Source: Elusimicrobiota bacterium (GTDB lineage Bacteria > Elusimicrobiota > Elusimicrobia > Elusimicrobiales > UBA9959). Taken from it: a stretch of DNA of 64,000 nucleotides. Position 1 is the first letter of the stretch. Each line of letters starts with the position of its first letter. Of this stretch, positions 1-64,000 are shown one piece after another. The stretch lies in assembly GCA_026388155.1 (NCBI GenBank), contig JAPLKI010000025.1, forward strand, positions 346,931 through 410,930. The letters are read 5' to 3'. Under the pieces are notes generated by a model. It did no database searches, was not told the DNA's origin, and saw nothing but the letters and a program-made list of their open reading frames with translations. The position numbers and the translations under genes are program-made.

Positions 1-133
1 AATGTCCAATATACGGCCAAAAGCCGCCAATTATGCCTGTATTTGCTGGAAGTCCATTCTATCTGGAACCATGACATTTTAAAAAAATCGCTGCAAGTAA
101 CTTTTATTTAACCTTTATATAACCTTTAAGCCA

Positions 134-163
134 TTGACAAAATCGGTAATGGTCAGGTATACT
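134..163 (+). promoter_or_regulatory. sigma-70 type promoter of the pilin gene
   Basis: A perfect TTGACA at 134-139 and TATACT at 158-163 are separated by 18 bp. Transcription would start near 170, giving a leader of about 100 nt before the pilin start codon. Confidence 0.65.
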
Positions 164-180
164 ATGGGACGGTAATAGTT

Positions 181-213
181 TTCCGGGTATCATGTTATAT
201 ATTATCCCGGGAA
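181..213 (+). promoter_or_regulatory. hairpin in the pilin 5' leader
   Basis: TTCCGGG at 181-187 can pair with CCCGGGAA at 206-213 (one bulged G) around an AT-rich loop. It lies in the predicted leader, upstream of the Shine-Dalgarno at about 256-263. A role in mRNA stability or translation is inference. Confidence 0.35.
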
Positions 214-270
214 CTTCTTATCGCATGTGACGGGTGTTCCGGCACATAGGTTATCTTAGGAGGTAGAAAA

Positions 271-726
271 ATGAAACTCCATAGGAAGGGCTTCACCCTG
301 ATAGAACTCATGATCGTGGTGGCTATCATCGGTATTCTGGCGGCTATTGCCATACCGAAGTTCGCCGACCTCATCAATAAAGCCAAGGAAGGGGCTACCA
401 AGGGAGCGATCTCGTCGATAAGGGGCGCTCTGCAGGTGTATTATGCCGATAACGAAGGCTGGTTCCCGACCGATACGCTTGGTTGTCTTACACGTAACGG
501 CAAATACATCAGCAGCATACCTGCGGCCAAGACTCCCACCCGTCACTACGATTCTTCGTATATACAACCGGTGGTAAACATCACCACAGATGCACCCACC
601 CCGACCTTTGATGCAGGCGGTTGGCTATATTTTAACGACAACACCGACGCTACTAACTGGGGCACTATATGGGTGAACTGCTCCCATTCTGACATCAAAG
701 GGACAGATCTCTGGTATAATTTCTAA
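271..726 (+). CDS. type IV major pilin-like protein (PilA/PilE family)
   Basis: The 151-residue prepilin has a short basic leader, the prepilin peptidase site between Gly7 and Phe8 (GFTLIELM), Glu at position 5 of the mature protein and the hydrophobic N-terminal helix (about residues 8-30) that forms the pilus core. The variable C-terminal domain has two cysteines (near residues 71 and 138) that could form the usual D-region disulfide. The start is fixed by TTAGGAGG seven bases upstream. It has its own promoter and a terminator right after the stop, so it is a single-gene transcript. The pilus motor and platform genes pilT and pilC lie about 11 kb downstream. It could also be a pseudopilin, but the strong promoter and isolated arrangement favour a major pilin. 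Confidence 0.9.
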
Positions 727-743
727 TCAACCGTGTGGCCTTT

Positions 744-773
744 AAAAAGCCCCCCCTCCGAGGGGGGCTTTTT
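744..773 (+). terminator. rho-independent terminator after the pilin gene
   Basis: AAAAAGCCCCCC at 744-755 pairs with GGGGGGCTTTTT at 762-773 across a short loop and ends in a T-tract, 18 bases after the pilin stop. Confidence 0.85.
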
Positions 774-800
774 ATTTAACAGCCTGGCGGGCCCACCTGA

Positions 801-829
801 TTGAGGCCCCGCTCTTAATCTGATAAAAT
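801..829 (+). promoter_or_regulatory. promoter upstream of the exported Hsp20-like gene and leuS
   Basis: TTGAGG at 801-806 and TAAAAT at 824-829 are spaced by 17 bp. It lies after the pilin terminator and about 95 bp before the next start codon. Confidence 0.5.
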
Positions 830-922
830 GAATAGTTGGCGGTGTAACCAGTAAACTCTTTCGCCGGCACTTCATGGTTCCTTCGGCTTTTAGAGCTGGA
901 ACTGAATAGACGGAGGCGCATT

Positions 923-1585
923 ATGTTTTTTTATGCCTTTTTTTCGGTCTTTCTTTTTATGCCGTCGGCCCTGCCGGCTTTCGCCGAGGAACCGGCCACG
1001 GAGACGAACGCTTCTGAAAAGCTGGACCAGGACCTTTCAGCCAGCATAGACGGCTGGTTAGGCCAGATAACCGCCAAGCTTAATTCCGACAAGGCGGTAA
1101 CCCCCGCCGATTTTGACGCGATGTTCAACGATGATTTTTTCTCCAACTCCTCCACTCCCTTCAAGGACATTGAACTGCTTGAAAAAAAAGTGAACGACCG
1201 CCTGGAAAACCAAAAAAAGCAATTTGGAAATTCATACCACAAATGGGTGGCGGACCGTCTTGAGGTAAACGACCTGGAGCCGGACATAATAAACGGCGAA
1301 GACACCGTGGCGCTTGATTTTAAAACGCCCCAGGCGCAGAATGATTCCATCAAGATAGACATTAACAAGGCCCGCATAAAAATGGCCTATGCCGCCAAAG
1401 ACGAGCAGGAGATAAAAAGGCCGGACGGCACTTATATGAAGACCTCTTTCTTAAAGCGCCATGAAAAAATAATGGCCCTGCCCGCCGGCGTAAATCCGGC
1501 AAAATATAAAGTGGAACAGGCCCCGGGCCGCGTGCGCATAATTTTCAACAAACTGAAAGGCAAAAAAGCGGAGGCCGTAAAGTGA
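923..1585 (+). CDS. exported protein with a possible alpha-crystallin/Hsp20-like domain
   Basis: The 220-residue protein begins with a hydrophobic signal peptide ending near Ala-Phe-Ala-Glu (about residue 21). The stretch around residues 65-85 (DDFFSNSSTPFKDIE) and the C-terminal strand region (LPAGVNPAKYKVEQ, about 188-201) resemble small heat shock proteins, where a phenylalanine-rich N-terminal segment and an LP-x-GV-D segment flank the crystallin fold. Assignment is by eye and tentative. GGAGG precedes the ATG. The stop overlaps the GTG of leuS by four bases, so the two are co-translated. An exported holdase acting in the periplasm would fit, but this is inference. Confidence 0.55.
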   Translation: MFFYAFFSVFLFMPSALPAFAEEPATETNASEKLDQDLSASIDGWLGQITAKLNSDKAVTPADFDAMFNDDFFSNSSTPFKDIELLEKKVNDRLENQKKQFGNSYHKWVADRLEVNDLEPDIINGEDTVALDFKTPQAQNDSIKIDINKARIKMAYAAKDEQEIKRPDGTYMKTSFLKRHEKIMALPAGVNPAKYKVEQAPGRVRIIFNKLKGKKAEAVK

Positions 1586-4092
1586 AAACACCAGCCGACA
1601 TGCCGGATTTCAGGGACATAGACAGGAAACAACAGGACAAGTGGCGCTCCTCCGGCGCTTTCGGCGCCGCGGCCAGACCGGGAGCCAAAAAGTTTTATTG
1701 TCTTGACATGTTTCCCTACCCCTCCGGAGACGGGATGCATGTGGGGCACTCCGAAGGCTACACCGCCTCCGATATTCTCTGCCGGTTCAAACGCATGAAC
1801 GGCTTTGACGTGCTGCACCCTATGGGCTGGGACGCGTTCGGCCTGCCCGCCGAAAATTACGCCATCAGCACCGGTATACATCCCCGCCTGACCACGGAAA
1901 AATTTATTTCCAAGTTCCGGCGCCAGATAGACTCGCTCGGATTAAGCTACGACTGGAGCCGGGAAATAAACACCACCGACCCGGACTATTACCGCTGGAC
2001 GCAATGGATATTCCTGCAGATCTTCAAGAAAGGGCTCGCCTACGAGGCGACCATACCCATAAACTGGTGTCCCAAATGCAAGACCGGCCTGGCCAACGAG
2101 GAGGTTTTCGGCGGCAAGTGCGACCGCTGCGAAACCCCCATTGAAAAGAAGAAACTTAAACAGTGGATGCTGCGCATAACCGCCTACGCCGACCGGCTGC
2201 TGGCCGATCTTGAAGGCATTAACTGGCCGCACTCGACCATGCTGATGCAGCAGAACTGGATAGGCCGCTCGGAAGGGGCGGAAGTTGATTTTGAACTGTC
2301 CGCGGGCCGCAAACTTACGGTTTTCACCACCCGCCCCGACACGCTTTACGGCGCCACCTACATGGTATTGGCCCCGGAACATCCTTTGGTTGAAAGCCTT
2401 ACCGCTCCGGAGCGCAGATCTGAAGTGGCGGCTTATGTCTCGGCCGCCGCGAACAAGTCCGACCTGGAACGGACCGAACTTTCCAAAGATAAAACCGGCG
2501 TATTCACCGGCGCCTACGCCGTGAACCCCGTTAACGGGCAAAAGCTGCCGGTCTGGACCGCGGACTACGTGCTTACCACCTACGGCACCGGGGCCATAAT
2601 GGCCGTGCCGGCGCACGATGAGCGCGACTGGGAATTTGCGAAAAAATTCGGCCTTAAAATAATTGAAGTGGTCAAGCCTCCGGAAGGCTGGCCCGCCGAC
2701 AAGGCTTTCTGCGAAACCGGCATAGCGGTCAACTCCCCCGCCATAAACGGGCTGTCAACGCCTGAAGCCACAAAAAAGATGACCGCCTGGCTGGAAGAAA
2801 AGGGTCTGGGCCGGGCCAAGGTGAATTTCAAGCTGCGCGACTGGGTCTTTTCCCGCCAGCGCTACTGGGGAGAGCCTATACCCATAGTGCACTGCGCCAA
2901 ATGCGGCGCCGTGCCGGTGCCGGAAAACGACCTGCCATTAAAATTGCCAGATGTGGAAAAATATCAGCCGACCGGCACCGGAGAATCCCCCCTTGCGCTT
3001 ATTGATGACTGGGTAAAAACCTCGTGTCCCGCCTGCGGCGGCCCGGCAAAAAGGGAAACCAACACCATGCCGCAGTGGGCGGGCTCCTGCTGGTATTACC
3101 TGCGTTTCATAGACCCAAAAAACTCCCACGCTTTCGCCGACAAGGGGCTGGAGCGGGCCTGGATGCCGGTTGACCTCTACATAGGCGGCTCCGAGCACGC
3201 GGTGCTTCACCTTTTATACGCCAGATTCTGGCACAAAGTGCTTCATGACCTGGGTTTTGTTTCCACTGCCGAGCCTTTCAAAAAGCTTATACATCAGGGC
3301 ATGATACTTTCCTACGCTTACCGCGATTCAAAGGGCGTTTACCGCGCCTATGGAGAACTTGACATCCAGGACGACGGCACAGCCGTCACAAAAGAGGGCG
3401 AAACGATAAAACCCGTTGTGGAAAAGATGTCAAAGTCCAAAAAAAACGTTGTTAATCCCGACGAACTGGTTGCCGCCTACGGCGCGGACGCTTTCAGGAT
3501 GTACGAGATGTTCATGGGCCCGCTTGAAGACTCGAAACCCTGGGACATGCGCGGCATAGAAGGCACCCACCGCTTCCTGAAGCGCGTCTGGGCCTGGGGC
3601 TGCGGCATAGAGCTTGCGGAGGCGGAACCGCCCAAAGACCTGCTGATACTACGCCACCAGACCATAGCCAAGGTAACCGAAGATATGGAAAGCCTCAAAT
3701 TCAACACGGCTATTTCGGCCCTGATGATCTATTTCAACCGCCTTAGCCGGGAAGCCAGCCCCTCAAAGGAAGATTTTTCCGTGTTCATGCGCCTGCTGCA
3801 CCCGCTGGCCCCGCACATAACGGACGAGCTGTGGGAGCGTTCCGGCGGCTCCGGCACGCTTATGAAAGCCGCCTGGCCGCGGCCGGATGCGGGAGTGATC
3901 TCGGAGCGCGACATTGAAGTGCCGGTTCAGGTAAACGGCAAATTAAAGGCCAGGCTGAAGGTTAAGGAAACCACCGGCGATAAAGAGCTTGAACGCCTGG
4001 CGCTTGAAAGCGCGGCTCCCTACATGATCGGGAAAACGCTGGTAAAAGTGATAGTGGTTAAAAGCAGGCTGGTCAGTATTGTTATAAAGTAA
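1582..4092 (+). CDS. leuS: leucyl-tRNA synthetase
   Basis: This cytoplasmic class I synthetase charges tRNA-Leu. At 836 residues it has the usual bacterial length. The HIGH motif appears as HVGH at residues 53-56 after PYPSG, the zinc-binding insert as CPKC..CDRC, the CP1 editing domain with TRPDTLYGATY and PAHDERDWEF, and KMSKSKKN at about 615. The GTG start overlaps the upstream stop (GTGA) and has GGAGG at a proper distance, so I prefer it to the ATG at 1600. Linkage with the upstream exported protein looks incidental. Confidence 0.97.
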   Translation: MKTPADMPDFRDIDRKQQDKWRSSGAFGAAARPGAKKFYCLDMFPYPSGDGMHVGHSEGYTASDILCRFKRMNGFDVLHPMGWDAFGLPAENYAISTGIHPRLTTEKFISKFRRQIDSLGLSYDWSREINTTDPDYYRWTQWIFLQIFKKGLAYEATIPINWCPKCKTGLANEEVFGGKCDRCETPIEKKKLKQWMLRITAYADRLLADLEGINWPHSTMLMQQNWIGRSEGAEVDFELSAGRKLTVFTTRPDTLYGATYMVLAPEHPLVESLTAPERRSEVAAYVSAAANKSDLERTELSKDKTGVFTGAYAVNPVNGQKLPVWTADYVLTTYGTGAIMAVPAHDERDWEFAKKFGLKIIEVVKPPEGWPADKAFCETGIAVNSPAINGLSTPEATKKMTAWLEEKGLGRAKVNFKLRDWVFSRQRYWGEPIPIVHCAKCGAVPVPENDLPLKLPDVEKYQPTGTGESPLALIDDWVKTSCPACGGPAKRETNTMPQWAGSCWYYLRFIDPKNSHAFADKGLERAWMPVDLYIGGSEHAVLHLLYARFWHKVLHDLGFVSTAEPFKKLIHQGMILSYAYRDSKGVYRAYGELDIQDDGTAVTKEGETIKPVVEKMSKSKKNVVNPDELVAAYGADAFRMYEMFMGPLEDSKPWDMRGIEGTHRFLKRVWAWGCGIELAEAEPPKDLLILRHQTIAKVTEDMESLKFNTAISALMIYFNRLSREASPSKEDFSVFMRLLHPLAPHITDELWERSGGSGTLMKAAWPRPDAGVISERDIEVPVQVNGKLKARLKVKETTGDKELERLALESAAPYMIGKTLVKVIVVKSRLVSIVIK

Positions 4093-4114
4093 GAGACTAG
4101 CGCAGAGAGGTCAG

Positions 4115-4164
4115 GGCCGTTTGTGGGCCAGAGGCCTTTGAGACGGCACCTCCAGGGGATTGGG
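4115..4164 (+). ncRNA. 50-nt conserved hairpin motif, copy A
   Basis: First of three gapless 50-nt copies in the window (others at 9547-9596 and, on the minus strand, 36871-36920). It starts GGCCGT, folds as GCCGT..GGCC-AGA-GGCC..ACGGC, continues with ACCT..GGG and ends ATTGGG. It sits 22 bases after the leuS stop and runs into a heptamer array. I cannot match it to a riboswitch class I know. It may be transcribed read-through from leuS. Confidence 0.5.
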
Positions 4165-4236
4165 TTTAGGGAAGGAGTTCCTTATTTCCGCACTCTATGG
4201 CCCTATACGCCAGCCCCTATACCCTATAATTTAGAC
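4161..4236. repeat. heptamer-repeat array, leuS-lptE spacer
   Basis: Seven-base units of the CCCTATA type repeat at 4200-4230 after a GGGAAGGAGTTCCTT centre. The left arm is short because copy A of the 50-nt motif occupies that side. Confidence 0.6.
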
Positions 4237-4266
4237 TTATCATCAAAATAAAAACTGGGGGACATT

Positions 4267-4932
4267 ATGAAAAAGGGAATTATAATATTATCGGCGGCGC
4301 TTGCCATGGCGGGCTGCTCAAATTCCGACATACTTTACAGGCCGGCGGAGCAAAAAATGCCGCAGCATATAAAAAGGATAGCTGTAAGGCCTTTCGTCAA
4401 CAAAACACAGCAATTCGGCCTTGAGGAAAAGCTGAACCTTAAAATTATAGACGAATTCCTGAAAAACGGGGAATATTCGGTGTCTCCGGAGAATTCGGCC
4501 GAAGGCGTGCTAGTGGGAGAAATAAGCCATTACATACTAACCCCGATACAATACGACGTAAACCTGGTGCCCACGGTCTACAAGCTTAATGTGGTGGCAG
4601 TGGTGCGGCTGCTTGACAAGGAATATAACCGCTACATATGGGAGGAACCGGCCTTTCAGGTGACAAAGATCTATTCCGCCTCAACTCTGCCCGGGGGACT
4701 CAGCGAAGAGCAGGCCAGGGAAGCGCTTTGGGAACTGCTTTCAAAAGACATAGTGCGGCGCACGGTGGAAGGCTTCGGCTCCGTCACAAGCGTCTCAAAG
4801 AAAGGCATACCTGATGCCGCGAACAGCACCATAGATAAAGCCAGCGCCACCGCGGAAAATCTCCCGGCAGGAATGCCGCAGGCGGCAGGCTCCGGGCAGG
4901 CCGTTGCGGTATCCACCGGAGCGGGCAAATAA
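4267..4932 (+). CDS. lptE: LptE-like LPS-assembly lipoprotein
   Basis: The protein has 221 residues with a lipoprotein signal peptide and lipobox ending at Cys17 (AMAGC). The body follows the LptE pattern: an early IAVRPFVNKT strand, a helix with a processive EEKLNLKIIDEFLKNG segment, a strand with LVGEISHY and a long C-terminal helix. LptE forms the plug of the LptD outer-membrane translocon that inserts lipopolysaccharide. The Ala/Ser/Gly-rich tail after about residue 175 is longer than the core fold needs. Its stop is six bases before holA, so they likely share a transcript; in many bacteria lptE and holA are also neighbours downstream of leuS, which supports the call. Confidence 0.8.
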   Translation: MKKGIIILSAALAMAGCSNSDILYRPAEQKMPQHIKRIAVRPFVNKTQQFGLEEKLNLKIIDEFLKNGEYSVSPENSAEGVLVGEISHYILTPIQYDVNLVPTVYKLNVVAVVRLLDKEYNRYIWEEPAFQVTKIYSASTLPGGLSEEQAREALWELLSKDIVRRTVEGFGSVTSVSKKGIPDAANSTIDKASATAENLPAGMPQAAGSGQAVAVSTGAGK

Positions 4933-4938
4933 CCCCTC

Positions 4939-5940
4939 ATGCAGATCCTTAACCCGCAGTCCCTGGAGGAAGAATGGCGCAAAAACAAACTGCGGCCGGT
5001 ATATTATTTTTGCGGGGAGGAACAAACTCTCGCGCAGACGGCTTTGGCGCGGCTGAAAGCGCTTTTCAAACCGGATACTTTCAATTTTTCCGTCCACGAC
5101 GCTGAAACCGCGGACATAAACAACGTAACAGGTGAGGCCCAGACCGCCCCCATGCTCAGCGAAAGGCGTTTTGTGGTCCTGAAGCGCTGCGATAAGCTGA
5201 AAAAAGAAGGCGCGCGCATACTGGCCGAATACCTCACGAACCCCACGCCGTTCACCTCGCTTTTCATTGTTTCCCCAAAAAGATGCGATACCTCGGACCA
5301 ATTCGCCAAAGCGCTTGCGCCGGACTGCGCCCTGGTGATGTTTGAGCAGCTGAATGAATTTGAAGCGCGTAAGTTCCTGAAACAGAAGCTTGAAGCCTCA
5401 GGCTGCGAGGTTTCAGGCGAGGCTCTTGAAACTTTGGTTGAACTGCTTGGCAATGACGCGGGCACCATTGCAGTAGAAGCGGAAAAAATAGCCATCCACC
5501 ACCACGGAAGCAAAAAGCCGCTCAGCGCCTCCGATGCGGTGGAGCTGGCCGGCTTTTCAAAAAGCCAGAACCCTTTTGACCTGTCAATAGCGATCTGTGA
5601 CCGCGCCGCCGCCGCCGCCGCCGCCATAACGGACCGGCTGCTGGCCGAAGACGCCGAGCCCCTTTTTTTGCTCAACAGTGTTTCAAAAACGCTTGAACGC
5701 CTGCTGAAAGCTAAAAGGCTTGAGGCCGCGGGCGCCGGTTCCTCGGCCCCCTACCAGGCTGGTGTAAGCCCGGGCCATTACAGACACCTGGCCAAGGCCG
5801 CTGGCGCCTACTCCGAAGACAAACTTTTAAGGGGTCTTAAGCGCTGCCTGGAAACGGAAGCGCTGCTGAAATCTTCTTCCGGACGGGACCCGGGGCTGCT
5901 GATACGCCAACTGCTTTATGAAATTTTAAAGCTGAAGTAG
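4939..5940 (+). CDS. holA: DNA polymerase III delta subunit
   Basis: The 333-residue protein matches the HolA family: N-terminal degenerate AAA fold with YYFCGEEQ, the central ERRFVVLKRCDKL segment, FEARKFLKQKLEASG and the C-terminal helical domain with LLRQLLYEILKLK. Delta opens the beta sliding clamp within the clamp-loader complex; it pairs with the tau/gamma subunit encoded by dnaX at 28.9-30.7 kb. The gene follows leuS-lptE in the classic order. A GCC triplet run at about 5604-5627 encodes six alanines within the C-terminal half. Confidence 0.9.
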   Translation: MQILNPQSLEEEWRKNKLRPVYYFCGEEQTLAQTALARLKALFKPDTFNFSVHDAETADINNVTGEAQTAPMLSERRFVVLKRCDKLKKEGARILAEYLTNPTPFTSLFIVSPKRCDTSDQFAKALAPDCALVMFEQLNEFEARKFLKQKLEASGCEVSGEALETLVELLGNDAGTIAVEAEKIAIHHHGSKKPLSASDAVELAGFSKSQNPFDLSIAICDRAAAAAAAITDRLLAEDAEPLFLLNSVSKTLERLLKAKRLEAAGAGSSAPYQAGVSPGHYRHLAKAAGAYSEDKLLRGLKRCLETEALLKSSSGRDPGLLIRQLLYEILKLK

Positions 5941-5965
5941 AAAACAGGACAAATTTGATATTAGG

Positions 5966-6036
5966 AAAACAAAATAGCGAAGTGTGAAAAGGGAGAAAAC
6001 TCAACCCCTATTCGCCATTCGCTATTCGCTATTTGC
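5966..6036. repeat. heptamer-repeat array, holA-rpsT spacer
   Basis: Units of the GCTATTC type run from about 6007 to 6036, opposed by a weak AATAGCGA arm near 5972. The units continue into rpsT, and the rpsT stop codon (CTA on the plus strand, 6029-6031) lies inside one of them. Confidence 0.65.
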
Positions 6037-6325
6037 CAGCCGGTGTCTGTACCGCGGTCTTAATTCGCAGGGCAAGCCTTGATTTTTTGCGGGCGGCGGC
6101 TTTCCAGTGGATGGTGCCGGTTTTGGCGGCTTTATCAAGGAGAGCGTGTACTTTCGGCAGCAGTTTCTGCGCGCTTTCCACGTCCTTTTTGGCGATCAAG
6201 CCGTCAAATTCCTTAGCGGCGTCGTGAATTCTGGTCCTGACGCCCCTGTTTCTGGAGGCCAGCTTCTCGGATTTGCGCCATGCTTTAATAGCGCTGGTAT
6301 GTCGTCCAGTCTTAAGTTTAGCCAT
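6029..6325 (-). CDS. rpsT: 30S ribosomal protein S20
   Basis: The 98-residue basic protein has the S20 signature: TSAIKAWRKSEKLASRNRGVR near the N-terminus, then helices rich in Lys and Ala (VDKAAKTGTIHWKAAARKKSRL region). S20 binds 16S rRNA early in small-subunit assembly. It lies opposite holA, a common pairing, and is divergent from murJ with only 20 bases between the starts. Its terminal codons merge with a heptamer-repeat array. Confidence 0.95.
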   Translation of the reverse strand: MAKLKTGRHTSAIKAWRKSEKLASRNRGVRTRIHDAAKEFDGLIAKKDVESAQKLLPKVHALLDKAAKTGTIHWKAAARKKSRLALRIKTAVQTPAGK

Positions 6326-6345
6326 AGAACGTAGTTTATCACTTT

Positions 6346-7899
6346 ATGAGCGAAAAATCAAATTCATTCGCGAAGAACGTCTCGGGGTTCGCGCTCGCCT
6401 CCCTGGTCACCAAAATACTGGGCTATGCCCGGGATGTCCTGCTGGTGGCCTACTTCGGAGCCGGGGCGCTTACGGACGCCTACTACGCCGCTTTCCGGCT
6501 GGTGAATGTTTTCAGGCGCACCGTTGGAGAGGGAGCGATCAACGCCTCTTTTATTCCCCTGCTCGAAAAAGAACGCGCCAAATCGGAAGAAGGCGCGAAG
6601 GCTTTTTTTTCCTCCGTCTGGACGCTTATTATATGCGTCTCCGCGGCGCTGGCGCTTGCCGGCATAATACTGCGCCGGCCTCTGGTAAGGTTTTTTACCG
6701 GCGGATTCGCCGCCAACCCGGAACAGCTCGCTCTTACGGCGCTTCTTACCGCCGTTTTGATGCCGCATCTTGTTTTTGTGAATGCGGCGGCGCTTTTGCA
6801 GGCCGCTTTAAACTCAGCGCGCAGATTTTTCGCGCCGGCTCTGGCTCCCGCGGTGTTTTCCCTTTCGGTTATAGCCTGTCTGCTTTTCCTGCGCGCCGGA
6901 TTTGCCGCTTCTTTAAGCCCCGCCCAGAAAATAACTATTTTAGCCATAGTGGCCTCGGCTTCGGGCCTGGCACAACTGGCAATACTTGCACCCATGATGC
7001 GAAAAGAGGGTTATTGTCTGGGTCTGAGCTCGCCCGGGCGCGCGCTTAACGGGACACAGGCGCTGGCGTTCGCTCTGCCCGCGGCTGCGGCGCTGGCGCA
7101 GGATCAGCTTTCCATGCTCATAAATACGGTTTACGCAAGTTTCCTGGCACCCGGCTCGATCACCGCCATATATAACGCGGCGCGCATAGTCCAGTTCCCG
7201 GTTTCTCTTTTTGCGGCCTCGGCCGCCGCGGTCAGCCTGCCCGAACTTTCAAGAATAACCGCCGGCTCCGGCGAAAAAAACGTGAACGCCGCCACCCTCG
7301 AACTCGCTTTTAAAACCACGGCTCTTATCCTGCTGCCGGCGGCCATCGGCCTTGTTTTTTTAAGTCTGCCCATTTCGCGCGCCCTTTTTGAACACGGCCG
7401 TTTCACCTATGAACAAAGCGCCGTCACCTCGCGGGCCATTTTATTTTTAGCTCTCGGCCTGCCGGCTTTCGGCGCCAACAAGGTGGCGGTCTCCGCTTTC
7501 TACGGAGCGGGAAAAAATATGCTGCCTGTAAAGGTTTTGTTTTTCCAGCTATGCGCGAACGCCCTGCTGGGGTTTCCCCTCATGCGGGCGATGGGCCTTA
7601 AAGGGCTGATGCTCGCCACCAGCGCCAGTTCGTGGGGAGCAGCCGTTTTTTTACTGTTGCGGCTTGAAAAGGCCACGGGATTCAGGGCTTTCGGCGATAA
7701 GAGCTCATTTTTTAAAATAACGACGGCCTCCGCAGCTATGGGCCTTGCTGTGCTGGCCGTAAAACTTTCTTGTGAAAGTTTTCTCTCCTCCGCTCCGCTG
7801 ACCGCGGTTGGCGTAGTCTCCGGGCTTGTGGTATATTTTTGGGCCCTCAAAGCTCTGGGCTGCGAGGACAGAAAACTGGTGACGAGGGGAATGTTTTAA
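6346..7899 (+). CDS. murJ: lipid II flippase MurJ
   Basis: This 517-residue polytopic inner-membrane protein has about 14 hydrophobic segments and family motifs: the N-terminal SLVTKILGYARDVLLVAYFGAG pattern, NASFIPLL and the conserved ALGLPAFGANKV region in the second half. MurJ flips the lipid-linked peptidoglycan precursor to the periplasmic face. The start is the ATG 20 bases from the divergent rpsT start; no clear Shine-Dalgarno is visible. Confidence 0.95.
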   Translation: MSEKSNSFAKNVSGFALASLVTKILGYARDVLLVAYFGAGALTDAYYAAFRLVNVFRRTVGEGAINASFIPLLEKERAKSEEGAKAFFSSVWTLIICVSAALALAGIILRRPLVRFFTGGFAANPEQLALTALLTAVLMPHLVFVNAAALLQAALNSARRFFAPALAPAVFSLSVIACLLFLRAGFAASLSPAQKITILAIVASASGLAQLAILAPMMRKEGYCLGLSSPGRALNGTQALAFALPAAAALAQDQLSMLINTVYASFLAPGSITAIYNAARIVQFPVSLFAASAAAVSLPELSRITAGSGEKNVNAATLELAFKTTALILLPAAIGLVFLSLPISRALFEHGRFTYEQSAVTSRAILFLALGLPAFGANKVAVSAFYGAGKNMLPVKVLFFQLCANALLGFPLMRAMGLKGLMLATSASSWGAAVFLLLRLEKATGFRAFGDKSSFFKITTASAAMGLAVLAVKLSCESFLSSAPLTAVGVVSGLVVYFWALKALGCEDRKLVTRGMF

Positions 7900-7901
7900 C
7901 T

Positions 7902-7986
7902 GGCTGCCATAAGCCGGAGGCCTTAAGCCATAAGCTTATAAGGAATTCCTTTAAAACCTACGGCCTATGGCGTATAGCCTATAGCA
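7902..7986. repeat. heptamer-repeat array, murJ-uvrC spacer
   Basis: Left arm units of the ATAAGCC/TTAAGCC type and right arm units CTACGGC, CTATGGC, GTATAGC, CTATAGC flank a palindromic AAGGAATTCCTT centre at about 7940-7951. The arms are partly complementary, forming an extended hairpin. Confidence 0.75.
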
Positions 7987-8005
7987 AACAAGGTTTTTTT
8001 AAATT

Positions 8006-9310
8006 ATGGACCTTACCCATCTCCCCCCCTCTCCCGGCGTTTACCTGATGCGTGACGCATCGGGCGCGATAATATATATCGGCAAGGCGAAAGATTTGAA
8101 AAAACGGGTGGCGCAATATTTCAAAAAGAACCCCTCCGACCGCAGATGGAAAATCCCCAGCCTGGTGGCGCTTATACGCTCCATAGACTATGTGGCCTCC
8201 GCCAGCGAACGGGAAGCCCTGCTGACCGAGCGAGTCCTTATCCGGCGTTACCAGCCTTTTTTCAATGAGATGTGGAAGGACTCAAAGTCCTACCCGTATG
8301 TAAAAATAACGCGCGAAGATTTTCCCCGCGTTCTTTTCACGCGCTCAAAACCCCGCGACGGCGCGGCTTATTTCGGCCCCTACCCTAAGCTGGAACCGCT
8401 TAAAAAGCTTTTCGGCTATTTGTGGCGCATAAAATTCATAGATCTGCGCCGCTGCCGCTGGGATTTTTCGCTTGCCAAGCCTCTGGATGAGCGTAAAATA
8501 AACGCCTGTCTTTATTTCCATACCGGCCAATGCCCCGCCCCCTGCGCCGACAAAATATCAAAAAACGCCTATGCATCTTTGGCCGGGCGAGTGGCCGACT
8601 TTCTGAAAGGGGATTTCAAAAAACTGCGCGGTGCGTTCCGGCTAAAAATGGCCCGCGCCTCCAAAAAGCTCGCCTACGAAGAGGCCGGGCAATACCGGGA
8701 CTTTTTGTCGGCTTTTGACCATATGCAGGAACGGGTTTTTGTCAACCGGCTGCCGGAGAATTTTATAGAAACGGCCACGGGGCGCACGGGAGCGGTGACG
8801 GCGCTTAAAACGGCGTTGCAGCTTGCGCGGCCCCCCGCCCACATTGAGGCTTTTGACACTTCAAGCCTCTTCGGTAAACAGGCGGTCGGGTCCTCGGTCT
8901 GTTTTATCAACGGGGAGAAAAATACTGCGCATTACCGCAAGTACCGGGTTAATTTCCAAAACACTCCCGAAGGCGGCAATGATTTTGCGATGATGGAGGA
9001 AATTGTGGGCAGGCGGCTGGCGCAGATAAAAAAGACCGGCGAGACCCCGCCGGACCTGCTGCTTATTGACGGAGGGCCGGGGCAATTAGCGGCGGCAATG
9101 AAGGCGCTGCGGACGGCTGAAATGAAGATACCGATTATTGGGCTGGCCAAGCGGCTTGAGGAGATCTACATGCCGGGCCGGGCTTTTCCTTTAATTCTTG
9201 ATCAGGCTCATCCAGGGCTGTTGCTGCTGGAAGCGCTGCGCAACGAGGCTCACCGTTTCGGAATACGCTACCACCGCCTGCTGCGCGGCCGTGCGGAGTT
9301 GGAGAGGTAG
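8006..9310 (+). CDS. uvrC: short UvrC excinuclease subunit lacking the C-terminal HhH domain
   Basis: The N-terminal GIY-YIG nuclease is intact (GVYLMRDASG, YIGKAKDLKKRV, residues 10-40), followed by a cysteine-bearing region (CLYFHTGQCPAPC), the UVR domain near 190-230 and the RNase H-like 5' nuclease with its three catalytic residues: Asp in AFDTSS (about 284), Asp in LIDGGPGQ (about 355) and His in NEAHRFGIRYHR (about 416). The protein stops 18 residues later at 434, whereas typical UvrC continues to about 600 with tandem helix-hairpin-helix motifs. No HhH coding sequence follows the stop. It should cut both sides of UvrB-bound lesions but may bind DNA differently. Confidence 0.9.
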   Translation: MDLTHLPPSPGVYLMRDASGAIIYIGKAKDLKKRVAQYFKKNPSDRRWKIPSLVALIRSIDYVASASEREALLTERVLIRRYQPFFNEMWKDSKSYPYVKITREDFPRVLFTRSKPRDGAAYFGPYPKLEPLKKLFGYLWRIKFIDLRRCRWDFSLAKPLDERKINACLYFHTGQCPAPCADKISKNAYASLAGRVADFLKGDFKKLRGAFRLKMARASKKLAYEEAGQYRDFLSAFDHMQERVFVNRLPENFIETATGRTGAVTALKTALQLARPPAHIEAFDTSSLFGKQAVGSSVCFINGEKNTAHYRKYRVNFQNTPEGGNDFAMMEEIVGRRLAQIKKTGETPPDLLLIDGGPGQLAAAMKALRTAEMKIPIIGLAKRLEEIYMPGRAFPLILDQAHPGLLLLEALRNEAHRFGIRYHRLLRGRAELER

Positions 9311-9478
9311 CTGAAGATGCTTAGCAATATAGAGGCATAGCAAAATCAGTTTAGGTTCTTTTGTAATTATTTTAGATTATCTTTCATTGTGGGTGGGAAA
9401 TTCCGCTTCACCTTAATAAGGGTGGGGTAATTTGTATTTTTAAGGAAGCCAGCGGTTTACGACTGGAGGGCCGGGAGC
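9311..9478. other. AT-rich spacer between uvrC and the structured RNA element
   Basis: No gene is visible. The stretch is AT-rich near 9350-9400 with only weak promoter-like strings (for example TAGATT near 9372), then passes into the structured element at 9479. Confidence 0.4.
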
Positions 9479-9623
9479 GGGGTTGCTCTGGAGCCGCATA
9501 GCGGATGGGAGGCTCCACCCGGAACGGGTGGAGGGAAACCACGGGAGGCCGTCTGAGAGCCATAGGCTCTGATACGGCACCTACGCAGGTATTGGGTTTC
9601 CTACGCGGCGGAAGGGCAATCCC
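9479..9623 (+). ncRNA. structured RNA-like element, copy 1 (with 50-nt insert)
   Basis: The 145-nt element is closed by GGGGTTGC at 9479-9486 pairing with GCAATCCC at 9616-9623. Inside, GGAGCC can pair with GGCTCC, CCACCC pairs with GGGTGG, and GGAAACC pairs with GGTTTCC. A second copy at 10539-10640 shares flanks and core but lacks the segment 9549-9594. One stem shows a compensatory change (CCACCC/GGGTGG here, CCAACC/GGTTGG there). The GGAGCC/GGCTCC and CTCC/GGAG pairings compete for the same bases. It ends 64 bases upstream of ogt and could act as its leader, or be an independent RNA. Confidence 0.5.
9547..9596 (+). ncRNA. 50-nt conserved hairpin motif, copy B
   Basis: Same length and order as copies A and C: GGCCGT, stem GAGCC-ATA-GGCTC, ACGGC, then ACCT..AGGT and ATTGGG. 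It is embedded in the longer structured element at 9479-9623, at exactly the place where the other copy of that element has nothing. Confidence 0.55.
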
Positions 9624-9687
9624 ACTTCCGGCCCGCACCCGCGCAAAACACGAAAGGACTTTTACCGGGCAGCTGTGCCCGCAATTT

Positions 9688-9990
9688 ATGAAACTAAACC
9701 AAGTCTTGTTAAAAATGAAGTCCTATACGCCTTTTCAGCAGGCTGTATGGCTCGCCTGTATGAAAATTCCGAAGGGGCAGACGCGCAGTTATAAGTGGAT
9801 AGCGAAGCAGATTGGCAAGCCCGGCGCGACGAGGGCGGTAGGCTCGGCCCTCGGCAAGAACCCTTTCGCGCCCATAGTTCCCTGCCACAGAGTAATAAAG
9901 TCGGACGGCACCATTGGCGGGTTCTCAGGCGCAGGCGGCCTGTCGGCAAAGCGCAGCCTGCTGCGCAAAGAAAAAGCACCTGGATTTTGA
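9688..9990 (+). CDS. ogt: methylated-DNA--[protein]-cysteine S-methyltransferase-like protein
   Basis: The 100-residue protein is the DNA-binding and active-site domain of the O6-alkylguanine transferase family. PCHRV with acceptor Cys66 is present, as are the winged-helix segment (GQTRSYKWIAKQIGKPGATRAVGSALGKN) and the glycine-rich GGFSGAGG loop. It lacks the N-terminal domain, as in single-domain Ogt or ATL proteins; because the cysteine is kept, a true methyltransferase is likely. I chose the ATG at 9688 because any upstream extension would read through the structured element. Confidence 0.85.
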   Translation: MKLNQVLLKMKSYTPFQQAVWLACMKIPKGQTRSYKWIAKQIGKPGATRAVGSALGKNPFAPIVPCHRVIKSDGTIGGFSGAGGLSAKRSLLRKEKAPGF

Positions 9991-10233
9991 TTTTATATTA
10001 AGGAAAGATCCAGCGGGTTCCCTGAACGCTCCAAGACCGGGTTTTTGGGGAAGAAGCACGGGGTCTTACGCCGGCTCCGGAACTCGGCAAAAAAACAAAG
10101 TTTTTTGCCTCAAACATCCTCGCCGTCCCTGAAGGATTCGCTCCAGACCCCATGCTTAAACCCTCTAAGGAGCGCCCAGGAAACCCGCCGGCTCTTTCTT
10201 ACCGTCAAAACTTTTAATTTAACTGTGTCCCCG

Positions 10234-10268
10234 CCCCGCACTTTGGCCGCTTCGGAAAAAGTGCGGGG
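10234..10268. repeat. dispersed palindrome, CCCCGCACTTT family, copy 1
   Basis: CCCCGCACTTT at 10234-10244 and AAAGTGCGGGG at 10258-10268 form a perfect 11-bp inverted repeat around a GGCCGCTTCGGAA loop. Related copies are at 10699-10730 and 57860-57895. Confidence 0.75.
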
Positions 10269-10314
10269 CCCGCCCTGTTTTTGATACTTCCTATTTACCC
10301 ACCCGGAGGAATTC

Positions 10315-10336
10315 AAAAGGTAGCGTCTACCTTTTT
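10315..10336. repeat. short AAAAGGTAG hairpin, copy 1
   Basis: AAAAGGTAG-CGT-CTACCTTTTT is a near-perfect hairpin with a T-tract, terminator-like on the plus strand. The same core recurs at 10842-10862 and 31725-31745, and a shortened form at 49569-49583. Confidence 0.65.
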
Positions 10337-10481
10337 GCCTATTTTATATTTAAGACTTGGCTGCAACCACTGGGTGGGTTATTGTGATGTATCGTGAAAA
10401 GGGCGGGGTCAACAACCTATTAATTTTAATAAGCGCCGGAGCATTGATAAATGGAGGGGTGGCGGGATATATTTGCGGGGG

Positions 10482-10510
10482 TTTTCCGGATAAGATATTT
10501 ACCTTATACT
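10482..10510 (+). promoter_or_regulatory. possible promoter of the structured element copy 2
   Basis: TTTTCC at 10482-10487 and TATACT at 10505-10510 with 17 bp between. Transcription would start near 10518, about 20 bases before the element, and could end at the terminator at 10811-10836, giving a stand-alone RNA of about 300 nt. Confidence 0.4.
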
Positions 10511-10538
10511 AAAATAATTTCCTTTAAGGGCTAGGCAT

Positions 10539-10640
10539 GGGTTTGCTCTGGAGCCACATAGCGGATGGGAGGCTCCAACCAACAATCCAGGTTGGAGGGA
10601 AACCACGGGAGGGTTTCCTACGTGGCGGAAGGGCAATCCC
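10539..10640 (+). ncRNA. structured RNA-like element, copy 2 (without insert)
   Basis: The 102-nt element matches copy 1 over both flanks: GCTCTGGAGCC, ATAGCGGATGGGAGGCTCC, GGAGGGAAACCACGGGAGG, then GGTTTCCTACG and GGCGGAAGGGCAATCCC. Only the hairpin loop and the 50-nt-motif insert differ. A promoter-like sequence precedes it and a terminator follows with no gene between, which favours an independent non-coding RNA over an mRNA leader. Confidence 0.5.
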
Positions 10641-10698
10641 ATGACTGGCCCGCTCCCCACCCCGACCCCGTGTTTGCGGAACCAAACCCCGGACAGGA

Positions 10699-10730
10699 CC
10701 CCGCACTTTTTCCAGAGGTTAAAGTGCGGG
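10699..10730. repeat. dispersed palindrome, CCCCGCACTTT family, copy 2
   Basis: CCCCGCACTTT at 10699-10709 and AAAGTGCGGG at 10721-10730 flank a TTCC-starting loop. Compared with copy 1 the loop is in the opposite orientation. Confidence 0.7.
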
Positions 10731-10810
10731 ACAAGCCCCGACCATTCTAGTTTGCGGCTCTCAACCCAAAGCCCGATTCCACCTCATATCCGCATGGACA
10801 AACTCGATAA

Positions 10811-10836
10811 AAAACCCGGGCGGAGGCCCGGGTTTT
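10811..10836. terminator. strong bidirectional rho-independent terminator
   Basis: AAAACCCGGG at 10811-10820 and CCCGGGTTTT at 10827-10836 form a 10-bp stem with A and T tracts on the two sides. It can stop plus-strand transcripts of the structured element and minus-strand read-through from the CpaB-like gene. Confidence 0.8.
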
Positions 10837-10841
10837 GTAAG

Positions 10842-10862
10842 AAAAGGTAGACGCTGCCTTTT
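10842..10862. repeat. short AAAAGGTAG hairpin, copy 2
   Basis: AAAAGGTAG-ACG-CTGCCTTTT is a hairpin with one G-T pair, 18 bases beyond the stop codon of the CpaB-like gene. A second GCGTCT..TTTTACC segment at 10871-10884 extends the pairing potential. Confidence 0.6.
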
Positions 10863-10880
10863 ATAAAGAAGCGTCTCCTT

Positions 10881-11843
10881 TTACCGAAACAGGTAGTCAA
10901 AGGTTGCCGGCTGCATGGAATGTATTTCCGCATCCTTTTTGTTCCGCGATAAGACTTGGACATCCGCGTTATTCCAGGCTAACGCCGCATATTGGGCCTC
11001 GTTGAAATTTGGTTCAAGAAGAAGAATGCTTCGTCCCGGATGGGACTCCGATCTTCGGATATCCAGCACGCGGATATTTTGCAGCAAGGTCAGAGTGGTC
11101 TTTTGAAGCTTCTGCTTTTTAGGCTCCTTCAAGTCCAGAGTGGCTAAAACATCTATCCGGTCTCCCACCTGAACGAACATAACTTTATTATCGTCGATCG
11201 AACAGTTCAGCGCCACGGAGGATTCTCCCCGCATCAGGTCCTGCACCGCGGCAATAATTGCGGGCCGATCGGCGCCGCTTCCGGCGGGGACCGGCGCGGC
11301 CTCTTCAACCACGGCCTCTCCTGCGCCCTGCGGACCGCTGGAACTTCGAAGCGGTATAACATCGGCAAGAAATTTTTTCCAAGACGCTATTTGCATCGGG
11401 GCGTCCTCCGAATCCCCTTTCTTGCGCAAAGAAAGCCAGATATCCCCCTGATGCGAGGCCAGCTCCAGGTACTGAGCTTCGTAGGGATTAAGCGCGAACT
11501 GGACGATACTCCTTCCCTTATTTGTCTCTGAAGGTTTCACGGCGATAACACGCACCTTTTTTAAAAGGGTAGCCGCGACTTTCTCCGCTTTCACCGTCGC
11601 TGAAAATTTACTTGTAACCGTTATAATATCCACACTCTCGTCCGGTGAGATATAAAATACGCTGTCGCTATCGAATTCAAGGCCCATTCCCCGATAGCCG
11701 GGGTCCGGCGACCTGACTGTCTTATCCGGCTTTTCCGACTTCAGTTCCTGCTTTGGAGCTGCGTCAGGCTCGTCGCAAAATGCCGGCTGGTCAAATGGCT
11801 GGACTGCCAGGAACAGGAACAAACCCACCAAAATAAGTTTCAT
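10881..11843 (-). CDS. exported protein with two CpaB/RcpC-like repeats
   Basis: The start at 11843 has AGAGG upstream; the signal peptide (LVGLFLFLAVQPF) is cleaved near Cys-Asp, residues 23-24. Two homologous domains follow, one at about 55-170 and one at about 205-320. Each has the pattern of the CpaB/RcpC domain of Tad pili: a DxVDI-VT/LATL strand, a LLKKVRVI or LLQNIRVL strand and an NPYEAQYLELAS or NFNEAQYAALAW helix. In CpaB such a domain forms a periplasmic ring part. Here there are two, no SAF domain and no Tad cluster. It is downstream of pilC and pilT, so a role in type IV pilus or secretion is plausible but unproven. Confidence 0.7.
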   Translation of the reverse strand: MKLILVGLFLFLAVQPFDQPAFCDEPDAAPKQELKSEKPDKTVRSPDPGYRGMGLEFDSDSVFYISPDESVDIITVTSKFSATVKAEKVAATLLKKVRVIAVKPSETNKGRSIVQFALNPYEAQYLELASHQGDIWLSLRKKGDSEDAPMQIASWKKFLADVIPLRSSSGPQGAGEAVVEEAAPVPAGSGADRPAIIAAVQDLMRGESSVALNCSIDDNKVMFVQVGDRIDVLATLDLKEPKKQKLQKTTLTLLQNIRVLDIRRSESHPGRSILLLEPNFNEAQYAALAWNNADVQVLSRNKKDAEIHSMQPATFDYLFR

Positions 11844-11968
11844 GTTAAACCTCTGTAACAATATAGTTCGATTGGTACGCCACCCGAAATGACGTGCCGC
11901 TGCTTTCAATCCCCGCTTATTGAGTTCTGGAAAGTATATTACGGAAACGAACAATGTATGCCGGTGAT

Positions 11969-13168
11969 TTAGCCGTTGCTGACCAGTTCGCCCAGGCTGA
12001 ACATGGGCATGAACATGGCTATAACTATCGTGCCAATAACCGCGCCCAACACCACCATAATAAGCGGCTCTATCATCGAGGTGAGGCCCTTAACCGCCGT
12101 ATCCACTTCCTGGTCGTAAAAATCGGCTATCTTGTTAAGCATGTTATCCAGGCTGCCGGTCTCTTCCCCGACGCTTATCATCTGTATGACCATGGGCGGG
12201 AAGATATTGGCTTTTTTAAGCGGATCGGAGATGCGTCCTCCTTCTTTTATGGAGTCGCGGCTGCTGTTAATGGCTTTTTCTATCATCACATTGCCGGAAG
12301 TTTTTGCCACGGTTTCAAGCCCCTGCAGTATGGGCACGCCGGACTTTATCAGCGTACCCAGGGTTCTTGTGAATTTGGCGATGGCGACCTTCTTGAGCAG
12401 TATGCCGAATACCGGCAGCTTCAGCGATAAGTCGTCGAAGTGTTCCCGGCCATGCTCGGTATTAATGTATTTCTTCACGCCCCAGATAAACAGGATAACG
12501 AACACCAAAAGCACTATGCCTGCCGGGCCGCGCAGTATCTCAGATATAGCAATTATACTCCGGGTGAGAAAAGGCAGTTGGCCGCCGAAACTTGAAAAGA
12601 TACCCTTAAATATCGGGATTACGAATACGATAAGAAAAACGGTAATGAGCGCCGCGACTATGGACACAACCAAAGGATACATTAAAGCGCTTTTGACCTT
12701 GGCTTTCAGGGCCTCCGTGGCTTCCAGGTAAGAGGACAGGCGTTCAAGGATGGCGTCAAGTATACCGCCCACCTCGCCCGCTCTTATCATGGCCACATAA
12801 AGTTCGTCAAACACCGTGGGATGCCTTCGCATGGCATCCGCGATAGACAGCCCCGATTCTATATCCAGGCGAAGCGCTCCGACCACGGTTTTAAAGTACG
12901 GGTTTTCCGCCTGCTCTTCAAGAATGTTCAAGCCCTGAACTATCGGCACGCCGGAAGACACCAAAGTGGACATTTGGCGGGAAAAAATAACGATATCACT
13001 ATTGGAGACCTTCGATCTGAAAAACTTTTTTTTGGCTTGCGGCGTTACCTCAACAACAACCAGTTTCCGCTCGCGCAGGCGGGCAATGGCCGTTTTCTGG
13101 TCGGAGGCTTCCAGCACGCCTTCCAGCGTCTCGCCATCGGTTCCTCTTGCTGTGTATGAAAATTTCAT
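11969..13168 (-). CDS. pilC: type IV pilus inner-membrane platform protein (PilC/GspF family)
   Basis: The 399-residue protein has an N-terminal cytoplasmic segment (FSYTARGTDGETLEG), then two tandem GspF domains, each with RLSSYLEATEALKAKVKSALMYP or a matching SISVGEETGSLDNML-type stretch, and three transmembrane helices near 170-195, 215-240 and 370-395. PilC is the platform that couples the cytoplasmic motor to pilin assembly. It follows pilT on the same strand with a repeat-filled spacer. The assembly ATPase PilB is not in this window. Confidence 0.92.
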   Translation of the reverse strand: MKFSYTARGTDGETLEGVLEASDQKTAIARLRERKLVVVEVTPQAKKKFFRSKVSNSDIVIFSRQMSTLVSSGVPIVQGLNILEEQAENPYFKTVVGALRLDIESGLSIADAMRRHPTVFDELYVAMIRAGEVGGILDAILERLSSYLEATEALKAKVKSALMYPLVVSIVAALITVFLIVFVIPIFKGIFSSFGGQLPFLTRSIIAISEILRGPAGIVLLVFVILFIWGVKKYINTEHGREHFDDLSLKLPVFGILLKKVAIAKFTRTLGTLIKSGVPILQGLETVAKTSGNVMIEKAINSSRDSIKEGGRISDPLKKANIFPPMVIQMISVGEETGSLDNMLNKIADFYDQEVDTAVKGLTSMIEPLIMVVLGAVIGTIVIAMFMPMFSLGELVSNG

Positions 13169-13182
13169 GGTTATTAAACGTT

Positions 13183-13289
13183 ACTACCCAGGTTCGCGGT
13201 TCAGCGGTTTAATGGTTCAAAGGCAGACAAAGCATAAAGAACAATCACTTTGAAGAACCCTGAACCGTGAACCGAACAACCTGAGTAGT
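13183..13289. repeat. heptamer-repeat array, pilT-pilC spacer
   Basis: The left arm has GGTTCGC, GGTTCAG and GGTTTAA type units; the right arm has GAACCCT, GAACCGT and GAACCGA units. Ends ACTACCCAGGTT and AACCTGAGTAGT are complementary, so the whole spacer folds on itself. Confidence 0.75.
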
Positions 13290-13305
13290 TACACTAAACT
13301 CAGCT

Positions 13306-14376
13306 TTACACAGATAGTGTTTTTTGCAGCAGCTTCTTTAAGTCCTCCGGGTCGGAAGAACGGGTGACGGCTTCCTGATAGGTAATTTTCTGTTTCTTAT
13401 AGAGATCCACCAGGGCCTGGTTCATGGTGACCATCCCGTACTTTCCGCCGGTCTGTATGATGGTGTTTATCTGCTCTATCTTCTGCTCGCGGATAAGGTT
13501 TCTTACCGCGGAGTTGGCCATCAGCACCTCGCAGGCAAGCACGCGGCCCGTGCCGGAAGAGGAAGCCAGAAGCTGCTGGGCAAAAACACCCTGCAGGACG
13601 AAGGAAAGCTGAACGCGTATCTGCTCCTGCTGATGCGGAGGGAACACGTCTATAATGCGGTTTATGGTCTGGGCGGCGTCAGACGTATGAAGCGTGGCGA
13701 ACACCAGATGTCCGGTTTCCGCGATATTCAAAGCCGCTCCTATGGTTTCAAGGTCCCGCATTTCGCCTATCAGTATCACATTAGGGTCCTGCCTGAGCAC
13801 ATGGCGAAGGGCCGAGCCGAAAGTCTCGGTGTCGGAACCGACCTCGCGCTGGTTTACAATGCTCTTTTTGTGGGTATGCACATATTCAATGGGGTCTTCC
13901 ACGGTGATTATGTGGTAATTGCGGTGCTCGTTCAAATAGTCTATCATCGAGGCGAGCGTGGTGGATTTGCCCGAGCCGGTCGGACCCGTGACAAGCAGCA
14001 GCCCCTTGGTAAGCTTCATTATTTCGTAAATTACCGGCGGCAGGTTCAGCTCGTCAAAAGTTTTGAATTTGCTCGGAATGGAGCGGATAGCCGCGCCTAT
14101 CACGCCGCGCTGGCGGTATGCGTTCATCCTCAGGCGGCCCATGCCTTTTATGCCGAAAGCGAAATCCAGCTCATTGGTGGCTTCAAAACGCTGACGCTGG
14201 GCGTCGGTCATGAGCGAAAAGACCAGAGTCTGGGCCAGGTCGGGGGTAAGTTTTTCGAAGGGACTGGGAAGCAGTTCGCCGTCAATTCTCATCATGGGCG
14301 GCGCTCCGGCGGTAAGATGAATATCGGAGGCGTTTTTTTCGTGCATCATTATGAACAGTTCGCTCATTGTAACCAT
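13306..14376 (-). CDS. pilT: twitching motility ATPase PilT
   Basis: The 356-residue retraction ATPase has the N-terminal SDIHLTAGAPPMMRIDGEL domain, Walker A GPTGSGKST near residue 130, the Asp box (ITVEDPIEYVH), Walker B (VILIGEMRDLET), the His box and the C-terminal VRNLIREQK signature of PilT. It powers pilus retraction and pairs with PilC on the same strand. AGGAGC sits nine bases before the chosen ATG, and a promoter is visible at 14509-14536. Confidence 0.96.
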   Translation of the reverse strand: MVTMSELFIMMHEKNASDIHLTAGAPPMMRIDGELLPSPFEKLTPDLAQTLVFSLMTDAQRQRFEATNELDFAFGIKGMGRLRMNAYRQRGVIGAAIRSIPSKFKTFDELNLPPVIYEIMKLTKGLLLVTGPTGSGKSTTLASMIDYLNEHRNYHIITVEDPIEYVHTHKKSIVNQREVGSDTETFGSALRHVLRQDPNVILIGEMRDLETIGAALNIAETGHLVFATLHTSDAAQTINRIIDVFPPHQQEQIRVQLSFVLQGVFAQQLLASSSGTGRVLACEVLMANSAVRNLIREQKIEQINTIIQTGGKYGMVTMNQALVDLYKKQKITYQEAVTRSSDPEDLKKLLQKTLSV

Positions 14377-14508
14377 AAATAGCTCCTAAAAAACACGTAA
14401 AAATACGTTAAACAATAGAAAACAGGCAACAGAAATCGTCAAGTATTGCGTGAATACCAGCACGACCTTTGCAGCCGTCTTCAGCGGCCCTTTCTTTTGA
14501 ACAGAATT

Positions 14509-14536
14509 ATTTTACCATTTTTAACATTATTATCAA
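14509..14536 (-). promoter_or_regulatory. promoter of pilT
   Basis: On the minus strand TTGATA (14531-14536) and TAAAAT (14509-14514) are spaced by 16 bp, about 130 bp upstream of the pilT start. Confidence 0.55.
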
Positions 14537-14590
14537 GGGAACAGAGTGAACAGCGGATAGCGGATAGTGAATAGTGTTTTAGGGAGGAAG
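14537..14590. repeat. heptamer-repeat array, single arm
   Basis: Units GAACAGC, GGATAGC, GGATAGT and GAATAGT follow one another at 14548-14575, ending in TTTTAGGGAGG. No clear second arm is present. The array lies just upstream of the pilT promoter. Confidence 0.6.
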
Positions 14591-14667
14591 CCGGCTTTAT
14601 AACGGCAACGGATCGTGAAGGATCGGGCCTATTCAAAAATTTTACCGCATCCCCGTTCGCTGCGGTC

Positions 14668-17220
14668 CTAAAACAGCTCCTCGTCGGATTCCTGCGCTTT
14701 TATGTATTTTACCTTTTCTCCGCCCTCACCCTGCGCATCCTCAAAACCGGTGGGGTCTTCGTTTTTAGTCACAGCCCTGGGCGCGTCAGGCAGCGGGAGT
14801 ATGGCAATTTCTCCGGGCTTACGCGTTTTTCTCGCCGGCTTGGCCTTTGCGGAAAGTTTTTTTACGGATATTTTCTTATCCGCCGCTCCCGCCTCCGGCG
14901 CCGTCACTCCGCCCCCCGCCTGCCCGGCTTTGCCGGCCACTTCCTTTTGAGCCTTGTTTTCCTGGGAAAAATCCAGCAGCTCTATGGCGTTATTGTTTAT
15001 TCCGCGGATTATGTCATTTTTTACCGCGTCCACTTCGAATTGATAAATAAGCGGATCATGTTTTTGCCTTATCAGGCGGTACTGCACGACCAGTATATCC
15101 CCGTGAAGAGGCGTGGCCGACCACTCTTCGCTCGCGCCGCTGGAAGAGCCGGAAAGAAAAGAGTTGGCGAACCAGCCGCTGATGGCGCCCCTGCCTCCGG
15201 AAAGCTTGTAGTTTTTAACTATAACGATCGCATTTTTCACGCTCTCGTTCGCGGCTAACGGGGCTGCGGCTTTCTCGGGCGTCTGCGGAACCGCCGGGTT
15301 CTGTGATCCTCCCGCCGCGGCTTCCTGCGCTTTTTTTGCCGCATCCTCCGGCGCCGTCTGGGCCGCATTTTTATCCTTCGCCTGCGGCTCAAGCTGAGAA
15401 GGCATTATGCCTTTTTTGGAACGCTTTGAAGAATTAAAATCAAGCATTGAAAATTCGGAAAAGCTCAAGCCGTCTCCCAGAAAAAAGAAACCAAGCCCAC
15501 CCGCGGCTATAGCTCCAAAGACGATTAAAATTATCAGGAAAGCCATTTTTCCGCCCTTACGGGCCGGTTTTGCGGCTGTTTTTGTCTCAGGCTGCGTCTT
15601 TACGGGGGAAATGGTTATACGTTCGGTCTTCTCCATGTCACTCACAGGTGTTGGAGGTTTGTCGGATCCGGCTCCGCTTGCGGCAGCGGGCTGCCCCTGG
15701 CTTGTCGCGGGGCCGCCGGCGCTGTCCGCGGCGCTCTTCGGGCCCGATTCAGGCGCCCGCTTGCCGGCGCGGCTCTCCGTAGCCTGCCAGGTGCTCTGAA
15801 ATTGTGGCCGTGACCCTGGCCTGTCCGCCTCGCCCGCTTGGGCCAACTGGGAAGGCTGTTGTGAATTTCCGGCCGAGACGCCGGGTACCTGATACGCCGG
15901 CTGGGGTTGGCCGCCGCCAGGACTGACAGCCGGCGCCGGAGAGGCCTCCTGCTGCCACTGGCGCACCGCCGGGCTGCCGGCATTGTCCGGGAATTGCGTC
16001 TCTATCTTAAACTGAACTTTCTCGGTCGGTTCAACGCTTTTTGCGGTCACCACGGTAAAATCATAAACCACCCCGCCGGCCTGCTGCGGAAGCGGCTCAG
16101 GTTTTTCCGGCAGAGGCTGTTCCGGCGCCGCCTGCGGCGGCGGCTCGCCAATCGGCTTTACAACTCTTTCAGGCTCGCTCGCGGGAGGGTTTTGCGCCGG
16201 TTCGCCGTAGCCCGGTCCGAAGTCGGCCAGGCTTTTAGCGCTTCCGCCCAGGCTTTTCAGCTTACCGCTGGTTATACCGGTTCCCTCCTGGGCGGCCATA
16301 TCGCTCCCGTCATGCCGTTCCAGTTTTATTTCGCCTGAAGCTGTCAGATTTTTTAAAATTTTGCCGTCTTTTTCTTTAATTATGTTTTCCGGCTCAGCCG
16401 CAGGCTGCCCGTTTAAAGCGTTACGGACCAGCTCCTCGGACGAGAAAGAACTCGGGGCTTTGTAGAAACCCTCCTGCTTTGCACTCTCCGTTTTTTTTAC
16501 ATTTTCATTTTTTTCTTTAAGGTCCGCCAGGTGACGGAGCTGTTCGGATATCCGCTCGCGCTGTTTTCTGTCCTCCCTCTCCTTAATATCCATTTTTTCA
16601 AACAACAGGTTTTTTTCCCAGCGGGCCGCCTCAAGCTCTTTATCCTTGGCTCCTTCCTGGCCTAGCGCCGCTTTCAGCCTGCTTTCCAGCTCCGCTATCC
16701 GTTCACGCTGCGCTTTGTCCTCCAGCTCCTTCATTCTCATTTTTTCAAGCAACAGGTTCTTTTCCCAGCGGGCCGCCTCAAGCTCCTCCTGTATTTTTGA
16801 GAGGCGGATATCGAATTTATCCATCAGCCCGTAGTCAAAAGACTTTTCCTGCTCAGGCGCGCTGTCGGTAACGCCCGCCCCGGTTTTAAGGATGCCGTCA
16901 ATGGTGTTAAGCAGATTTTCGTAGGAATAATCCTGATCGGGAGCGCTTTCATACGCGGGCTGTGAAGCCTGTGAAAAAGCGTTTTCAAGCGCGTAAAGGT
17001 CGCCGCCGCCATAGCCTGAAGAAATTATTTTGCCGGTCCCGACACTCATGACTTCCGCGATCTCCCCTACCTGGGAAGCCGCCTGCCAATCGACCGGATT
17101 ATCTCCGGTGGAATTTTCACGGCAGACAAGGCTGTCCTGCGCGAAAGCCGGAAGAGTCAGCAGTTCATCGGGCGCGTAGGGACCAAGGATATTGCCTTCG
17201 GAGTAGAACCAGTATTTCAT
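14668..17220 (-). CDS. large GYF-domain, coiled-coil, single-pass membrane protein
   Basis: The ATG at 17220 gives 850 residues. Residues 1-55 form a GYF_2-like domain (YWFYSEGNILGPYAPDELL), a fold that binds proline-rich peptides. Residues about 135-240 are a charged coiled coil containing two copies of an EAARWEKNLL-EKM unit. A long Pro/Gln/Ala-rich linker follows, then one transmembrane helix near residue 565 (AFLIILIVFGAIAAGG), and a C-terminal folded domain (about 670-755, with AISGWFANSFL and ILVVQYRLIRQ). The topology implies a cytoplasmic GYF end and a periplasmic C-terminus. It precedes pilT and pilC on the same strand, so it may link the pilus machinery to a partner. No characterised homologue comes to mind. 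Confidence 0.6.
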   Translation of the reverse strand: MKYWFYSEGNILGPYAPDELLTLPAFAQDSLVCRENSTGDNPVDWQAASQVGEIAEVMSVGTGKIISSGYGGGDLYALENAFSQASQPAYESAPDQDYSYENLLNTIDGILKTGAGVTDSAPEQEKSFDYGLMDKFDIRLSKIQEELEAARWEKNLLLEKMRMKELEDKAQRERIAELESRLKAALGQEGAKDKELEAARWEKNLLFEKMDIKEREDRKQRERISEQLRHLADLKEKNENVKKTESAKQEGFYKAPSSFSSEELVRNALNGQPAAEPENIIKEKDGKILKNLTASGEIKLERHDGSDMAAQEGTGITSGKLKSLGGSAKSLADFGPGYGEPAQNPPASEPERVVKPIGEPPPQAAPEQPLPEKPEPLPQQAGGVVYDFTVVTAKSVEPTEKVQFKIETQFPDNAGSPAVRQWQQEASPAPAVSPGGGQPQPAYQVPGVSAGNSQQPSQLAQAGEADRPGSRPQFQSTWQATESRAGKRAPESGPKSAADSAGGPATSQGQPAAASGAGSDKPPTPVSDMEKTERITISPVKTQPETKTAAKPARKGGKMAFLIILIVFGAIAAGGLGFFFLGDGLSFSEFSMLDFNSSKRSKKGIMPSQLEPQAKDKNAAQTAPEDAAKKAQEAAAGGSQNPAVPQTPEKAAAPLAANESVKNAIVIVKNYKLSGGRGAISGWFANSFLSGSSSGASEEWSATPLHGDILVVQYRLIRQKHDPLIYQFEVDAVKNDIIRGINNNAIELLDFSQENKAQKEVAGKAGQAGGGVTAPEAGAADKKISVKKLSAKAKPARKTRKPGEIAILPLPDAPRAVTKNEDPTGFEDAQGEGGEKVKYIKAQESDEELF

Positions 17221-17252
17221 AAAGTTTTCACAGTGTAATTCTACCAAGAGAG

Positions 17253-17282
17253 TATTTAGAATTTAAGGCCAAGATATGACAA
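17253..17282 (-). promoter_or_regulatory. promoter of the GYF-domain gene
   Basis: Minus-strand TTGTCA (17277-17282) and TAAATA (17253-17258) are separated by 18 bp, leaving a leader of about 25 nt. Confidence 0.4.
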
Positions 17283-17430
17283 AATTGTTGCGGAAAATCC
17301 GGACAGTAAAACCACTGGATACCCGAGCCGGTATGGCCGGGAGGCGGTTCATCGGGATATCAACCAAGCGAAATCTTTTGCGCCGCCGGAGCCGCATGGC
17401 AAAGCGGCAGCCTTTCCCCCTCCGAAGCGG

Positions 17431-18873
17431 CTACAATTTCCCGATACCCGCCGAGATCCTGCGCAGGGTTTCATCCTTACCCAGCAGCTCGGCTATTTCA
17501 ATGGCGCCGGTCGGGGTGACGGCCAAACCTGAAAGAGCTATTCTCAGCGGCCACATTATCGGGCCGATCTTGGAGGATTTCTCCACGGCATAGGAATTGA
17601 CAGCGCCATAGATAGAGGTGTGGTCCCAGGAGGCCAGCCCGGAAAGAATGGTCTGAAGGTCCGACAGAACGGCGCGACTCCCTTCCAGCGTGGTCTTATT
17701 CTTCTTGTTTATGAACAGCTCAGTGGAATAGTTCCCGTCAAAAGCCGTCAAGAAAGAGGTCATCTGCGGCAGATCGGAGAGCTTTTCCACCTTGCTCTGA
17801 AAATAGCCGGTAACTCCCCGCGCCAATTCATCGTTATTCCGTATGCTTTCCGGGTAAAAAGGGAGAAATTCATCGTGTGCCTTTGGACCAGCGAGCGCCT
17901 TAATATGCTGGGCGTTGAGCCAGAGCAGTTTGGTCTCGTCGAACATCGCCGGCGCCTTGCCTATCCTGGCGATATCGAACTTCTCTATCAGTTCCGTCTT
18001 GGTAAAGAACTCCTGCTCGGTGCCGGGGTTCCAGCCCAGCAGGGCTATGTAGTTCAGTATTGCCTCAGGCAGGTAGCCCTTGTTGAGGAAATCCGACAGC
18101 GCCACGCTGCCCTCGCGCTTGGAGAGCTTCTTACCGCTCGGGCCAAGGATGTGCGGCAGATGGATATGCTCCGGGATCTCCCAGCCGAAAGCCTTGTAGA
18201 GCAGGATGTACTTCGGCGTGGAGGAGATGTACTCGCAGCCGCGCATCACGTGGGTGATGCCCATCAGGTGGTCGTCCACTACATTGGCAAAATTGTACGT
18301 CGGGTACTCGTCGCGCTTCAGCAGGATCTGGTCGTCCAGCTGCTTATGGTCCACGGTTATGGGGCCGTAGACGAAGTCATTGAATGTGGTCGAGCCTTCC
18401 TTGTCTATCTTCTGCCGGATGACGTAAGGCATGCCCTTGGCGAGGTTCTCCTTCACCTCTGCCTCGGACAGCCTGGCACAGCGCCCGTCGTAGCCGAGTA
18501 TCAGGCCGTCCTGCTCCTCGCCCGGTTCCTCCTGCTTTTCCTGTTTCTCGCAGAAGCAGCGGTAGGCGCGGCCCTCGGCCAGCAGCTTCTCGGCGTACTG
18601 CCGGTAGATCGGCAGACGCTGGCTTTGCACGTAAGGCCCAACGGGCCCGCCAATATCGGGCCCCTCATCGTGCTCCAGACCGGTGACCGCGAGGCTGTCG
18701 TATATTACCTTGACGCTATCCGCCACAAGCCGGGCCTGATCGGTATCCTCTATCCGCAGTATAAATTTGCCCTTGTTCTTCCTCGCGTGCAAATACGCAT
18801 ACAGAGCTGTCCGAAGGTTGCCGATATGCATATACCCGGTAGGGCTGGGCGCGAATCTGGTTCTCACTTCCAT
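17431..18873 (-). CDS. gltX: glutamyl-tRNA synthetase
   Basis: This class I synthetase of 480 residues has the nucleotide-binding FAPSPTGYMHIGNLRTAL at the N-terminus, the RIEDTDQAR motif, the DDHLMGITHVMRG region and the KLSKREG form of KMSKS near residue 250. The C-terminal anticodon-binding helical domain is complete. GGGGAC precedes the ATG. It charges tRNA-Glu, or both tRNA-Glu and tRNA-Gln if the organism uses the transamidation route, which cannot be judged here. Confidence 0.96.
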   Translation of the reverse strand: MEVRTRFAPSPTGYMHIGNLRTALYAYLHARKNKGKFILRIEDTDQARLVADSVKVIYDSLAVTGLEHDEGPDIGGPVGPYVQSQRLPIYRQYAEKLLAEGRAYRCFCEKQEKQEEPGEEQDGLILGYDGRCARLSEAEVKENLAKGMPYVIRQKIDKEGSTTFNDFVYGPITVDHKQLDDQILLKRDEYPTYNFANVVDDHLMGITHVMRGCEYISSTPKYILLYKAFGWEIPEHIHLPHILGPSGKKLSKREGSVALSDFLNKGYLPEAILNYIALLGWNPGTEQEFFTKTELIEKFDIARIGKAPAMFDETKLLWLNAQHIKALAGPKAHDEFLPFYPESIRNNDELARGVTGYFQSKVEKLSDLPQMTSFLTAFDGNYSTELFINKKNKTTLEGSRAVLSDLQTILSGLASWDHTSIYGAVNSYAVEKSSKIGPIMWPLRIALSGLAVTPTGAIEIAELLGKDETLRRISAGIGKL

Positions 18874-18986
18874 AGTTTAAAGTCCCCTTTCATTAAGATT
18901 GTCAATAATAGCAAATTGCATAGGGAAAGCAGGCGGCTGGCTGTAGTCAGCCGTTGAAAAAGAGAAGCGGCCTGACTTAAGCTCTT

Positions 18987-20351
18987 TTAAAGATTTCTGA
19001 AAACTCCCTTCACAGCGCGCATGAACCGGAAAAAGCTTAAATAGTATTGCTGATAAGCGCGGTCTCTCAAACGCATGATCTCTTTCTTAGATAGAGCCGT
19101 TTGCCTGGGTTCATACGGCCTGTCAGACCCCTGTGAACCCCAATGTGCCCAGTCCATTTCCGGGGTGTCATAATCACCGTAATATTTGTCAAACAACGGC
19201 GTTCCGGGATACGGGGTCAGTATGCCGAACGCGACCGTGGGGGATTTCAACTTTTTGGCAAAAGCGATCGTAGCCATGACAGTTTCTTCCGTTTCCCCCT
19301 CATTGCCGATGATAAACGAATTATTATATGCGATCCCCTGCTTGCGCAGCATGGAACAGCATTCCTCCGCCATTGCGAGCGTAGCCCCTTTTTTCATCAA
19401 ATCGAGGATACGCTGGCTGCCGGCTTCAATTCCAAGCAGTATGCAGACGCAGCCGGCCTGCTTCATTTTCAGGAGTAACGCCTTATCCCTGAGCGTATTT
19501 ACGCGTCCGGCCGAATCCCAGGTAATATTCAAATGTTTCTGAATGATCAGATCGCAGATCCTGAAGACCCGCACGGGGTCGGCTGTAAAACAATCGTCAT
19601 AAATATGAAAATGCCGGATACCGTATTTTTCCACCAAATAAGCCATTTCACCCGCTACATATTCGGGGCTGTGCGCGCGGAATTTACGGCCCATGCAGAG
19701 ATTGGCGCAAAACGTGCATTGCGACGGACAGCCGCGGCTGGAAATAAGCGTCACGCTTTTTCGCCCCCGCCTGGAAAAACGATGCCGGTAATATAAACCG
19801 ATGTCGATCAGGTCGCGGGCCGGATACGGCAGGCGGTCCAGCTCGGAGATCATTTCGGGGCGGGGGATTTCCCTGTATTCCCAGCCTTCGATAAACGCGG
19901 CCCCCGGTATTTTATTAAAATCAACTTTTCCGCGCGCGTCAAATTCATTGGCTAAGGCAAGCATGGGGATCTCCCCTTCCCCCAGTATCACGGCGTCAAG
20001 CGCGGGTACGCTTTGCAGGGTTGAGCGCGGCAGAGCATTCACGTGCGGCCCCCCCATGACCACCAGACATCCCAGCCGCCGTTTGGCTTCTATGGCCGCC
20101 TGCCGCGCCAGCATGAAATTGGAAGTTACCGAAGTAATACCTACGATATCAGGCCGGAATTCCTCTACTTTCGCCCACATCAGCTCCATCGGCATCCGGT
20201 AAGGCTCCGGATCGAAAATTTTTACCGTGTGACCGGCTTTCCGCGCATACGCCGCTATATAGCCCAGCCCCAGCGGAAAACCGCAATAATTCCCAAAACG
20301 GATCAGTCCATAGGAAAGCGGGAATGGCGGATTGATAAGAGCGATCTTCAT
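18987..20351 (-). CDS. B12-binding-domain radical SAM protein, copy 1
   Basis: This 454-residue protein begins with a cobalamin-binding-like Rossmann domain (ALINPPFPLSYG, GYIAAYARKAGHTVKIFDPEP, VGITSVTSNF, VVMGGPHVN) and continues with a radical SAM core whose cluster motif is CPSQCTFC at about residue 210. The DxHxxG loop of true B12 binders is not obvious. A nearly identical paralogue lies directly upstream. The family performs methylations and other difficult radical chemistry; the substrate cannot be told from sequence. The start overlaps the stop of a tiny upstream reading frame (ATGA). Confidence 0.8.
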   Translation of the reverse strand: MKIALINPPFPLSYGLIRFGNYCGFPLGLGYIAAYARKAGHTVKIFDPEPYRMPMELMWAKVEEFRPDIVGITSVTSNFMLARQAAIEAKRRLGCLVVMGGPHVNALPRSTLQSVPALDAVILGEGEIPMLALANEFDARGKVDFNKIPGAAFIEGWEYREIPRPEMISELDRLPYPARDLIDIGLYYRHRFSRRGRKSVTLISSRGCPSQCTFCANLCMGRKFRAHSPEYVAGEMAYLVEKYGIRHFHIYDDCFTADPVRVFRICDLIIQKHLNITWDSAGRVNTLRDKALLLKMKQAGCVCILLGIEAGSQRILDLMKKGATLAMAEECCSMLRKQGIAYNNSFIIGNEGETEETVMATIAFAKKLKSPTVAFGILTPYPGTPLFDKYYGDYDTPEMDWAHWGSQGSDRPYEPRQTALSKKEIMRLRDRAYQQYYLSFFRFMRAVKGVFRNL

Positions 20352-20440
20352 AAAAAGCCGGCCATTTTCAATTCAGCGCGATTTATGGCCTTAAAGGACA
20401 TACAGATAAAACCGGGAAAATCCCGGCAATAAGCCTCCAT
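20348..20440 (-). CDS. possible 30-codon ORF coupled to the radical SAM gene
   Basis: Between the two radical SAM genes a frame starting at ATG 20440 encodes 30 residues and stops in an ATGA overlap with the downstream start at 20351. It has no clear Shine-Dalgarno. It may be a leader peptide, a remnant of a frameshifted C-terminus of the upstream paralogue, or chance. Confidence 0.25.
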   Translation of the reverse strand: MEAYCRDFPGFICMSFKAINRAELKMAGFL

Positions 20441-20460
20441 AACGCGCAGGGTCACCGGAT

Positions 20461-21798
20461 TTACCTGTTAAAAGCCAGAGTGCGCAGGATCTGGGAAAGG
20501 TTACAATAGTATCGCTGATACGCACGGGCTCTCAAACGTATGGTGTCTTTTTTGGAAAGAGCCGTTTGCCTCGGTTCATACGGCCGGTCATCCCGCTGTG
20601 AACACCAGTGAGTCCAATCCGTCTCCGGCGTGTCATATTCCTTGTAGTATTTGTCGAACAAAAGTGTTCCGGGATATGGGATCAGTATGTTGAACACCGC
20701 CGCGGCGGATTTTAACTTTTTGGCAAAAGCGATGGTAGCTATAACAGTTTCTTTCGTGTCGCCCTCATTGCCTATCATAAACGAATTAACATACGATATC
20801 CCGCGCTTGCGCAACTTGGAACAGCATTCCTCAGCCATTGCGAGCGTAGTCCCCTTTTTCATCAAATCCAGGATACGCTGACTGCCCGTTTCAATTCCCA
20901 GCAGTATGCAGATGCAGCCGGCCTGCTTCATTTTCAGGATTAAAGCGTCATCCTGAAGCGTATTAACGCGTCCAGCCGCATCCCAGGTAATATTCAGATG
21001 TTCATTGATGATCAGATCGCAGATCCTGGAGACCCGCACGGGGTCGGCCGTAAAACAATCATCATAGATCCTAAAATGCCGGATACCGTACTTTTCCGCC
21101 ACATAAGCCATTTCACCCACTACGAATTCGGGGCTATGCGCGCGGAATTTACGGCCCATACAGATATTAGCGCAAAACGTGCATTGGGAAGGGCAGCCGC
21201 GGCTGGAAATAAGCGTCACGGTTTTTTGACCCGGAAGATACAAATCGATGTCCAGCAGGTCGCGGGCCGGATACGGCAGGCGGTCAAGCCCGGAGATTAT
21301 TTCAGGGCGGGGAATTTCCCTGTATTCCCAGCCTTCCATCAACGCGGCCCCCGGTATTTTATTAAAATCAACTTTCCCGCGCGCGTCGAATTCATTGGCT
21401 AAGGCAAGCATGGGGATTTCCCCTTCCCCCAATATCACGGCGTCAAGTTCCGGCATGCTTTGCAGGGTTGAGCGCGGCACCGCGTTTACGTGCGGCCCCC
21501 CCATGATCACCATACAGTTCAAGCGCCGTTTAGCTTCTATGGCCGCCTGCCGCGCCCACATGAAATTAGAAGTTACCGAAGTAATACCTACGATATCAGG
21601 CCTGAATTCCGCTACTTTCTTCCACATCAGTTCCAGCGGCATCCCGCAAGGCTCGGGATCAAAAATTTTCACCGTGTGACCGGCTTTCCGCACATAAGCC
21701 GCTATATAGCCCACTCCCAATGGAAAACCAAAAAGTTTTTTAGCATGGATTGAACCGTAGACGATCAAGGATGGCGGGCAGATAAAAGCTATTTTCAT
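20461..21798 (-). CDS. B12-binding-domain radical SAM protein, copy 2
   Basis: The 445-residue paralogue has the same architecture: Rossmann-like N-terminal domain (GYIAAYVRKAGHTVKIFD, MGGPHVNAVPRST) and radical SAM core with CPSQCTFC. It differs from copy 1 mainly in a shorter loop after ARDLLDID and in the C-terminus, which ends earlier. The very high similarity even at the DNA level points to a fairly recent tandem duplication. The pair may act in sequence on one substrate or be diverging in specificity. Confidence 0.8.
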   Translation of the reverse strand: MKIAFICPPSLIVYGSIHAKKLFGFPLGVGYIAAYVRKAGHTVKIFDPEPCGMPLELMWKKVAEFRPDIVGITSVTSNFMWARQAAIEAKRRLNCMVIMGGPHVNAVPRSTLQSMPELDAVILGEGEIPMLALANEFDARGKVDFNKIPGAALMEGWEYREIPRPEIISGLDRLPYPARDLLDIDLYLPGQKTVTLISSRGCPSQCTFCANICMGRKFRAHSPEFVVGEMAYVAEKYGIRHFRIYDDCFTADPVRVSRICDLIINEHLNITWDAAGRVNTLQDDALILKMKQAGCICILLGIETGSQRILDLMKKGTTLAMAEECCSKLRKRGISYVNSFMIGNEGDTKETVIATIAFAKKLKSAAAVFNILIPYPGTLLFDKYYKEYDTPETDWTHWCSQRDDRPYEPRQTALSKKDTIRLRARAYQRYYCNLSQILRTLAFNR

Positions 21799-21810
21799 AG
21801 AATCAGTGCG

Positions 21811-21915
21811 GAGCAGGGAGTCTGGAGTTGAGAGTCAGGAGCTAAAAACCGGGAAGCTGCAAGTTTGAACTCTTAACTCCGAACTCCTTAACGCTGAAAC
21901 CCTGAACTCTCAACT
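21811..21915. repeat. heptamer-repeat array, upstream of the radical SAM pair to recN
   Basis: Left arm GGAGTTGAGAGTCAGGAG; right arm units GAACTCT, TAACTCC, GAACTCC, and again GAACTCTCAAC. The recN stop (TCA on the plus strand, 21910-21912) lies in the last unit. Confidence 0.75.
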
Positions 21916-23592
21916 TTTTCTGTTGCCTGTAACCTGACGGCTTTCTTCAAGAAGTTCGGCGGCGTGTTTTACGGCCTGGGCGGAGGATTTTTGTTTACCG
22001 CCAAGCATGCGGGCGATTTCAGCGGTCCTCTCAGCGCCTGAAAGTTCGCGCGCCGTGACGGCCGCTGAGTTTTTAAGCGAGGTCTTTTCAACGATAAAGT
22101 GCTTTTCGGAAAAAGCGGCCACCTGCGGCAGATGGGTGATGCAGAAAATCTGTTTCTCCGAGGCAAGCCGGCGGAGCTTTTGGCCCACCAGGCGCCCCGT
22201 TACCGCGCCTACGCCTGTGTCCACCTCGTCAAATACAAGCGCTCCTATCCGGTCCGCCGCGGCCAGCACGGTTTTCAGGGCAAGCATAAGGCGCGACATT
22301 TCCCCTCCCGAAGCAGTGAACCTTAAAGGGCGCAGCGGGTAGCCGGGATTGGCGGAAAAAAGATATTCAACGGCGTCCATGCCATAGGAGGAGATGTTTC
22401 CCTCATCTCCGTCCACCGCCGCCTCAAAGCGCAATTCTTTAAAACCAAGATCCGCCGCCTCGTCCTTTGTCCGGGCGGCCAGCTTTATGGCGGCGGCGCT
22501 ACGGGCGGCGTGCAGAGAGCGCGCGAGCTTAAGCAGCAGGGCTTCGCTTTTTTCAAGCTCTTTCCGGGCCTGCTCGCGGTTAAGGGTAAGGTCTTCAAGC
22601 TCCGCTATTTTGTTTTTAAGTTCCGCGCCTTTTGCGAGCACGGCATTTTCGTCCGGGCCGTATTTTTTCTTCAGCAAAGATATTTTTTCAAGCCGCGACA
22701 GGCAGGCGTCAAGCCTTGCGGGGTCGGTATCAAGGCCTTTTGAATACTTGTAAAGCTCCTCCGAGATATCGCTTAACTCGATCAGGGCGTTTTCAAGCCG
22801 GGGGGCAAGTTCCGGCGCGCCCTCGTCCAATTCGCCAAGGGCTTTGAGCCTCTCAAGGGCCTTTTCAAGATTTGCCTTGGCCGCGCCGTCGGAGCCGGCC
22901 GCGAGTTCATACGCGGCGTTTGAAAGCAGATAAAGCTTTTCGGCGTTTTTAAGCCTTGGATACAGCGCCTCAAGCTCCGCCTCCTCGCCGGATTTAAGCG
23001 CGGAGTCCTCTATTTCTTTGATCTGGAAGCGGTAAAGTTCAAGCAGGCGCTCCCGCTCGCGCTCCGACATTGAAACCGCTTCAAGGCGGCCGCGCAGCGC
23101 CTGCGCTTTGAGAAAAGCCTCACGCACGGCTCCCGCCTGTTTTTCAAGGCGGCCATAGCGGTCAAGAAGCGCGCGCTGGACTTCAGTTTTAAGCAGACTC
23201 TGATGCTCATTCTGTCCGTGGAAGTCCACCAGCGCCGAGCCCAGAGCGGAGACGGTGGAAAGCGGGACCTGCCTGGCGTTGATGAAAGACCTGGCGCGGC
23301 CTTTGGAATCGCTCTGCCTTTTAAGCGTAAAAGAATCTTTTTCAAGACCGAAACTTTCGCTCAGCTCCCGCCCAAGGCCGGCGGTCAAGAACTCTCCGCA
23401 AACCTCCGCCAAATTCGCCCCCGGACGCAGGATGTCCGAGCCGGCCCTTTCCCCCAGAAGAAAACCGAGGGCGGAAATAATTATGGATTTACCGGCCCCC
23501 GTCTCGCCGGTGAAAACATTGAGCCCCGGCCCCGGTTCAAGCGTCAGATTTTCTATGAGCGCGAAATTTTTTATGGTAAGTTTTTTCAGCAT
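21910..23592 (-). CDS. recN: DNA repair protein RecN
   Basis: The 560-residue SMC-like ATPase has N-terminal KLTIKNFALIENLTLE with Walker A GETGAGKS near residue 30, the Q-loop region (FHGQNEHQSLL), a central coiled coil about 150-380, the ABC signature (SGGEMSRLMLALK) and Walker B (LVFDEVDTGVGA). RecN tethers broken ends during double-strand break repair. A recN-nadK adjacency is common in bacteria and is kept here (nadK upstream on the same strand). Confidence 0.96.
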   Translation of the reverse strand: MLKKLTIKNFALIENLTLEPGPGLNVFTGETGAGKSIIISALGFLLGERAGSDILRPGANLAEVCGEFLTAGLGRELSESFGLEKDSFTLKRQSDSKGRARSFINARQVPLSTVSALGSALVDFHGQNEHQSLLKTEVQRALLDRYGRLEKQAGAVREAFLKAQALRGRLEAVSMSERERERLLELYRFQIKEIEDSALKSGEEAELEALYPRLKNAEKLYLLSNAAYELAAGSDGAAKANLEKALERLKALGELDEGAPELAPRLENALIELSDISEELYKYSKGLDTDPARLDACLSRLEKISLLKKKYGPDENAVLAKGAELKNKIAELEDLTLNREQARKELEKSEALLLKLARSLHAARSAAAIKLAARTKDEAADLGFKELRFEAAVDGDEGNISSYGMDAVEYLFSANPGYPLRPLRFTASGGEMSRLMLALKTVLAAADRIGALVFDEVDTGVGAVTGRLVGQKLRRLASEKQIFCITHLPQVAAFSEKHFIVEKTSLKNSAAVTARELSGAERTAEIARMLGGKQKSSAQAVKHAAELLEESRQVTGNRKS

Positions 23593-23600
23593 AGAACAGA

Positions 23601-23739
23601 ATCAGCGGCTAGAGAAGAGCGGTTAGGGGGTTAGGGGAGGAAATCTTTATTTCTGCGCTCTCTATACTGCCACCACACCCTGGCATTAAGGAACTCCTTC
23701 CCTGACCGCTAATCCCTATCCACTAGCCCCTACCTCTCC
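23601..23739. repeat. heptamer-repeat array, nadK-recN spacer
   Basis: The left arm carries GCGGCTA, GCGGTTA and GGGGTTA units; the right arm CTGACCGCTAATCCCTATCCACTAG with AAGGAACTCCTT between them. The nadK stop (CTA, 23730-23732) lies inside the right arm. Confidence 0.75.
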
Positions 23740-24572
23740 CCCCACCTGAGCTTTTTTCTCAAAATATCAAAATAGGAGAAGTTTTCCGGCACCAGCATTT
23801 CAAATATCTGCGGATGTTTTTTAATAATCACCTCATCACGGGCCTTCAACTCAAAATTTTCCTGGCCGTCAATGGATAACATCACATTATGCGGGCTATA
23901 ACGCGCCGAAAGCACTTTGATTTTTATATTTTCTCCGGCTGACAGCACCAGGGGCCGGTGAGTAAGGGTATGCGGGCATATAGGGGAAAGCAATGCCACT
24001 TCAAGCTCAGGCATGGCTATAGGTCCCAAAGCCGCCAGATTATAGGCGGTGGAGCCGGTGGGAGTGCACACTATCAGCCCGTCCCCGAAATAATTTGACA
24101 GGAACTGGCTACCATACGACACATTAAGGTTGAAAGCCCTGGCCTCTGCGCTCCGTATCACGCAGTCGTTTAAGGCGGGGAAAGGGCCGAATACTTTTTT
24201 GGAACCGCGCACGACCTCCACTGAAAGCAGGCTGCGTTTTATTTTTTTAAATCTTCCCTCCAAAAAATCATCGATCCTTGAGATAAATTCCGCGTTCTCC
24301 ATTCCGCTTAAAAATCCGAGCCCCCCGGCGTTTATGCCGAGCGCGGGCACGGAGTGTTTCATCAGGTGGCGGGCGGCGTAAAGCACCGTGCCGTCGCCGC
24401 CCACGGCAATGGCGGCGTCCGCGGCCTTGAAACCGCAAAAGGCGTCGTTAACGCATATTTTGGAAACCCGCGTTCCGGCGGCGGACAGCCTTTTTTCTAT
24501 GCCGGCTGCGAAGACAATGGCTTTCCTTCTTTTGGAGTTATAAAAGATCACAACGCTTTTTATCCGTTTCAT
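23730..24572 (-). CDS. nadK: NAD kinase
   Basis: From the ATG at 24572 the protein has 280 residues. It has the GGDGT diacylglycerol-kinase-type motif (VGGDGTVLYAARH), NDCVIRS and GSTAYNLAALGPI, which bind ATP and NAD. The enzyme makes NADP from NAD in the cytoplasm. A TTG five codons upstream is possible but less likely. The neighbour recN is the usual partner. Confidence 0.93.
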   Translation of the reverse strand: MKRIKSVVIFYNSKRRKAIVFAAGIEKRLSAAGTRVSKICVNDAFCGFKAADAAIAVGGDGTVLYAARHLMKHSVPALGINAGGLGFLSGMENAEFISRIDDFLEGRFKKIKRSLLSVEVVRGSKKVFGPFPALNDCVIRSAEARAFNLNVSYGSQFLSNYFGDGLIVCTPTGSTAYNLAALGPIAMPELEVALLSPICPHTLTHRPLVLSAGENIKIKVLSARYSPHNVMLSIDGQENFELKARDEVIIKKHPQIFEMLVPENFSYFDILRKKLRWGER

Positions 24573-24672
24573 AGCGATATAATACAACTTTTAAGCGGGC
24601 ATTTTCTCCAAAAGCAGGTAAATCCGGCTTCCGGTTCATCCTTCATCCCAAAGCGGACGCATTGCGCACATA

Positions 24673-24708
24673 AAACTCCGCCCCGCGCGTTTGCGCGGGG
24701 CGGAGTTT
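24673..24708 (-). terminator. terminator of the CsgG-like/barrel gene
   Basis: AAACTCCGCCCCGCGC and GCGCGGGGCGGAGTTT form a perfect 16-bp stem with a 4-base loop, followed by TTTTA on the minus strand. Confidence 0.85.
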
Positions 24709-24726
24709 ACGCGATCGGGCGAATAT

Positions 24727-26019
24727 TCAGAAGTACAACGATAGTGCGGCTTCCACGAAAAACTGCGGATAATACAACTTCCGCACTACCATAGTCCGGT
24801 GGTTGCTGGGATAGTTGGCGCTGTTCGGATAAATCTCTATTGTATCGGTGTATTCCATTTTTTTGAAGTTATAATTTCCGAACACCGAAAACCCCAGCCG
24901 CTTCTGCAGTTTCCATTCAAGACCCAGCCGCGCCGTCGGAGTGGTATATCCATTGTTGTTATTATTATTATTGTTATTGTTATTGTTATTGTTATTGTTG
25001 TTGTTGTAGCCAATGCATACACTCCCGTTGCAGATCGGTGACGACCCCGACCCTTGCCCATCCTGTATTCTCATTTTCATCCCAAGGATGCCGCCGCCGA
25101 TTATCGCGCGGAACGGGCCGAAAAGATTGACTATTTTATTAAGCGTAAGCCGCATCATGGGCCCGTCGCCCTGGACGTTGGTCTCTGGCGGGAACTGGCC
25201 GCCGTAGTTGGAGCCGCTTGAAGCGACATTGAATACGGAACGCGGCGAAAACTCGGAGTGGAGAAAGGCGGTAATGTCAAACATCCAGGTTTTCCCCGGG
25301 CAGTAACGCACGCCCAAGCCCCCGGCCATAAATGAAGCGTTGGCATTTCTAGGAGTAACTGTCGCGTTGACGGGGCTGGGGGACACGTTCCAATAAAAGT
25401 TCTGCGAGGGAAGCTTCTCCATCTTCAGCGGACCGCCGCCCATAACCACATACAAGCCGACGGACTGGGATTGCTCGCCTTGCTCGCCTTCCGGCTCCTT
25501 CGCCTTCGCGCCGTAATGCGAAGCTTCCTCGTCCAGAAGCTGCGTCGGCACCTCGGTGACATCGGTCTCTATTATTTCGCCCTTTTCCGTGTTGATCAGC
25601 GAGGTGCTGATGTGGTAGAAGTCCCCCAGCTTCGTAACGATGCCGGACACCGCGAGCCGCGCGCCCGCCTGCTTGCCAAGCTGCGCCGCCGTCGCGATAT
25701 CCATGGCGGCCCCCGGCTTGCGGTCGGTCATGACCGTATTCACCTGGCTTCTGTCCAGCACCTTGAAAGCGCCGTCGGCCATAAAGCGGGTGGTAACCAG
25801 CTCCGTGCAGGCAAAATCAATGCGGCGGGACGAAAGTTTTTTGTCCGCCGTATACGGGAATACCGCCAGCGCAACGTTGGCGAGCTTGGCATCCGTCGCG
25901 GTTTTCACAAAGGTCTTCACCATCTTTTGCAGCCTTATGTCCATTTCCCCGGCCGCAGCTCCGGAAGCCGACAGCGCCAACACAACGACCGCGGCAAACA
26001 TAGCTGTAGTTCTTTTCAT
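24727..26019 (-). CDS. exported CsgG/FlgO-like and outer-membrane beta-barrel protein with poly-Asn run
   Basis: The 430-residue protein has a clear signal peptide (cleavage after Ala-Ala-Ala-Gly, about residue 24). Residues 40-170 resemble the CsgG/FlgO-type fold (NVALAVFPYTADKKLSSRRID, FKVLDRSQVN, GARLAVSGIVTKLGD, HISTSLINTEKGEI). Residues 185-430 alternate polar and hydrophobic strands and end in LSLYF with a terminal Phe, typical of outer-membrane barrels. An in-frame run of 18 asparagines, AAT and AAC codons at about 24953-25008, lies in a predicted loop. Function unknown; a surface-exposed protein with a variable loop is suggested. Confidence 0.65.
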   Translation of the reverse strand: MKRTTAMFAAVVVLALSASGAAAGEMDIRLQKMVKTFVKTATDAKLANVALAVFPYTADKKLSSRRIDFACTELVTTRFMADGAFKVLDRSQVNTVMTDRKPGAAMDIATAAQLGKQAGARLAVSGIVTKLGDFYHISTSLINTEKGEIIETDVTEVPTQLLDEEASHYGAKAKEPEGEQGEQSQSVGLYVVMGGGPLKMEKLPSQNFYWNVSPSPVNATVTPRNANASFMAGGLGVRYCPGKTWMFDITAFLHSEFSPRSVFNVASSGSNYGGQFPPETNVQGDGPMMRLTLNKIVNLFGPFRAIIGGGILGMKMRIQDGQGSGSSPICNGSVCIGYNNNNNNNNNNNNNNNNNNGYTTPTARLGLEWKLQKRLGFSVFGNYNFKKMEYTDTIEIYPNSANYPSNHRTMVVRKLYYPQFFVEAALSLYF

Positions 26020-26059
26020 AAAATCTCCCCCGCTTTCAAGCTGGTTAACTATATGTGTA

Positions 26060-26088
26060 ATTTTAGATTATATATTACCGGCAGTCAA
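26060..26088 (-). promoter_or_regulatory. promoter of the CsgG-like/barrel gene
   Basis: Minus-strand TTGACT (26083-26088) and TAAAAT (26060-26065) are 17 bp apart. A second overlapping -10, TATAAT, lies just upstream of it. Confidence 0.6.
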
Positions 26089-26156
26089 TGGCAAATTAGT
26101 TACACTTAGATAGACAGAGTTAGAGCTGCGAGAAAGGTTCCACATTCGCAATACGC

Positions 26157-28124
26157 TTACAGGGGGACTTCAATAGAGGCTCCGCGCGGCGCCTCCAGGA
26201 ACCGCCCGCCTTCCTCAAAAGCCCGGCCTTGCAGAAAAACCTGCCTGCCGCCTGAGCAAACCTCCGCGTCGCCGCCGCGCGAACTAAAAACAAAAGATAA
26301 TCGGCTTTCCTCCATAAAGCCGGTATAGCCCGGCGCGGCCTCCGTTTTTTCCCCTCCGCGGGCATAGCAGGGCCATGCGGCGGAAACCTTTATATCATCC
26401 AGAAGAACGCTTTCTCCGGGCCAAAGCTTTAAGATCACAGTTCCTTTTTTAGAAAGCTGTTCAATTTCGGTATTAAGGCCGTCAGGCAGCGGGCCGTAGG
26501 GCAGAAATAAGCGCCGCACTCTGATTAAATTCCCGAGCTCTTCAAGCCCGCTTGAATCGTTTTCATCAAGCGACGGCAGGAAGACGCCCTTTAACTCCCG
26601 CTCGCCGGAGGATAGAACGGCGTTTGAAAGCTTGGCTCCGCTCAATCCCGCATTAACCAGAAAAAGCCCGCCATCGCCCGCTCTGAACAGAAAGGCCGCG
26701 CTTTTGCCGTCTGAAAACAGGGAGGCGCCGGGACGCGAGGGAAAAAATTTACCGCAGCCGAACAGAAGCAGCGCCAGGGCGAACATCGCCCAAACAGGCT
26801 TTTTTTTGAAATTAAAAAGCGGAGCGTGAAGAAAAATAAAAACCAGCACGAAGAACGCCGCCGCGGACCAGGCGGAGGGCTCGCTCACGCGCACAGCGGA
26901 AAAGTAAAAACCGGCGAAAAATCTGATAAACAGGATGAACAGATCCAGCGCCCTCTGTGTGATAACGGAAAATAATCCGTATAAAACGGAGATCTTCGAA
27001 GAAAAAACCAGCAAAAAACCAAGCGCCATTATCACTCCCGAAGCCGGCACAAGCACTATGTTCGAGACCAGCGATACAAGGGAGATCTTATGAAAATAGT
27101 AGGCCATCAGCGGATACAGCCCCGCCTGGGCGAAAAAGCTTACCGCGAACAGCCCGGCCAAAATACCGGTAAGGCCCTTGAAACGGAGGCGCTCCCCCCA
27201 AAGTGTCATCCCAATACTTAAACCGTACGCGGCGGCAAAAGACATTTGAAAGCCGGCATCAAAGAGTGCCAGCGGCTCAAAAGCAAGGATCAGCAGGCAG
27301 GCGATTACGAGGCCCTGGAAAATGCCCGGACGGCGCTCAAGAAGCAAAGCCGCAAGACCGGAACCGAACATAAAATACGCCCTGGTAAGGGGCGGATCAA
27401 AACCAGCCGCCATTACATAAAAACCGGCGGATAGAAGCGCGAGCGGCCAGGAATGCCGCTTTTTCAGCCCGGCCCCGGCGCAGAGGAAATAAACCACTAT
27501 CACCACAAAACCCACATTTGAACCCGAGGCCACAAGCAGGTGCATGGAACCGGAATCCTGGAAAGCGGTTTTAAGCCCGGGGGAGATATTCTTCTTTTCA
27601 CCGATAACCACCCCGCCGGCCACCGAGGCGGCCTCGGAACTGAGTTTTAAGTCAAAAACAGCCAGCGCGGCCCGCCTGAAATCCGCCGCTTTTCCGAGCG
27701 CGAAACTGGCCTTGCGCTTTATACTGAACGCTCCACCGCGCGCTTCCGTGTTTATGCCGCGCCGGGACAGATAGCGCGGCCAGTCCAGATTTCCCGGAAC
27801 CACATTACTGAAAGGTTTTTTTAAGTCGCCCCTGAAAATCACCGTATCGCCCAAAGAAGCGCCGCCCAGATCGCCGGTGTACGCCATAACTTCGGTTTTA
27901 AGCGGGCGGCTGTCCACGCTTGTTGTTTCCAGTTCCATGCGCCAGAGTTTGTAATGTTTTATGGGGTATTCTTTTATTACGCCTTCAACTTCGGCGTCGT
28001 AAAGCGGAAGGTTTATAGTGTCGCCGGCGGCCCGGCGCTCAAACCAGGGGCGAAAAGCAATAATGAGCAGGGCGTAGAGGACGGTTAAAATGAAAAGCGG
28101 CCTTTTGTAATAGGAAAAAAGCAT
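26157..28124 (-). CDS. comEC: ComEC/Rec2-type DNA uptake channel with degenerate metallo-hydrolase domain
   Basis: The 655-residue membrane protein has an N-terminal DUF4131-like part (GDTVIFRGDLKKPFSN), the competence channel domain with many helices (SGSNVGFVVIVVYF; DPPLTRAYFMFG) and a C-terminal beta-lactamase-like domain. In that domain the usual HxDxDH metal site is replaced by PSLDENDSSG, so nuclease activity of this domain is doubtful. ComEC carries single-stranded DNA across the inner membrane and works with type IV pili, whose parts are encoded nearby. Confidence 0.88.
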   Translation of the reverse strand: MLFSYYKRPLFILTVLYALLIIAFRPWFERRAAGDTINLPLYDAEVEGVIKEYPIKHYKLWRMELETTSVDSRPLKTEVMAYTGDLGGASLGDTVIFRGDLKKPFSNVVPGNLDWPRYLSRRGINTEARGGAFSIKRKASFALGKAADFRRAALAVFDLKLSSEAASVAGGVVIGEKKNISPGLKTAFQDSGSMHLLVASGSNVGFVVIVVYFLCAGAGLKKRHSWPLALLSAGFYVMAAGFDPPLTRAYFMFGSGLAALLLERRPGIFQGLVIACLLILAFEPLALFDAGFQMSFAAAYGLSIGMTLWGERLRFKGLTGILAGLFAVSFFAQAGLYPLMAYYFHKISLVSLVSNIVLVPASGVIMALGFLLVFSSKISVLYGLFSVITQRALDLFILFIRFFAGFYFSAVRVSEPSAWSAAAFFVLVFIFLHAPLFNFKKKPVWAMFALALLLFGCGKFFPSRPGASLFSDGKSAAFLFRAGDGGLFLVNAGLSGAKLSNAVLSSGERELKGVFLPSLDENDSSGLEELGNLIRVRRLFLPYGPLPDGLNTEIEQLSKKGTVILKLWPGESVLLDDIKVSAAWPCYARGGEKTEAAPGYTGFMEESRLSFVFSSRGGDAEVCSGGRQVFLQGRAFEEGGRFLEAPRGASIEVPL

Positions 28125-28130
28125 AAAAAG

Positions 28131-28230
28131 CAGGGGATAGCGTATAGGGGTGAGGGGCTAGGTAGAGGGCGCGGAAATAAGGGACTCCTTCCTTAACCCC
28201 TATACGCCCGCCCCTGTCATCTATCCCTAT
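28131..28230. repeat. heptamer-repeat array, comEC-recR spacer
   Basis: Left arm GGGGATAGCGTATAGGGG with GGGGCTAGG; right arm CCTTAACCCCTATACGC with CTATCCC. The AAGGGACTCCTTCC centre is at about 28179-28192. The recR stop codon (CTA, 28227-28229) is part of the last unit. Confidence 0.75.
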
Positions 28231-28820
28231 ATTTTCGTGCGGCCCTTCAGAGCGTAGCCAAGGGTAATTTCATCAAGGTAGTCTATATCCCCGCCAAGGG
28301 GCACGCCGTAAGCGATACGGGTGATCCTGGGCACATACTTGGTTAAAAGATGGGTAAGGTACAGGGACATGGCCTCTCCCTCGGTATCGGGATTGGTGGC
28401 AATGATCAATTCTTCCACCGCGCCATCCGCGGCCTTTATTCTGTCTGTAAGTTCTTTGAGTTTTATGGCGCCCGGCGCCACGCCTTCGGTGGGAGAAATT
28501 GCGCCGTGCAGGACATGATATACGCCGTTAAAAGTTTTGGTTTTTTCTATGGCGGCCACATCCTGCGGATGCTCCACCACGCATATAATGCGTCTGTCCC
28601 TGGCGGAATCGGCGCAAATGGAGCAAAGGCGCTCCTCCGAGTAATTACAGCATTCGGCGCAATAACTTACCGAACTTTTCACCGCCCGCAGCGCCTCGAC
28701 CAGATCCTCGATTTCCCCCTCGGAGGCCTTTACGGCGTAAAGGGCGAAACGTTCCGCCTGCTTCGGGCCAACGCCGGGCAAGCGGCGGAAAAGCGAGGCA
28801 AGTTTGTCCAGGGATTTCAT
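28227..28820 (-). CDS. recR: recombination protein RecR
   Basis: The 197-residue protein has the N-terminal helix-hairpin-helix (LFRRLPGVGPKQAERFALY), the four-cysteine zinc finger (CAECCNYSEERLCSIC), a Toprim domain (ICVVEHPQDVAAIEKT) and a C-terminal Walker B-like region (TLGYALKGR). RecR works with RecF/RecO to load RecA at gaps. dnaX is directly upstream, as in many genomes. Confidence 0.97.
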   Translation of the reverse strand: MKSLDKLASLFRRLPGVGPKQAERFALYAVKASEGEIEDLVEALRAVKSSVSYCAECCNYSEERLCSICADSARDRRIICVVEHPQDVAAIEKTKTFNGVYHVLHGAISPTEGVAPGAIKLKELTDRIKAADGAVEELIIATNPDTEGEAMSLYLTHLLTKYVPRITRIAYGVPLGGDIDYLDEITLGYALKGRTKI

Positions 28821-28828
28821 ATAAGAAA

Positions 28829-28908
28829 ACAGCGGCTGGGGGTTAGAGGTCAGGGTTTTAGGGAAGGTATTCCTTTCATATCCCCTATCCGCTAACCGCT
28901 CTACTCTG
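28829..28908. repeat. heptamer-repeat array, dnaX-recR spacer
   Basis: Left arm GCGGCTGGGGGTTAGAGGTCAGGG, centre TTTTAGGGAAGGTATTCC, right arm CCCCTATCCGCTAACCGCTC. The arms pair over most of their length. Confidence 0.75.
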
Positions 28909-28914
28909 CTTTTA

Positions 28915-30717
28915 TTATTCGCTTTTTCCTGTTACAGGCTTTTTAGTCACTTTCGTTATCTTGCTGCCGTGAAACACTTTTGAAAGTTTTTTAAGTTCCG
29001 GCTCAATTTCGGAGACGCCGGCTTCCGGCAAATCTTCCCAGCGGCCTTCCACCGCCGGGGGCTCGTTTTGCGCTTCAGCCTCCGGTTCGACCTCAGAAGC
29101 GGTCTGCGGAGCGGACAAATCCTCAAGCACGGGCTCCGCGGATTTAACGGAAGCCGAATGTCCCACGATAAATTCTATTTTTCTGCCGGAGAGGTTTTCC
29201 ATAGCCTCTTCAAGCGCAGGCCGGACCCTCTCGATCATATCCGCTTCAAGTTTAGTCGGAGAATTGAGACGCCACTTCGTCTCGCTGTCAAATGTTATTT
29301 TTACAGAAAGCAGCATATTATAAGCCAGCGGCTTTTTCCCGGCTATATGGGCAAGCAGCTTTTTCCAAAGGGCGGAAGGAGGAATGGACGGGGATGGCCG
29401 CGCCGGAGAATCGGGAACTGATCGGTAAGCGGCGGCGGGCTCTTTTTGGGAGGTGAAACCGGTGTCTGTACCCGGTTTTGCCGGCTCCGAGTTCAAAATG
29501 TCATTTTTTTTTTGCCGCGCGGACGGCGCGGGCGCGGCAGCCGGCTCAATTGCCGGGGATTGCCCTCCCCCCATGCCGACCGGGCTAATGTGGGAACCCG
29601 GGGCAAGACGCAGCTCAAGGCCCTCAAGCCGCCTGACCAAAGCGTCCAGGTCCTGAGGCGTATCTATAAGGGTAAACAGCGCCATTTCGGCCGCTATGGA
29701 AAGTGAATCGGAAAACTTCACTTCTTCCACCGCTAAATTCACTTTTCTGGATAATTTAGCCAGCGCTGAAGCCGAAAAGTCCTTAGGTAAAACGGCCGCC
29801 AAAGTCGTTTTTGCCCCGGAAAATTCCCGCATGTAAAAAAAAGTCCCGGCTAAAAGGTTGCGCAGGTCGCGAAGCGCCGTAAGAATGTCGTAGCCCTCGG
29901 CGTTAAGCTTGTCAAAAGCCGCGTGCAGCGCCGCGGCGTCGCGCCCGACAAGCGCAAGCGCCAGGGAATTTATAAGGTCTTCGCCCGCGTGGCCCAGAAG
30001 CTCGTTTAAAACCTCGGTTTTTACCTCGCCGCGTCCGAATGAAACCGCGCGGTCAAGCAGTGTCATGGCGTCGCGCATGGCGCCTGAAGCCGCTTTGGCT
30101 ATTATTTTCAGGGCTTCCGGCTCGGATTTTATTTTTTCTTTTTCCGCCACTTCCTTCAGCCGCTCAAACATAATCTCTTCGGCAAGGGGCCTGAAACGGA
30201 AGCACTGCGAGCGCGAAAGTATCGTGACAGGCACCTTGTGCTGTTCGGTGGTGGCCATAATAAACACAACATGGTCCGGCGGCTCTTCCACGGTTTTCAA
30301 AAGCGCGTTGAAAGCCTTTTCGGAAAGCATGTGCACTTCATCCAGAATGTAGATCTTATATTTGTCGCGGGAAGGAGAGAACTCCACATTTTCAATTATA
30401 ATATCGCGCACATTTTCCACCTTCGTGTGGGAAGCGGCGTCTATTTCTATCACATCCAGGGATTTGCTTTCGGCTATTTCAATGCAGGAGGCGCACTTGT
30501 CGCAGGGCTTGCCGTCTTTCGGATCGTGGCAGTTTAATATTTTGGCGAGTATGCGGGCTATGGTGGTTTTACCGCAGCCGCGCGGTCCGTAAAAAACATA
30601 GGAATTCGCGATACGGCCCAGCTTAACCGCATTGGCAAGTGTCTGCTTTACGGTTTCCTGGCCCAAAACCTCCTGGAGATTTTTGGGGCGGTATTTGGCG
30701 GCAAGATTTTCGTACAT
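28915..30717 (-). CDS. dnaX: DNA polymerase III subunit gamma/tau
   Basis: The 600-residue clamp-loader ATPase has Walker A GPRGCGKTT near residue 47, a zinc module (CHDPKDGKPCDKCASC), Walker B (IYILDEVHMLS), the SRC sensor (LSRSQCFRF) and, after residue 370, a Pro/Ala-rich linker and a tau-like C-terminal domain (LWKKLLAHIAGKKPLAYNML). It is the partner of HolA. I see no obvious slippery sequence of the E. coli type, so a short gamma form is not predicted. Confidence 0.96.
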   Translation of the reverse strand: MYENLAAKYRPKNLQEVLGQETVKQTLANAVKLGRIANSYVFYGPRGCGKTTIARILAKILNCHDPKDGKPCDKCASCIEIAESKSLDVIEIDAASHTKVENVRDIIIENVEFSPSRDKYKIYILDEVHMLSEKAFNALLKTVEEPPDHVVFIMATTEQHKVPVTILSRSQCFRFRPLAEEIMFERLKEVAEKEKIKSEPEALKIIAKAASGAMRDAMTLLDRAVSFGRGEVKTEVLNELLGHAGEDLINSLALALVGRDAAALHAAFDKLNAEGYDILTALRDLRNLLAGTFFYMREFSGAKTTLAAVLPKDFSASALAKLSRKVNLAVEEVKFSDSLSIAAEMALFTLIDTPQDLDALVRRLEGLELRLAPGSHISPVGMGGGQSPAIEPAAAPAPSARQKKNDILNSEPAKPGTDTGFTSQKEPAAAYRSVPDSPARPSPSIPPSALWKKLLAHIAGKKPLAYNMLLSVKITFDSETKWRLNSPTKLEADMIERVRPALEEAMENLSGRKIEFIVGHSASVKSAEPVLEDLSAPQTASEVEPEAEAQNEPPAVEGRWEDLPEAGVSEIEPELKKLSKVFHGSKITKVTKKPVTGKSE

Positions 30718-30726
30718 AGTAAGGAC

Positions 30727-30829
30727 AAGGGGATAGGGGCTAGCGGCTAGCGGCTAGCGGTTAGGGAAGGTATGGGGAATCCGATTCCTTCGCTATCCTC
30801 TAATCTCTATACGCTAACCCCTGCTGCTA
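30727..30829. repeat. heptamer-repeat array, outer-membrane protein-dnaX spacer (clearest example)
   Basis: The spacer reads almost entirely as 7-nt units: GGATAGG, three GGCTAGC, GGTTAGG, then the centre GAAGG..CCTTC, then TATCCTC, TAATCTC, TATACGC, TAACCCC. The arms are complementary and the array ends exactly in the stop codon (CTA, 30827-30829) of the outer-membrane protein gene. Confidence 0.85.
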
Positions 30830-31678
30830 GAACTTTATTCCCGCGCCGATCGACAGGAAATTGTTTGTACTGGAACCGTCGTTAAATATCTGGTAGCCGA
30901 CATTTGCCGTCACCATGCTCAGGTCCACATACGCGCCAAGCAGGTAGGCGGAACTGTCTTTGGCACTGTCCTTGTATTGGGTCCTGGTGTAGGACACGAA
31001 AGGAGTGACCATGGGTTGTCCCGGCAGATCCAGTTTAACATTAACGCTGGATTTGGGGAGAGCCGCCAGGGCGAAGTTAAGGCCGGTTACGAAGAGCTGC
31101 GGCGTCACGTTTTTAGTTCCATAGCTGTAGCCGGTATAGGCGGCCGAAAGGTTGATCATGAAGACTTTGGCCCCTGCAAAAAGCGAAGCTTCGGCCTGGC
31201 CTGTTTTGTTATCAACACTCGGGGCCTTCTGAGTATGCGACGTGTATTTGAGACTCGCGCCCACGTCAATGCGGGTTACGCCCTGTCCGCCGCGCGCAGC
31301 ACCCCGGGAACCGGGCCCGGCAAGACGGGAATGTCCGCCCGAGCCGGGAGTAAGGGAAAAAGTTATATCGGCGCCGCCAAAATAATTTGAGTAGCCGTTG
31401 ACTTCAGGAGTCGCACCGGCATCCGCGCCGATGGTGCGCTTGTCGGTTTCCCAGGCGCCGCGCAGGGCGTAGGTGCGATAAGTGCTGTCCAGCGCATTGG
31501 AGGTATAAGAAACCAATGAGGGCTCAAAGGCGAAGTTATCGGAACCTATAACCAGGTTAATGTTCGTTCCGCGATAACCGTGAGGGCCGGAAACAGCGTT
31601 AACCCCCCCGTCAAAATACGCCGCCGTGTTAAGTCCTAAAACCGCGCAAGCGACCGCCGCCAACATTATTTTTTTCAT
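30827..31678 (-). CDS. exported protein, probable small outer-membrane beta-barrel
   Basis: The 283-residue protein starts with a signal peptide (MKKIMLAAVACAVLGLNTAA). The rest is rich in alternating strands (NINLVIGSDNFAFEPSL, VSYTSNALDSTYRTYALRG, VTANVGYQIFNDG) and ends with FLSIGAGIKF, a terminal phenylalanine typical of BAM-assembled barrels. I do not recognise the family. A glycine-rich insert (SGGHSRLAGPGSRGAARGG) lies in one loop. Confidence 0.6.
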   Translation of the reverse strand: MKKIMLAAVACAVLGLNTAAYFDGGVNAVSGPHGYRGTNINLVIGSDNFAFEPSLVSYTSNALDSTYRTYALRGAWETDKRTIGADAGATPEVNGYSNYFGGADITFSLTPGSGGHSRLAGPGSRGAARGGQGVTRIDVGASLKYTSHTQKAPSVDNKTGQAEASLFAGAKVFMINLSAAYTGYSYGTKNVTPQLFVTGLNFALAALPKSSVNVKLDLPGQPMVTPFVSYTRTQYKDSAKDSSAYLLGAYVDLSMVTANVGYQIFNDGSSTNNFLSIGAGIKF

Positions 31679-31724
31679 TTTCCCTCCATGTTTTTTTATT
31701 CACTATTCCAGTGCTGAAGTACAT

Positions 31725-31745
31725 AAAGGTAGACGCTACCTTTTT
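31725..31745. repeat. short AAAAGGTAG hairpin, copy 3
   Basis: AAAGGTAG-ACG-CTACCTTT is a perfect 8-bp hairpin with a T-tract, ten bases beyond the stop of the deoxyhypusine-synthase-like gene. It is probably part of that gene's transcript end or a dispersed repeat; the T-tract reads on the plus strand. Confidence 0.65.
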
Positions 31746-31754
31746 ACTGCCTAT

Positions 31755-32801
31755 TTACACTTTCACCAATTCCTTGTTCAGAAAATCAGAGTAGCATTTA
31801 GCCTTTCTGTTCTTCCAGGCGCCTTTGTGATAGCCGTAGCCGGCTATTAAAGGCATGGCCAGCGTGGCCTCGGCGTAAACCATCTGCTCGTGGGCAGTTT
31901 CCACCTTGCCCCAGGAGCTGGCCTCTTTAAGCGTGGAACCAGAAAGAGCGCCGTCGCGCACATCGGCCACGGTTACCTGCACCGCGTATTTATGCATGGG
32001 CGCTTCTTCGCCAAGGATATCGGCCGCCACCACGGTGTCCTGCGTGAAGTTCTTCGGCACGCCGCCGCCTATCATGAAAAGGCCGGTGTCTTTGGCCTCG
32101 ATTTTAACTCTGGTCAGCTCAAGAAAATCCCTGGCCGAGTCCATGGACATATGCTTGGCGGGGTTATTCCACTGGTGCTCCAGCATGCCGAAGCCGGCAG
32201 AACAGTCCGAGAAAGCGGGCACGAAAACAGGCACGCGTTTTTCATAAGCGGCCAGCACCACTGACTCATCGTTTTTACCGTGTTTTGCAAGATAGCGGCC
32301 CATCTCTTCGATGAACTCGCGTGAGGAATAAGGCCGGGGCTCGAGGGAATCCGCGATTTTGCGGGTGGTTTCGTCGCAGACGCGCAGTTCGTCCTCGTCT
32401 ATGAAAGTGTCGTAAATACGGTCTATGTGAAGGGCGCGCAGAACATTGTCGTCTACGCCGTAAGGGGAGCCCTTGTAATGGTTGTAGCCCAGCCCCTCAA
32501 AAAAGTCCTGGTCCACTATAACGGCTCCGGTGGAAACTATGGCGTCCACCATATTGTTTCTCACCATGTCCACCACGACTTTTTTGAGGCCGGCCGAGAA
32601 CAGGGAGCCGGCAAGCGTTAAAATAACGGAGCAGTTTTTGTCGGAGAGCATCATGCTGTAGATGCGGGCGGCCCTGGCAAGATCGCGGGCGGAGAAAGCC
32701 ATATCGCCCATCGCGTCGACCAAAGGCACCACATTGTGCTTTGTTATGTCAATGTGTTTTACGGTCTCCTTTAAGTAATCGGATTTTTTAAATTTTGGCA
32801 T
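31755..32801 (-). CDS. deoxyhypusine synthase family protein
   Basis: The 348-residue protein is homologous to eukaryotic and archaeal deoxyhypusine synthase. It keeps NAD-site features (VDAIVSTGAVIVDQDFFEGLG), the GGGVPKNFTQD loop and the ASSWGKV segment that contains the catalytic lysine in the eukaryotic enzyme. Bacteria lack eIF5A, so bacterial members are thought to make homospermidine-like or other polyamines. No other polyamine gene is nearby. It has its own promoter (32866-32895). Confidence 0.82.
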   Translation of the reverse strand: MPKFKKSDYLKETVKHIDITKHNVVPLVDAMGDMAFSARDLARAARIYSMMLSDKNCSVILTLAGSLFSAGLKKVVVDMVRNNMVDAIVSTGAVIVDQDFFEGLGYNHYKGSPYGVDDNVLRALHIDRIYDTFIDEDELRVCDETTRKIADSLEPRPYSSREFIEEMGRYLAKHGKNDESVVLAAYEKRVPVFVPAFSDCSAGFGMLEHQWNNPAKHMSMDSARDFLELTRVKIEAKDTGLFMIGGGVPKNFTQDTVVAADILGEEAPMHKYAVQVTVADVRDGALSGSTLKEASSWGKVETAHEQMVYAEATLAMPLIAGYGYHKGAWKNRKAKCYSDFLNKELVKV

Positions 32802-32865
32802 TTGTTCTTACTCCGTTGGATGTCGGACGGAAACATGCAGCCGGCAAGCTGTCTGGTCCGTATAC

Positions 32866-32895
32866 ATTATACGATTTGCGGCGGCTTTTGGGCAA
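32866..32895 (-). promoter_or_regulatory. promoter of the deoxyhypusine-synthase-like gene
   Basis: Minus-strand TATAAT (32866-32871) lies 18 bp from TTGCCC (32890-32895). The -35 box begins in the T-tract of the terminator of the upstream six-gene cluster. Confidence 0.55.
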
Positions 32896-32925
32896 AAAAA
32901 GGCCCCCCGCTTTCGGCGGGGGGCC
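32894..32925 (-). terminator. terminator of the six-gene membrane-protein cluster
   Basis: On the minus strand GGCCCCCCGC and GCGGGGGGCC form a perfect 10-bp stem with a 5-base loop, followed by seven T residues (32894-32900). It lies 20 bases past the last gene of the cluster. Confidence 0.92.
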
Positions 32926-32945
32926 TGGCCGGTTTTCGCCGGAAA

Positions 32946-35900
32946 CTATTTACACTGGAGGCCGTTGAACTTGGGATACCTGGTCAACACGCCGAAGTTG
33001 AATTGCTGCTGCTCATGGGTATAACTCACTTTTCCGCTCACATCCACCACTTTTATACCCACGCTTATCCCTCCCTCTACCGAGTACGCGGTGACAGTAT
33101 CGCCGCCTCCGTGGCTCATCCTGACCTCCCCGTCTTCGAACACCCAAAACCCTTTGGCTTTGTTGTATACGCAGGTGACATCCACATCCATCTTGTAATG
33201 GCCGCGTTCCACAGCGCTCCATTGTTCCCTGGCATAATGCACCATTCCATTGGCTACCTGCGGGTTAGCATCGGCATTGCCTATCCAGATACGTTCCTTG
33301 TAGGGCAGGACATACGGCAGCTTTTGGCTCTGGAAAGGCGGCACCATGCCGTCGGGTGCCAGGTTCATGTCCTCGATATTAACAGTGGCCTGCTTACTCA
33401 CCCAGCCGGTGCTGCACCTGCTGGTGTTCCTTGGATCTTTGCCGAACATCTTCTTGACGATGTCATAAGTGCCGCCGATAAAGATCTCACCGCCTATCTG
33501 CCACGCAGGTTTGGGAGTTATCTTTCCGTCACAGGCCCAGTAAAGGATGGCCTTGCCGTCTTTGTCCCAGGCCCTGATCAGCGCCGGCCCATTGTACAGT
33601 ATAAGGCTGTTTATCACGCGCGGCGGAGCGGGTATTTTCGAGTCAGGCTTAATCGGCTGAACCGGAGGTTTAAGCGGCTGGATGAATGTGTTGTTGTGCG
33701 CGCCGGATATGTTGATCTGATTAGTATTGCCGTTGCTGGGCTTGTGAGTTATATCTTCATAAGCCTTGGCAAGCGTGGCGGAGGCTTTGTCGGCCCGCTG
33801 CTCCAGGTTCTTAAGGCTCGCGGTATATGTTTCAAGCAGCTTGGGGTCGGTCAGCTTGGGGTCGTTGATTTTCACCTGTATATCGGCCTTGCGCTTGTCT
33901 ATCTCGCCCATCTCTGTCCTATAGGCGGAAACCGCGCCCTGCGCCAGTTTGCTTTTCTTCATCCCTGAGAGCTCGCTCTCCCACGGTCTGGAGGTGTTCT
34001 TCACCCCGCTGATGTAACCATCCGTGTTGGTGTACGCTTCCATGGCCTGCTTGCGCTGAGTGTCGCTCACGCCGGAGACAGGAGGAGTGATCACCGGGGC
34101 GATCGGGTTAGGGTTCGTACCGCCCCCGTTCTCCGGGAAATAAGACGGATCCGCGCCGGCGCCCAGTATATCCCCTTTCGTGAGAGACATAATATCCGCA
34201 GTGTCCTTAAGACCAAGCGGTATATTCTTTTTAATATCCGCTATTTTTGACGTTATATCCACTTTTATTTCGTTGCTGCGCATATTGTTGGACACAAAAT
34301 TATCCGGCTTAACCAAATCGCCCTTGCCTCCGCCGGATTGCCAGGCGTTCCATGCCTTTATTTCGTCACCGGCGGCTTTGGAACTGTCAAACTTAAGCCC
34401 CGGCGGCCAAAGAGCATCCCAGTCCAGGGCGCGCACTCCATAGGCCGCCTGTTTCATGGAAGGACCTTTATCCGTGTTATTGGCGGCGGGAACTTCGGGC
34501 GCTTTAGTGGGAATGCCGGAAGTCGAGGCGGCCTTCTTTTTGGTCTCATCGGCGACAACGGGCGCGACGCTTATCGGCCTGCCGGTCATCTGTGTCAGTT
34601 TAGCCGGCCAGTCTTTTTTGCCGTCGTCCATGTTTATATTACTTGCCGCCGTATATACGTCGCCATGTTTGTTCTGAATGGCGGTTATTCCGTCGCCCAC
34701 ATTGGCAATTTGATCCGTGTAAGCGCTTAACCAGTCACGGTGAGAAGCATACAGGCTGGCTGCAGCGTTGATACCAAGGGAACCCTGCTTCTTCCATTTG
34801 GCGAGAGCGGCAACTATAGCTTTTCGTTGCTCACTGCCCGTGTCGGCAACCGCTTTGATCTTAGTATCACCAAGACCGCTTGCGGCGCTGGTTTTCATCC
34901 TGATCGTGTTATTATCCACGTCTTTCTGCAACACGGCGATCTGCCCGACGAATTTACCGTAGTTCTCTTGCGCTTTGCTGACCAGCGACTGCGCCTTGGC
35001 CACTTCGTCGGAATAACTACTTTTTGCTGCCTGGGCGTCGCTCTTGGCGGGATTCAGTTTTTGCTCTATTACCCGGCTGGCCTGGTCACGGAGGTTGTCA
35101 AAACCGCCTCTCACGCTTCTTGCGCTCTTTTCCACCGTGACAGCATCGGAAGAATTTTTCTCGGCAACTCCGGTCTGGTTTACCATATCCTTCAGTACCG
35201 TGTCATAATCCGTGAACGATTTAGCGGCGGTATCTGAAACCTGCTGCGGAGTTCCGCCGTTATCAGTTGTGCTACCCGGGCCTCCGGGCGGCACAGGAGC
35301 CACGGGTGCTGCGCCGCCTCCTTGGGGCGGCGGCGGAGTAACGCTTGAACCGTCATGCGGCACACCGGTGGTAGGTTTGGACCCTTCACCGCATATACAA
35401 TACTTTATCTGCCCGCCGCCGGTGGAATCCTTGCCGCCAGCCGCTGTCATTTTGAAGCTTGTCGCGCCGCCATATTGCTTTTGGCAGAGATCTCCAGGCC
35501 CAAGCACATTATATTTAGCTACTTGCGCGGCGCAGTCCCCGGTCGGACATGTGAACGGCTGCCAGCAGAACTGGGTCGGCGGATAATTCCCCAGCAGGCT
35601 GTTCATGTTGCTGGACATCATATCGCCCAGGGGTTTTATCAGGCCGTCAATGACCAGATTCTGAACCATGGCTTCTACTATCTCTTTTTTGATCCCATGC
35701 TTCAGGTATTCCTCCCAGGCAAGCTGGTTCTTCTGTCTCTCCTCGTTCGCCTTGCACTCCAGCGACTGACACTCGGTGCCGTGGCTATTCGAGTCTTTAA
35801 CGGTGGAATTTGAGGTGCCCTTGGTCGCGTCGCTGGTGCCGCCCCCGCCCATGCCTCCGGCCCCTTTTCCTATGTCGATCGCGTCCGCGGCCGCCCTGTC

Positions 35901-36704
35901 CAGCGAGTTCATGGCGCTTCCTCCGGTAAAGTTGCCGGCGGATTTATCAGCCTGCGAGCGCAGTTTTTCAAAAGCGCTCCTGCTTGAACTGTTCGGCGTA
36001 TTTGAGGCCACGCCCTTGTAACCGGCCATGGCAACCGGCCCGAGCATGGACCTGGACGTGGTCTTGCTTGAAGCGTTTTTAGCGTCCTGTATTATCTTAT
36101 CTCCGTTAAGCGCGCCCGACGTGCGGGAACTTTCGCCGCCGCTGAAGAAAGAACCGAAAGAGCGTAAAGCGCTCTGCAGCCTGGGAATAGGCGTGGGAGC
36201 TCCGGCTGATTTTGCCGCTTCAGAAAACCCCATCCGGCCCGCATCTTTCATTGCGTCGCGCATGCTGACATTGGGCGCGGGGGAAGTAATGGGCGGCGGT
36301 GTTGAAGACTGTGAGCCAAGTATGAGCGACATCGGGTCCCTTGAGCTTAAAGGCGTTATTACCTCTCCGGAACCGTCCGTTGAGCCCTGGCTGAGCCCGT
36401 TAATGCCGGGTTCGTAGAGCCCGGAAGCGGAGCCCTTCTCTCTTCCGCCGAAACCGGGGGTGAGCAAACCATCGGACGCGGGTTTGGACATCAGGTATTC
36501 CGCCACGGGAGCCATAACCAGAATGCTCAGGCCTATGCCGACAAAAGCCATGTCTTTTCTGGAAAGGTTCTTCAGCTTATCCATAATGCTGCCCGCGGTC
36601 CTTGAAAAGCCGGTAGTCTTGCCGAAAGAGGCGGTTTTTTTAAACGCCGAACCCATGATGGGCGGCAGACCGTCTTTTTTCTCGTCGTCATTATGTAAGT
36701 TCAT
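32946..36704 (-). CDS. six-gene cluster, protein 6: giant single-pass membrane protein
   Basis: At 1252 residues this is the largest protein of the cluster. It has a basic N-terminus, one transmembrane helix at about 50-67 (MAFVGIGLSILVMAPVAEYL), then a very long Ser/Gly/Ala-rich region with helical, probably coiled-coil parts (about 490-720, many QKLNPAKSDAQAAKSSYSD-like stretches; 870-980). Two cysteine-rich patches occur at about 315-320 and 385-440. The C-terminal 200 residues form a compact domain (ALIRAWDKDGKAILYWACDG; CVYNKAKGFWVFEDGEVRM). GGAGGAG precedes the ATG. The topology puts nearly everything in the periplasm. No known family recognised. Confidence 0.6.
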   Translation of the reverse strand: MNLHNDDEKKDGLPPIMGSAFKKTASFGKTTGFSRTAGSIMDKLKNLSRKDMAFVGIGLSILVMAPVAEYLMSKPASDGLLTPGFGGREKGSASGLYEPGINGLSQGSTDGSGEVITPLSSRDPMSLILGSQSSTPPPITSPAPNVSMRDAMKDAGRMGFSEAAKSAGAPTPIPRLQSALRSFGSFFSGGESSRTSGALNGDKIIQDAKNASSKTTSRSMLGPVAMAGYKGVASNTPNSSSRSAFEKLRSQADKSAGNFTGGSAMNSLDRAAADAIDIGKGAGGMGGGGTSDATKGTSNSTVKDSNSHGTECQSLECKANEERQKNQLAWEEYLKHGIKKEIVEAMVQNLVIDGLIKPLGDMMSSNMNSLLGNYPPTQFCWQPFTCPTGDCAAQVAKYNVLGPGDLCQKQYGGATSFKMTAAGGKDSTGGGQIKYCICGEGSKPTTGVPHDGSSVTPPPPQGGGAAPVAPVPPGGPGSTTDNGGTPQQVSDTAAKSFTDYDTVLKDMVNQTGVAEKNSSDAVTVEKSARSVRGGFDNLRDQASRVIEQKLNPAKSDAQAAKSSYSDEVAKAQSLVSKAQENYGKFVGQIAVLQKDVDNNTIRMKTSAASGLGDTKIKAVADTGSEQRKAIVAALAKWKKQGSLGINAAASLYASHRDWLSAYTDQIANVGDGITAIQNKHGDVYTAASNINMDDGKKDWPAKLTQMTGRPISVAPVVADETKKKAASTSGIPTKAPEVPAANNTDKGPSMKQAAYGVRALDWDALWPPGLKFDSSKAAGDEIKAWNAWQSGGGKGDLVKPDNFVSNNMRSNEIKVDITSKIADIKKNIPLGLKDTADIMSLTKGDILGAGADPSYFPENGGGTNPNPIAPVITPPVSGVSDTQRKQAMEAYTNTDGYISGVKNTSRPWESELSGMKKSKLAQGAVSAYRTEMGEIDKRKADIQVKINDPKLTDPKLLETYTASLKNLEQRADKASATLAKAYEDITHKPSNGNTNQINISGAHNNTFIQPLKPPVQPIKPDSKIPAPPRVINSLILYNGPALIRAWDKDGKAILYWACDGKITPKPAWQIGGEIFIGGTYDIVKKMFGKDPRNTSRCSTGWVSKQATVNIEDMNLAPDGMVPPFQSQKLPYVLPYKERIWIGNADANPQVANGMVHYAREQWSAVERGHYKMDVDVTCVYNKAKGFWVFEDGEVRMSHGGGDTVTAYSVEGGISVGIKVVDVSGKVSYTHEQQQFNFGVLTRYPKFNGLQCK

Positions 36705-36764
36705 AAACTCCTCCGATATCTCAAACCAGGATTTTTTCCGCTTCCGCGGCTGCTTAACCCCGCC

Positions 36765-36815
36765 GCCCGCTTATTTACCGAAGGCGAATCTTCGATTCGT
36801 AAACGTGTAGCGGGC
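36765..36815. repeat. hairpin with GCCCGCTTATTT repeat, copy 1
   Basis: GCCCGC (36765-36770) pairs with GCGGGC (36810-36815), with a nested CGAATC-TTC-GATTCG stem. The first 28 bases match 62534-62561 except for two changes. It lies in the leader of protein 6 of the membrane cluster. Confidence 0.5.
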
Positions 36816-36870
36816 AACTTCGTTCAATACCCGTCAACGACAAAACATAATAGCGGCAAAATACTCCGTT

Positions 36871-36920
36871 CCCAATACACACCCAGGCGCCGTACCGAAG
36901 CCTATGGCTTTCCGACGGCC
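36871..36920 (-). ncRNA. 50-nt conserved hairpin motif, copy C
   Basis: On the minus strand it reads GGCCGTCGGAAAGCC-ATA, then GGCTTCGGTACGGCGCCT and ends ATTGGG, gapless with copies A and B and with compensating changes in the inner stem (AAGCC/GGCTT here, GAGCC/GGCTC in B, GGCC/GGCC in A). It starts at or just after the predicted transcription start of the promoter at 36927-36955, about 170 nt upstream of the 1252-residue protein, which is a typical riboswitch-like position. Confidence 0.55.
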
Positions 36921-36926
36921 TGATAT

Positions 36927-36955
36927 AATCTAGCTAATATTACACCGAAAGCCAA
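36927..36955 (-). promoter_or_regulatory. possible promoter for protein 6 of the membrane cluster
   Basis: Minus-strand TTGGCT (36950-36955) and TAGATT (36927-36932) with 17 bp between. TATATC overlaps as an alternative -10. Confidence 0.4.
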
Positions 36956-36960
36956 GTGCC

Positions 36961-37245
36961 AATCGTCCTATAGCCGGCTAGGCACAAAGGCCTCTGTTCC
37001 CTCCAATAGAAAAAGCCCGGGCGCAAACCTGGAGATAGTTCCTTGCGAAAGAGACTCACACTCAAAAGACTGCCCGCTGAAACAGCGGACGCGCCTCGGT
37101 CGCGGACAGCGCCATAGGCCCTCGAAAGGCCGGCGGCACCGTCGAAAAAACTCTCTTTGCAAGGGACTACGCTCCTTATACCCCGTTGAACACCGCTTAC
37201 TGATCGTCTAACGGGGCAAACTAAGTTTGAAACCTCGGGCTCAGA
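36961..37245. other. highly structured non-coding region between cluster genes 5 and 6
   Basis: The region has no convincing gene but folds strongly. A 17-bp long-range stem with one bulge joins 37037-37054 to 37152-37168 (CCTTGCgAAAGAGA with TCTCTTTGCAAGG). Inside are CCGCTG-AAA-CAGCGG (37074-37088) and GGCC..GGCC (37117-37131). A separate CCCCGTT..AACGGGG stem spans 37181-37216. Either strand could be the RNA; tmRNA, RNase P and SRP signatures are absent. Confidence 0.4.
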
Positions 37246-37293
37246 GACAAAAAATACAACTCACTTTTAACGTCATACTCCGGCATGGAAACG

Positions 37294-38907
37294 TTATGGC
37301 GAAGATGCCGGCGCCGGATCAGTCGTCACCGGGTCAGTAGTGGCCAGGCCTGGGTCGGTCGTGGCCGGATCAGTCGTCACCGGGTCAGTAGATGGGTCAG
37401 GTGCTGGCGGCGGGGTGCCGACCGGGCTACCGACCGGTCCCGCGCCAGCGGCCATGCCGGCTAAGACCGCCGCTCCAACGGCCATGCCGCCTAAGATGAT
37501 AGTTGCTACGATGCCCACACCGGTCATCGCAGCGATCGCCGCCGCTGCCGCGAGGGAGCCACCAAGGACATAAATGCCTCCCAGCAGCAACTGACTCATA
37601 CCAATAAGCGCCATGCCGATCATCATAGCCTGTATCGCCATCATAAGAGCCTTAATGCACACCATTATACCGGCGATATACAGCATGATGCCTGCGATGA
37701 CGGTGGGCGGCCAGCTGCTCGCCATCATCGCCATGCCAGTCAATACCATGGCGGCGCCGGCAATAGACAGCATTACAGACTGCATTATAAGCGACAACGC
37801 CTGCTGGCACATTCCCAGTATGGGACCAAAATTAGTCGGGGGAGTGGCGGGGGGTACCCCTGGGGTTACGACCGTAGGCGGCGCTGACGGATCGGGGACC
37901 ACAAAGGCTGCCGGGGGGACCGGAACAGCAGAAGCCGTGTCGTAGTTGGTTTGTGCTATCTTTTCGTTTACATCGTTGCCGTCATAGGTGGACCCCTCGT
38001 ATGCCGCCTGGTATTCGGGTGCGGCGGTTTTTGATCTATAAGCGGAGTCGGTCATTGAAAAAGTAGCCGCAAGCTGGAAAAGGGGCGCTTTTGAGGTGTT
38101 AACGACATTGATCTTGTTGGTTTTGGTCTTATAACCCACATTTTTCCAGGAAAAGCCGGTGGCCTTGCCCATTTTCATGCCTTTTACTTTCTGCGGGCTG
38201 CCCGGCACCGGTATTCTGCTGCCGGCCTGAGATAAGGCGTAATTATATACGCCCTGGCTCTTGGAGATAACGCTGCCTCCTGCAGTGAGCATTCTGCTGA
38301 ACGGGCTTGAACCATAGCTGCCGTCGCCATGACGCTCGGCAAGATTCGAGCCCATCAGGTCGCCGTACACTCCACCGGCATCAGCGCCGCCGCCCGCCTT
38401 CAGACCATCAAGGCTCACAGTGCTCCCGTCCTCGCCGCGCGCTTTCTCTTCGGCATTCACCACGCCCTTAACCGGCCCCGCGGATTTTTCGTCTTTCATA
38501 ACAGGCATGCCGAACAGGTCAAGGTCTCCCCCGCCGCGAATCATGGCCATGGACGAAGGACTGCCCGCCGGCGGCAGGGTTGAATTCAGGCTGCTTAAAA
38601 ACTTATTCCAAAAAGAGTCCCGTGAACTGTCGGCCGTGGCCTTATCCAGAGCCGCCTTGAACCCGGCGGTGGAGTACCTGGGATTTATGGCTGAAAGGAT
38701 GCTGCCCAAACCCATCGATTTAAGAAAAGCGGCCACAGGCGGCAGTTCCAGCATCCGTTCTATGGTTTCGGTAGAGGCCACAAAAGGCAAAGAAGTGGCG
38801 GCCATCAACAGGGCGATGGTCACATACTTGGCTCTGCCCCTGAAAAGGAGAAGCAGAGTGGCTAAAAGGGATCTTTTTTTATATTTCTCTGTAAATTTGC
38901 CGCCCAT
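37294..38907 (-). CDS. six-gene cluster, protein 5: polytopic Gly/Ala-rich membrane protein
   Basis: The ATG at 38907 with GGGAGG upstream gives 537 residues. There is one transmembrane helix near 28-47, a soluble low-complexity middle part and, from about residue 375 to 490, a cluster of small-residue helices (SVMLSIAGAAMVLTGMAMM; LLLGGIYVLGGSLAAAAAI). The G-IY-GG-A-AA signature in the last helices matches proteins 3 and 4. The tail is a Thr-Asp-Pro repeat (TTDP units). The central EYQAAYEGSTYDG resembles DKAWEGSTAEG of protein 4. Paralogy with its neighbours is clear; function unknown. Confidence 0.65.
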   Translation of the reverse strand: MGGKFTEKYKKRSLLATLLLLFRGRAKYVTIALLMAATSLPFVASTETIERMLELPPVAAFLKSMGLGSILSAINPRYSTAGFKAALDKATADSSRDSFWNKFLSSLNSTLPPAGSPSSMAMIRGGGDLDLFGMPVMKDEKSAGPVKGVVNAEEKARGEDGSTVSLDGLKAGGGADAGGVYGDLMGSNLAERHGDGSYGSSPFSRMLTAGGSVISKSQGVYNYALSQAGSRIPVPGSPQKVKGMKMGKATGFSWKNVGYKTKTNKINVVNTSKAPLFQLAATFSMTDSAYRSKTAAPEYQAAYEGSTYDGNDVNEKIAQTNYDTASAVPVPPAAFVVPDPSAPPTVVTPGVPPATPPTNFGPILGMCQQALSLIMQSVMLSIAGAAMVLTGMAMMASSWPPTVIAGIMLYIAGIMVCIKALMMAIQAMMIGMALIGMSQLLLGGIYVLGGSLAAAAAIAAMTGVGIVATIILGGMAVGAAVLAGMAAGAGPVGSPVGTPPPAPDPSTDPVTTDPATTDPGLATTDPVTTDPAPASSP

Positions 38908-38919
38908 AAAAAACCTCCC

Positions 38920-38984
38920 GTCCCGCCCTTTTGGAACGCATGGCATCGCCTATAAGCGGCCACTCCGTTCCAAAAGGGCGGGAC
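38920..38984. repeat. 19-bp perfect inverted repeat GTCCCGCCCTTTTGGAACG
   Basis: Left arm 38920-38938 and right arm 38966-38984 are exact reverse complements, separated by 27 bases. It sits directly upstream of the Shine-Dalgarno of cluster gene 5, so its mRNA hairpin would abut the ribosome site. The inner end CCAAAAGGGCGGGAC recurs at 51165-51180. Confidence 0.8.
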
Positions 38985-39022
38985 GACAAACCGCGCTGCT
39001 CCGCGGATAAAACAGACCGCCT

Positions 39023-40495
39023 TTACTTACCGATCGAACCGCCGGCCATAGCGCCGAGCAGGCCGATTATTCCCGCTATGGCTGACCACATAAGCGCGCT
39101 TACGCCGAGCGCTTCGCCGCTAAAGGCCGCAATGCCGGCCATAACAGCAACACCTCCGCCGATAATATATATACCGCCCATCATAGCCTGCCCTTTGCTG
39201 GTCATGATCATGACGCCCAAAGCTATAGCCGCCACACCGAGGATTATGGCTATAACGTTCAGTATATCGCCGATTGTTATCAAGGCAGAACCCGAACCGA
39301 AAGCTGCCTCAGCAGCTTCTCCCGCCGCTACCAAAGCTCCGCCAATGGCGGACAAGACAGCGGAAAGCAGTATCAGCATCATGGCCATATTACACATGCT
39401 GGTCAAAGCCTTGTCCGCATCCGTTTTTCCTGTCGTGTCAGGGACAACCGGTTCATCACCTGTTCCCGCAGTGCTGCTTCCTCCGCTGCTGCTGGTATTG
39501 TCAAGCGAAGGAGAAGTAACCACGCCGGCCCCGCCGTCGCCGGCGCCAACGCCTGCGCCGCCGGTGGTTCCTTCCGCGGTGGAACCTTCCCAGGCCTTAT
39601 CCTGGGTTGAGCGGGCGGAATCGACATTTGAGCCGCTGTAAGATTTCTGCGTGGCCTTTATACCCTTGGCCTGATTATACGACCCCGGGCCGGACTTGGC
39701 GCCTTTGCCGCTCTTCGCGCTTGAAAACACGGGCCTTGAACTGCCCTTCATGGCCAGCACTTTCTTCCTTTGGTCAAACTTAGGCATACCCTGAAAGCCG
39801 GAGCCTACGCTGCTAAGGCCGACCTGCGGACCCACCGCCCCCTTGCCGAACTTATTGCCGAACCCGCCCATGCCGCTGAACTTGCTTTCCCCTCCGCCAA
39901 GGGAACTGGTAAGAGAGCCCATCGAAGCCCCCTGCAGTTTACCCATCATATCCTGCTGCATATTATTGCCGGGCGCAGGCTGGTTCTGGCTCTGGTCCGC
40001 CGAAGCGCCTTTAGCGGCATCCGCTTCCGCCTTGGCGGCGGCTTCCTCTTCGGCCTTTCTGGCGGCTTCCTCTTCGGAGGTTATCCCGGAGTTCTTATTG
40101 GCGTCCTTGAACATATCCAAAGAAGAGCCCTGGTTCCGGGCCTGGCTCCTCAGGATGGACGGCACATAGTTGTCGGGCGTTTTACCGCTGTTAAAAGCGG
40201 AGTTCTGCACGGGAGCCGGGCCATTATTGGCCAGGTAAACCCCCGTTCCCACGGCCACTATGGCTGCGGTAATAAGCAACCCGGCCTTGCCCGCGAACAG
40301 GGCGCCTATGCCGGAGGACGAGCCGAAGCCGCCCAACTTGCCGAAGTTGGCCGCGCCCCGAAACGCGCCGCCGGCTTCTTCAATCCCGCCCATGGAACTT
40401 CTGGCGCCGAAGCCCAAGCGGGCCCTGAGCCAGGGGAGAAGACCTTTTTTTTCTTTCTTCTCCTTAAATTTTATTTCCGGCAGATTTTCGTTCAT
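39023..40495 (-). CDS. six-gene cluster, protein 4: polytopic Gly/Ala-rich membrane protein
   Basis: The 490-residue protein has a charged N-terminus (KFKEKKEKKGLLPWL), one helix at about 68-90, the motif SLDMFKDANKNSG near 125 (shared with protein 3), an Ala/Glu segment (EEAARKAEEEAAAKAEA), a Gly/Ser-rich middle part and, after about residue 370, four or five hydrophobic helices ending GGSIGK. AMMGGIYIIGGGVAVMAGIAA matches the same position in proteins 3 and 5. The likely topology is N-terminus in, central part periplasmic, C-terminal bundle in the membrane. Confidence 0.65.
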   Translation of the reverse strand: MNENLPEIKFKEKKEKKGLLPWLRARLGFGARSSMGGIEEAGGAFRGAANFGKLGGFGSSSGIGALFAGKAGLLITAAIVAVGTGVYLANNGPAPVQNSAFNSGKTPDNYVPSILRSQARNQGSSLDMFKDANKNSGITSEEEAARKAEEEAAAKAEADAAKGASADQSQNQPAPGNNMQQDMMGKLQGASMGSLTSSLGGGESKFSGMGGFGNKFGKGAVGPQVGLSSVGSGFQGMPKFDQRKKVLAMKGSSRPVFSSAKSGKGAKSGPGSYNQAKGIKATQKSYSGSNVDSARSTQDKAWEGSTAEGTTGGAGVGAGDGGAGVVTSPSLDNTSSSGGSSTAGTGDEPVVPDTTGKTDADKALTSMCNMAMMLILLSAVLSAIGGALVAAGEAAEAAFGSGSALITIGDILNVIAIILGVAAIALGVMIMTSKGQAMMGGIYIIGGGVAVMAGIAAFSGEALGVSALMWSAIAGIIGLLGAMAGGSIGK

Positions 40496-40546
40496 AATTA
40501 CCTCCCATTAAAATCAACATATTTCACCGCTCCAGAGTTTTGCAAA

Positions 40547-42049
40547 TCATGGCGCCACCGCCGCATTAGCAGACCCGCCGATACTCGAGAGATTAATATT
40601 ATTCGTTGCCGCAAAGTTCGTAAACTCAGCGTTGCCGTTTCCTGTTAAGGTTGAAATATCCTGCGCAGCAGTACCACCCTCCCCTATGCCGGAGTAAGCC
40701 GCGTAGGCCTGATACATAAGGATGGCGCCGACCCCCATGTAGATCATACCCGTCATTTTCTGGTCGAGGCCCCTGAGTTTCATGCCGGCTATCATAACGA
40801 AACCGGCGGCCACGCAGGCGGCTATGCAGCAGTACATCGCATATGATTTCATAGACGCGTATGTAGCCATATCCCCGGCCACTTTAGCCATGCCGACGGG
40901 GCCTGCGGCGGAGTCAACGGCAGCCTGGTGCAAAGCCGCGTTGGCTTTCTTGGCGAAAATGCTGGTCGCGAAAATTAAAGCGGCGGCCAGCAGCATCCCG
41001 TACATCGCCCTGTCGGTCCATTTCTTCACCTCTGAATCGTCATTTACCGGATCCGACACTTTAGGCGGGGTGGAATTGTTGCTGTTAAGGCTGGGATCGT
41101 TCCCCTTTAAGCCGGCCCCGGCTGAAACACCGGCCCCGCCAAGGCCCGCGCCCGTACCGGCGGCGCCCGCATCCCCTGTGCCGGTATTCCCGCCATCAAA
41201 AGGTTGTGAAGCCTCAGTTCTCGACCCGCTCGCGTTGGTCGAGTAGGCAGCTTTGGAGCCCATCTTGCCGGCGTATTTGGCCTGTCCAAAGGCGCCTTTT
41301 TTGTTAAAATTCGGCACCGTGTATTTTGGGGAATTGCCGACCCTTGAGGCCAGGGAGCCGTTCATGGCTGAGCTTTTGCCCGTGCCGGCCGGCGGCCTGT
41401 AAACGGAAGCGAACTGATTTCCTATGCCGCTTGAAAGCCCGCCGCCGTCCTGCATCCTGGGGATAGTGGTACCTGAAGCGCCGCCACCGCCACCGCCGCC
41501 CTTTGAACCGAAGCCCGGGGCTGCCTGCAATTTTGGCGCTCCGGCTCCCGCAGCGTCAGCGCCTGAAGCGCCAGCCGCATAATTATTATCCACGGCCGGA
41601 GCCTCGGCTGAAGCATCAGCTGAAGCGTCCTTGCCCGATTTATCTCCCGCCCCGTCGGGCGAGCCGCCCAGGCCGTCTTTTTTGGCCTGCTCCCTGAACA
41701 TATCCAGGCTGGATATGTCACCCGACGCCGAATTCCTGTTAGCCCTTTCCATGCCGGCTTTTTGCGACTCTTCCTCTAAATAGCTGTTCTGGAACAACTG
41801 AGGCGTGTAAACGGATTTGGAGGACGAACCGACAAAGTTATAGATCACACCCACTCCGGCGGCTATGGTGGCCCCGCCAAGCACCACGCCCAATATACCG
41901 GCCTTGGTGGCGAACAATCCGCCTATGCCTCCGGCGGAACCAAGCCCCGAAGAAGCGCCGCCCATAGCCGATGAGCCGCCCCTGAAAAGCCCGGAAAGGG
42001 CCGACCAGAACCCGCCTTTCTTTTCTTCTTTGTCATTTTGAGAGTTCAT
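40547..42049 (-). CDS. six-gene cluster, protein 3: polytopic Gly/Ala-rich membrane protein
   Basis: AAAGGAG before the ATG at 42049 sets the start and gives 500 residues. One transmembrane helix lies at about 50-75 (GILGVVLGGATIAAGVGVIY), followed by SLDMFREQAKKDG near 120, a glycine run (eight Gly) near 190, DPSLNSNNSTPPKVSDP near 335 (nearly the same in protein 2) and C-terminal helices about 350-450 (MTGMIYMGVGAILMYQAYAAY). It ends in a Ser/Asn/Ala-rich tail. The shared motifs show common ancestry with proteins 2, 4 and 5. Confidence 0.65.
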   Translation of the reverse strand: MNSQNDKEEKKGGFWSALSGLFRGGSSAMGGASSGLGSAGGIGGLFATKAGILGVVLGGATIAAGVGVIYNFVGSSSKSVYTPQLFQNSYLEEESQKAGMERANRNSASGDISSLDMFREQAKKDGLGGSPDGAGDKSGKDASADASAEAPAVDNNYAAGASGADAAGAGAPKLQAAPGFGSKGGGGGGGASGTTIPRMQDGGGLSSGIGNQFASVYRPPAGTGKSSAMNGSLASRVGNSPKYTVPNFNKKGAFGQAKYAGKMGSKAAYSTNASGSRTEASQPFDGGNTGTGDAGAAGTGAGLGGAGVSAGAGLKGNDPSLNSNNSTPPKVSDPVNDDSEVKKWTDRAMYGMLLAAALIFATSIFAKKANAALHQAAVDSAAGPVGMAKVAGDMATYASMKSYAMYCCIAACVAAGFVMIAGMKLRGLDQKMTGMIYMGVGAILMYQAYAAYSGIGEGGTAAQDISTLTGNGNAEFTNFAATNNINLSSIGGSANAAVAP

Positions 42050-42104
42050 AAATTTCTCCTTTAAATCCGGCGCACATATCGCTTGCAACTCACGGCGTCA
42101 AGCT

Positions 42105-43121
42105 TCAGCAGGGTTTCCCGGTTGTCTGATTGTACTGCCCCGGGGTACAGCCTACAGGCTTCTGCTGGTAGTCGGGATTAATGGCCATGGCCATCGACTG
42201 GCCTATAGCGCCGAACACCGACCCGAGCGTAGCCTGTATGATCATCTGCAGTATCATCTTCTTCATTTCTTCGTCGGTATTATCTTCTTTCGGCTTCGAC
42301 ACTTCGGGAGGCTTGCTCTTATTGGAATTCAGACTGGGGTCGCTCTTTTTCAGGTCCTGAGCGGCCTGGCCCAAAGCAAGGCCCGAAGAAGCCGCGCCGT
42401 TCTCCAACCCCGTGTTAAGATCCGAAGTATCGGCCTTGGCGCTTTTTTCAAAAGCCGTGGTGGCGCCACCCTTGGCCGCATCCATGTTGTTGGTTTTGGC
42501 GGCCAGCTGGCTTTTATCCGCGGCATTGCCCAGCATGGCCAGCAGCACGCCTTTGTTAGCGGGGGGGGCTTTTACAGGTTTCAGATCGCCGGCCGGGGCG
42601 ATGTCCGCTTTGGCGCTTCCATTGCCGAAGAATTTATTATGCGCGCCGCCCGTGGACATGGAATTTGCATTGCCGGCCGTGATCGAGGCCTGCGGAGTAA
42701 GCTTCGCGCCGCCCGCGCCAGGCCTGGGAGCCGGCGCCGCGGCTGAGGCTGAAAATTTGCCGGACAAATCAGGCGCCTGTGCTTCGGCTGAAGCGCTTTT
42801 ATCCGCGGCCTGCGCGTCTTCCGTGTCGGAACCGGACTGGAAAAGCGAAGACGCCATACTTTCGCCGGAAGTCGCAGGATTATCCGTCATTTCTCCGCTT
42901 AAAGGCGAGCCGGGGGCCCCGCCCTCCGAAGGGATACCCTCGCCCAAAGCGCCTATATCGGATACCCTGGATTTAAAAGGATTGCCGGAAGCGGCGGAAG
43001 AGTCAAGAGAAGAATTACTCATGAGCGGCAACGAAATCCACGCGATAAGGATGAGAATCGCGATAATGCCGCCTACAAGGTACTGAGCGGACTTGGATTT
43101 TTTGTTTTGTATCCGTATCAT
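42105..43121 (-). CDS. six-gene cluster, protein 2: bitopic Ser/Ala-rich membrane protein
   Basis: The ATG at 43121 follows GAGAGGGG and gives 338 residues; a longer upstream frame lacks a ribosome site. One transmembrane helix lies at about 13-32 (VGGIIAILILIAWISLPLM). The middle is Ala/Ser/Gly-rich. DPSLNSNKSKPPEVSKP at about 265 is almost the same as in protein 3, and is followed by a hydrophobic segment (MILQMIIQATLGSVFGAIG). The end CTPGQYNQTTGKPC has two cysteines, as if for a disulfide. A strong promoter is at 43288-43316. Confidence 0.6.
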   Translation of the reverse strand: MIRIQNKKSKSAQYLVGGIIAILILIAWISLPLMSNSSLDSSAASGNPFKSRVSDIGALGEGIPSEGGAPGSPLSGEMTDNPATSGESMASSLFQSGSDTEDAQAADKSASAEAQAPDLSGKFSASAAAPAPRPGAGGAKLTPQASITAGNANSMSTGGAHNKFFGNGSAKADIAPAGDLKPVKAPPANKGVLLAMLGNAADKSQLAAKTNNMDAAKGGATTAFEKSAKADTSDLNTGLENGAASSGLALGQAAQDLKKSDPSLNSNKSKPPEVSKPKEDNTDEEMKKMILQMIIQATLGSVFGAIGQSMAMAINPDYQQKPVGCTPGQYNQTTGKPC

Positions 43122-43287
43122 AACCCCTCTCTTTTTCCAGCCACCCGGCAACGACCGCCGGTGACACAGGAGGAAACCGCATACTTTATTCCACTCAACC
43201 GGTTCAAACCCAGAACGCACAAACAACTATAAACTTTCCTTGACACAATTACTGGAATGTTCAAGGCAAAGTTCCGACCGCAAATAT

Positions 43288-43316
43288 GTTATAGCAGAAA
43301 ACACTTGACTTGTCAA
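43288..43316 (-). promoter_or_regulatory. strong sigma-70 promoter of cluster gene 2
   Basis: Minus-strand TTGACA (43311-43316) and TATAAC (43288-43293) are 17 bp apart with an extended -10 TGC. GGGCCC is directly upstream of the -35, as in the promoter at 44718-44746. Confidence 0.75.
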
Positions 43317-43404
43317 GGGCCCGGCCTACCACCCACACGCCGCATATACGGGGGCTTTTCGGCGTTTTTTTGTCAGACTCTGCCAAAACGATCATCCCTT
43401 CCGG

Positions 43405-44613
43405 CTACTTACAGGGGTTTTTACATTCCCACAGTGTATCGGTATACTTGCTCACGCTACCATTGACTGTATCCTCTCCGGATACTGTGACCTTCCAGCC
43501 ATCATTGGTCCTCACAAGAGGATACGGCGGCGGATTATCTTTGAATGAGCCCGCACCACCGGGGTACTCACATGGCGGCTCGCAGCAAGCAGTCGGCTTA
43601 TTCGCCATCTGGGTCGCCTGTGCGGGAGGCGCGGAATTTGCGTCCCCTCCTTCAGGGGCCTGGGCGCCCAGCTTATTGGCCATGGGGCTGAACATGGAAT
43701 TCGCCAGACCGGATGTGGGATTTGCAGCGTCTTTGGCGGCCTCTTTCATCTTATTAAGGGCGGGATCGTTAGCCTCAGCCGATTTGTCCCTTGTAGGGGG
43801 ACTCACTTCCCCGGGTTTAAGAGATTTTGCCCCGGTCATTTTAAGGCTGTCAATTTCACCGCTTTTTATAGTGTCAAGCTTGGCCAGGCCGCTTTTTCCG
43901 TAAGCAAGCCCCGACGCCGAACCGGCATTCCCCACCCCGAAGCTTTGTCCCCATTTGGTTTTGGCTTCCATGGCGGAAGAACTTCTAAGGGCGTCTCCAA
44001 GAAAAGCCCGTGAATTTCGCAAAGACGAAAGAGTGCCGCTTTTCGCGCCCTGACCCTTGGCGCCGAATGCGCCCGCCTTTGAAATACTCACATTGCCGGA
44101 GTCGTCTTCGGAACCGAACCTGGAAAGCCCGGATGAAGATTTAGTCTCCGCGCCGCCTACGGAGCCAAGGCCGGAACCTTTACCCGCCATTCTGGGGACG
44201 GAAGCGCCGGAAGCCAGCGAGGCCGAAGGATAACGATTCCCCGGAGAATTCGGCGTCGGCCCGCTTTTATCCATCCAGTCCGAAATCTCCGACGCCAAAT
44301 CGGACACGGAAGAGGCAAGCTCCCTAGCCAGGCTTCTTTTCTGAGCGTCCTGCGACAACTCGGGCTCATCCGAGACAAAACCGAGGTTCTTCATGAAAGC
44401 GGTCACTCCGGCCCTGGCCTCGGCGCCATAGGAAAAGTTCTGCGTCTTATTGTCTTTTAGATCTTCCGCGCCCTGGATCACGAAAAAAAGAAAAATCCCG
44501 CCGCCGCAAAGAAGGAAGGCCAGCAGGGATACTATAAGCGCCTTTTTTCTGCCTCCGTCGTGCCGGCGGTCTCTGGCGCTGTCATCCGGCCTGCCCTTGT
44601 CGTTTTCAGCCAT
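43405..44613 (-). CDS. six-gene cluster, protein 1: bitopic membrane protein with Cys-rich C-terminus
   Basis: The first gene of the cluster encodes 402 residues. A charged N-terminus (DDSARDRRHDGGRKK) precedes one transmembrane helix at about 25-46 (ALIVSLLAFLLCGGGIFLFF). The central part is Gly/Ser/Ala-rich like the other members (SKAGAFGAKGQGAKSG; NDPALNKMKEA, a weaker form of the DPSLN motif). The C-terminal 60 residues hold five cysteines (CCEPPC, WECKNPC) around a small domain (GWKVTVSGEDTVNGSV). The C-terminal part is predicted periplasmic, likely disulfide-stabilised. Confidence 0.6.
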   Translation of the reverse strand: MAENDKGRPDDSARDRRHDGGRKKALIVSLLAFLLCGGGIFLFFVIQGAEDLKDNKTQNFSYGAEARAGVTAFMKNLGFVSDEPELSQDAQKRSLARELASSVSDLASEISDWMDKSGPTPNSPGNRYPSASLASGASVPRMAGKGSGLGSVGGAETKSSSGLSRFGSEDDSGNVSISKAGAFGAKGQGAKSGTLSSLRNSRAFLGDALRSSSAMEAKTKWGQSFGVGNAGSASGLAYGKSGLAKLDTIKSGEIDSLKMTGAKSLKPGEVSPPTRDKSAEANDPALNKMKEAAKDAANPTSGLANSMFSPMANKLGAQAPEGGDANSAPPAQATQMANKPTACCEPPCEYPGGAGSFKDNPPPYPLVRTNDGWKVTVSGEDTVNGSVSKYTDTLWECKNPCK

Positions 44614-44717
44614 ATTAATTTTCCCCCCGAAAAAGATACAAACAAAAGCACCTTACTTCCACCCCTCCCGCACCGCCGGGCGCCGGAAGCTGGAAGATAA
44701 GGAATATCCTTAATTAG

Positions 44718-44746
44718 AGTCTAGCAGAGGAAACGCTTTTTTTCAA
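44718..44746 (-). promoter_or_regulatory. sigma-70 promoter of cluster gene 1
   Basis: Minus-strand TTGAAA (44741-44746) and TAGACT (44718-44723) are 17 bp apart, with GGGCCC just upstream of the -35 and CTGC before the -10, matching the promoter of gene 2. Confidence 0.65.
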
Positions 44747-44769
44747 GGGCCCATTCCTGTGACTTGCAA

Positions 44770-45945
44770 CTAACTATCCTTTAATCCTTTATGTCTGAGC
44801 GCTATGGCGGCGGCCAGATCGTCTATTTTTTTCAAGTCATCTTCTTTCGGCAGGCCTTTTACCATTACTGGCGGAAGTATTTCAACCTTTAAATTCGTCA
44901 GCATACCCGCCAGCGTTTCAACCGCTTTGCCCCCCCAGCCGTAAGAACCGATAACGGAAATAAACTTTACTTTAGGCCTGAGCGCGTTCGCCAGATAGGC
45001 CCCGTAAACCGCTTTGGGATGGGGTCCCGCAAGGACCGTGGGCGTTCCTATAACAACGGTGGCGGCGTCCACCAAAGCCATGGCAACCCTCCCCTCGTCA
45101 AACTGCTCCAGGTTCAGTTTTTCCACGCTCACCCCCGCATCTTCAAGGGCGCTTACCAGACGGTTTACCAGAACATAAGTGCTTCCGTGCATTGACACAT
45201 AGGCCACAAGCGCCTTGTTTTTCGGCTCCCCGAAGGCCCAGTCTTTGTAAATGTCCAGCGCGAATTTGACATTCTTATGCACCGGACCGTGGCTGGGCGC
45301 TATGAAATTAATTTCGTATTTTGAAAGTTTTTCCAGATGCGCCTTAATGTTTGAGCGGAACGGCATCATTATCTCGGCGTAATAGCGCTTCATGGGCACA
45401 TAAACCGTATGTTCCCGCGAGAATAATTCGCCCGAGGCTAAATGCGAACCGAAAAAATCGCAAGAAAACAGAATCTTGTCTTCGCGCAGGTAAGTGCCCA
45501 TGGTCTCGGGCCAATGCACCCAGGGCAGATAAACGAATTCGAGCGTTTTGCCGCCGAGCGAAAGGGTCTCCCCGTCTTTTACCTCCATGAATTTGTCGGC
45601 GGGAATATGCAGATGGCTCATCAGAAGCTCTTTGCACTTGGGGTTTGTCACCACTTTGGCTGAAGGATATTTCTCAAGCACAAAGGGGATGGAACCCGAA
45701 TGGTCCTGCTCGGCATGATGCGCGACTATGTAGTCAAGTTTTTTAATGCCCTTCAGATAGGCAAGAAGAGCCTCTTTTTTCTCGGGGTCGGCGCAGTCAA
45801 GCAGGGCTGTTTTTTCGGAGCCCTTTACCAGATAAGCGTTATAACTGGTACCGTCAGGCAGGGGAATAAGGGAATCAAAAAGATGCCTGTTGAAATGGTT
45901 GACGCGCAGAGAATACACACCTTCTGTTATTTGAACCGGGTTCAT
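44770..45945 (-). CDS. flavodiiron protein (FprA/ROO family)
   Basis: The 391-residue protein has an N-terminal metallo-beta-lactamase domain with the diiron ligands HAEQDH (near residue 79), WVHWPE, CDFFGSH and APSHGPV, and a C-terminal flavodoxin domain (VAYVSMHGSTYVLVNRL, IGSYGWGGKAV) that binds FMN. Such enzymes reduce O2 to water or NO to N2O in the cytoplasm of anaerobes and protect against oxidative or nitrosative stress. The electron donor (rubredoxin) is not seen nearby. AGGAG precedes the ATG. Confidence 0.93.
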   Translation of the reverse strand: MNPVQITEGVYSLRVNHFNRHLFDSLIPLPDGTSYNAYLVKGSEKTALLDCADPEKKEALLAYLKGIKKLDYIVAHHAEQDHSGSIPFVLEKYPSAKVVTNPKCKELLMSHLHIPADKFMEVKDGETLSLGGKTLEFVYLPWVHWPETMGTYLREDKILFSCDFFGSHLASGELFSREHTVYVPMKRYYAEIMMPFRSNIKAHLEKLSKYEINFIAPSHGPVHKNVKFALDIYKDWAFGEPKNKALVAYVSMHGSTYVLVNRLVSALEDAGVSVEKLNLEQFDEGRVAMALVDAATVVIGTPTVLAGPHPKAVYGAYLANALRPKVKFISVIGSYGWGGKAVETLAGMLTNLKVEILPPVMVKGLPKEDDLKKIDDLAAAIALRHKGLKDS

Positions 45946-45963
45946 AAGTAACTCCTTTTATAT

Positions 45964-46050
45964 CAGGGGCTAGGGGCTGGAGGTTAGCGGTGAGGGGATG
46001 AACAAACTCCTTCCCTAAACACCTATCCCCTATACGCTCGCCCCTGCCCT
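45964..46050. repeat. heptamer-repeat array, flavodiiron-moaD spacer
   Basis: Left arm GGGGCTA, GGGGCTG, GAGGTTA; right arm CCTATCCCCTATACGC with an ACTCCTTCCCTAA centre. The moaD stop follows within three bases. Confidence 0.75.
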
Positions 46051-46052
46051 AT

Positions 46053-46331
46053 TCACCCTCCGGAAACCGGCGGAAAAACATGCAGTATGTCTCCGTCTTT
46101 TACTTTCACCCCCGCGGCTTTGCCGTTGTCAAGGATTTCGGAATTAAGGGTAAGCACGAAATAATTTTTCACCCTGCCGTCTCCGTCCAGGATCAGCTTT
46201 CGAACCTCCGGTTCTTTCAGGGCGCAGAGCTTTTCTATAAGCTCGCCAATATTTTCGCCTTCGAATTCAGCCCGTGAAATGCCAAGCCTTTTCCTGAGCG
46301 TGGTATAGATCATCACAAGCGCTTTAGCCAT
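46053..46331 (-). CDS. MoaD/ThiS-family sulfur-carrier-like protein
   Basis: The 92-residue ubiquitin-like protein ends in FPPVSGG, the C-terminal di-glycine that is adenylated and thiocarboxylated in MoaD and ThiS. A central hydrophobic strand (GRVKNYFVLTLNSEIL) and DGDILHVFPPV match the family. It might donate sulfur to molybdopterin, thiamine or another product; no moaE, moeB or thi gene lies in the window, so its partner is unknown. Confidence 0.8.
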   Translation of the reverse strand: MAKALVMIYTTLRKRLGISRAEFEGENIGELIEKLCALKEPEVRKLILDGDGRVKNYFVLTLNSEILDNGKAAGVKVKDGDILHVFPPVSGG

Positions 46332-46342
46332 TTTTCACGTCT

Positions 46343-46374
46343 CCATTTTGCATGTTTCACTTTGCATTTTGCGC
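46343..46374. repeat. short heptamer-repeat array
   Basis: Units CATTTTG, CATGTTT, CACTTTG and CATTTTG follow each other between the Mur ligase stop and the moaD Shine-Dalgarno. No second arm. Confidence 0.65.
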
Positions 46375-46378
46375 TTCT

Positions 46379-47734
46379 TCATAGCGCCTTGAAAATATCC
46401 GAAGCGAAATTGGAAAGCGTGGCGTCGCGCGCGCCCATCACCAGTATTATGCCGCCTGGTTTCATAAGCGCGGCTACAGCCGCGGGTATCTCCTCACGGC
46501 GCTGGAAAAACAGGGCTTTTATCCCTCTCCGCGAAACTTCGTCCGTCAGATCTTTTGAGGAAATGTCTTTGTTCGCCGTGCCGCCGGCGTAATAAATTTC
46601 AGGCATGACAAGAATGTCTTCCGGCGCAAGCCCCGAGGCGAAACTTTCTATCAGTTCGTTCTTTAAATGCCTGGTCGGGGTAAAACCGTGCGGCTGGTAA
46701 ACGGCTATGACACGCCTGTTTTTATCCATGTGAACGGCTTTTAAGACGGCTGCGACTTTTGCCGGGTTATGGGCGTAATCGTCTATCACCGTTATCCCTT
46801 TCTTTTCGCCTATTATTCTGAAACGGCGGTCCACGCCTTTGTAATTTCCAAGCGCGGCGGCGCATGTTGCAAGCGGCACACCAAGGCCCGCGGCGACGGT
46901 AACGGCCGCCAGGGCGTTCTCTATATTGTAAAGGCCCGGGACAGGAAGTTTAAAAGCAACCCCGTTCACCTTGAAAGAGGAACAAAAACCGCTGAAGCTT
47001 ATATCTGAAACCTTGTGCTTGCCTGTGTTAAGGCCGAACAATTCCGCTTTGGTCTTTAAACTCACGGAAGCCGGATCATCCGCGTTGACGTAAAATTTTC
47101 CGCAGTTGCCGGCGAAAACGCCGAAAATATTTTTCAATTCTTCCAGGTCCTTGTGGTCCTTGGTGATATTTAAAAGCAGGCCCGTTTTCGGCCTATACCG
47201 GGTTATGGTGCCGTCGGATTCGTCGGCCTCCACCACCAGAAGGTCCGACCCGCCCAGAAAAGCGTTGCCCGCCATGCCGCGTTCTCCGAGCGAGATCAGG
47301 GCCCCGCCGGTAATTAAACCCGGCCGGCGGCCCGCGAACTCAAGTATTTCAAATATCATGGCCACAACCGTCGACTTTCCGCTGGTTCCCGCCACGGCTA
47401 TGGTGTTATAGCGGTTGACATACGAGGCAAGCAATTCTGAACGATGGGAAATTTTAACGCCAAGGGTTTTGGCCGCGGCTATTTCAGGATTTGAATCCTC
47501 TATCGCGGTGGAGACGATAAGCTCGGAGGTAGCGGGCGAAACGGCCGAACCGTCCTGCGGGAATATTTCAATACCAAGGGACCGGAGCTTGGTTTTAAGC
47601 TCAAGGCTGCGGCCCCGGTCAAAGTCGCGGTCGGAGCCGGTAACCGGTTTCCCTTCCATGGCGGACAATTGGGCCAAAGCGCTCATGCCCACCCCGCCTA
47701 TACCTGAAAAATGAATTTTGCCGGTATTTTCCAT
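46379..47734 (-). CDS. murC: Mur ligase, UDP-N-acetylmuramate--alanine ligase-like
   Basis: The 451-residue protein has the MurC-type N-terminal Rossmann motif (FSGIGGVGMSALAQL), P-loop AGTSGKST (most MurC have GTHGKTTT), VEADESDGT, the YNIENALAA region and DDYAHNPAKV. This points to cytoplasmic ligation of L-alanine, or a whole peptide as in Mpl, to UDP-MurNAc. The altered P-loop and the absence of other mur genes nearby leave room for a paralogue with another substrate. Confidence 0.72.
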   Translation of the reverse strand: MENTGKIHFSGIGGVGMSALAQLSAMEGKPVTGSDRDFDRGRSLELKTKLRSLGIEIFPQDGSAVSPATSELIVSTAIEDSNPEIAAAKTLGVKISHRSELLASYVNRYNTIAVAGTSGKSTVVAMIFEILEFAGRRPGLITGGALISLGERGMAGNAFLGGSDLLVVEADESDGTITRYRPKTGLLLNITKDHKDLEELKNIFGVFAGNCGKFYVNADDPASVSLKTKAELFGLNTGKHKVSDISFSGFCSSFKVNGVAFKLPVPGLYNIENALAAVTVAAGLGVPLATCAAALGNYKGVDRRFRIIGEKKGITVIDDYAHNPAKVAAVLKAVHMDKNRRVIAVYQPHGFTPTRHLKNELIESFASGLAPEDILVMPEIYYAGGTANKDISSKDLTDEVSRRGIKALFFQRREEIPAAVAALMKPGGIILVMGARDATLSNFASDIFKAL

Positions 47735-47823
47735 ACAATGTCCTGGGCTTAAAAGGCAATAATAGCAAAATGGGCACCGTGCATAACACGACAGGCCGGC
47801 CTGCTGTGCTATATTTTGAAAAA

Positions 47824-48738
47824 TTATCTCCCGTCAGCCGCAAAAGCGGAACTGGAGACGCTGACGGTTACGGGCTCGCCGGCCCGCGCCCCGTACTTCC
47901 CGGAAAAATCCCCCATGTTAAGCGCGAAGGACAGCAGCCCGCGCGAATTGATATAAGCCAGGGGCGCGCCCTCCGGCACATCCCCGAACGTAGAGACAAA
48001 AGGAACGGTTAAAACGCGGCCGCCAAGATCAATCACCAGGACGCTCCCTTCAACTAATCCGCTGCGCTTGACCGCCGCGGCGTCGATATCGGTCCAGATA
48101 TTTCCGTACGGACTTTCAACGCGCAGCAATGAGCCGGTCACTGTCGCCGTTCCGGCCACCGGCGCGGGCCAATCCAGCAGCACAGGCGCGGAGATGGCCG
48201 GGCCAAGTTTGTCCAAAACCAGCGGGTCGCGCGCGAGCCGGGCCGCTACCGGGGAGTAGACGTCGCGGCCGTGAAAGGTGGAGGTGACGCTCTTGCGCAT
48301 AAAGGAACGGTTTTCAATGGAAACCATTTTTTCTATCCCAAACCGCCGCGCGGCGAGGGTAAACAGGCCGTTGTCCGGCCCCACAAAAAAATGTCCGGAT
48401 TTGGTTTTTAATACCGCGCCTTTGCGCGAGGTTCCCACTCCCGGGTCCACCACTGCGAGAAATACCGTCCCGGCGGGCCATGCGAGCGCGGAATCCGCCA
48501 GGTAAAACGCGGCCAGCCGGATGTCGTAAGGGGGGATGTTATGCGTCATGTCCACCACGACGGTTCCGGGGGATACAGATTCGATAACGCCTTTACACTG
48601 CGATACCGAATCGTCGGCGATACCGAAATCGCTTAAAAATACGATAACGGGACCATTCGCCCCGCCCCGTGCTTCGCTGCCGGGGGCGAGTGAAAATAAC
48701 AATGCGAACAGAAACGCGCTGAAATGTGCTTTTTTCAT
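47824..48738 (-). CDS. exported SAM hydroxide adenosyltransferase (DUF62/chlorinase family)
   Basis: From the ATG at 48738 the protein has 304 residues with an N-terminal signal peptide (AFLFALLFSLAPGSEA). The rest matches the SAM hydrolase/fluorinase family: VFLSDFGIADDSV, VVDMTHNIPPYD, FLAVVDPGVGTSR with catalytic Asp and Arg, FVGPDNGLFT and HGRDVYSP with the catalytic His. The known enzymes are cytoplasmic and split S-adenosylmethionine; export is odd. The start is five bases from the stop of the upstream D-aminopeptidase, so they form an operon. Confidence 0.82.
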   Translation of the reverse strand: MKKAHFSAFLFALLFSLAPGSEARGGANGPVIVFLSDFGIADDSVSQCKGVIESVSPGTVVVDMTHNIPPYDIRLAAFYLADSALAWPAGTVFLAVVDPGVGTSRKGAVLKTKSGHFFVGPDNGLFTLAARRFGIEKMVSIENRSFMRKSVTSTFHGRDVYSPVAARLARDPLVLDKLGPAISAPVLLDWPAPVAGTATVTGSLLRVESPYGNIWTDIDAAAVKRSGLVEGSVLVIDLGGRVLTVPFVSTFGDVPEGAPLAYINSRGLLSFALNMGDFSGKYGARAGEPVTVSVSSSAFAADGR

Positions 48739-48743
48739 ACTTG

Positions 48744-49541
48744 TCAGTATATGAACTGTATCGCGCGCATTATTTCGCGCCAGTCGGCGCATTTGAGGCG
48801 CACTGTTGCGTCGCCGGTGCGTTCGGCGCCGGGGTAGCAGGAAAAGCGCCGGGCTTTTTTTATCTCCTTGAACCGCAGTTCCATCACCGGATTCTTCGGG
48901 AGCCCGGGGAGCTTTTTCGCCGCCTTCGACATAAGGGCCGCCTGCACCCCGGCCGAGATGCGGTCCAGCGCCGCCAGCGGATGCATGTGCACCGTGGCCT
49001 CTCCGATATTTTCCTTGGTGGCCGTAAAACCTATGTTCGGAAGCAGCCGCCTGGCCTGCGCGCAGGCGCTTTTGTCGCCTGATATAAAAACGCTGGGCAC
49101 TTTAAGCCCCGCCGCGGCCCAGGCGTTTATCTCGAATTCCGAAACCGGTTTTCCGTTAATGATAAATTCCGCCAGCGAGGTGGACATTGTGTGCGACATC
49201 GGGCTGGCGGCGGAGCCCGCTCTTGCGTGATAGCCGATATAGACCGCGGCGGAAAAGCCCGGCTCCAGACCGTCCATCATCATCATGGGGCCGCCGCTCC
49301 AGCCGCGCACCAGCCTGGCTTCGCGGGGAAGTTCGGAATGTATTATATTGCGTGCGGAGCCGTGGGCGTCCCGCACCAGTATTTCAGCCGCGCCCGCCGC
49401 GATGGCTCCCTCGCAGGCCGCGCGCACTTCCGCGGTCATCTGCCGGCGGCAGGCGGCATATTCGGGGCTCGCGGCTGTTATTTCTTCCCAGGCCGACACC
49501 CCGCATATTCCTTCTATATCCGCGCTGATGAAAATTTTCAT
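48744..49541 (-). CDS. M55 family D-aminopeptidase (DppA-like)
   Basis: From the ATG at 49541 (GGAGGG upstream) the protein has 265 residues. Zinc-ligand motifs are in place: DIEGICGV at the N-terminus, RDAHGSARN, IGYHARAGS and SGDKSACAQ. Family members cleave D-amino acid peptides and may recycle peptidoglycan fragments. It lacks a signal peptide, so cytoplasmic. Operon with the exported SAM-hydrolase-like gene. Confidence 0.88.
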   Translation of the reverse strand: MKIFISADIEGICGVSAWEEITAASPEYAACRRQMTAEVRAACEGAIAAGAAEILVRDAHGSARNIIHSELPREARLVRGWSGGPMMMMDGLEPGFSAAVYIGYHARAGSAASPMSHTMSTSLAEFIINGKPVSEFEINAWAAAGLKVPSVFISGDKSACAQARRLLPNIGFTATKENIGEATVHMHPLAALDRISAGVQAALMSKAAKKLPGLPKNPVMELRFKEIKKARRFSCYPGAERTGDATVRLKCADWREIMRAIQFIY

Positions 49542-49568
49542 TTTTCCCTCCACATACAAAAAGGCATC

Positions 49569-49583
49569 AAAAAGGTACCTTTT
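49569..49583. repeat. short AAAAAGGTACCTTTT palindrome
   Basis: A perfect 14-base palindrome (AAAAGGTACCTTTT) just upstream of the peptidase start. It shares AAAAGGTA with the hairpin family at 10315, 10842 and 31725. Confidence 0.45.
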
Positions 49584-49785
49584 CTTAAATAATACAAAAA
49601 GCGGCGGTATTTTTATCAATTTTCACCCCCCCGCCTGGCGTTTGGCACATGGCGGCGGGGCCATTGTGCCCATTTATGCATGGGCCGAATATCCTGACAA
49701 GGCAGCCCCTAATGGGTCTTGTGCGAAGGTCTTACCTAATGTTTCAATATAGTGACAGCACAAACGGTTACAGGAGATCTGAGAA

Positions 49786-51048
49786 ATGACGAATTTTACC
49801 GAAGTTGCGGCTGCGGCACTTTTATCTTTTAATTTTATTTCCTATGCTTCCGCGGGAGAGAACGCGGCGCTTAAGTCCGCCGGCTTGAGCCTGGAAGATA
49901 CCGCCATACCGGAAGTGCCGGCCAAGAAAGCACCGCACGCTCCGGCGGCCGTATCCAATCTGCAGGGCGGGACCCTGACCATCTACTCTTACCCGCCGAG
50001 AAATATTCTTGACTGGTCCTCCCCCAAGGAAGCCATGGCCGACTTCGCCGGAACCACCCTGGGACAGTATCTTCATTCCGACACGGTGGATTTTGTTTCC
50101 GACTTCGGAGAAGATGGGAGCGTTCCACAGTCATACAGGTCCCCAATGGGCCATACACTCGCCCACGTGCAGTGCGCGCTGCCCGACGGCGCCGCTTACG
50201 ACTCCTGGACAAGCTTTTCCGGCCAGGACCTTCGCGAAGTGGACAAGGATAATCTGATCAACAAAAAGCTCGGCCTGGGCGTTCTTTTTTATGACTACAT
50301 AGACGGCCATATAATCAGCGGCATTGAGAACAAGATGTTCCTTATATATTATGACGGGAAGAACGGCAATTTGCCCCGCTACTGGCAGCAGAATATTGAC
50401 GCCAAAACCTGCGGCAGCGTGCGCGACATGAACGAGTTCTTCAAAAGCTTCCATTTCCCGAAAGGCTCCACGCTGGAAGCTCTGCAGGCCCGCCCGCCGC
50501 AACAAATCCTTTATTATTCCAGCAATATGGACCCATATGAGGGCTATCTGGCCAGAAGGCAGGGCAGGGAAACGAAAATCGGCGGGGGTTGCGCTCCTTA
50601 CGGGCTCGGGCTGTTAAAAGCCGCCGGGAAATATGACTATATGCTGGACGATATTTTAACGCTCAGGCTTGATGTTTCTGAGCGGCTTATAGGCGGCATA
50701 CCGGACGAAACAGGACGCATACGCGAAGTTTCGATTTCCGAACTTACCGGGGGCCTCGGGGAGAACTGGACTTACCCGGGGTACAAGAACCGGAAATTCA
50801 AAAATTACGACCCGTACCGCATATGGCGGTTTATAGGCGGGGTCAACGCCTGCCTGACGGGCAACGCGGGGAACTGCCCGCCCGAAGCCTCCGCCTGGCT
50901 TTCAGCCAGACAGGGACACGTTTCAGCCGGTCCCGCCCAAGTAATGAGCGATACCATAAAAGTGAAGTCTGCCGCCGGGGCTTCCCACGTCCAACCCGAC
51001 AAGAAAATAACTCATACGGTCAGGGTGCAGGGCATCATAGTGGATTAA
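49786..51048 (+). CDS. exported protein of unknown function
   Basis: The 420-residue protein has a signal-peptide-like N-terminus (ALLSFNFISYASAGE, cleavage near residue 24). GGAGATC sits before the ATG. The body is rich in Tyr, Gly and Asp and contains several cysteines (at about 123, 202, 265 and two near 355-365) that may form disulfides. Segments such as LGVLFYDYIDGHIISGIENK and RIWRFIGGVNACLTG look like a globular secreted enzyme or binding protein. No family recognised. It is divergent from the M55 gene and followed by a 400-bp non-coding stretch. Confidence 0.6.
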   Translation: MTNFTEVAAAALLSFNFISYASAGENAALKSAGLSLEDTAIPEVPAKKAPHAPAAVSNLQGGTLTIYSYPPRNILDWSSPKEAMADFAGTTLGQYLHSDTVDFVSDFGEDGSVPQSYRSPMGHTLAHVQCALPDGAAYDSWTSFSGQDLREVDKDNLINKKLGLGVLFYDYIDGHIISGIENKMFLIYYDGKNGNLPRYWQQNIDAKTCGSVRDMNEFFKSFHFPKGSTLEALQARPPQQILYYSSNMDPYEGYLARRQGRETKIGGGCAPYGLGLLKAAGKYDYMLDDILTLRLDVSERLIGGIPDETGRIREVSISELTGGLGENWTYPGYKNRKFKNYDPYRIWRFIGGVNACLTGNAGNCPPEASAWLSARQGHVSAGPAQVMSDTIKVKSAAGASHVQPDKKITHTVRVQGIIVD

Positions 51049-51448
51049 CCCGAATCCTGCAGTTCAGGGTTATTCTCATTTAAAAACATTAGGGATAAAA
51101 ATATGCAGGATTCCCCGCTTTGCGGGTCGCAAATCAAGCTCCGCTCTTTTGGATTAATGTTCAGCCAAAAGGGCGGGACACCTGAGCTCCGCGAAGGGAA
51201 AAATCCACCTGAATTTTTCAGGCTAAAAAGATAACCTGAACGAACCGGCATCCGGGGTTATTTGACAGCGTGGGTTATTCCGTCCGGAAGACAGGACCTC
51301 TCCATAAAACGATGAACTGAAACTTTGCCGCGCAGCCCCCCCGCTCCCGCACAGGGACCCAGCCAATCTTGCCGGAAGCCCCCCATTCCCCGCAGCGGTA
51401 TTTCAAAGTGGAACTCTAATTTTATACTATAGTAAGAAGGCTACATGT
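51049..51448. other. 400-bp non-coding region with inverted repeats
   Basis: GAATCCTGCA (51052-51061) and TGCAGGATTC (51104-51113) form a 10-bp inverted repeat, followed by CCCCGC-TT-GCGGG. A CCAAAAGGGCGGGAC string near 51165-51180 matches one arm of the repeat at 38920-38984. A small CCTGAA-TTT-TTCAGG hairpin is at 51208-51222. The rest to 51420 shows no gene. TATACT at 51423-51428 is a possible -10 for the next gene. Confidence 0.5.
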
Positions 51449-51646
51449 ATGGAATGTGAAAAAAAGACCAACTTAAAAAGCTGCTCCTGCACTTACGAGC
51501 CCTGCCCCAGAAAGGGGGTTTGCTGCGAATGCGTAGCCTATCATAGGGCGAACGGGGAACTTCCCGGCTGTTTATTCAGTCCGGACGCGGAAAGAACTTA
51601 TGACCGTTCTTTTGCAAATTTCACCGCTTCATTAAAAAAGGAATAA
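51449..51646 (+). CDS. small cysteine-rich protein, DUF6485-like
   Basis: The 65-residue protein has a [20 protein letters not shown] arrangement, in all eight cysteines and a conserved GELPGCLF, which fits the DUF6485 family as I recall it. Such spacing suggests metal binding. AGAAGG precedes the ATG. It is two bases from ridA, so they are co-transcribed. Confidence 0.75.
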
Positions 51647-51648
51647 AA

Positions 51649-52029
51649 ATGATTAAAAAAATAATCTTGACCGACACCGCCCCTGCCGTTATCGGCCCTT
51701 ACTCCCAGGCAGTGGAAGCCAACGGCTTTGTTTTTGTCTCCGGCCAGCTGCCGATAGATCTTACAACCGGCGCTTTGGCGGAAGCTGACACAGCAAAACA
51801 GACGGAAGCCTCGATAAAAAATATACAAGCTATACTCAAGGCCGCGGGACTCACGCTTGAATCGGTGGTAAAAACCACGGTTTTCATGGCCGACTTGACC
51901 CAATTCGCTAAAATGAACGAGGTTTATGCCCGCTTTTTCTCAAAACTTCCGCCGGCGCGGGCGGCGGTTGAAGTAAAAGCTCTGCCCAAAGGCGCTTTGG
52001 TGGAAATTGAAGCCATTGCGGCAAGGTAA
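51649..52029 (+). CDS. ridA: RidA family reactive-intermediate deaminase
   Basis: The 126-residue protein has the full signature: IGPYSQAVEANGFVFVSGQLPID, the ASIKNIQAILKAAG helix, TTVFMADLTQFAKMNEVY and the catalytic Arg region PPARAAVEVKALPKGALVEIEAIA. RidA trimers hydrolyse reactive enamines released by PLP enzymes, protecting the cell. The gene follows a small cysteine-rich gene. Confidence 0.95.
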   Translation: MIKKIILTDTAPAVIGPYSQAVEANGFVFVSGQLPIDLTTGALAEADTAKQTEASIKNIQAILKAAGLTLESVVKTTVFMADLTQFAKMNEVYARFFSKLPPARAAVEVKALPKGALVEIEAIAAR

Positions 52030-52113
52030 GGAATTAGCGAATAGCGAGTAGCGGCAGAACTTACATTCTTATCTAATTCGCTAATCGCTGTTTGCTATTC
52101 GCTATTCGCTACC
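52030..52113. repeat. heptamer-repeat array, ridA-malQ spacer
   Basis: Left arm TTAGCGA, ATAGCGA, GTAGCGG; right arm TAATTCGC, TAATCGC, TTTGCTATTCGC, TATTCGC. The array fills the whole spacer from the ridA stop to five bases before the malQ ATG, so malQ has no Shine-Dalgarno. Confidence 0.8.
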
Positions 52114-52117
52114 CACT

Positions 52118-53677
52118 ATGCACCCATTACTTGAAAAGAAACATACCGGGATATTGTTCCCCCTTTTCTCCATGCGTTCAAAAAAGGACTGGGGGATAGG
52201 CGATATTTCAGCCATGGCCCTGTGGTTCGACTCTTTCAGCGCAATGGGGATAGATCTTCTGCAAGTCCTGCCTGTAAACGAAATGCCGCCGGGAGTATCG
52301 TGCCCGTACACGGCTTTAAGCGCTTTTGCAATAGACCCCATTTATATCGCCGTGCCCGAAATTGAGGAGCTCGCCGGCTTTCCGGACCTGGCAGGGGAAA
52401 TGCGCTCCCACGGTTTTCAGACGGAGATCAGAAACCTGCGGCGTTCAAAACACGTACTTTACGAAGAAGTCCGCCACCTGAAATTTGCTTTTCTCTGGAA
52501 AATTTACACCCATTTCCACGAGCGGCACATTTTAAAAGACACGCAGGCGGCCAAAGATTTTTTCGCCTTCACGAAAGAGAATTCGGCCTGGCTTGACGAT
52601 TACGCCCTTTTCAGACGCCTGAAAGACACGCATAACTGGTCCTCATGGACGCATTGGGAAACCCCGCTTAAGACCCACGACGGCGCGGCGCTGAAGGAAC
52701 TGGAAAGCAGGGAGGAAAACCAGGTTCTTTATTTCAAATACCTGCAGTGGCTGGTTCACCGTCAGTGGAAAAAAGCAAGGCTTAAGGCGGCCTCTCTTAA
52801 TATAAAAATACTTGGCGACCTGCCTTTCATGGTGAACCAGGAAAGCTCGGATGTGTGGGCGAGACAGGCGGAATTCGATATTTCAAAGGAAGTGGGCGCT
52901 CCGCCCGACGCTTTCAGCGAGACGGGGCAGAAATGGGGCCTTCCGGCTTATAACTGGCCTGAAATAGAAAAAAATAATTTTGACTGGTGGCGCTCAAAGG
53001 TAAAGAAGGCCGCGGACTTCTACGATTTTTTCAGGATAGACCACATGGTGGGCTTTTTCAGAACCTGGGTGATACCCCATGACGCGGCCCATAAGGCAGA
53101 TTTTGACATTAAAGACGAAAAAGGCCAGCGTGAAAGAGGGGAGCGTTTTCTTAAGGCCGTTATTTCCGCCGGACCCATGCTGCCGGTGGCCGAAGACCTG
53201 GGCCTTATCCCGAAGTTCGTCTATCAGTCTCTTTCCGAACTTGGCGTGCCCGGCTACAAGGTAATGCGCTGGGAAAAAGAAAAGGACGGAAATTACAGGT
53301 CCCCGGAAAACTATCCGCGGGTATCGCTTGCAACCACCTCGACCCATGACAACGAACCTCTGGCCGACTGGTGGGACACCGTTGACCATGTTGAAAAAAA
53401 ACTTTTCTGGAAAATGATCTCCGGCGAAGATTCCAAGCCGCCCGCCTTCCATAAGGCGCAGTGGCAGATGCTGCGAAAAATACTGAAGGCCGCCTCCGCC
53501 ATTGTGGTGCTGCCCATGCAGGATATTATGGGCATTAAAGACCGCGTTAATACCCCCAGCACCCTGGGCCTACACAACTGGACCTGGCGCTTTAACACCC
53601 CGGCTGAGCACTTTTTAAAAAAGCATGCCGGGCTTGTCTGCGAATTTAAAAAACTGGTCGGCGAGGAGCGCAAGTGA
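52118..53677 (+). CDS. malQ: 4-alpha-glucanotransferase (amylomaltase)
   Basis: This GH77 enzyme of 519 residues has the amylomaltase motifs: KKDWGIGDI, DLPFMVNQESSDVW, RIDHMVGFFRTW with the nucleophile Asp, PVAEDLGLI with the acid/base Glu, and TSTHDNEPLADWW with the third Asp. It transfers glucan chains, usually in maltodextrin or glycogen metabolism. No other glycogen gene is in the window. The malQ stop overlaps the tatT start (GTGA). Confidence 0.95.
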   Translation: MHPLLEKKHTGILFPLFSMRSKKDWGIGDISAMALWFDSFSAMGIDLLQVLPVNEMPPGVSCPYTALSAFAIDPIYIAVPEIEELAGFPDLAGEMRSHGFQTEIRNLRRSKHVLYEEVRHLKFAFLWKIYTHFHERHILKDTQAAKDFFAFTKENSAWLDDYALFRRLKDTHNWSSWTHWETPLKTHDGAALKELESREENQVLYFKYLQWLVHRQWKKARLKAASLNIKILGDLPFMVNQESSDVWARQAEFDISKEVGAPPDAFSETGQKWGLPAYNWPEIEKNNFDWWRSKVKKAADFYDFFRIDHMVGFFRTWVIPHDAAHKADFDIKDEKGQRERGERFLKAVISAGPMLPVAEDLGLIPKFVYQSLSELGVPGYKVMRWEKEKDGNYRSPENYPRVSLATTSTHDNEPLADWWDTVDHVEKKLFWKMISGEDSKPPAFHKAQWQMLRKILKAASAIVVLPMQDIMGIKDRVNTPSTLGLHNWTWRFNTPAEHFLKKHAGLVCEFKKLVGEERK

Positions 53678-54540
53678 ATAAGACAAGTCTCAAGTCACAG
53701 GTCACAAGTCACAAGCCACAAGCCCGCAGATTTATGGCTTATGGCTTATGGCTTACGGCGATGAGCATGCTTTCGGCATGCTCATTAAACCGCTTTGTGG
53801 TTCGCCAGACGGCGAATATAATAGACGGCGGCTTGCCGGCGGTTTTCTCACAAAGCGACCCGCAATACGTTAAAGAAGCCCTGCCGGGCAACCTGCAATT
53901 AATGGAAATACTGCTGCAAAACGACCCCTCAAACCGCAAACTTCTGATAAACGCCGCGCAGGGTTTCTGCGGCTACGCCCTGATGTTCATTGAGGACGAA
54001 AACCCGGAACGCGCCTCCATTTTTTACGCCAAAGGCGGGGCCTACGCTTCGCGCGCTCTTAAAGGCGTTAAGCCGGAAACAGCATGTAAGGCCGATGTCC
54101 CCCCGCTTTTCTGGCAGACCTTCTGCAAGGCCTCATACATAAACCTCAACAGGGACAAGCCGGAAGCCGTGGCCGAACTGCCGGACATCGAACCGGCGGC
54201 CGAAAAAATACTGGCGCTGGACCCGGACTATTATTATAACGGGGCACAGAGCATTCTGGGCGCTTACTATTCCATACGCCCCCGCATACTTGGCGGCGAC
54301 CCTGAAAAGGCCAAGGCGCATTTTGAACTGGCGCTGAAAGGAGCCGGCGAGGGCTTCCTTTTAAACCGCTTCATGTACGCGAAAATGGCCGCCGTGGCGG
54401 CGCAGGACGCGGGACTTTTTGAAAATCTCCTTAACGCCGTGCTGACTGCGGAACCCAAAGACGGCTCCACGCGCCTGCCGGACGAGGTGGCTAAGATCAA
54501 GGCGAAAAAATTACTGGAGAAAAAAGATGAATTGTTTTAA
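53674..54540 (+). CDS. tatT: TRAP transporter T-component lipoprotein (TatT)
   Basis: The 288-residue TPR-like protein matches the TatT family, a periplasmic lipoprotein that trimerises and associates with the TRAP solute receptor. A GTG start overlapping the malQ stop (GTGA) with GAGGAG upstream is preferred; an ATG at 53734 is the alternative. The signal peptide is long, with the lipobox LSAC at about residue 36. Residues about 5-28 are encoded by a heptamer-repeat array (AAGTCAC and ATGGCTT units). Its stop overlaps the dctP start. Confidence 0.85.
   Translation: MNKTSLKSQVTSHKPQARRFMAYGLWLTAMSMLSACSLNRFVVRQTANIIDGGLPAVFSQSDPQYVKEALPGNLQLMEILLQNDPSNRKLLINAAQGFCGYALMFIEDENPERASIFYAKGGAYASRALKGVKPETACKADVPPLFWQTFCKASYINLNRDKPEAVAELPDIEPAAEKILALDPDYYYNGAQSILGAYYSIRPRILGGDPEKAKAHFELALKGAGEGFLLNRFMYAKMAAVAAQDAGLFENLLNAVLTAEPKDGSTRLPDEVAKIKAKKLLEKKDELF
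53683..53757. repeat. heptamer-repeat array inside the tatT signal-peptide codons
   Basis: AAGTCAC/AAGCCAC units at 53690-53725 and ATGGCTT units at 53734-53757 face each other as complementary arms. The reading frame continues through both. Confidence 0.75.
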
Positions 54541-55582
54541 AAGGACAGGGTACAGGGGCGAGGGGCTAGGGGTCAGGACGAAGAGAACAGCCTCCGCTGT
54601 TCTGCTATTCGCTATTTGCTCCCCCCTGCCTTTGGCGGCACAAACCGTGGTCAAATTCGCGACGGTGGCGCCGGACGGTTCCACCTGGATGAAAGCTATG
54701 AAGCAGTTCACCGACGAAACCACGGCAAAAACAGCGGGGCGCGTGAAATTTAAAATTTACCCCGGCGGCGTATCAGGGGAAGACAAAGACGTGGTAAGGA
54801 AAATACGCCTCGGCCAGCTGCAGGCGGCCGGTTTTACCGGAGTGGGCATAGGCGAAATCGCCCCCGAAGCGCGCATACTGGACACGCCTTTCCTTTTCAA
54901 GAACGCCAAAGAAATAGACCATATCTACAAAACGCTGGACTCCGATTTCCGCAAAATTTTTGAGACGCGCGGCTATATCCTGCTGGGCTGGGCGGAAGTG
55001 GGCAATGTTAATATTTTTTCCACTTCGCCGGTAACAAAACCGGAAGACCTGAAAGCGGTCAAGATGTGGATATGGGAAGGAGACCCCGTAGCGGAGGCCA
55101 CCTTCGCGGCCCTCGGGATCAAGCCCATACCGCTTTCTATAACCGACGTAATGACCTCCCTGCAGACCGGCATGATAAACGGCGTTTACGGCTCTCCACT
55201 TTCCGTGATAGCCATGCAGTGGTTCGCCCGCATGAAATATGTTTTCTCCATGCCCATAGCGAACGCCGCGGGAGCCGTGGTAATTTCGAAGAAGGCTTTT
55301 GACACCCTGTCGCAAGAGGACCGGAAAACGATGCTTGAGCTGGGGGATAAATATTTTAAGGCTCTCACCGCGCAGAGCCGCAAGGATAACGAACAGTCGC
55401 TCAAGATCCTGCGGGCCAAAAAACTGGCGTTCACCGACCCCGCCGGCCCCGCGGTTATTGCCGAATTTGAACGCGACGGCGCGGAAGCCCGGCAGTCGCT
55501 GGTCGGCAAGCTTTACTCAAAAGAACTGCTGGAAAAAGTGGAGGACGCCCTTAAAACCTTCCGCGCCGGCAAAAAAAGCTAG
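54527..55582 (+). CDS. dctP: TRAP transporter solute-binding protein DctP
   Basis: The 351-residue periplasmic receptor has VKFATVAPDGSTWMKAM, the VRKIRLGQLQAAGFTGVG region, FLFKNAKEIDHIYKTL, WIWEGDPVAEATF and the conserved ITDVMTSLQTGMINGVYG. It binds a carboxylate or similar solute for the DctQM permease. The ATG overlaps the tatT end and has GGAG upstream. The long signal peptide (about residues 1-38) is largely encoded by heptamer repeats. The TAG stop is formed by the end of the MITE that follows. Confidence 0.95.
   Translation: MNCFKRTGYRGEGLGVRTKRTASAVLLFAICSPLPLAAQTVVKFATVAPDGSTWMKAMKQFTDETTAKTAGRVKFKIYPGGVSGEDKDVVRKIRLGQLQAAGFTGVGIGEIAPEARILDTPFLFKNAKEIDHIYKTLDSDFRKIFETRGYILLGWAEVGNVNIFSTSPVTKPEDLKAVKMWIWEGDPVAEATFAALGIKPIPLSITDVMTSLQTGMINGVYGSPLSVIAMQWFARMKYVFSMPIANAAGAVVISKKAFDTLSQEDRKTMLELGDKYFKALTAQSRKDNEQSLKILRAKKLAFTDPAGPAVIAEFERDGAEARQSLVGKLYSKELLEKVEDALKTFRAGKKS
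54545..54632. repeat. heptamer-repeat array inside the dctP signal-peptide codons
   Basis: The left arm has ACAGGGG, CGAGGGG, CTAGGGG type units (54550-54580), the right arm GCTATTC, GCTATTT, GCTCCCC (54601-54625). Both lie in the dctP reading frame. Confidence 0.75.
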
Positions 55583-55849
55583 TGTAGTGTCTCGCAAATA
55601 GCTTTACTTTTGAAGGCTCAGATTTGAGCCGGATGCGAGGCGCGACGAATGAGCATACCGGGGGTCTGTGAGTGAGGAGCAACGAAACAGCCGGCCAAAG
55701 ATGAGCCTCCCCCGGGGGGCTGGCCGCTTTTGGGCTGCAACTGCGTCACTCGTCACTTACATAGCCCCGCTATGCGCGCTCCTCGTTCCTTGTTTCGCTC
55801 CAAAATCGGCCAGTCAAAAGTAAAGCTATTTGCGAGACACTACACTAGC
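55578..55849. mobile_element. MITE-like element with 36-bp perfect terminal inverted repeats
   Basis: GCTAGTGTAGTGTCTCGC.. at 55578-55613 is the exact reverse complement of 55814-55849. The 200-nt interior has no gene but contains smaller inverted segments (GCTCAGATTTGAGC; GGCCAAAG..GGCTGGCC). A TA at each end is consistent with a TA target duplication, as in IS630/Tc1-type elements. It splits dctP from dctQ, supplies the dctP stop codon, and ends 16 bases before the dctQ start. No transposase is nearby. Confidence 0.85.
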
Positions 55850-55865
55850 CCGGGATAATAAAACT

Positions 55866-56387
55866 ATGCGGAGAGTATTCAAATTTGAGGATTACTTCGT
55901 AAAGGCGGAAAAGACCCTGGTGGTCGTCCTTATTTTTGCCATGGTGGGGATGTCGTTTACGCAGGTGCTTCTGCGCCTTCTGCTCCATTCCGGCATAGTC
56001 TGGCTGGACCCTTTGATGCGCCACATGGTGGTGTGGGCGGGCCTTACCGGGGCGGCGCTCGCCGCCAGATATTCCAGCCATTTCGCCCTTGAAGCTTTCG
56101 TTAAATTCGCCCCGCGCGCGCTGCGCCGCCCGCTTGAAATACTGGCGGGCCTTTTTACCATTGCCGCCTCCTTGCTGCTTTTTTATGCCGCCTATAAATT
56201 CATAAAGGACGAATTTGCCGCCGGCTCCGTGGCTTTTTATATAAACAGGCTGGCCGTCTCAGCCGGCTGGTCGGAGATAATAATGCCCGCCGCCTTCGCG
56301 CTGATCGCTTTTCATACCCTGATAGGACTTTTCAGGGAAAGGACGGCTAGTGTAGCGCCCGGAATGGGAAATATAGAGATTAAGTGA
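55866..56387 (+). CDS. dctQ: TRAP transporter small permease DctQ
   Basis: The 173-residue protein has the four-helix DctQ pattern (FKFEDYFVKAEKTLVVVLIFAMVGMSF; RHMVVWAGLTGAALAARYSSHF; ending ALIAFHTLIGLFRE). I chose the ATG at 55866; an upstream frame would start inside the MITE. The ribosome site is weak, probably because the MITE occupies the former spacer. DctQ pairs with DctM in the inner membrane. Confidence 0.9.
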   Translation: MRRVFKFEDYFVKAEKTLVVVLIFAMVGMSFTQVLLRLLLHSGIVWLDPLMRHMVVWAGLTGAALAARYSSHFALEAFVKFAPRALRRPLEILAGLFTIAASLLLFYAAYKFIKDEFAAGSVAFYINRLAVSAGWSEIIMPAAFALIAFHTLIGLFRERTASVAPGMGNIEIK

Positions 56388-56391
56388 TTGA

Positions 56392-56520
56392 GTGATTAAG
56401 GAAGAGATCAGAGGTTAAGGGTTCGGTCTCACTCACTATTCGCTATTCGCTGTCCGCTATTAGCCATTCGCTAGTCGTTGTTCGCTATTCGCCATTCGCT
56501 AGTTGCTATTCGCTAATCAT
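56392..56520. repeat. heptamer-repeat array, dctQ-dctM spacer (longest unbroken run)
   Basis: From about 56437 to 56520 the sequence is twelve consecutive 7-nt units, mostly GCTATTC with variants GCTGTCC, GCTATTA, GCCATTC, GCTAGTC and GCTAATC. A weaker AGTGATT arm precedes it. The run ends directly at the dctM ATG, leaving no Shine-Dalgarno. Confidence 0.9.
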
Positions 56521-57780
56521 ATGGCCCTTATCGTCGCTTTAATCATCCTTCTGCTGGCCTTCCTGGGGGCGCCGGTATTTTCCCTTATAGGGGCGCTGGC
56601 CATATACCTTTTCTATGGGGCGGGCATAGATTCCTCGGCGGTAATAGTGGAAATGCTGCGGCTGGCGTCCCTGCCCGCCCTTATAGCGATACCGCTTTTT
56701 ACATTCTCAGGCTATATTCTGGCTGAAAGCAAAGCCCCGCAGCGGATGCTGGCGCTTGCCGAAGCCCTGTTCGGCTTCATGCCCGGAGGACTGGCCGTGG
56801 TGGCGCTTTTCACCACGGCTCTTTTCACGGCTTTTACCGGCGCCTCGGGCGTTACCATAATAGCGCTGGGCGGCCTGCTTTACCCCATGCTTAAGAAGCA
56901 GGGCTACCCTGAAAAATTCACTTTGGGCCTGCTCACCACCACCGGCAGCCTGGGCCTGCTTTTCCCGCCAAGTCTCCCGATAATACTCTACGGCCTGGTG
57001 GCAAAAATAGATATAGACAAGCTTTTCAAGGCCGGGCTGCTGCCGGGCGTGCTGCTGCTTATAGCGCTCTCGGTTTACGCCGTAATAACAGCGCGCCGCG
57101 CGGGAATCAGGAAAACCGCTTTCTCGCTTGCGGCGCTAAAAACCGCGGCCCGGGCCGCGGCCTGGGAAATACCGCTGCCTTTCCTTATAATAGGCGGCAT
57201 TTACCGCGGCTTGTTCACGGCAAGCGAGGCCGCCTCGGTAATGGCTTTCTATGTGCTTGTTACGGAAGTTTTTATTTACAGGGACCTGGACCTGTTCCGG
57301 GATATTCCGCGGGTGGCGGTCAAGAGCATGCTGCTGGTGGGGGCTATCTTCATGGTGCTGGGCACGGCGCTCGGCTTTACCAATTACCTTATAGACGCGC
57401 AGATACCGGACCGGATTTTCGCCTGGCTGCACGCTTTCGTTGCCAGCAAGATCGTGTTCCTGCTGATATTAAACGCCTTCCTGCTTGTGATAAACATGAT
57501 AGAGATATTCTCGGCCATCATCATTGTGGTGCCCATAATAGTGCCGGTGGCGGCGCAGTACGGCATAGACCCGGTGCACCTGGGCATCATTTTCCTTTTG
57601 AACCTTGAAATAGGCTACATGACGCCGCCGCTGGGCCTGAATCTTTTCCTTGCCAGTTCAAGGTTTGACCGCAAACTGCCGGAACTTTACCGGGCCACCG
57701 GGCCGTTCTGGCTGCTGCTGTTAGGGATGCTTGCTTTGGTGACTTACCTGCCGCAGATAAGCCTTATAGGAATAAAGTAG
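56521..57780 (+). CDS. dctM: TRAP transporter large permease DctM
   Basis: The 419-residue polytopic protein (about 12 helices) has LLLAFLGAPVFSLIGALA, GASGVTIIALGGLLYP, GSLGLLFPPSLPIILYG and TPPLGLNLFLASSRFD, all typical of DctM. It forms the sodium-coupled channel of the transporter. An alternative TTG lies six codons upstream inside the repeat array. It is the last gene of the malQ-tatT-dctPQM run. Confidence 0.95.
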   Translation: MALIVALIILLLAFLGAPVFSLIGALAIYLFYGAGIDSSAVIVEMLRLASLPALIAIPLFTFSGYILAESKAPQRMLALAEALFGFMPGGLAVVALFTTALFTAFTGASGVTIIALGGLLYPMLKKQGYPEKFTLGLLTTTGSLGLLFPPSLPIILYGLVAKIDIDKLFKAGLLPGVLLLIALSVYAVITARRAGIRKTAFSLAALKTAARAAAWEIPLPFLIIGGIYRGLFTASEAASVMAFYVLVTEVFIYRDLDLFRDIPRVAVKSMLLVGAIFMVLGTALGFTNYLIDAQIPDRIFAWLHAFVASKIVFLLILNAFLLVINMIEIFSAIIIVVPIIVPVAAQYGIDPVHLGIIFLLNLEIGYMTPPLGLNLFLASSRFDRKLPELYRATGPFWLLLLGMLALVTYLPQISLIGIK

Positions 57781-57859
57781 AAAAGTCCAGCAGACCCCGA
57801 TTAACCGCGAGATCGGTTCGCTTCGTTCACAAGGATTGCCATTGCGAGGGCGATGCCCG

Positions 57860-57895
57860 CCCCGCACTTTTTCCTCAAACGGGCCAAAGTGCGGG
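57860..57895. repeat. dispersed palindrome, CCCCGCACTTT family, copy 3
   Basis: CCCCGCACTTT (57860-57870) and AAAGTGCGGG (57886-57895) flank a loop beginning TTCC. It lies between convergent dctM and the histidine kinase gene, where a terminator is expected. Confidence 0.75.
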
Positions 57896-57917
57896 ACCCG
57901 TGGCGTCCCCGTCCGAT

Positions 57918-59855
57918 TCAGCGCCAGCCGGCCAGAGACCGCACCGCGGCGAAGAGTTCGGCGGGCTTCACGGGCTTGGACAGGTACATCTGAAACCCGG
58001 CCAGCAGCGCCTGGGTGCGATCCTCCTGGCGGGTGAGCGCGGTCAGCGCCATGGCCGGCACAGCGCCGCGCCCTCCGCCCAGGCCGCGCACCCTTCGGAT
58101 AAGGGAATAGCCGTCCTCGTCGGGCATGGCGATGTCGCAGATCAATATTTCAGGAGTCTGCTTATCAAAGGCCGCCATGGCATCCGCGGCCGAGGCCGCG
58201 GTCTCTACCTGCGCCCCGCAGCGCGCCAACAGCTTTTGAAGCAGATCGCGCGTGTCGGGGTCGTCCTCAACCACCAGTATGCGCAGGCCGGAGAGGTCCT
58301 GGGAGGCGGCTACATCGGTCTTGGCGAGGGCGGCATTCTTGCTTTCCTCCGCAGCCCAGGGAATGACCGGCAGGTCCACGCTGAAAACCGAGCCGCGGCC
58401 CGCGCCGGGGCTGCGGACGGTCACAGTACCGTCGTGAAGTTCCACGATGTTCTTGACAATAGCCAGGCCCAGGCCCAGGCCCTGGTGCTTACGGGTCAGG
58501 GGATTCTCGCCTTGCCGGAACGGGTCAAAGACATGCGGGAGAAAATCGGGCGCGATGCCTTTCCCGTTGTCCTGCATCTCGACCAGGGCATGGCCGTCAT
58601 GCTTACGCAGCCGGAGGCATATCTCTCCCCCGTCCGGCGTGAACTGGAGGGCGTTGTTCAGGAGATTTGTGAAAACCTGGTGCAGCCGGTTGGCGTCGCC
58701 AAAAACGCCGACCGGACCCTTGATATCGCTCACCAGCCGAATGGAGTGCGCATCGGACAGGCGGCGCAAGGATTCAAAAATGGAATTCAGAAGGGCGGCC
58801 AGATCGAGGGGCTTGCGTTCCAGGTGCAGATTCCCCCGGGAGAATGCTGACAAGTCTATGAGGTCGTCTATGATCCGGTGCTGGGACTCCATGCTGCGCT
58901 GGATGGCTTCCAGAGCGTACTCGCGCTCCTCGGTTTTAAGCTCGCTGGAACGCAGCATCCAGACCCAGCCCATGATAATGGTCAGCGGGGTGCGCAGTTC
59001 GTGCGATACGATAGCCAGGAAATCGCCTTTAGCTCTGTTGGCCATCTCAGCCTCGCCCCGGGCCTCCTGCTCAAGCTTCATAAGAAGCGCCATTTTCGTC
59101 TCCCCCCGCTTGCGCGCGGTGATGTCCACGAAATTTTCAAGCAGATATTTGCGGCCGCCAAGCATAACCGATGAAATGGTTTTAAGGACCGGGATCTTTT
59201 CTCCACGCACATTAAGCAGGACGCGCTCCGAATTATCCACGCGCTGGCCCAGGTCGGAAACGGGGCATTTGCCGAGTTCCATGGGGCAGATGAAGTTATG
59301 GCATATCGAACCGACAACTTTTTCTTTGGGCGCGTCGAACAGCGCAAGCGCCACGGAGTTCGCGTCAACGATCTTATGCGATTCGGCATCGATTATCACG
59401 AAGCCGGTGCTTATGCTCTCTAATATGGTCTTTGAATAGACCTCGCTCTCATGCAGCTCCTGCTCCATCCGCTTGTGCGCCTGGAGCAGGCCCCATTCGC
59501 GCATGACCCGCTGCACAACGTGCGGCATCTCGCGGAAAGTCTCTTCGGATTTTACGATATAATCACTGGCGCCGGCCTTTAGGGCCTCCACGGCGGCTTT
59601 TTCATCGCCGCTGCCGGATATGATCACCACGGGGAAGGGATTGCTCTCGGGAGGATAGGTAAGAACCTGCGTGGATTTGCCGTCCGGCAGGTGAAGGTCC
59701 AAAAGGGCCATGTCCGGCCGCTTTTTTGCGACCAGTTCCTTGTATTCCTTCAGTGTATACGCCACGGATATTTCTCCCGCGAAATCAAAGTCACTAAAGG
59801 CGTGCTTGAGAACGTCAATGTAAAGCGGCTCATCGTCAGCGATTATAATATGCAT
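57918..59855 (-). CDS. hybrid sensor histidine kinase with two receiver domains and a Cys-rich PAS domain
   Basis: The ATG at 59855 with GGGGGG upstream gives 645 residues. Order: receiver domain (residues 1-120, IIIADDEPLY, MALLDLHLPDG), PAS domain (about 140-250) containing ICHNFICPMELGKCP, HisKA (SHELRTPLTIIMGW, about 285), HATPase (NLLNNALQFTPDGG; DNGKGIAP; GLGLGLAIVKN) and a C-terminal receiver (RILVVEDDPDTRDLL, DIAMPDEDGYS, KPVKPAEL). No transmembrane helix is visible, so it is cytoplasmic. The PAS cysteines may bind a metal or heme-like cofactor. No output regulator gene is nearby. Confidence 0.9.
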   Translation of the reverse strand: MHIIIADDEPLYIDVLKHAFSDFDFAGEISVAYTLKEYKELVAKKRPDMALLDLHLPDGKSTQVLTYPPESNPFPVVIISGSGDEKAAVEALKAGASDYIVKSEETFREMPHVVQRVMREWGLLQAHKRMEQELHESEVYSKTILESISTGFVIIDAESHKIVDANSVALALFDAPKEKVVGSICHNFICPMELGKCPVSDLGQRVDNSERVLLNVRGEKIPVLKTISSVMLGGRKYLLENFVDITARKRGETKMALLMKLEQEARGEAEMANRAKGDFLAIVSHELRTPLTIIMGWVWMLRSSELKTEEREYALEAIQRSMESQHRIIDDLIDLSAFSRGNLHLERKPLDLAALLNSIFESLRRLSDAHSIRLVSDIKGPVGVFGDANRLHQVFTNLLNNALQFTPDGGEICLRLRKHDGHALVEMQDNGKGIAPDFLPHVFDPFRQGENPLTRKHQGLGLGLAIVKNIVELHDGTVTVRSPGAGRGSVFSVDLPVIPWAAEESKNAALAKTDVAASQDLSGLRILVVEDDPDTRDLLQKLLARCGAQVETAASAADAMAAFDKQTPEILICDIAMPDEDGYSLIRRVRGLGGGRGAVPAMALTALTRQEDRTQALLAGFQMYLSKPVKPAELFAAVRSLAGWR

Positions 59856-59906
59856 ATTCCCCCCCATATGGCGTGAACTTATTGAGCACCTTAGTCTGAA
59901 ACCCGG

Positions 59907-60908
59907 TCACCCTAAGACGGATCTGTCAAATTTTATCTCGGAATTCTCTCCGACGTTCAGCCGGTCTTTTCTGCCGGTTATCGCGGCGCTGGGCCCCACA
60001 AGGGAATCCTGAAGGTTCATGGCCTTTATTGAGGCGTTCTCGTTTATTATGGAGTTGGACACAATGGAGGAATCTATTACCGCGCCTTCGCCTATTGAAA
60101 CGTAGGGCCCGATTATGGAATTGGACACCCTGGCCGTGGGCGCTATATAAACCGGCGGGATAATAAGCGAGTTTTTGGCCTTCACGGGAAACTTTTTTCT
60201 GTCCAGTATATAGCGGTTGGTTTCAAGCAGCGTTTCGGGTTTGCCGCAGTCGTACCAGCCGTCTATCACGACCGGCTTAAGCTTATGGCCCCCCTTGAGC
60301 ATAAGCGACAGCGCGTCGGTAAACTGTATCTCGCCCCTGGTGGTGCGGCCTGATTTTACCAGCCGCTCCAGACTGCCGTAAAGCTTGGCGGATTTTTTAA
60401 AAGAGTAAATACCCACTATGGCCAGGTTTGAGGGAGGATGTTCCGGTTTTTCCACCATGCTCTTTATGTAGCCGTTGCCGACTTCCACCACGCCGAAACG
60501 GCGCGGATCGGCCACTTCCTTCACGGCTATGCAATCGTCCTTTGAATTAAGGAACTTGCCCAGGTCGGCCGAAATTATAGTGTCGCCCAGCATTACCAAT
60601 ACCGGCCCGGTGACGCAGCGGCGCGTCAGCCATATAGCGTGGCCAAGGCCCTTCGGCTCCGGCTGCTCGACATATGAAATTTTCAGGCCCTTATAATTGC
60701 GGCCGATGTATTCTTTTATCTTCCCGCCCAGATAGCCGGTTACCAGACAGATATTCTTTATGCCGGCGGCGGAGAGATCGTCCATGATATGGCCGATTAT
60801 AGGTTTATTACCAACGGTTAAAAGGACTTTGGGATAGGTGTAAGTATGAGGGCGCAGGCGCGTGCCGGCGCCGGCCACAGGCACCACGGCCGTAAATTCT
60901 GTTTTCAT
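59907..60908 (-). CDS. nucleotide-sugar pyrophosphorylase (NDP-sugar synthase)
   Basis: The 333-residue protein starts with the nucleotidyltransferase motif AGAGTRLRPHTYTYPK and has GLGHAIWLT and VMLGDTII, followed by a C-terminal left-handed beta-helix with hexapeptide repeats (VYIAPTARVSNSIIGPYVSIGEGAVI). It resembles RmlA-long or GlmU-like glucose-1-phosphate nucleotidyltransferases that make activated sugars for surface polysaccharide. Substrate not determinable. The next gene upstream begins 14 bases away. Confidence 0.85.
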   Translation of the reverse strand: MKTEFTAVVPVAGAGTRLRPHTYTYPKVLLTVGNKPIIGHIMDDLSAAGIKNICLVTGYLGGKIKEYIGRNYKGLKISYVEQPEPKGLGHAIWLTRRCVTGPVLVMLGDTIISADLGKFLNSKDDCIAVKEVADPRRFGVVEVGNGYIKSMVEKPEHPPSNLAIVGIYSFKKSAKLYGSLERLVKSGRTTRGEIQFTDALSLMLKGGHKLKPVVIDGWYDCGKPETLLETNRYILDRKKFPVKAKNSLIIPPVYIAPTARVSNSIIGPYVSIGEGAVIDSSIVSNSIINENASIKAMNLQDSLVGPSAAITGRKDRLNVGENSEIKFDRSVLG

Positions 60909-60921
60909 TGAAGGGCCGCCA

Positions 60922-62445
60922 TTACGCTTCCTTGCGCAGAAAGAGGATCAGCTTTCCGATGCTGTATGTTTCCTGTCCCTGGGGCAGCTGGGAGAAAAGT
61001 TCCCTGGCTGTCTGGAAATCGTCTCCCAGCGTTACGATCGGCGGTTCCACATATCCGTCCGCGCGGATCTGGGCAAGACCGGCGGCGGCAAGCAGGCCGT
61101 TGCACAGGCACGCGCGGCCCACGGTATTTTGCGCCCTGCCGCCTTTTGCCGTAAAATCGCTCACAAGCTCGGCCGGACACCGGTAGCCTAAACCGCCCTC
61201 GGGGGTGACATAATTGGTCTGCAGCAGACAGATGTCGCAGACACGCTTTCGGCTGGAATAAACCGCTTTGTCGGAAATCGTTCCCGGTATCTGGGCCACC
61301 TTGAACGGAAAGCCGGTCGGCGATACCATTGTATCCTTTACCACAAGCTCATTACGAACCGCCATCTGCAATGCCCGCTTCCTCAGTTCGGGCTCCATTC
61401 CGGATTGCCCCGAAAGCGCGGCGGCCGTGCCTATCTGGACGCCCGCGGCGCCCTTTCCCAGAGCCTCACGCAGCCGTTCGGGGGTGGCGTATGAGCCGGC
61501 CAGCCAAAAAGGCAGGCCGAGCCCGGCTATGGCGCCGATGTCGGCGCGGTCGTGCTCCGTATACTCAAGTATCTGCTGCCCCCGGTCGTCGAACTGCATG
61601 CGGGCCGGAGGCGCGTTATGTCCGCCCGCCTGCGGCCCTTCAACCACAAAACCATACGGGCGGGTTTTCGCATTGGAGGCTAAAGACTGAGCCAGCCCGA
61701 AAGATGCCACAATAGCGAGAAATTTTGGCCGTTTCAGTTCCGCGCCGCCGCAGCCGATAGTTTCGGGCCTGAGAGTTACAAAAAACTCGCCGCGGTCCGA
61801 GCGTGTTCCCTGAACTTTAAGCGGCAGGGACGCCGGCTGATGACGGCACAACGATTCTATCATCCCGGGAAGCTCGGGCGGGCTACCCGCGCCTACCAGC
61901 ACATAATCCGCTCCGGCAAGTATCGCGCCGTACAGCGCGTAGGGCAGCGGCCGCTCCACTTTGCGAAGGAAATTAATTCCGACCGGGCCGTTGTGCCCCT
62001 CTTTGGCGAGCCAGACCTCGGTAAAGTTAGCGGCGATGGTGAGCACCTGCAGCTCGCGCGACGACTCCCAGAAAGAGTCAAGCCCGGCGGGGCCTTCAAT
62101 ACGGGCCAGTTTCGCGAAAGGCACCGCCTTGAACGGTTTGTCCGCGGGTTTTCCGCCTTTTATGTAGTACTTTTCAATAACCCGGCCAAGCGGTTCGGCA
62201 AGCGCCGGCTGGCGCCGCGCAAGCTCGTCGAACGCTTTCCGGATATGGCCGCCGGGGTCGCCGTTCTGCAGGAGGCGCGGGTAAACTATTTCAAGCGCGG
62301 TGCCGGACACCACCCCCAGAACGCCCATCATGGAAGCGATCCTGGCCATTTGCCAGCAGGAAATATGAACGCCCATGCCGCCGGAGATTATCACCGGATC
62401 TGGACGGTTATCGGGTTCTGTTCTGTCAAATTTAAAGCGCAGCAT
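60922..62445 (-). CDS. nitronate monooxygenase family protein (2-nitropropane dioxygenase-like)
   Basis: The 507-residue protein has FMN-barrel features of the family: IISGGMGVHISCWQMAR, GFVVEGPQAGGHNAPP with the His that marks nitronate monooxygenases, IGAIAGLGLPFWLAGSYA and AAGVQIGTAAAL. The C-terminal third adds a cysteine-bearing stretch (CDICLLQTNYVTP, RACLCNGLLAAAG) that most family members lack. FabK- or PfaD-type enoyl reductases are related, so the reaction is uncertain. Confidence 0.82.
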   Translation of the reverse strand: MLRFKFDRTEPDNRPDPVIISGGMGVHISCWQMARIASMMGVLGVVSGTALEIVYPRLLQNGDPGGHIRKAFDELARRQPALAEPLGRVIEKYYIKGGKPADKPFKAVPFAKLARIEGPAGLDSFWESSRELQVLTIAANFTEVWLAKEGHNGPVGINFLRKVERPLPYALYGAILAGADYVLVGAGSPPELPGMIESLCRHQPASLPLKVQGTRSDRGEFFVTLRPETIGCGGAELKRPKFLAIVASFGLAQSLASNAKTRPYGFVVEGPQAGGHNAPPARMQFDDRGQQILEYTEHDRADIGAIAGLGLPFWLAGSYATPERLREALGKGAAGVQIGTAAALSGQSGMEPELRKRALQMAVRNELVVKDTMVSPTGFPFKVAQIPGTISDKAVYSSRKRVCDICLLQTNYVTPEGGLGYRCPAELVSDFTAKGGRAQNTVGRACLCNGLLAAAGLAQIRADGYVEPPIVTLGDDFQTARELFSQLPQGQETYSIGKLILFLRKEA

Positions 62446-62494
62446 CTAATTCCTGTTCAAGTCCCCAAAAAATACCTGATACGCACATATACAA

Positions 62495-62503
62495 ATTATA
62501 GCA
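62495..62503 (-). promoter_or_regulatory. extended -10 promoter element upstream of the nitronate-monooxygenase-like gene
   Basis: Minus-strand TGC-TATAAT (62495-62503) is a perfect extended -10. No good -35 is seen. Transcription would start about 43 bases before the ATG. Confidence 0.5.
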
Positions 62504-62533
62504 ATTTCAATTCCACATCATCGGGATTTTTTA

Positions 62534-62561
62534 GCCCGCTTATTTGCCGAAGGCAAATCTT
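62534..62561. repeat. hairpin with GCCCGCTTATTT repeat, copy 2
   Basis: The 28 bases match 36765-36792 with two changes. Here TTTGCC-GAA-GGCAAA forms a perfect hairpin. It lies beyond the stop of the TPR protein gene and may serve as its transcript end. Confidence 0.5.
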
Positions 62562-62592
62562 TTGTTCCCGCTGCTTCCCGAGCAGGAACCGC

Positions 62593-63876
62593 TTATTCTT
62601 CTATCAACTGGCGGTAGATTTCTTTGAAACCGGGCGCTTTTTTAAGGCCTTTTTTGGCGTAGAGATGCGAGTCCCAGAAATTGCCGCGTTTAAGCGCGGT
62701 CTTATAATCCTTAACGGCGTCTTCCCTGTTGCCCAGCAGATCAAAAGCCTGGGCGCGGCGCAGGTAGCAATAGCTTATCCAGCCTTTATCCGGGTAGGCC
62801 GTGTTCTCTACCCCTTGAGTGAACCAGGCCACGGCCTCCTGCGGCTGGTTCAGCGCCAGTTTGGAATCCCCGGCCGATAAATAGACCAAGGACAATTGTT
62901 GCGCCAGCCAGGGATTCGCCGCGCCGGAATTAACGGTGAGGAACTTCAGGCTTTCGTCAAACGCCCGCGGCCAGTCCTGGGAGTGTATATAGGCCATTAT
63001 CTCCCCAAGCCAGAGAAAGGGATTATCGGGATCGGTTTCCCGCAGGGCTTTGGCCTCAGCTATCGCCTGGTTGAAATCCTTCTCGTGGCGGGTGAGTATC
63101 TCTATAAGAAAGACGCGCGCTTCAACTGAAAAAAAGCGGCCCTTGTCCCTGGCCAGGCGGACTTCTTCAAGGCCGCGCGCTCTGTCGCCGTGCACGAATA
63201 AAAGCGCCGGCACGCTTAAGACGCCGGGTAAAGTATCGGCGAAATAATCAAAAATGCCAAGCCCCAGATAGGCGTCGTAAATATCGGGGTTCAGTTTCAC
63301 GCATTTTTTAAGCATCTTACGGCCGCGGTTCCCATAGATATAGGCCCTGAACCATTTTCGCTCCACGGCGTACCACCGCCCTTTAAGCCCGTAGGCGCTG
63401 CCCATGAAGAAATAGGCCTGGTCCGGAGAAATCTTTTTTTTAAGCATCGCCTCCGCGACTTTGGCCGTTTCGTCGACATGCCGCATAAATTCCTCTTCGT
63501 AGGCGGAAGAGGCGACGTTGACATCGAAGTTTTGCGCGCAGCGCCACCAGGAAAGCGCCGACAGCGCGAAGTAACCGGCGGGGCTTGAAGAGCTCATGCG
63601 CACGATATCGCGGAACTCAGTCTCCGCCTTGTCGAATTCCAGGCGGTACATGAACGCTATGCCTTTGTCGTATTTGGCGTCGATTTTGGGGCCAAGGGTC
63701 AGGGGCGCCGAAGAAAGTTTCAGGTCAGTAAGCGGGAGTAGTTCTTCAACCTGTATTTTATCTTCCGCGGTATTGTCGGCGGCCAACGGCTCCTGGGCGA
63801 AAGCGTCCGGGGCGCAGGAAATTAAAAACGCGGCGAGCAAAACCGGTTTTTTAAAAATTTCAAAATTACGTTTCAT
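62593..63876 (-). CDS. exported TPR-repeat protein
   Basis: The 427-residue protein begins with a signal peptide (KKPVLLAAFLISCAPDAFA, cleavage near residue 27). The rest is helical with TPR-like units (YDKGIAFMYRLEFDKAETEF; DPDNPFLWLGEIMAYIHSQDWPRAFDE; NQPQEAVAWFTQGVENTAYP). The stretch VKLNPDIYDAYLGLGIFDYFAD resembles TatT-like or tetratricopeptide chaperones. It likely works in the periplasm as a protein-binding scaffold. The start overlaps the stop of the upstream gene (ATGA). Confidence 0.8.
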   Translation of the reverse strand: MKRNFEIFKKPVLLAAFLISCAPDAFAQEPLAADNTAEDKIQVEELLPLTDLKLSSAPLTLGPKIDAKYDKGIAFMYRLEFDKAETEFRDIVRMSSSSPAGYFALSALSWWRCAQNFDVNVASSAYEEEFMRHVDETAKVAEAMLKKKISPDQAYFFMGSAYGLKGRWYAVERKWFRAYIYGNRGRKMLKKCVKLNPDIYDAYLGLGIFDYFADTLPGVLSVPALLFVHGDRARGLEEVRLARDKGRFFSVEARVFLIEILTRHEKDFNQAIAEAKALRETDPDNPFLWLGEIMAYIHSQDWPRAFDESLKFLTVNSGAANPWLAQQLSLVYLSAGDSKLALNQPQEAVAWFTQGVENTAYPDKGWISYCYLRRAQAFDLLGNREDAVKDYKTALKRGNFWDSHLYAKKGLKKAPGFKEIYRQLIEE

Positions 63877-64000
63877 AAAATAAAAGCTATCAAAAGCAGG
63901 GCCAGCACCGCAACCGCCGCCAGCGCCATTAATGATTCCCTCATCCTGTAAAACCCGTAAACGAGCATTATCACCCTGGCCGCCGGCGTAAGCAGCAGGG
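63873..64000 (-). CDS. C-terminal end of a membrane protein (partial)
   Basis: The last 128 bases of the window encode about 41 residues on the minus strand, including a final hydrophobic helix (LMALAAVAVLALLLIAFIL), and stop in an ATGA overlap with the TPR protein gene. The remainder lies outside the window; the overlap implies an operon. Confidence 0.7.
   Translation of the reverse strand, partial: LLLTPAARVIMLVYGFYRMRESLMALAAVAVLALLLIAFIL

Follow-up and report, generated by a model that had tools for sequence, protein, structure and literature searches.

Intergenic hairpins of seven- and eight-nucleotide units in an Elusimicrobiota genus: candidate families of small mobile palindromes

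Heptamer repeats have been noted in many bacteria, and we know of no accepted reason for the number 7 or for the division of the units into fixed and free letters. The closest described system is in Xanthomonas, where Rehm et al. 2015 (PMC4692102) reported 70–75 inverted heptamer pairs per genome, capable of forming stem-loops. Those GGGANTN repeats and the GGGGA(C/T)T repeats of Nostoc resemble the ones analyzed here: they are intergenic, have a 7-nt unit with fixed and free positions, are scarcer between divergent genes, and vary in length and sequence between species at the same junctions. However, one unit type per genome is described there (PMC4692102), whereas the spacers studied here hold many unit families, octamers among them, and a shared centre, and one family replaces another at orthologous junctions. 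The P6b stem of the cyanobacterial tRNA-Leu intron likewise takes repeat motifs (TDNGATT or NNTGAGT) as its building blocks, and these have free positions, replacement of one whole motif class by another at one orthologous site, and 14-nt insertions (Kaasalainen et al. 2015, PMC4476775), but it is a single RNA locus in a group I intron, in contrast to hundreds of dispersed loci here that lack an RNA-level signal.

Two further groups are alike in part. REP and RPE palindromes are also dispersed, lie just downstream of coding regions and can supply stop codons; as presented in the relevant sections of PMC3733652 and PMC2817692 they are 20–40 bp long, GTAG or CGTC tagged and often beside RAYT genes, and those sections describe no tandem-unit arms. 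Dispersed intergenic heptamer arrays occur in Beggiatoaceae (TAACTGA; MacGregor 2015, PMC4679880) and in Geobacter metallireducens (GGGACCG and MTYCTGA; genome paper, PMC2700814), but these are direct repeats for which the repeat sections of both papers describe no inverted-arm architecture; the TAACTGA section mentions one indirect repeat. The sequence-only reading of our locus had taken paired arms to be undescribed, which the Xanthomonas pairs and the heptamer-built P6b stem show to be wrong. Within the searchable literature, what is new beyond known paired heptamers is the number of families, the shared centre, the octamers, the fixed-skeleton/free-letter pattern and a near-complete turnover between species.

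Short-unit hairpins in the spacers

The window is a 64,000-bp stretch (C25:346931-410930; positions without a contig prefix count from its first letter) of a 3.36-Mb, 25-contig genome, G000, whose closest named relatives are the Elusimicrobiota MAGs GWA2_51_34 (matching congener G002) and UBA9634 (matching congener G001). Its genes around the repeats are ordinary (leuS, uvrC, gltX, recN, comEC-like, recR, dnaX). The focal hairpin, with arms AGGGGCTAGCGGCTAGCGGCTAGCGGTTAGGGAAGG and AGGGGTTAGCGTATAGAGATTAGAGGATAGCGAAGG, lies between two minus-strand genes, with the start of dnaX (28915-30717) on one side and the stop codon of the following gene (30827-31678) on the other; at this junction the units are GGGGCTA in G000 and of GGGGATA type in G001, and G002 has the octamer GTAGGCTG. 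The sites, none of them assigned to a strand, are as follows (p values against shuffles).

30735..30822: focal hairpin, GGGGCTA (TAGNGRN) family; score 80, p 0.01; lag-7 p 0.01
4154..4218: GGGGCTA-family heptamer array, centre AAGGAGTTCCTT; lag-7 p 0.02, hairpin p 0.30
5973..6026: GAATAGC-type hairpin, type retained in G002; hairpin p 0.04
7906..7971: GCCATAA-family palindrome, centre AAGGAATTCCTT, GCCATAA family also in G002; hairpin p 0.04
13150..13317: GGTTCAC-family hairpin, outer flank TAACTACTCAGG; hairpin p 0.01, lag-7 p 0.08; orthologous spacer with a different repeat (ATTACACAG) in G001 and the AGGCTGA type in G002
14538..14600: GGATAGC heptamer array, pairing not significant; lag-7 p 0.01, hairpin p 0.24
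21811..21922: paired heptamers, GAGTTCA type; hairpin p 0.03, lag-7 p 0.01
23604..23731: hairpin of the GGGGCTA family, centre TAAGGAACTCCTTCCC; p 0.01; octamer GAGTCTNA hairpin in G002
28114..28236: GGGGATA-family hairpin; p 0.01; octamer AGTGATTA hairpin in G002
28821..28918: GGGGTTA-family hairpin; p 0.01; orthologous spacer 0 bp in G001 and 38 bp in G002
45964..46046: hairpin of the GGGGCTA family, centre AACTCCTTCCCT; p 0.02; type shared with G002
46343..46378: unpaired array of CATTTTG heptamers; lag-7 p 0.01, hairpin p 0.17
52035..52111: GAATAGC hairpin; p 0.01; same type in G002, one of two such spacers occupied in both species
53683..53754: arrays of AAGTCAC/AAGCCAT inside the N-terminal extension predicted for ORF 53674-54540; lag-7 p 0.01, hairpin p 0.05
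54545..54630: unpaired heptamer array; lag-7 p 0.01, hairpin p 0.42
56392..56502: run of the octamer AGTGATTA, then a long CTATTCG array; lag-7 p 0.01, hairpin p 0.06, lag-8 match

The sequence-only reading had predicted a lag-7 autocorrelation in spacers as against genes, and this is borne out. Across the 34 window spacers of at least 40 bp, lag-7 self-match is 0.297 versus 0.252 in dinucleotide shuffles (z 8.2), with echoes at lag 14 (z 6.8) and lag 21 (z 4.8), while window genes stand at 0.250, so the signal is confined to spacers. It grows to z 30 over 464 kb of the home contig (lag 8, z 7), and the spacers of G002 give z 17 at lag 7 and z 9 at lag 8. A 7-nt tandem period concentrated in spacers, with units degenerate at some positions and fixed at others (column entropies, pair statistics), is what characterizes STRR/LSSR-type intergenic heptameric repeats; octamer families behave in the same way.

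Site by site, the first description needs trimming. It had counted at least sixteen spacers of tandem 7-nt units: tested singly, 15 of the 16 have significant lag-7 runs (p<=0.05), 13183 reaching only p 0.08. Complementary arms, claimed for most, beat shuffles at p<=0.05 in 11 of the 16 and are not significantly paired at 4161, 14537, 46343, 54545 and 56392. The AAGGA..TCCTT centre is found in about half (for example 4161, 7902, 23601, 28131 and 45964) and is missing from the rest. The unit does differ between loci, in many families, but the 7-nt period is not always kept, several families having period 8 in the same architecture.

Beyond the window, hairpins scoring above 99.5% of shuffles occupy 75 of 262 spacers in G000 and 66 of 176 in G002; part of the spacers hold no array at all. 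The best arm lag in these hairpins is 7 in 84 cases and 8 in 29, every other lag accounting for at most 4, so the period is 7 or 8. As in Xanthomonas, arrays of one unit lie close by in inverted orientation: 114 of 132 GC..TA. arrays and 48 of 50 GC..GTA. arrays are locally paired. At two G002 loci, L115 and L122, the paired arms have periods near 9–10 (GATTACACA and GCAACAGAAA types), and unit length is thus not restricted to 7 and 8.

The window has other features besides these arrays. A noncoding block at 43206-43323, with CTTGACA and CTTGACTTGTCAAGGG, is 83–86% identical in both congeners, above the neighbouring genes, and is possibly a conserved regulatory region; another noncoding stretch (36923-37045, in a 589-bp spacer) is 76–85% conserved in both. 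Inside genes there is a hexamer array at 24940-25000 (lag 6 match 0.95), and a 24-nt repeat lies at about 40012.

Dispersed copies and turnover between species

Clustering of arm units yields about ten populated types with unequal information per position, among them GCYDTAW, AGSGDHK, MACMRGT and AGWAKKY at period 7 and GCTDGTAK and GTCTRAGA at period 8. Judged from the letters, the octamer GC..GTA. looks like the heptamer GC..TA. plus one extra G, which would place 7- and 8-nt versions of apparently one motif in one genus. An all-against-all comparison of spacers returned 113 alignments of at least 50 bp and at least 86% identity with 7/8-nt texture, the best being 94–98.6% identical over 72–83 bp at different loci of one genome; near-identical copies of 70–83 bp sit at distant loci. 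One 83-bp copy, whose 96.4% twin lies 2 kb off, is found inside another GCCATAA element. In having scattered, nearly identical copies of a set length, the families resemble MITEs of DDE transposons. Profile searches spanning 1.26 Mb of G000 and 0.76 Mb of G002 gave these families:

GCCATAA family, 82 bp: 63 loci in G000, 36 in G002
GTAGGCTG family (octamer), 87 bp: 3 loci in G000, 31 in G002
GGGGCTA family, 99 bp: 119 loci in G000, 38 in G002
TCAGAAG family, 88 bp: 16 loci in G000, 20 in G002
GGTTCAC family, 76 bp: 7 loci in G000, 10 in G002

From its 3 and 31 loci we conclude that the GTAGGCTG family was amplified in one species only. The centre RGGAACTCCTTCC (<=1 mismatch) has 98 genome matches against 12 for its reversed control. 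Target-site duplications, expected for MITEs of DDE transposons, show no excess at k 2–8 in five families, and a search for a transposase or autonomous copy as mover found none; an autonomous version with an ORF between the arms can be set aside, as the only four such brackets look chance-like. Separately, TCAGAAG and GGTTCAC elements in G000, G001, G002 and G004 are repeatedly bordered on the outside by TAACTACTCAGG (44 versus 2 control matches in G002), which may mark element ends. At 55578-55849 there is a ~270-bp palindrome with near-perfect 36-bp terminal inverted repeats (GCTAGTGTAGTGTCTCGCAAATAGCTTTACTTTTGA) and a sibling at C25:200692-201014, which looks like a classic MITE.

The explanation we favour, and hold to be somewhat better than evenly supported, is that the spacers carry small mobile palindromes, non-autonomous and behaving like REPs or MITEs, in many families (about ten unit types being well populated). 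In each palindrome a short centre (often AAGGARTTCCTT) would be framed by two inverted runs, with ~3–5 copies of a single 7- or 8-nt unit per run; whole palindromic elements of ~75–100 bp would disperse between loci, hundreds of them filling the gaps between genes. Movement itself is suggested by comparison of copies.

Orthologous junctions fit a rapid turnover. Among 101 comparable spacers of G000 and G002 (median protein identity 79%, one genome per species), 37 lack hairpins in both species, and a 7/8-nt hairpin is confined to G000 at 9 (median 108 vs 30 bp) and to G002 at 21, at a distance between the species that is too great for clean empty sites. Hairpins are present in both at 15, of which 13 differ in unit type; the type is common to both only at 52030 and C22:177082, as judged by eye from the arms. 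The sequence-only reading had proposed an active process and a comparison of orthologous spacers for unit-number change. The activity stands in that junctions keep the architecture and rarely the unit family, and copies do differ by whole units, but orthologous spacers of the congeners usually hold different families. When copies are aligned, the commonest gap is exactly one unit long, with 69 gaps of 7 nt versus 36 of 6 nt and 29 of 8 nt in heptamer families and, in the octamer family, 34 gaps of 8 nt versus comparison counts of 10 and 7, which points to whole-unit gain and loss as a secondary process by which the arms of established elements would be remodelled. For comparison, the genus provides hundreds of loci, some ten well-filled unit families in each genome, and related species between which turnover is almost total.

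Alternative origins and the free positions

That the heptamers are made in place was the other half of the earlier proposal. Replication slippage by 7–8 nt combined with hairpin self-templating, one arm copied from the other, would build arrays where they stand; a hypothesis tying 7 nt to polymerase contact is cited in PMC4692102 and in the repeat section of PMC4679880. The one-unit gap peaks, the variable unit number and the long unpaired arrays of G007 speak for it, although aligners also favour unit-length gaps in periodic sequence. Against it, whole elements are dispersed with shared centres, orthologous sites do not inherit the unit type, and slippage predicts that neighbouring units should be most alike. 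Adjacent units instead resemble each other no more than distant units do, and are slightly less alike than shuffled ones: they are identical in 101 cases versus 115.9 after within-array shuffling (p 0.0025, six families pooled). Nor does templating account for the arms, and we reject it: in two tight families, own arms pair no better than chimeras assembled from different copies (2.45 vs 2.42 per nt; 2.42 vs 2.30), so complementarity comes from the inverted orientation of one unit type and not from recent arm-to-arm copying. The looser clusters differ, own arms pairing better there than chimeras, which a mixture of unit types would be expected to produce. We therefore regard slippage as an unlikely origin of the arrays, formation in place being mostly unsupported; the near-identical copies and one-species amplification argue for dispersal of whole elements rather than array growth by slippage.

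The copy sets separate a clock (the centre), a frozen skeleton and free positions whose letters are near random. Among GCCATAA pairs whose centres are 85–95% identical, differences fall at unit position 4 in 51% and at position 7 in 64% of cases, but at positions 1, 2, 5 and 6 in 2–7%, and even with centres <70% identical the skeleton differs in only 2–9%, a contrast that profile and regular-expression detection, which enriches intact skeletons, may exaggerate. Where an intact left arm was the sole selection, 91 of 126 right arms match the skeleton at 11–12 of its 12 positions and intermediates are few; elements are thus intact or absent. Paired GCCATAA units agree at free positions less often than shuffled ones (0.387 vs 0.443, p 0.005), a difference that did not reach significance in the three further families tested. 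The anti-repeat tendency is modest overall: it stands out when data are pooled or in a single family, and some families lack it. Shuffling between elements, two tight families show the anti-repeat direction and the heterogeneous GGGGCTA set the opposite, probably through subfamily mixture.

Within the mobile-palindrome explanation, the skeleton (GC..TA.) could be the sequence recognized by whatever copies the element, and the free positions could keep paired and neighbouring units different, leaving an imperfect hairpin that would escape deletion or hairpin cleavage. A bolder version, which we consider a long shot, is that the copying machinery writes each element from a degenerate skeleton, redrawing the free positions at every copying so that they differ from neighbours and partners, and does so with other skeletons in several phyla. 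If true, the elements would be a diversity-generating family with fixed skeleton positions in several bacterial phyla.

RAYTs, the tyrosine transposases that move REP elements, are very improbable movers here. Y1_Tnp matches exist (4 in G000, 6 in G002), and copy number, placement and the lack of target duplication fit REPs, but what borders the inspected genes is a different short palindrome (AAAAAGGTAGACGCTACCTTTTT) or some other inverted repeat (flanks of 9 of the 16 Y1_Tnp loci in the genus show palindromes other than heptamer elements), and the consensus elements are 76–99 bp rather than 20–40 bp, without a GTAG/CGTC end tag. A short palindrome at 31679-31754 in the window (AAAGGTAGACGCTACCTTTTTA) is identical in type to the one flanking a RAYT gene of this genome, at L130. 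Reverse transcriptases show no association with heptamer-bearing genomes.

Hairpins occupy 30–38% of codirectional, 18–23% of convergent and 5–14% of divergent spacers, starting a median of 4 nt past the stop codon and leaving a median of 17 nt to the next start. Local spread is rejected, since adjoining hairpins show no enrichment for a common unit type. Placement just past stop codons and avoidance of divergent spacers, as in many REPs (PMC3733652), would suit RNA hairpins kept by selection as 3' end stabilizers, attenuators or terminators of the upstream gene. The centre, however, is unbiased in orientation relative to genes (15 with, 13 against), which also argues against a Shine-Dalgarno role for its AAGGAG; G-U mismatches are not in excess over A-C in the transcribed strand (133 vs 122); T-tails on the gene strand number 7 of 244 versus 16 in the opposite-strand control, unlike intrinsic terminators; and the elements have no match in Rfam. 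These signals point to elements that act, or are tolerated, as DNA, and with no conservation at orthologous junctions either, selection at the RNA level is a highly doubtful explanation.

Distribution and a nuclease lead

Array occurrence per locus was taken from local array counts, and the centre pattern was counted across relatives. In samples of 15–40 kb per genome, dense arrays were seen in several of the family's genera (G003, G004, G006, G007, G010, G015, G020) and not in G005, G008, G013, G016, G021 or G023. Heptamers, some paired, are also present at the Acidobacteriota loci L054, L056 and L061 and at L057. The arrays of G007 are long and unpaired, and single-armed unpaired arrays occur elsewhere too, so palindromy is not universal.

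An SbcD-type model has no match in the dense genomes G000, G001, G002, G004, G006, G007, G010, G015 and G019 or in the five genomes behind the heptamer-bearing Acidobacteriota and L057 loci, and matches the array-free G005, G008, G012, G013, G016, G021 and G023 as well as four of five genomes of the Mailhella type. In genera g4 and g12 the partial matches prove to be a Metallophos protein followed directly by an AAA_23 ATPase, a Mre11-Rad50-like pair, and by sequence its Metallophos protein is found in 31 of the family's 59 genomes, all belonging to g4, g7 or g12. At least 10 AAGGARTTCCTT sites occur in 7 of the 25 genomes without the pair versus 1 of the 34 with it (Fisher p 0.008, uncorrected for phylogeny), an association that is phylogenetically clumped and has one exception, the element-rich G020 with a divergent Mre11-Rad50-like pair. 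Elusimicrobiaceae and Endomicrobia mostly lack the nuclease yet have no dense arrays; its absence is therefore not sufficient.

As a lead only, the lack of a Mre11-Rad50-like hairpin nuclease in element-rich genomes, that exception aside, may be tied to tolerance of the elements, its loss helping lineages to accumulate them; the dispersed-element explanation would thereby gain a testable link to hairpin nuclease loss. PMC3733652 gives a duplex stem of between 8 and 16 bp as the requirement of E. coli SbcCD and states that REP pairs with mismatches may escape it, which would fit escape through mismatches. The loci L236, L237 and L238 carry compact Mre11-Rad50-like operons, the Metallophos gene being followed at once by the AAA_23 ATPase gene, that score below the SbcD/SbcC cut-offs.

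What the first reader, a model, noticed from the sequence alone, without database searches (positions are those of the whole stretch)
32946..44613. Six-gene cluster of paralogous, membrane-anchored Gly/Ala/Ser-rich proteins: a candidate undescribed envelope system
All six proteins start with a charged N-terminus and one helix, then long low-complexity periplasmic parts. Proteins 3, 4 and 5 end in a helix bundle with the shared pattern G-IY--GG----A-AA; proteins 3 and 4 share SLDMF; proteins 2 and 3 share DPSLNSN plus a Pro-rich segment; protein 6 is a 1252-residue giant. There is no ATPase, channel or pilin gene of a known secretion system. The shared design and a single terminator suggest parts of one complex.
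Basis: partly seen in the sequence, partly recalled or inferred. Interest (0 to 1): 0.78.

Follow-up and report, generated by a model that had tools for sequence, protein, structure and literature searches.

The report
Detached accessory module of Tad pilus
Six neighbouring genes of unknown family in a bacterium of the phylum Elusimicrobiota look like a displaced part of the gene set for a Tad pilus, a hair-like surface machine, and probably make inner-membrane parts of that machine.

Summary
The six genes are real and travel together: of 28 related loci, 19 carry all six in order, 6 are cut by contig ends, 3 lack a detectable gene 1. No Pfam, NCBIfam or PHROG match exceeds a cut-off. p3 and p4 are clear paralogues and p2 a distant one; p5 and p6 are not shown to be. 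The helix bundle of p5 is peculiar to this genome.

It is not a stand-alone envelope system. Outside the window's family, 16 of 20 genomes with a p2 match have it 1.6-8.3 kb from a TadG-like minor-pilin gene; in G026 Tad core and p genes form one run. In the window's genome the Tad locus (secretin, RcpC, TadA-type ATPase, TadB/C, Flp-like pilins) is on another contig and carries p0, a p1 relative. Within the window's family the linkage is lost (1 of 46).

Most likely p1-p6 are inner-membrane-anchored accessory parts of an Elusimicrobiota-type Tad pilus, with constant N-terminal and variable C-terminal halves. The Tad link is well supported; the role is inferred.

The parts
43405..44613 (-). 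p1 (402 aa): charged tail, one TM helix (about 27-45), Gly/Ser-rich part, variable Cys-containing C-terminal domain; relative of p0 in the Tad locus on contig C6
42105..43121 (-). p2 (338 aa from the conserved ATG): one TM helix, conserved middle part, hydrophobic or amphipathic C-terminal helix; distant paralogue of p3
40547..42049 (-). p3 (500 aa): TM helix, SLDMF and DPSLNSN motifs, C-terminal hydrophobic helices; paralogue of p4
39023..40495 (-). p4 (490 aa): predicted helix 64-90, mostly low-confidence middle part with SLDMF, confident C-terminal helix bundle about 359-457
37294..38907 (-). p5 (537 aa): TM helix; in this genome the C-terminal part resembles p4's bundle, in relatives a Cys-rich segment plus helices
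37294..37902 (-). p5 C-terminal part (about residues 336-537), the p4-like replacement
32946..36704 (-). p6 (1252 aa): TM helix about 54-72; residues 1-330 strongly conserved, 331-1252 highly variable (predicted long helices, then a beta-rich end)
32900..32926 (-). intrinsic terminator after p6 (11-pair stem, T-run)

Best explanation
p1-p6 are accessory components of an Elusimicrobiota-type Tad (type IVc) pilus machine. In the window's family they have been moved away from the main tad locus. Each is held in the inner membrane by an N-terminal helix with a charged cytoplasmic tail. A conserved, mostly unfolded periplasmic half with short motifs docks onto the machine next to the TadG/TadE-like minor pilins and the RcpC ring; the C-terminal domains, which vary between species, customise what it contacts. 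p6, with long helices, would be the main spacer in the periplasm. Shown: conservation, order, linkage to tad genes in other families, co-occurrence with Tad genes, relationship of p1 to a protein in the tad locus, constant/variable design. Inferred: orientation, physical contact with the pilus base, scaffold role.
For: Linkage: of 20 genomes outside family f1 with a p2 match, 16 have p2 within 1.6-8.3 kb of the TadG-like gene. Of 44 with both p6 and TadG-like places listed, 15 have them on one contig, 11-28 kb apart. In the listed part, RcpC itself (Pfam) lies on the same contig as p2 in G233, G217, G203, G196 and G193, about 19-25 kb away. One same-strand run from Tad core to a p6-like gene in G026. 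Neighbours also in f9 (L101), f14 (L152), f15 (L089, L092, L096) and f2 (L091, L150). Co-occurrence, counted from the listings: 100 of 108 p6-positive genomes have the TadG-like gene and 103 of 108 have RcpC. Own Tad locus on contig C6: ParA-like/T2SSE fusion (1.8e-65), two T2SSF proteins, secretin 2.3e-41, RcpC 6.6e-14, TadE 3.2e-10, Flp-like hits below cut-off. p0, next to the minor pilins there, matches the p1 profile: 49.1 bits in G013, 33.8 in G010, 24.2 in G004, 21.9 in the own genome, 18.2 in G023; nine reversed copies give no p1 match. Constant/variable split, median identity: p6 62% versus 18%, p5 50 versus 16, p1 41 versus 19. The own secretin is only 258 aa, with the secretin domain at 96-258, so something else may have to span the periplasm (inference).
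Against: In the window's own family p2 and the TadG-like gene share a contig in only 1 of 46 genomes, 44 kb apart; 3 further f1 genomes with both were left out of that count. Outside f1, 29 of 44 genomes have p6 and the TadG-like gene on different contigs; in fragmented assemblies this says little, but it is not support. 171 of 274 RcpC-positive genomes have no p6 match, so the module is dispensable for Tad as such, or too diverged to find; in G033 the TadG/TadE-like pair has no p gene beside it (L149). Eight p6-positive genomes lack the TadG-like gene, two of them over 90% complete (G126, G227), and G126 lacks RcpC too. The own p0 score (21.9 bits) is little above the best decoy of another profile (19.3 bits). 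No contact data; the models give no fold match. The Fisher P values ignore shared ancestry.
Confidence: 0.62

Rival explanations
1. The p proteins are cargo or display proteins of the pilus: the variable C-terminal domains of p1, p5 and p6, and the hydrophobic bundles of p3-p5, are presented to or inserted into other cells, comparable to the changeable tips of the Myxococcus Kil pilus.
For: Constant N-terminal halves and strongly diverged C-terminal parts; cysteines in the variable parts of p5 and, in many rows, of p1 and p6; neighbouring TadG/TadE-like minor pilins, whose relatives in Myxococcus are modelled as tips with variable ends (PMC12075869, abstract and sections 8 and 16).
Against: The window's p1-p6 have no class III prepilin motif directly before the helix and no family match over a cut-off to an adhesin or toxin. 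A signal for release from the inner membrane was not searched for.
Confidence: 0.2
2. An independent inner-membrane/periplasm scaffold that merely neighbours tad genes in some lineages.
For: Unlinked in family f1, where it is nearly universal (p2 in 52 of 59 genomes at E 0.001, p6 in 56 of 59 at E 1e-5), and flanked there by housekeeping genes.
Against: Linkage in four other families (f2, f9, f14, f15) and a p1 relative inside the f1 tad locus; 103 of 108 p6-positive genomes have RcpC.
Confidence: 0.15
3. A diverged conjugation or type IV secretion apparatus.
For: Several membrane-anchored proteins plus small hydrophobic bundles recall such systems (recalled, not a test).
Against: No Pfam or NCBIfam match to such a family, no match in the plasmid collection for p3, conserved chromosomal neighbourhood.
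Confidence: 0.02

Closest known systems
Tad (tight adherence, type IVc) pilus systems
   Same: The p cluster is linked to TadG/TadE-like minor pilins in other families, and in G026 to a Tad core; the window's genome has a Tad locus with ATPase, platform, secretin, RcpC and Flp-like pilins.
   Different: p1-p6 match no Pfam or NCBIfam model over a cut-off, and the Tad parts named in the passages read (CpaB, CpaC, CpaD, CpaE, CpaI, CpaO; PMC13170226) were not described there with such a design.
Kil system tips of Myxococcus (KilL/M/N minor pilins; PMC12075869)
   Same: Constant base plus variable extremity as a design principle; TadE/G-like minor pilins nearby.
   Different: p1-p6 are not pilins by motif; the paper reports tip1-4 genes as restricted to Myxococcota genomes.
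TolA
   Same: NCBIfam TolA scores 19.3 bits on p4 residues 141-196, an Ala/Glu-rich stretch.
   Different: Far below the cut-off of 59.45; composition is the likely cause.

Membership tests
Tad pilus system (p1-p6 as parts of it) | Core genes (TadA-type ATPase, two T2SSF proteins, secretin, RcpC, Flp pilin) in the same genome | tested here: met
   contig C6; the Flp-like hits are below Pfam's cut-off (2.3e-4)
Tad pilus system (p1-p6 as parts of it) | Genes lie within or beside the tad locus | tested here: inconclusive
   met for p2 in 16 of 20 genomes of other families; not met in the window's genome or in 45 of 46 family f1 genomes
Tad pilus system (p1-p6 as parts of it) | Prepilin peptidase TadV present | not tested
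   no search was made for it
Tad/type IV minor pilin | Class III prepilin signal directly before the N-terminal helix | tested here: not met
   (window proteins, simple G/A-x4-E pattern); the only match is in p5's tail, about 20 residues before the helix
Tad/type IV minor pilin | Pilin fold | tested here: inconclusive
   models of p4 and of the p6 tail have low confidence outside helices and no fold match at E 0.001; the other four were not modelled
Type IV secretion / conjugation | Match to a VirB/Tra family | tested here: not met
   p3 also without a plasmid match
TolA | Score over the NCBIfam cut-off | tested here: not met
   19.3 of 59.45 bits

The most novel reading that the evidence does not exclude
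Elusimicrobiota have turned a Tad pilus into a larger envelope-spanning contact machine: six membrane-anchored proteins with constant bases and species-variable ends, among them a giant helical p6, form a periplasmic rod or delivery platform that hands variable domains to the pilus tip or to neighbouring cells.
Probability: 0.15. Interest if true: 0.82.

Novelty: new variant of a known kind. Interest (0 to 1): 0.58.

Why it matters
It gives a context, and so a testable function, to a block of some 3,500 residues of conserved envelope protein without a family, found in 56 of 59 genomes of one Elusimicrobiota family (p6) and recognisable in several others. If right, Tad pili can carry a large lineage-specific set of inner-membrane parts, and these are the genes to examine when asking how a Tad pilus with a short secretin crosses the periplasm.

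Tried and rejected
Pfam, NCBIfam and PHROG scans of p1-p6: nothing over a cut-off (weak hits only, best TolA on p4 at 5.5e-4). Solved-structure sequence searches with the p4, p6-tail and TadE-like (A8) profiles: nothing convincing (best for the p6 tail is dynactin, 0.015, likely coiled coil). AlphaFold of p4: only about 359-457 confident, 281 of 490 residues below pLDDT 50. AlphaFold of the p6 tail: mean pLDDT 62.8, long helices and a beta-rich end. Fold searches: no match at E 0.001 or better (best 1.9e-3, an uncharacterised phage protein).

hhalign between the six profiles looked positive for several pairs, but block-shuffled profiles reached 132-186 bits in four pairs, so I discarded it and used hmmsearch with reversed and shuffled copies. 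There one reversed sequence still reached 8.7e-6 (19.3 bits), so the links p1-p2 (best 3e-6, 21.9 bits) and p1-p6 are not claimed. By the same yardstick the own p0 alone (21.9 bits) would be weak; the p0-p1 link rests on G013 and G010, and the own p0 shares SIPKFLRDQD with G013's.

Considered and rejected: conjugation system; TolA; a recent copy of the own p4 end in p5 (the best match of the p5 end is p4 of another species, 45% over 106 aa, and there is no significant DNA match to the own p4). The FtsH-like neighbour is not a constant partner: of nine genomes searched, one (G005) has the tad-type copy; f1 loci L145-L148 also carry one.

[quoted passage not shown] PMC8809381, passages (a Tad-like region in Elusimicrobium minutum and Endomicrobium); PMC13170226, passages; PMC12075869, outline with abstract and sections 8 and 16. 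In none of the listed titles and abstract starts did I see this gene set: 25 of 153 listed; 3 of 3; 15 of 9,067; 3 of 3; 2 of 2; 8 of 8; one search was ill-formed and found nothing. The library holds open-licence papers only. Sizes of known secretins, and the idea that a short one needs bridging, are recalled.
Full report
What is there. The window lies in a genome (G000, contig C25) whose named relatives are Elusimicrobiota. On the minus strand, between a flavodiiron-type protein (44770-45945) and a deoxyhypusine-synthase-like protein (31755-32801), six genes run in one direction: p1 43405-44613, p2 42105-43121, p3 40547-42049, p4 39023-40495, p5 37294-38907, p6 32946-36704. A strong terminator follows p6. 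The 589-base gap before p6 holds only short ORFs on the minus strand, none over 64 aa. All six have a charged tail before a predicted helix near the N-terminus.

Conservation. I compared 28 loci from relatives. Nineteen hold p1 to p6 in the same order and strand (in L043 p4 and p5 are each broken into two frames). Six are cut by contig ends (L033, L036, L044, L045, L055, L057). Three have p2-p6 without a detectable p1 (L050, L051, L054). The flanks are partly kept: the flavoprotein in 17, the outer-membrane-like protein in 19, dnaX in 17 and the deoxyhypusine-synthase-like gene in 10 of the 28, several of which end before those genes. In the phylum p2 was found in 72 of 340 genomes (E 0.001) and p6 in 108 of 340 (E 1e-5); in the window's family f1, in 52 and 56 of 59. 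Two loci carry an extra gene between p4 and p5 (L032, L048).

Paralogy. Profile searches with reversed and shuffled decoys show p3 and p4 to be clear paralogues and p2 a more distant one. p1 is at most a weak relative of p2 and p6, and the p6 profile matches no other member. p5 in general matches none; the exception is the window's own p5, whose second half matches the p4 profile at 7.9e-23. In relatives that part holds a Cys-rich segment followed by helices: it is seen in 22 of 23 relatives, and for the 23rd (L053) the tail was not printed but its row lists eight cysteines. The best match of the p5 end is p4 of another species, with no significant DNA match to the own p4, so it is not a recent copy.

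Constant and variable halves. Median identity to the window is 62% for p6 residues 1-330 but 18% for 331-1252; p5 50 and 16%; p1 41 and 19%; p3 59 and 34%; p4 58 and 38%; p2 50 and 44%. AlphaFold gives a confident helix bundle at about p4 359-457 and little else. The p6 tail is predicted as long helices, one of 77 residues, with a beta-rich end, at moderate confidence. Neither has a fold match at E 0.001 or better.

The link to Tad. In distant families the p genes follow a protein with a TadG-like N-terminal signal (A7, named by motif; no Pfam match), a TadE-like protein (A8; Pfam TadE 0.001 and 0.11, below cut-off) and in several loci an FtsH paralogue (A9). Of 20 genomes outside f1 with a p2 match, 16 have p2 on the same contig as the A7 gene, 1.6-8.3 kb away; in three (G189, G205, G211) the listed A7 match is on another contig and G181 has none. 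Of the 52 genomes outside f1 with a p6 match, 3 have no A7 match and 5 have one whose place was not listed; of the other 44, 15 have both on one contig, 11-28 kb apart, and 29 on different contigs. RcpC by Pfam lies on the same contig as p2, about 19-25 kb away, in five genomes of the listed part (G233, G217, G203, G196, G193).

One run. In G026 one contig carries, on one strand, genes that resemble the Tad proteins of contig C6 (Flp, TadE, RcpC, secretin, TadZ-TadA, TadB/C; not scanned one by one), regulators, A7, A8, a p0-like gene, p2, a p3-like gene, a p5-like gene, a 1,235-residue p6-like gene and a TPR protein. Only p2 is significant there by profile (2e-5); the others are placed by order and layout. 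In G032 a similar series follows A8, of which only the p5-like gene is recognised (8e-5). In G033 no p gene stands beside the A7/A8 pair.

The window's own genome. Its Tad locus is on contig C6: two T2SSF proteins, a ParA-like/T2SSE fusion, secretin, RcpC, TadE and Flp-like proteins, regulators, A7, A8 and p0. p0 scores 21.9 bits (1.1e-7) on the p1 profile; p0 of G013 and G010 score 49.1 and 33.8 bits; reversed copies give no p1 match. So a relative of the first gene of the cluster still sits in the tad locus. RcpC was found in 274 of 340 genomes, among them 103 of the 108 with p6; A7 in 201 of 340, among them 100 of the 108 (counted). The Fisher values ignore phylogeny and are not used as proof. 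G000 has no tad-type FtsH paralogue at the threshold used and six RcpC matches, so perhaps more than one Tad system.

How it probably works. Tad pili are assembled by an ATPase and platform in the inner membrane, an RcpC/CpaB ring and a secretin. In this genome the secretin is 258 aa with its domain at 96-258, leaving little periplasmic part. p1-p6 would then be inner-membrane-anchored parts whose conserved, mostly unfolded halves bind the machine and whose variable ends meet lineage-specific partners. This is inference. The main rival is that the variable ends are displayed or delivered by the pilus, as proposed for the changeable tips of the Kil pilus (PMC12075869, sections 8 and 16). p1-p6 are not pilins by motif, which speaks for a basal role.

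Known and new. That Elusimicrobiota have Tad systems is in print (PMC6668835 and PMC8809381, passages). In the listed titles and abstract starts I saw no mention of this accessory set; the lists were partial. I call it a new variant of a known kind. Outside Elusimicrobiota the search was thin: one pattern scan with p3, which returned 18 loci, 16 with Elusimicrobi- in the title and two named only 'bacterium', and no plasmid match for p3.

Noticed in passing
window 37294-37902: The C-terminal part of p5 resembles p4 of relatives instead of the Cys-rich p5 ending of the other species: a domain replacement in this lineage.
   Followed up: yes
L145, L146, L147, L148, L089, L092, L096, L101: A second FtsH-type AAA+ protease (HEAGH motif in the A9 alignment) lies directly after the TadE-like gene, or close to it, in several Tad loci; no such copy found in G000.
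   Followed up: partly
L032:13270-14880 and L048:9315-11080: A gene of about 455-475 aa whose start looks like a B12-binding radical-SAM protein (recalled resemblance) is inserted between p4 and p5.
   Followed up: no
L038:1657-3309, L040:3214-4878 and similar ORFs in L042 and L047: Another Gly/Ala/Ser-rich protein of about 550 aa with an N-terminal hydrophobic stretch lies upstream of murC; its similarity to p3 may be composition only.
   Followed up: no
window 31755-32801: Deoxyhypusine-synthase-like gene (PF01916, 5.6e-95) directly downstream, in a bacterium; found at the same place in 10 of 28 related loci.
   Followed up: no
G000: Six RcpC matches in the window's genome, so there may be more than one Tad system.
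   Followed up: no
L056:15430-16896: A second p1-like ORF on the opposite strand between p6 and the outer-membrane-like gene.
   Followed up: no
window 24727-26019: Weak CsgG-like match (4.4e-4, 20 bits against a Pfam cut-off of 20.8).
   Followed up: no
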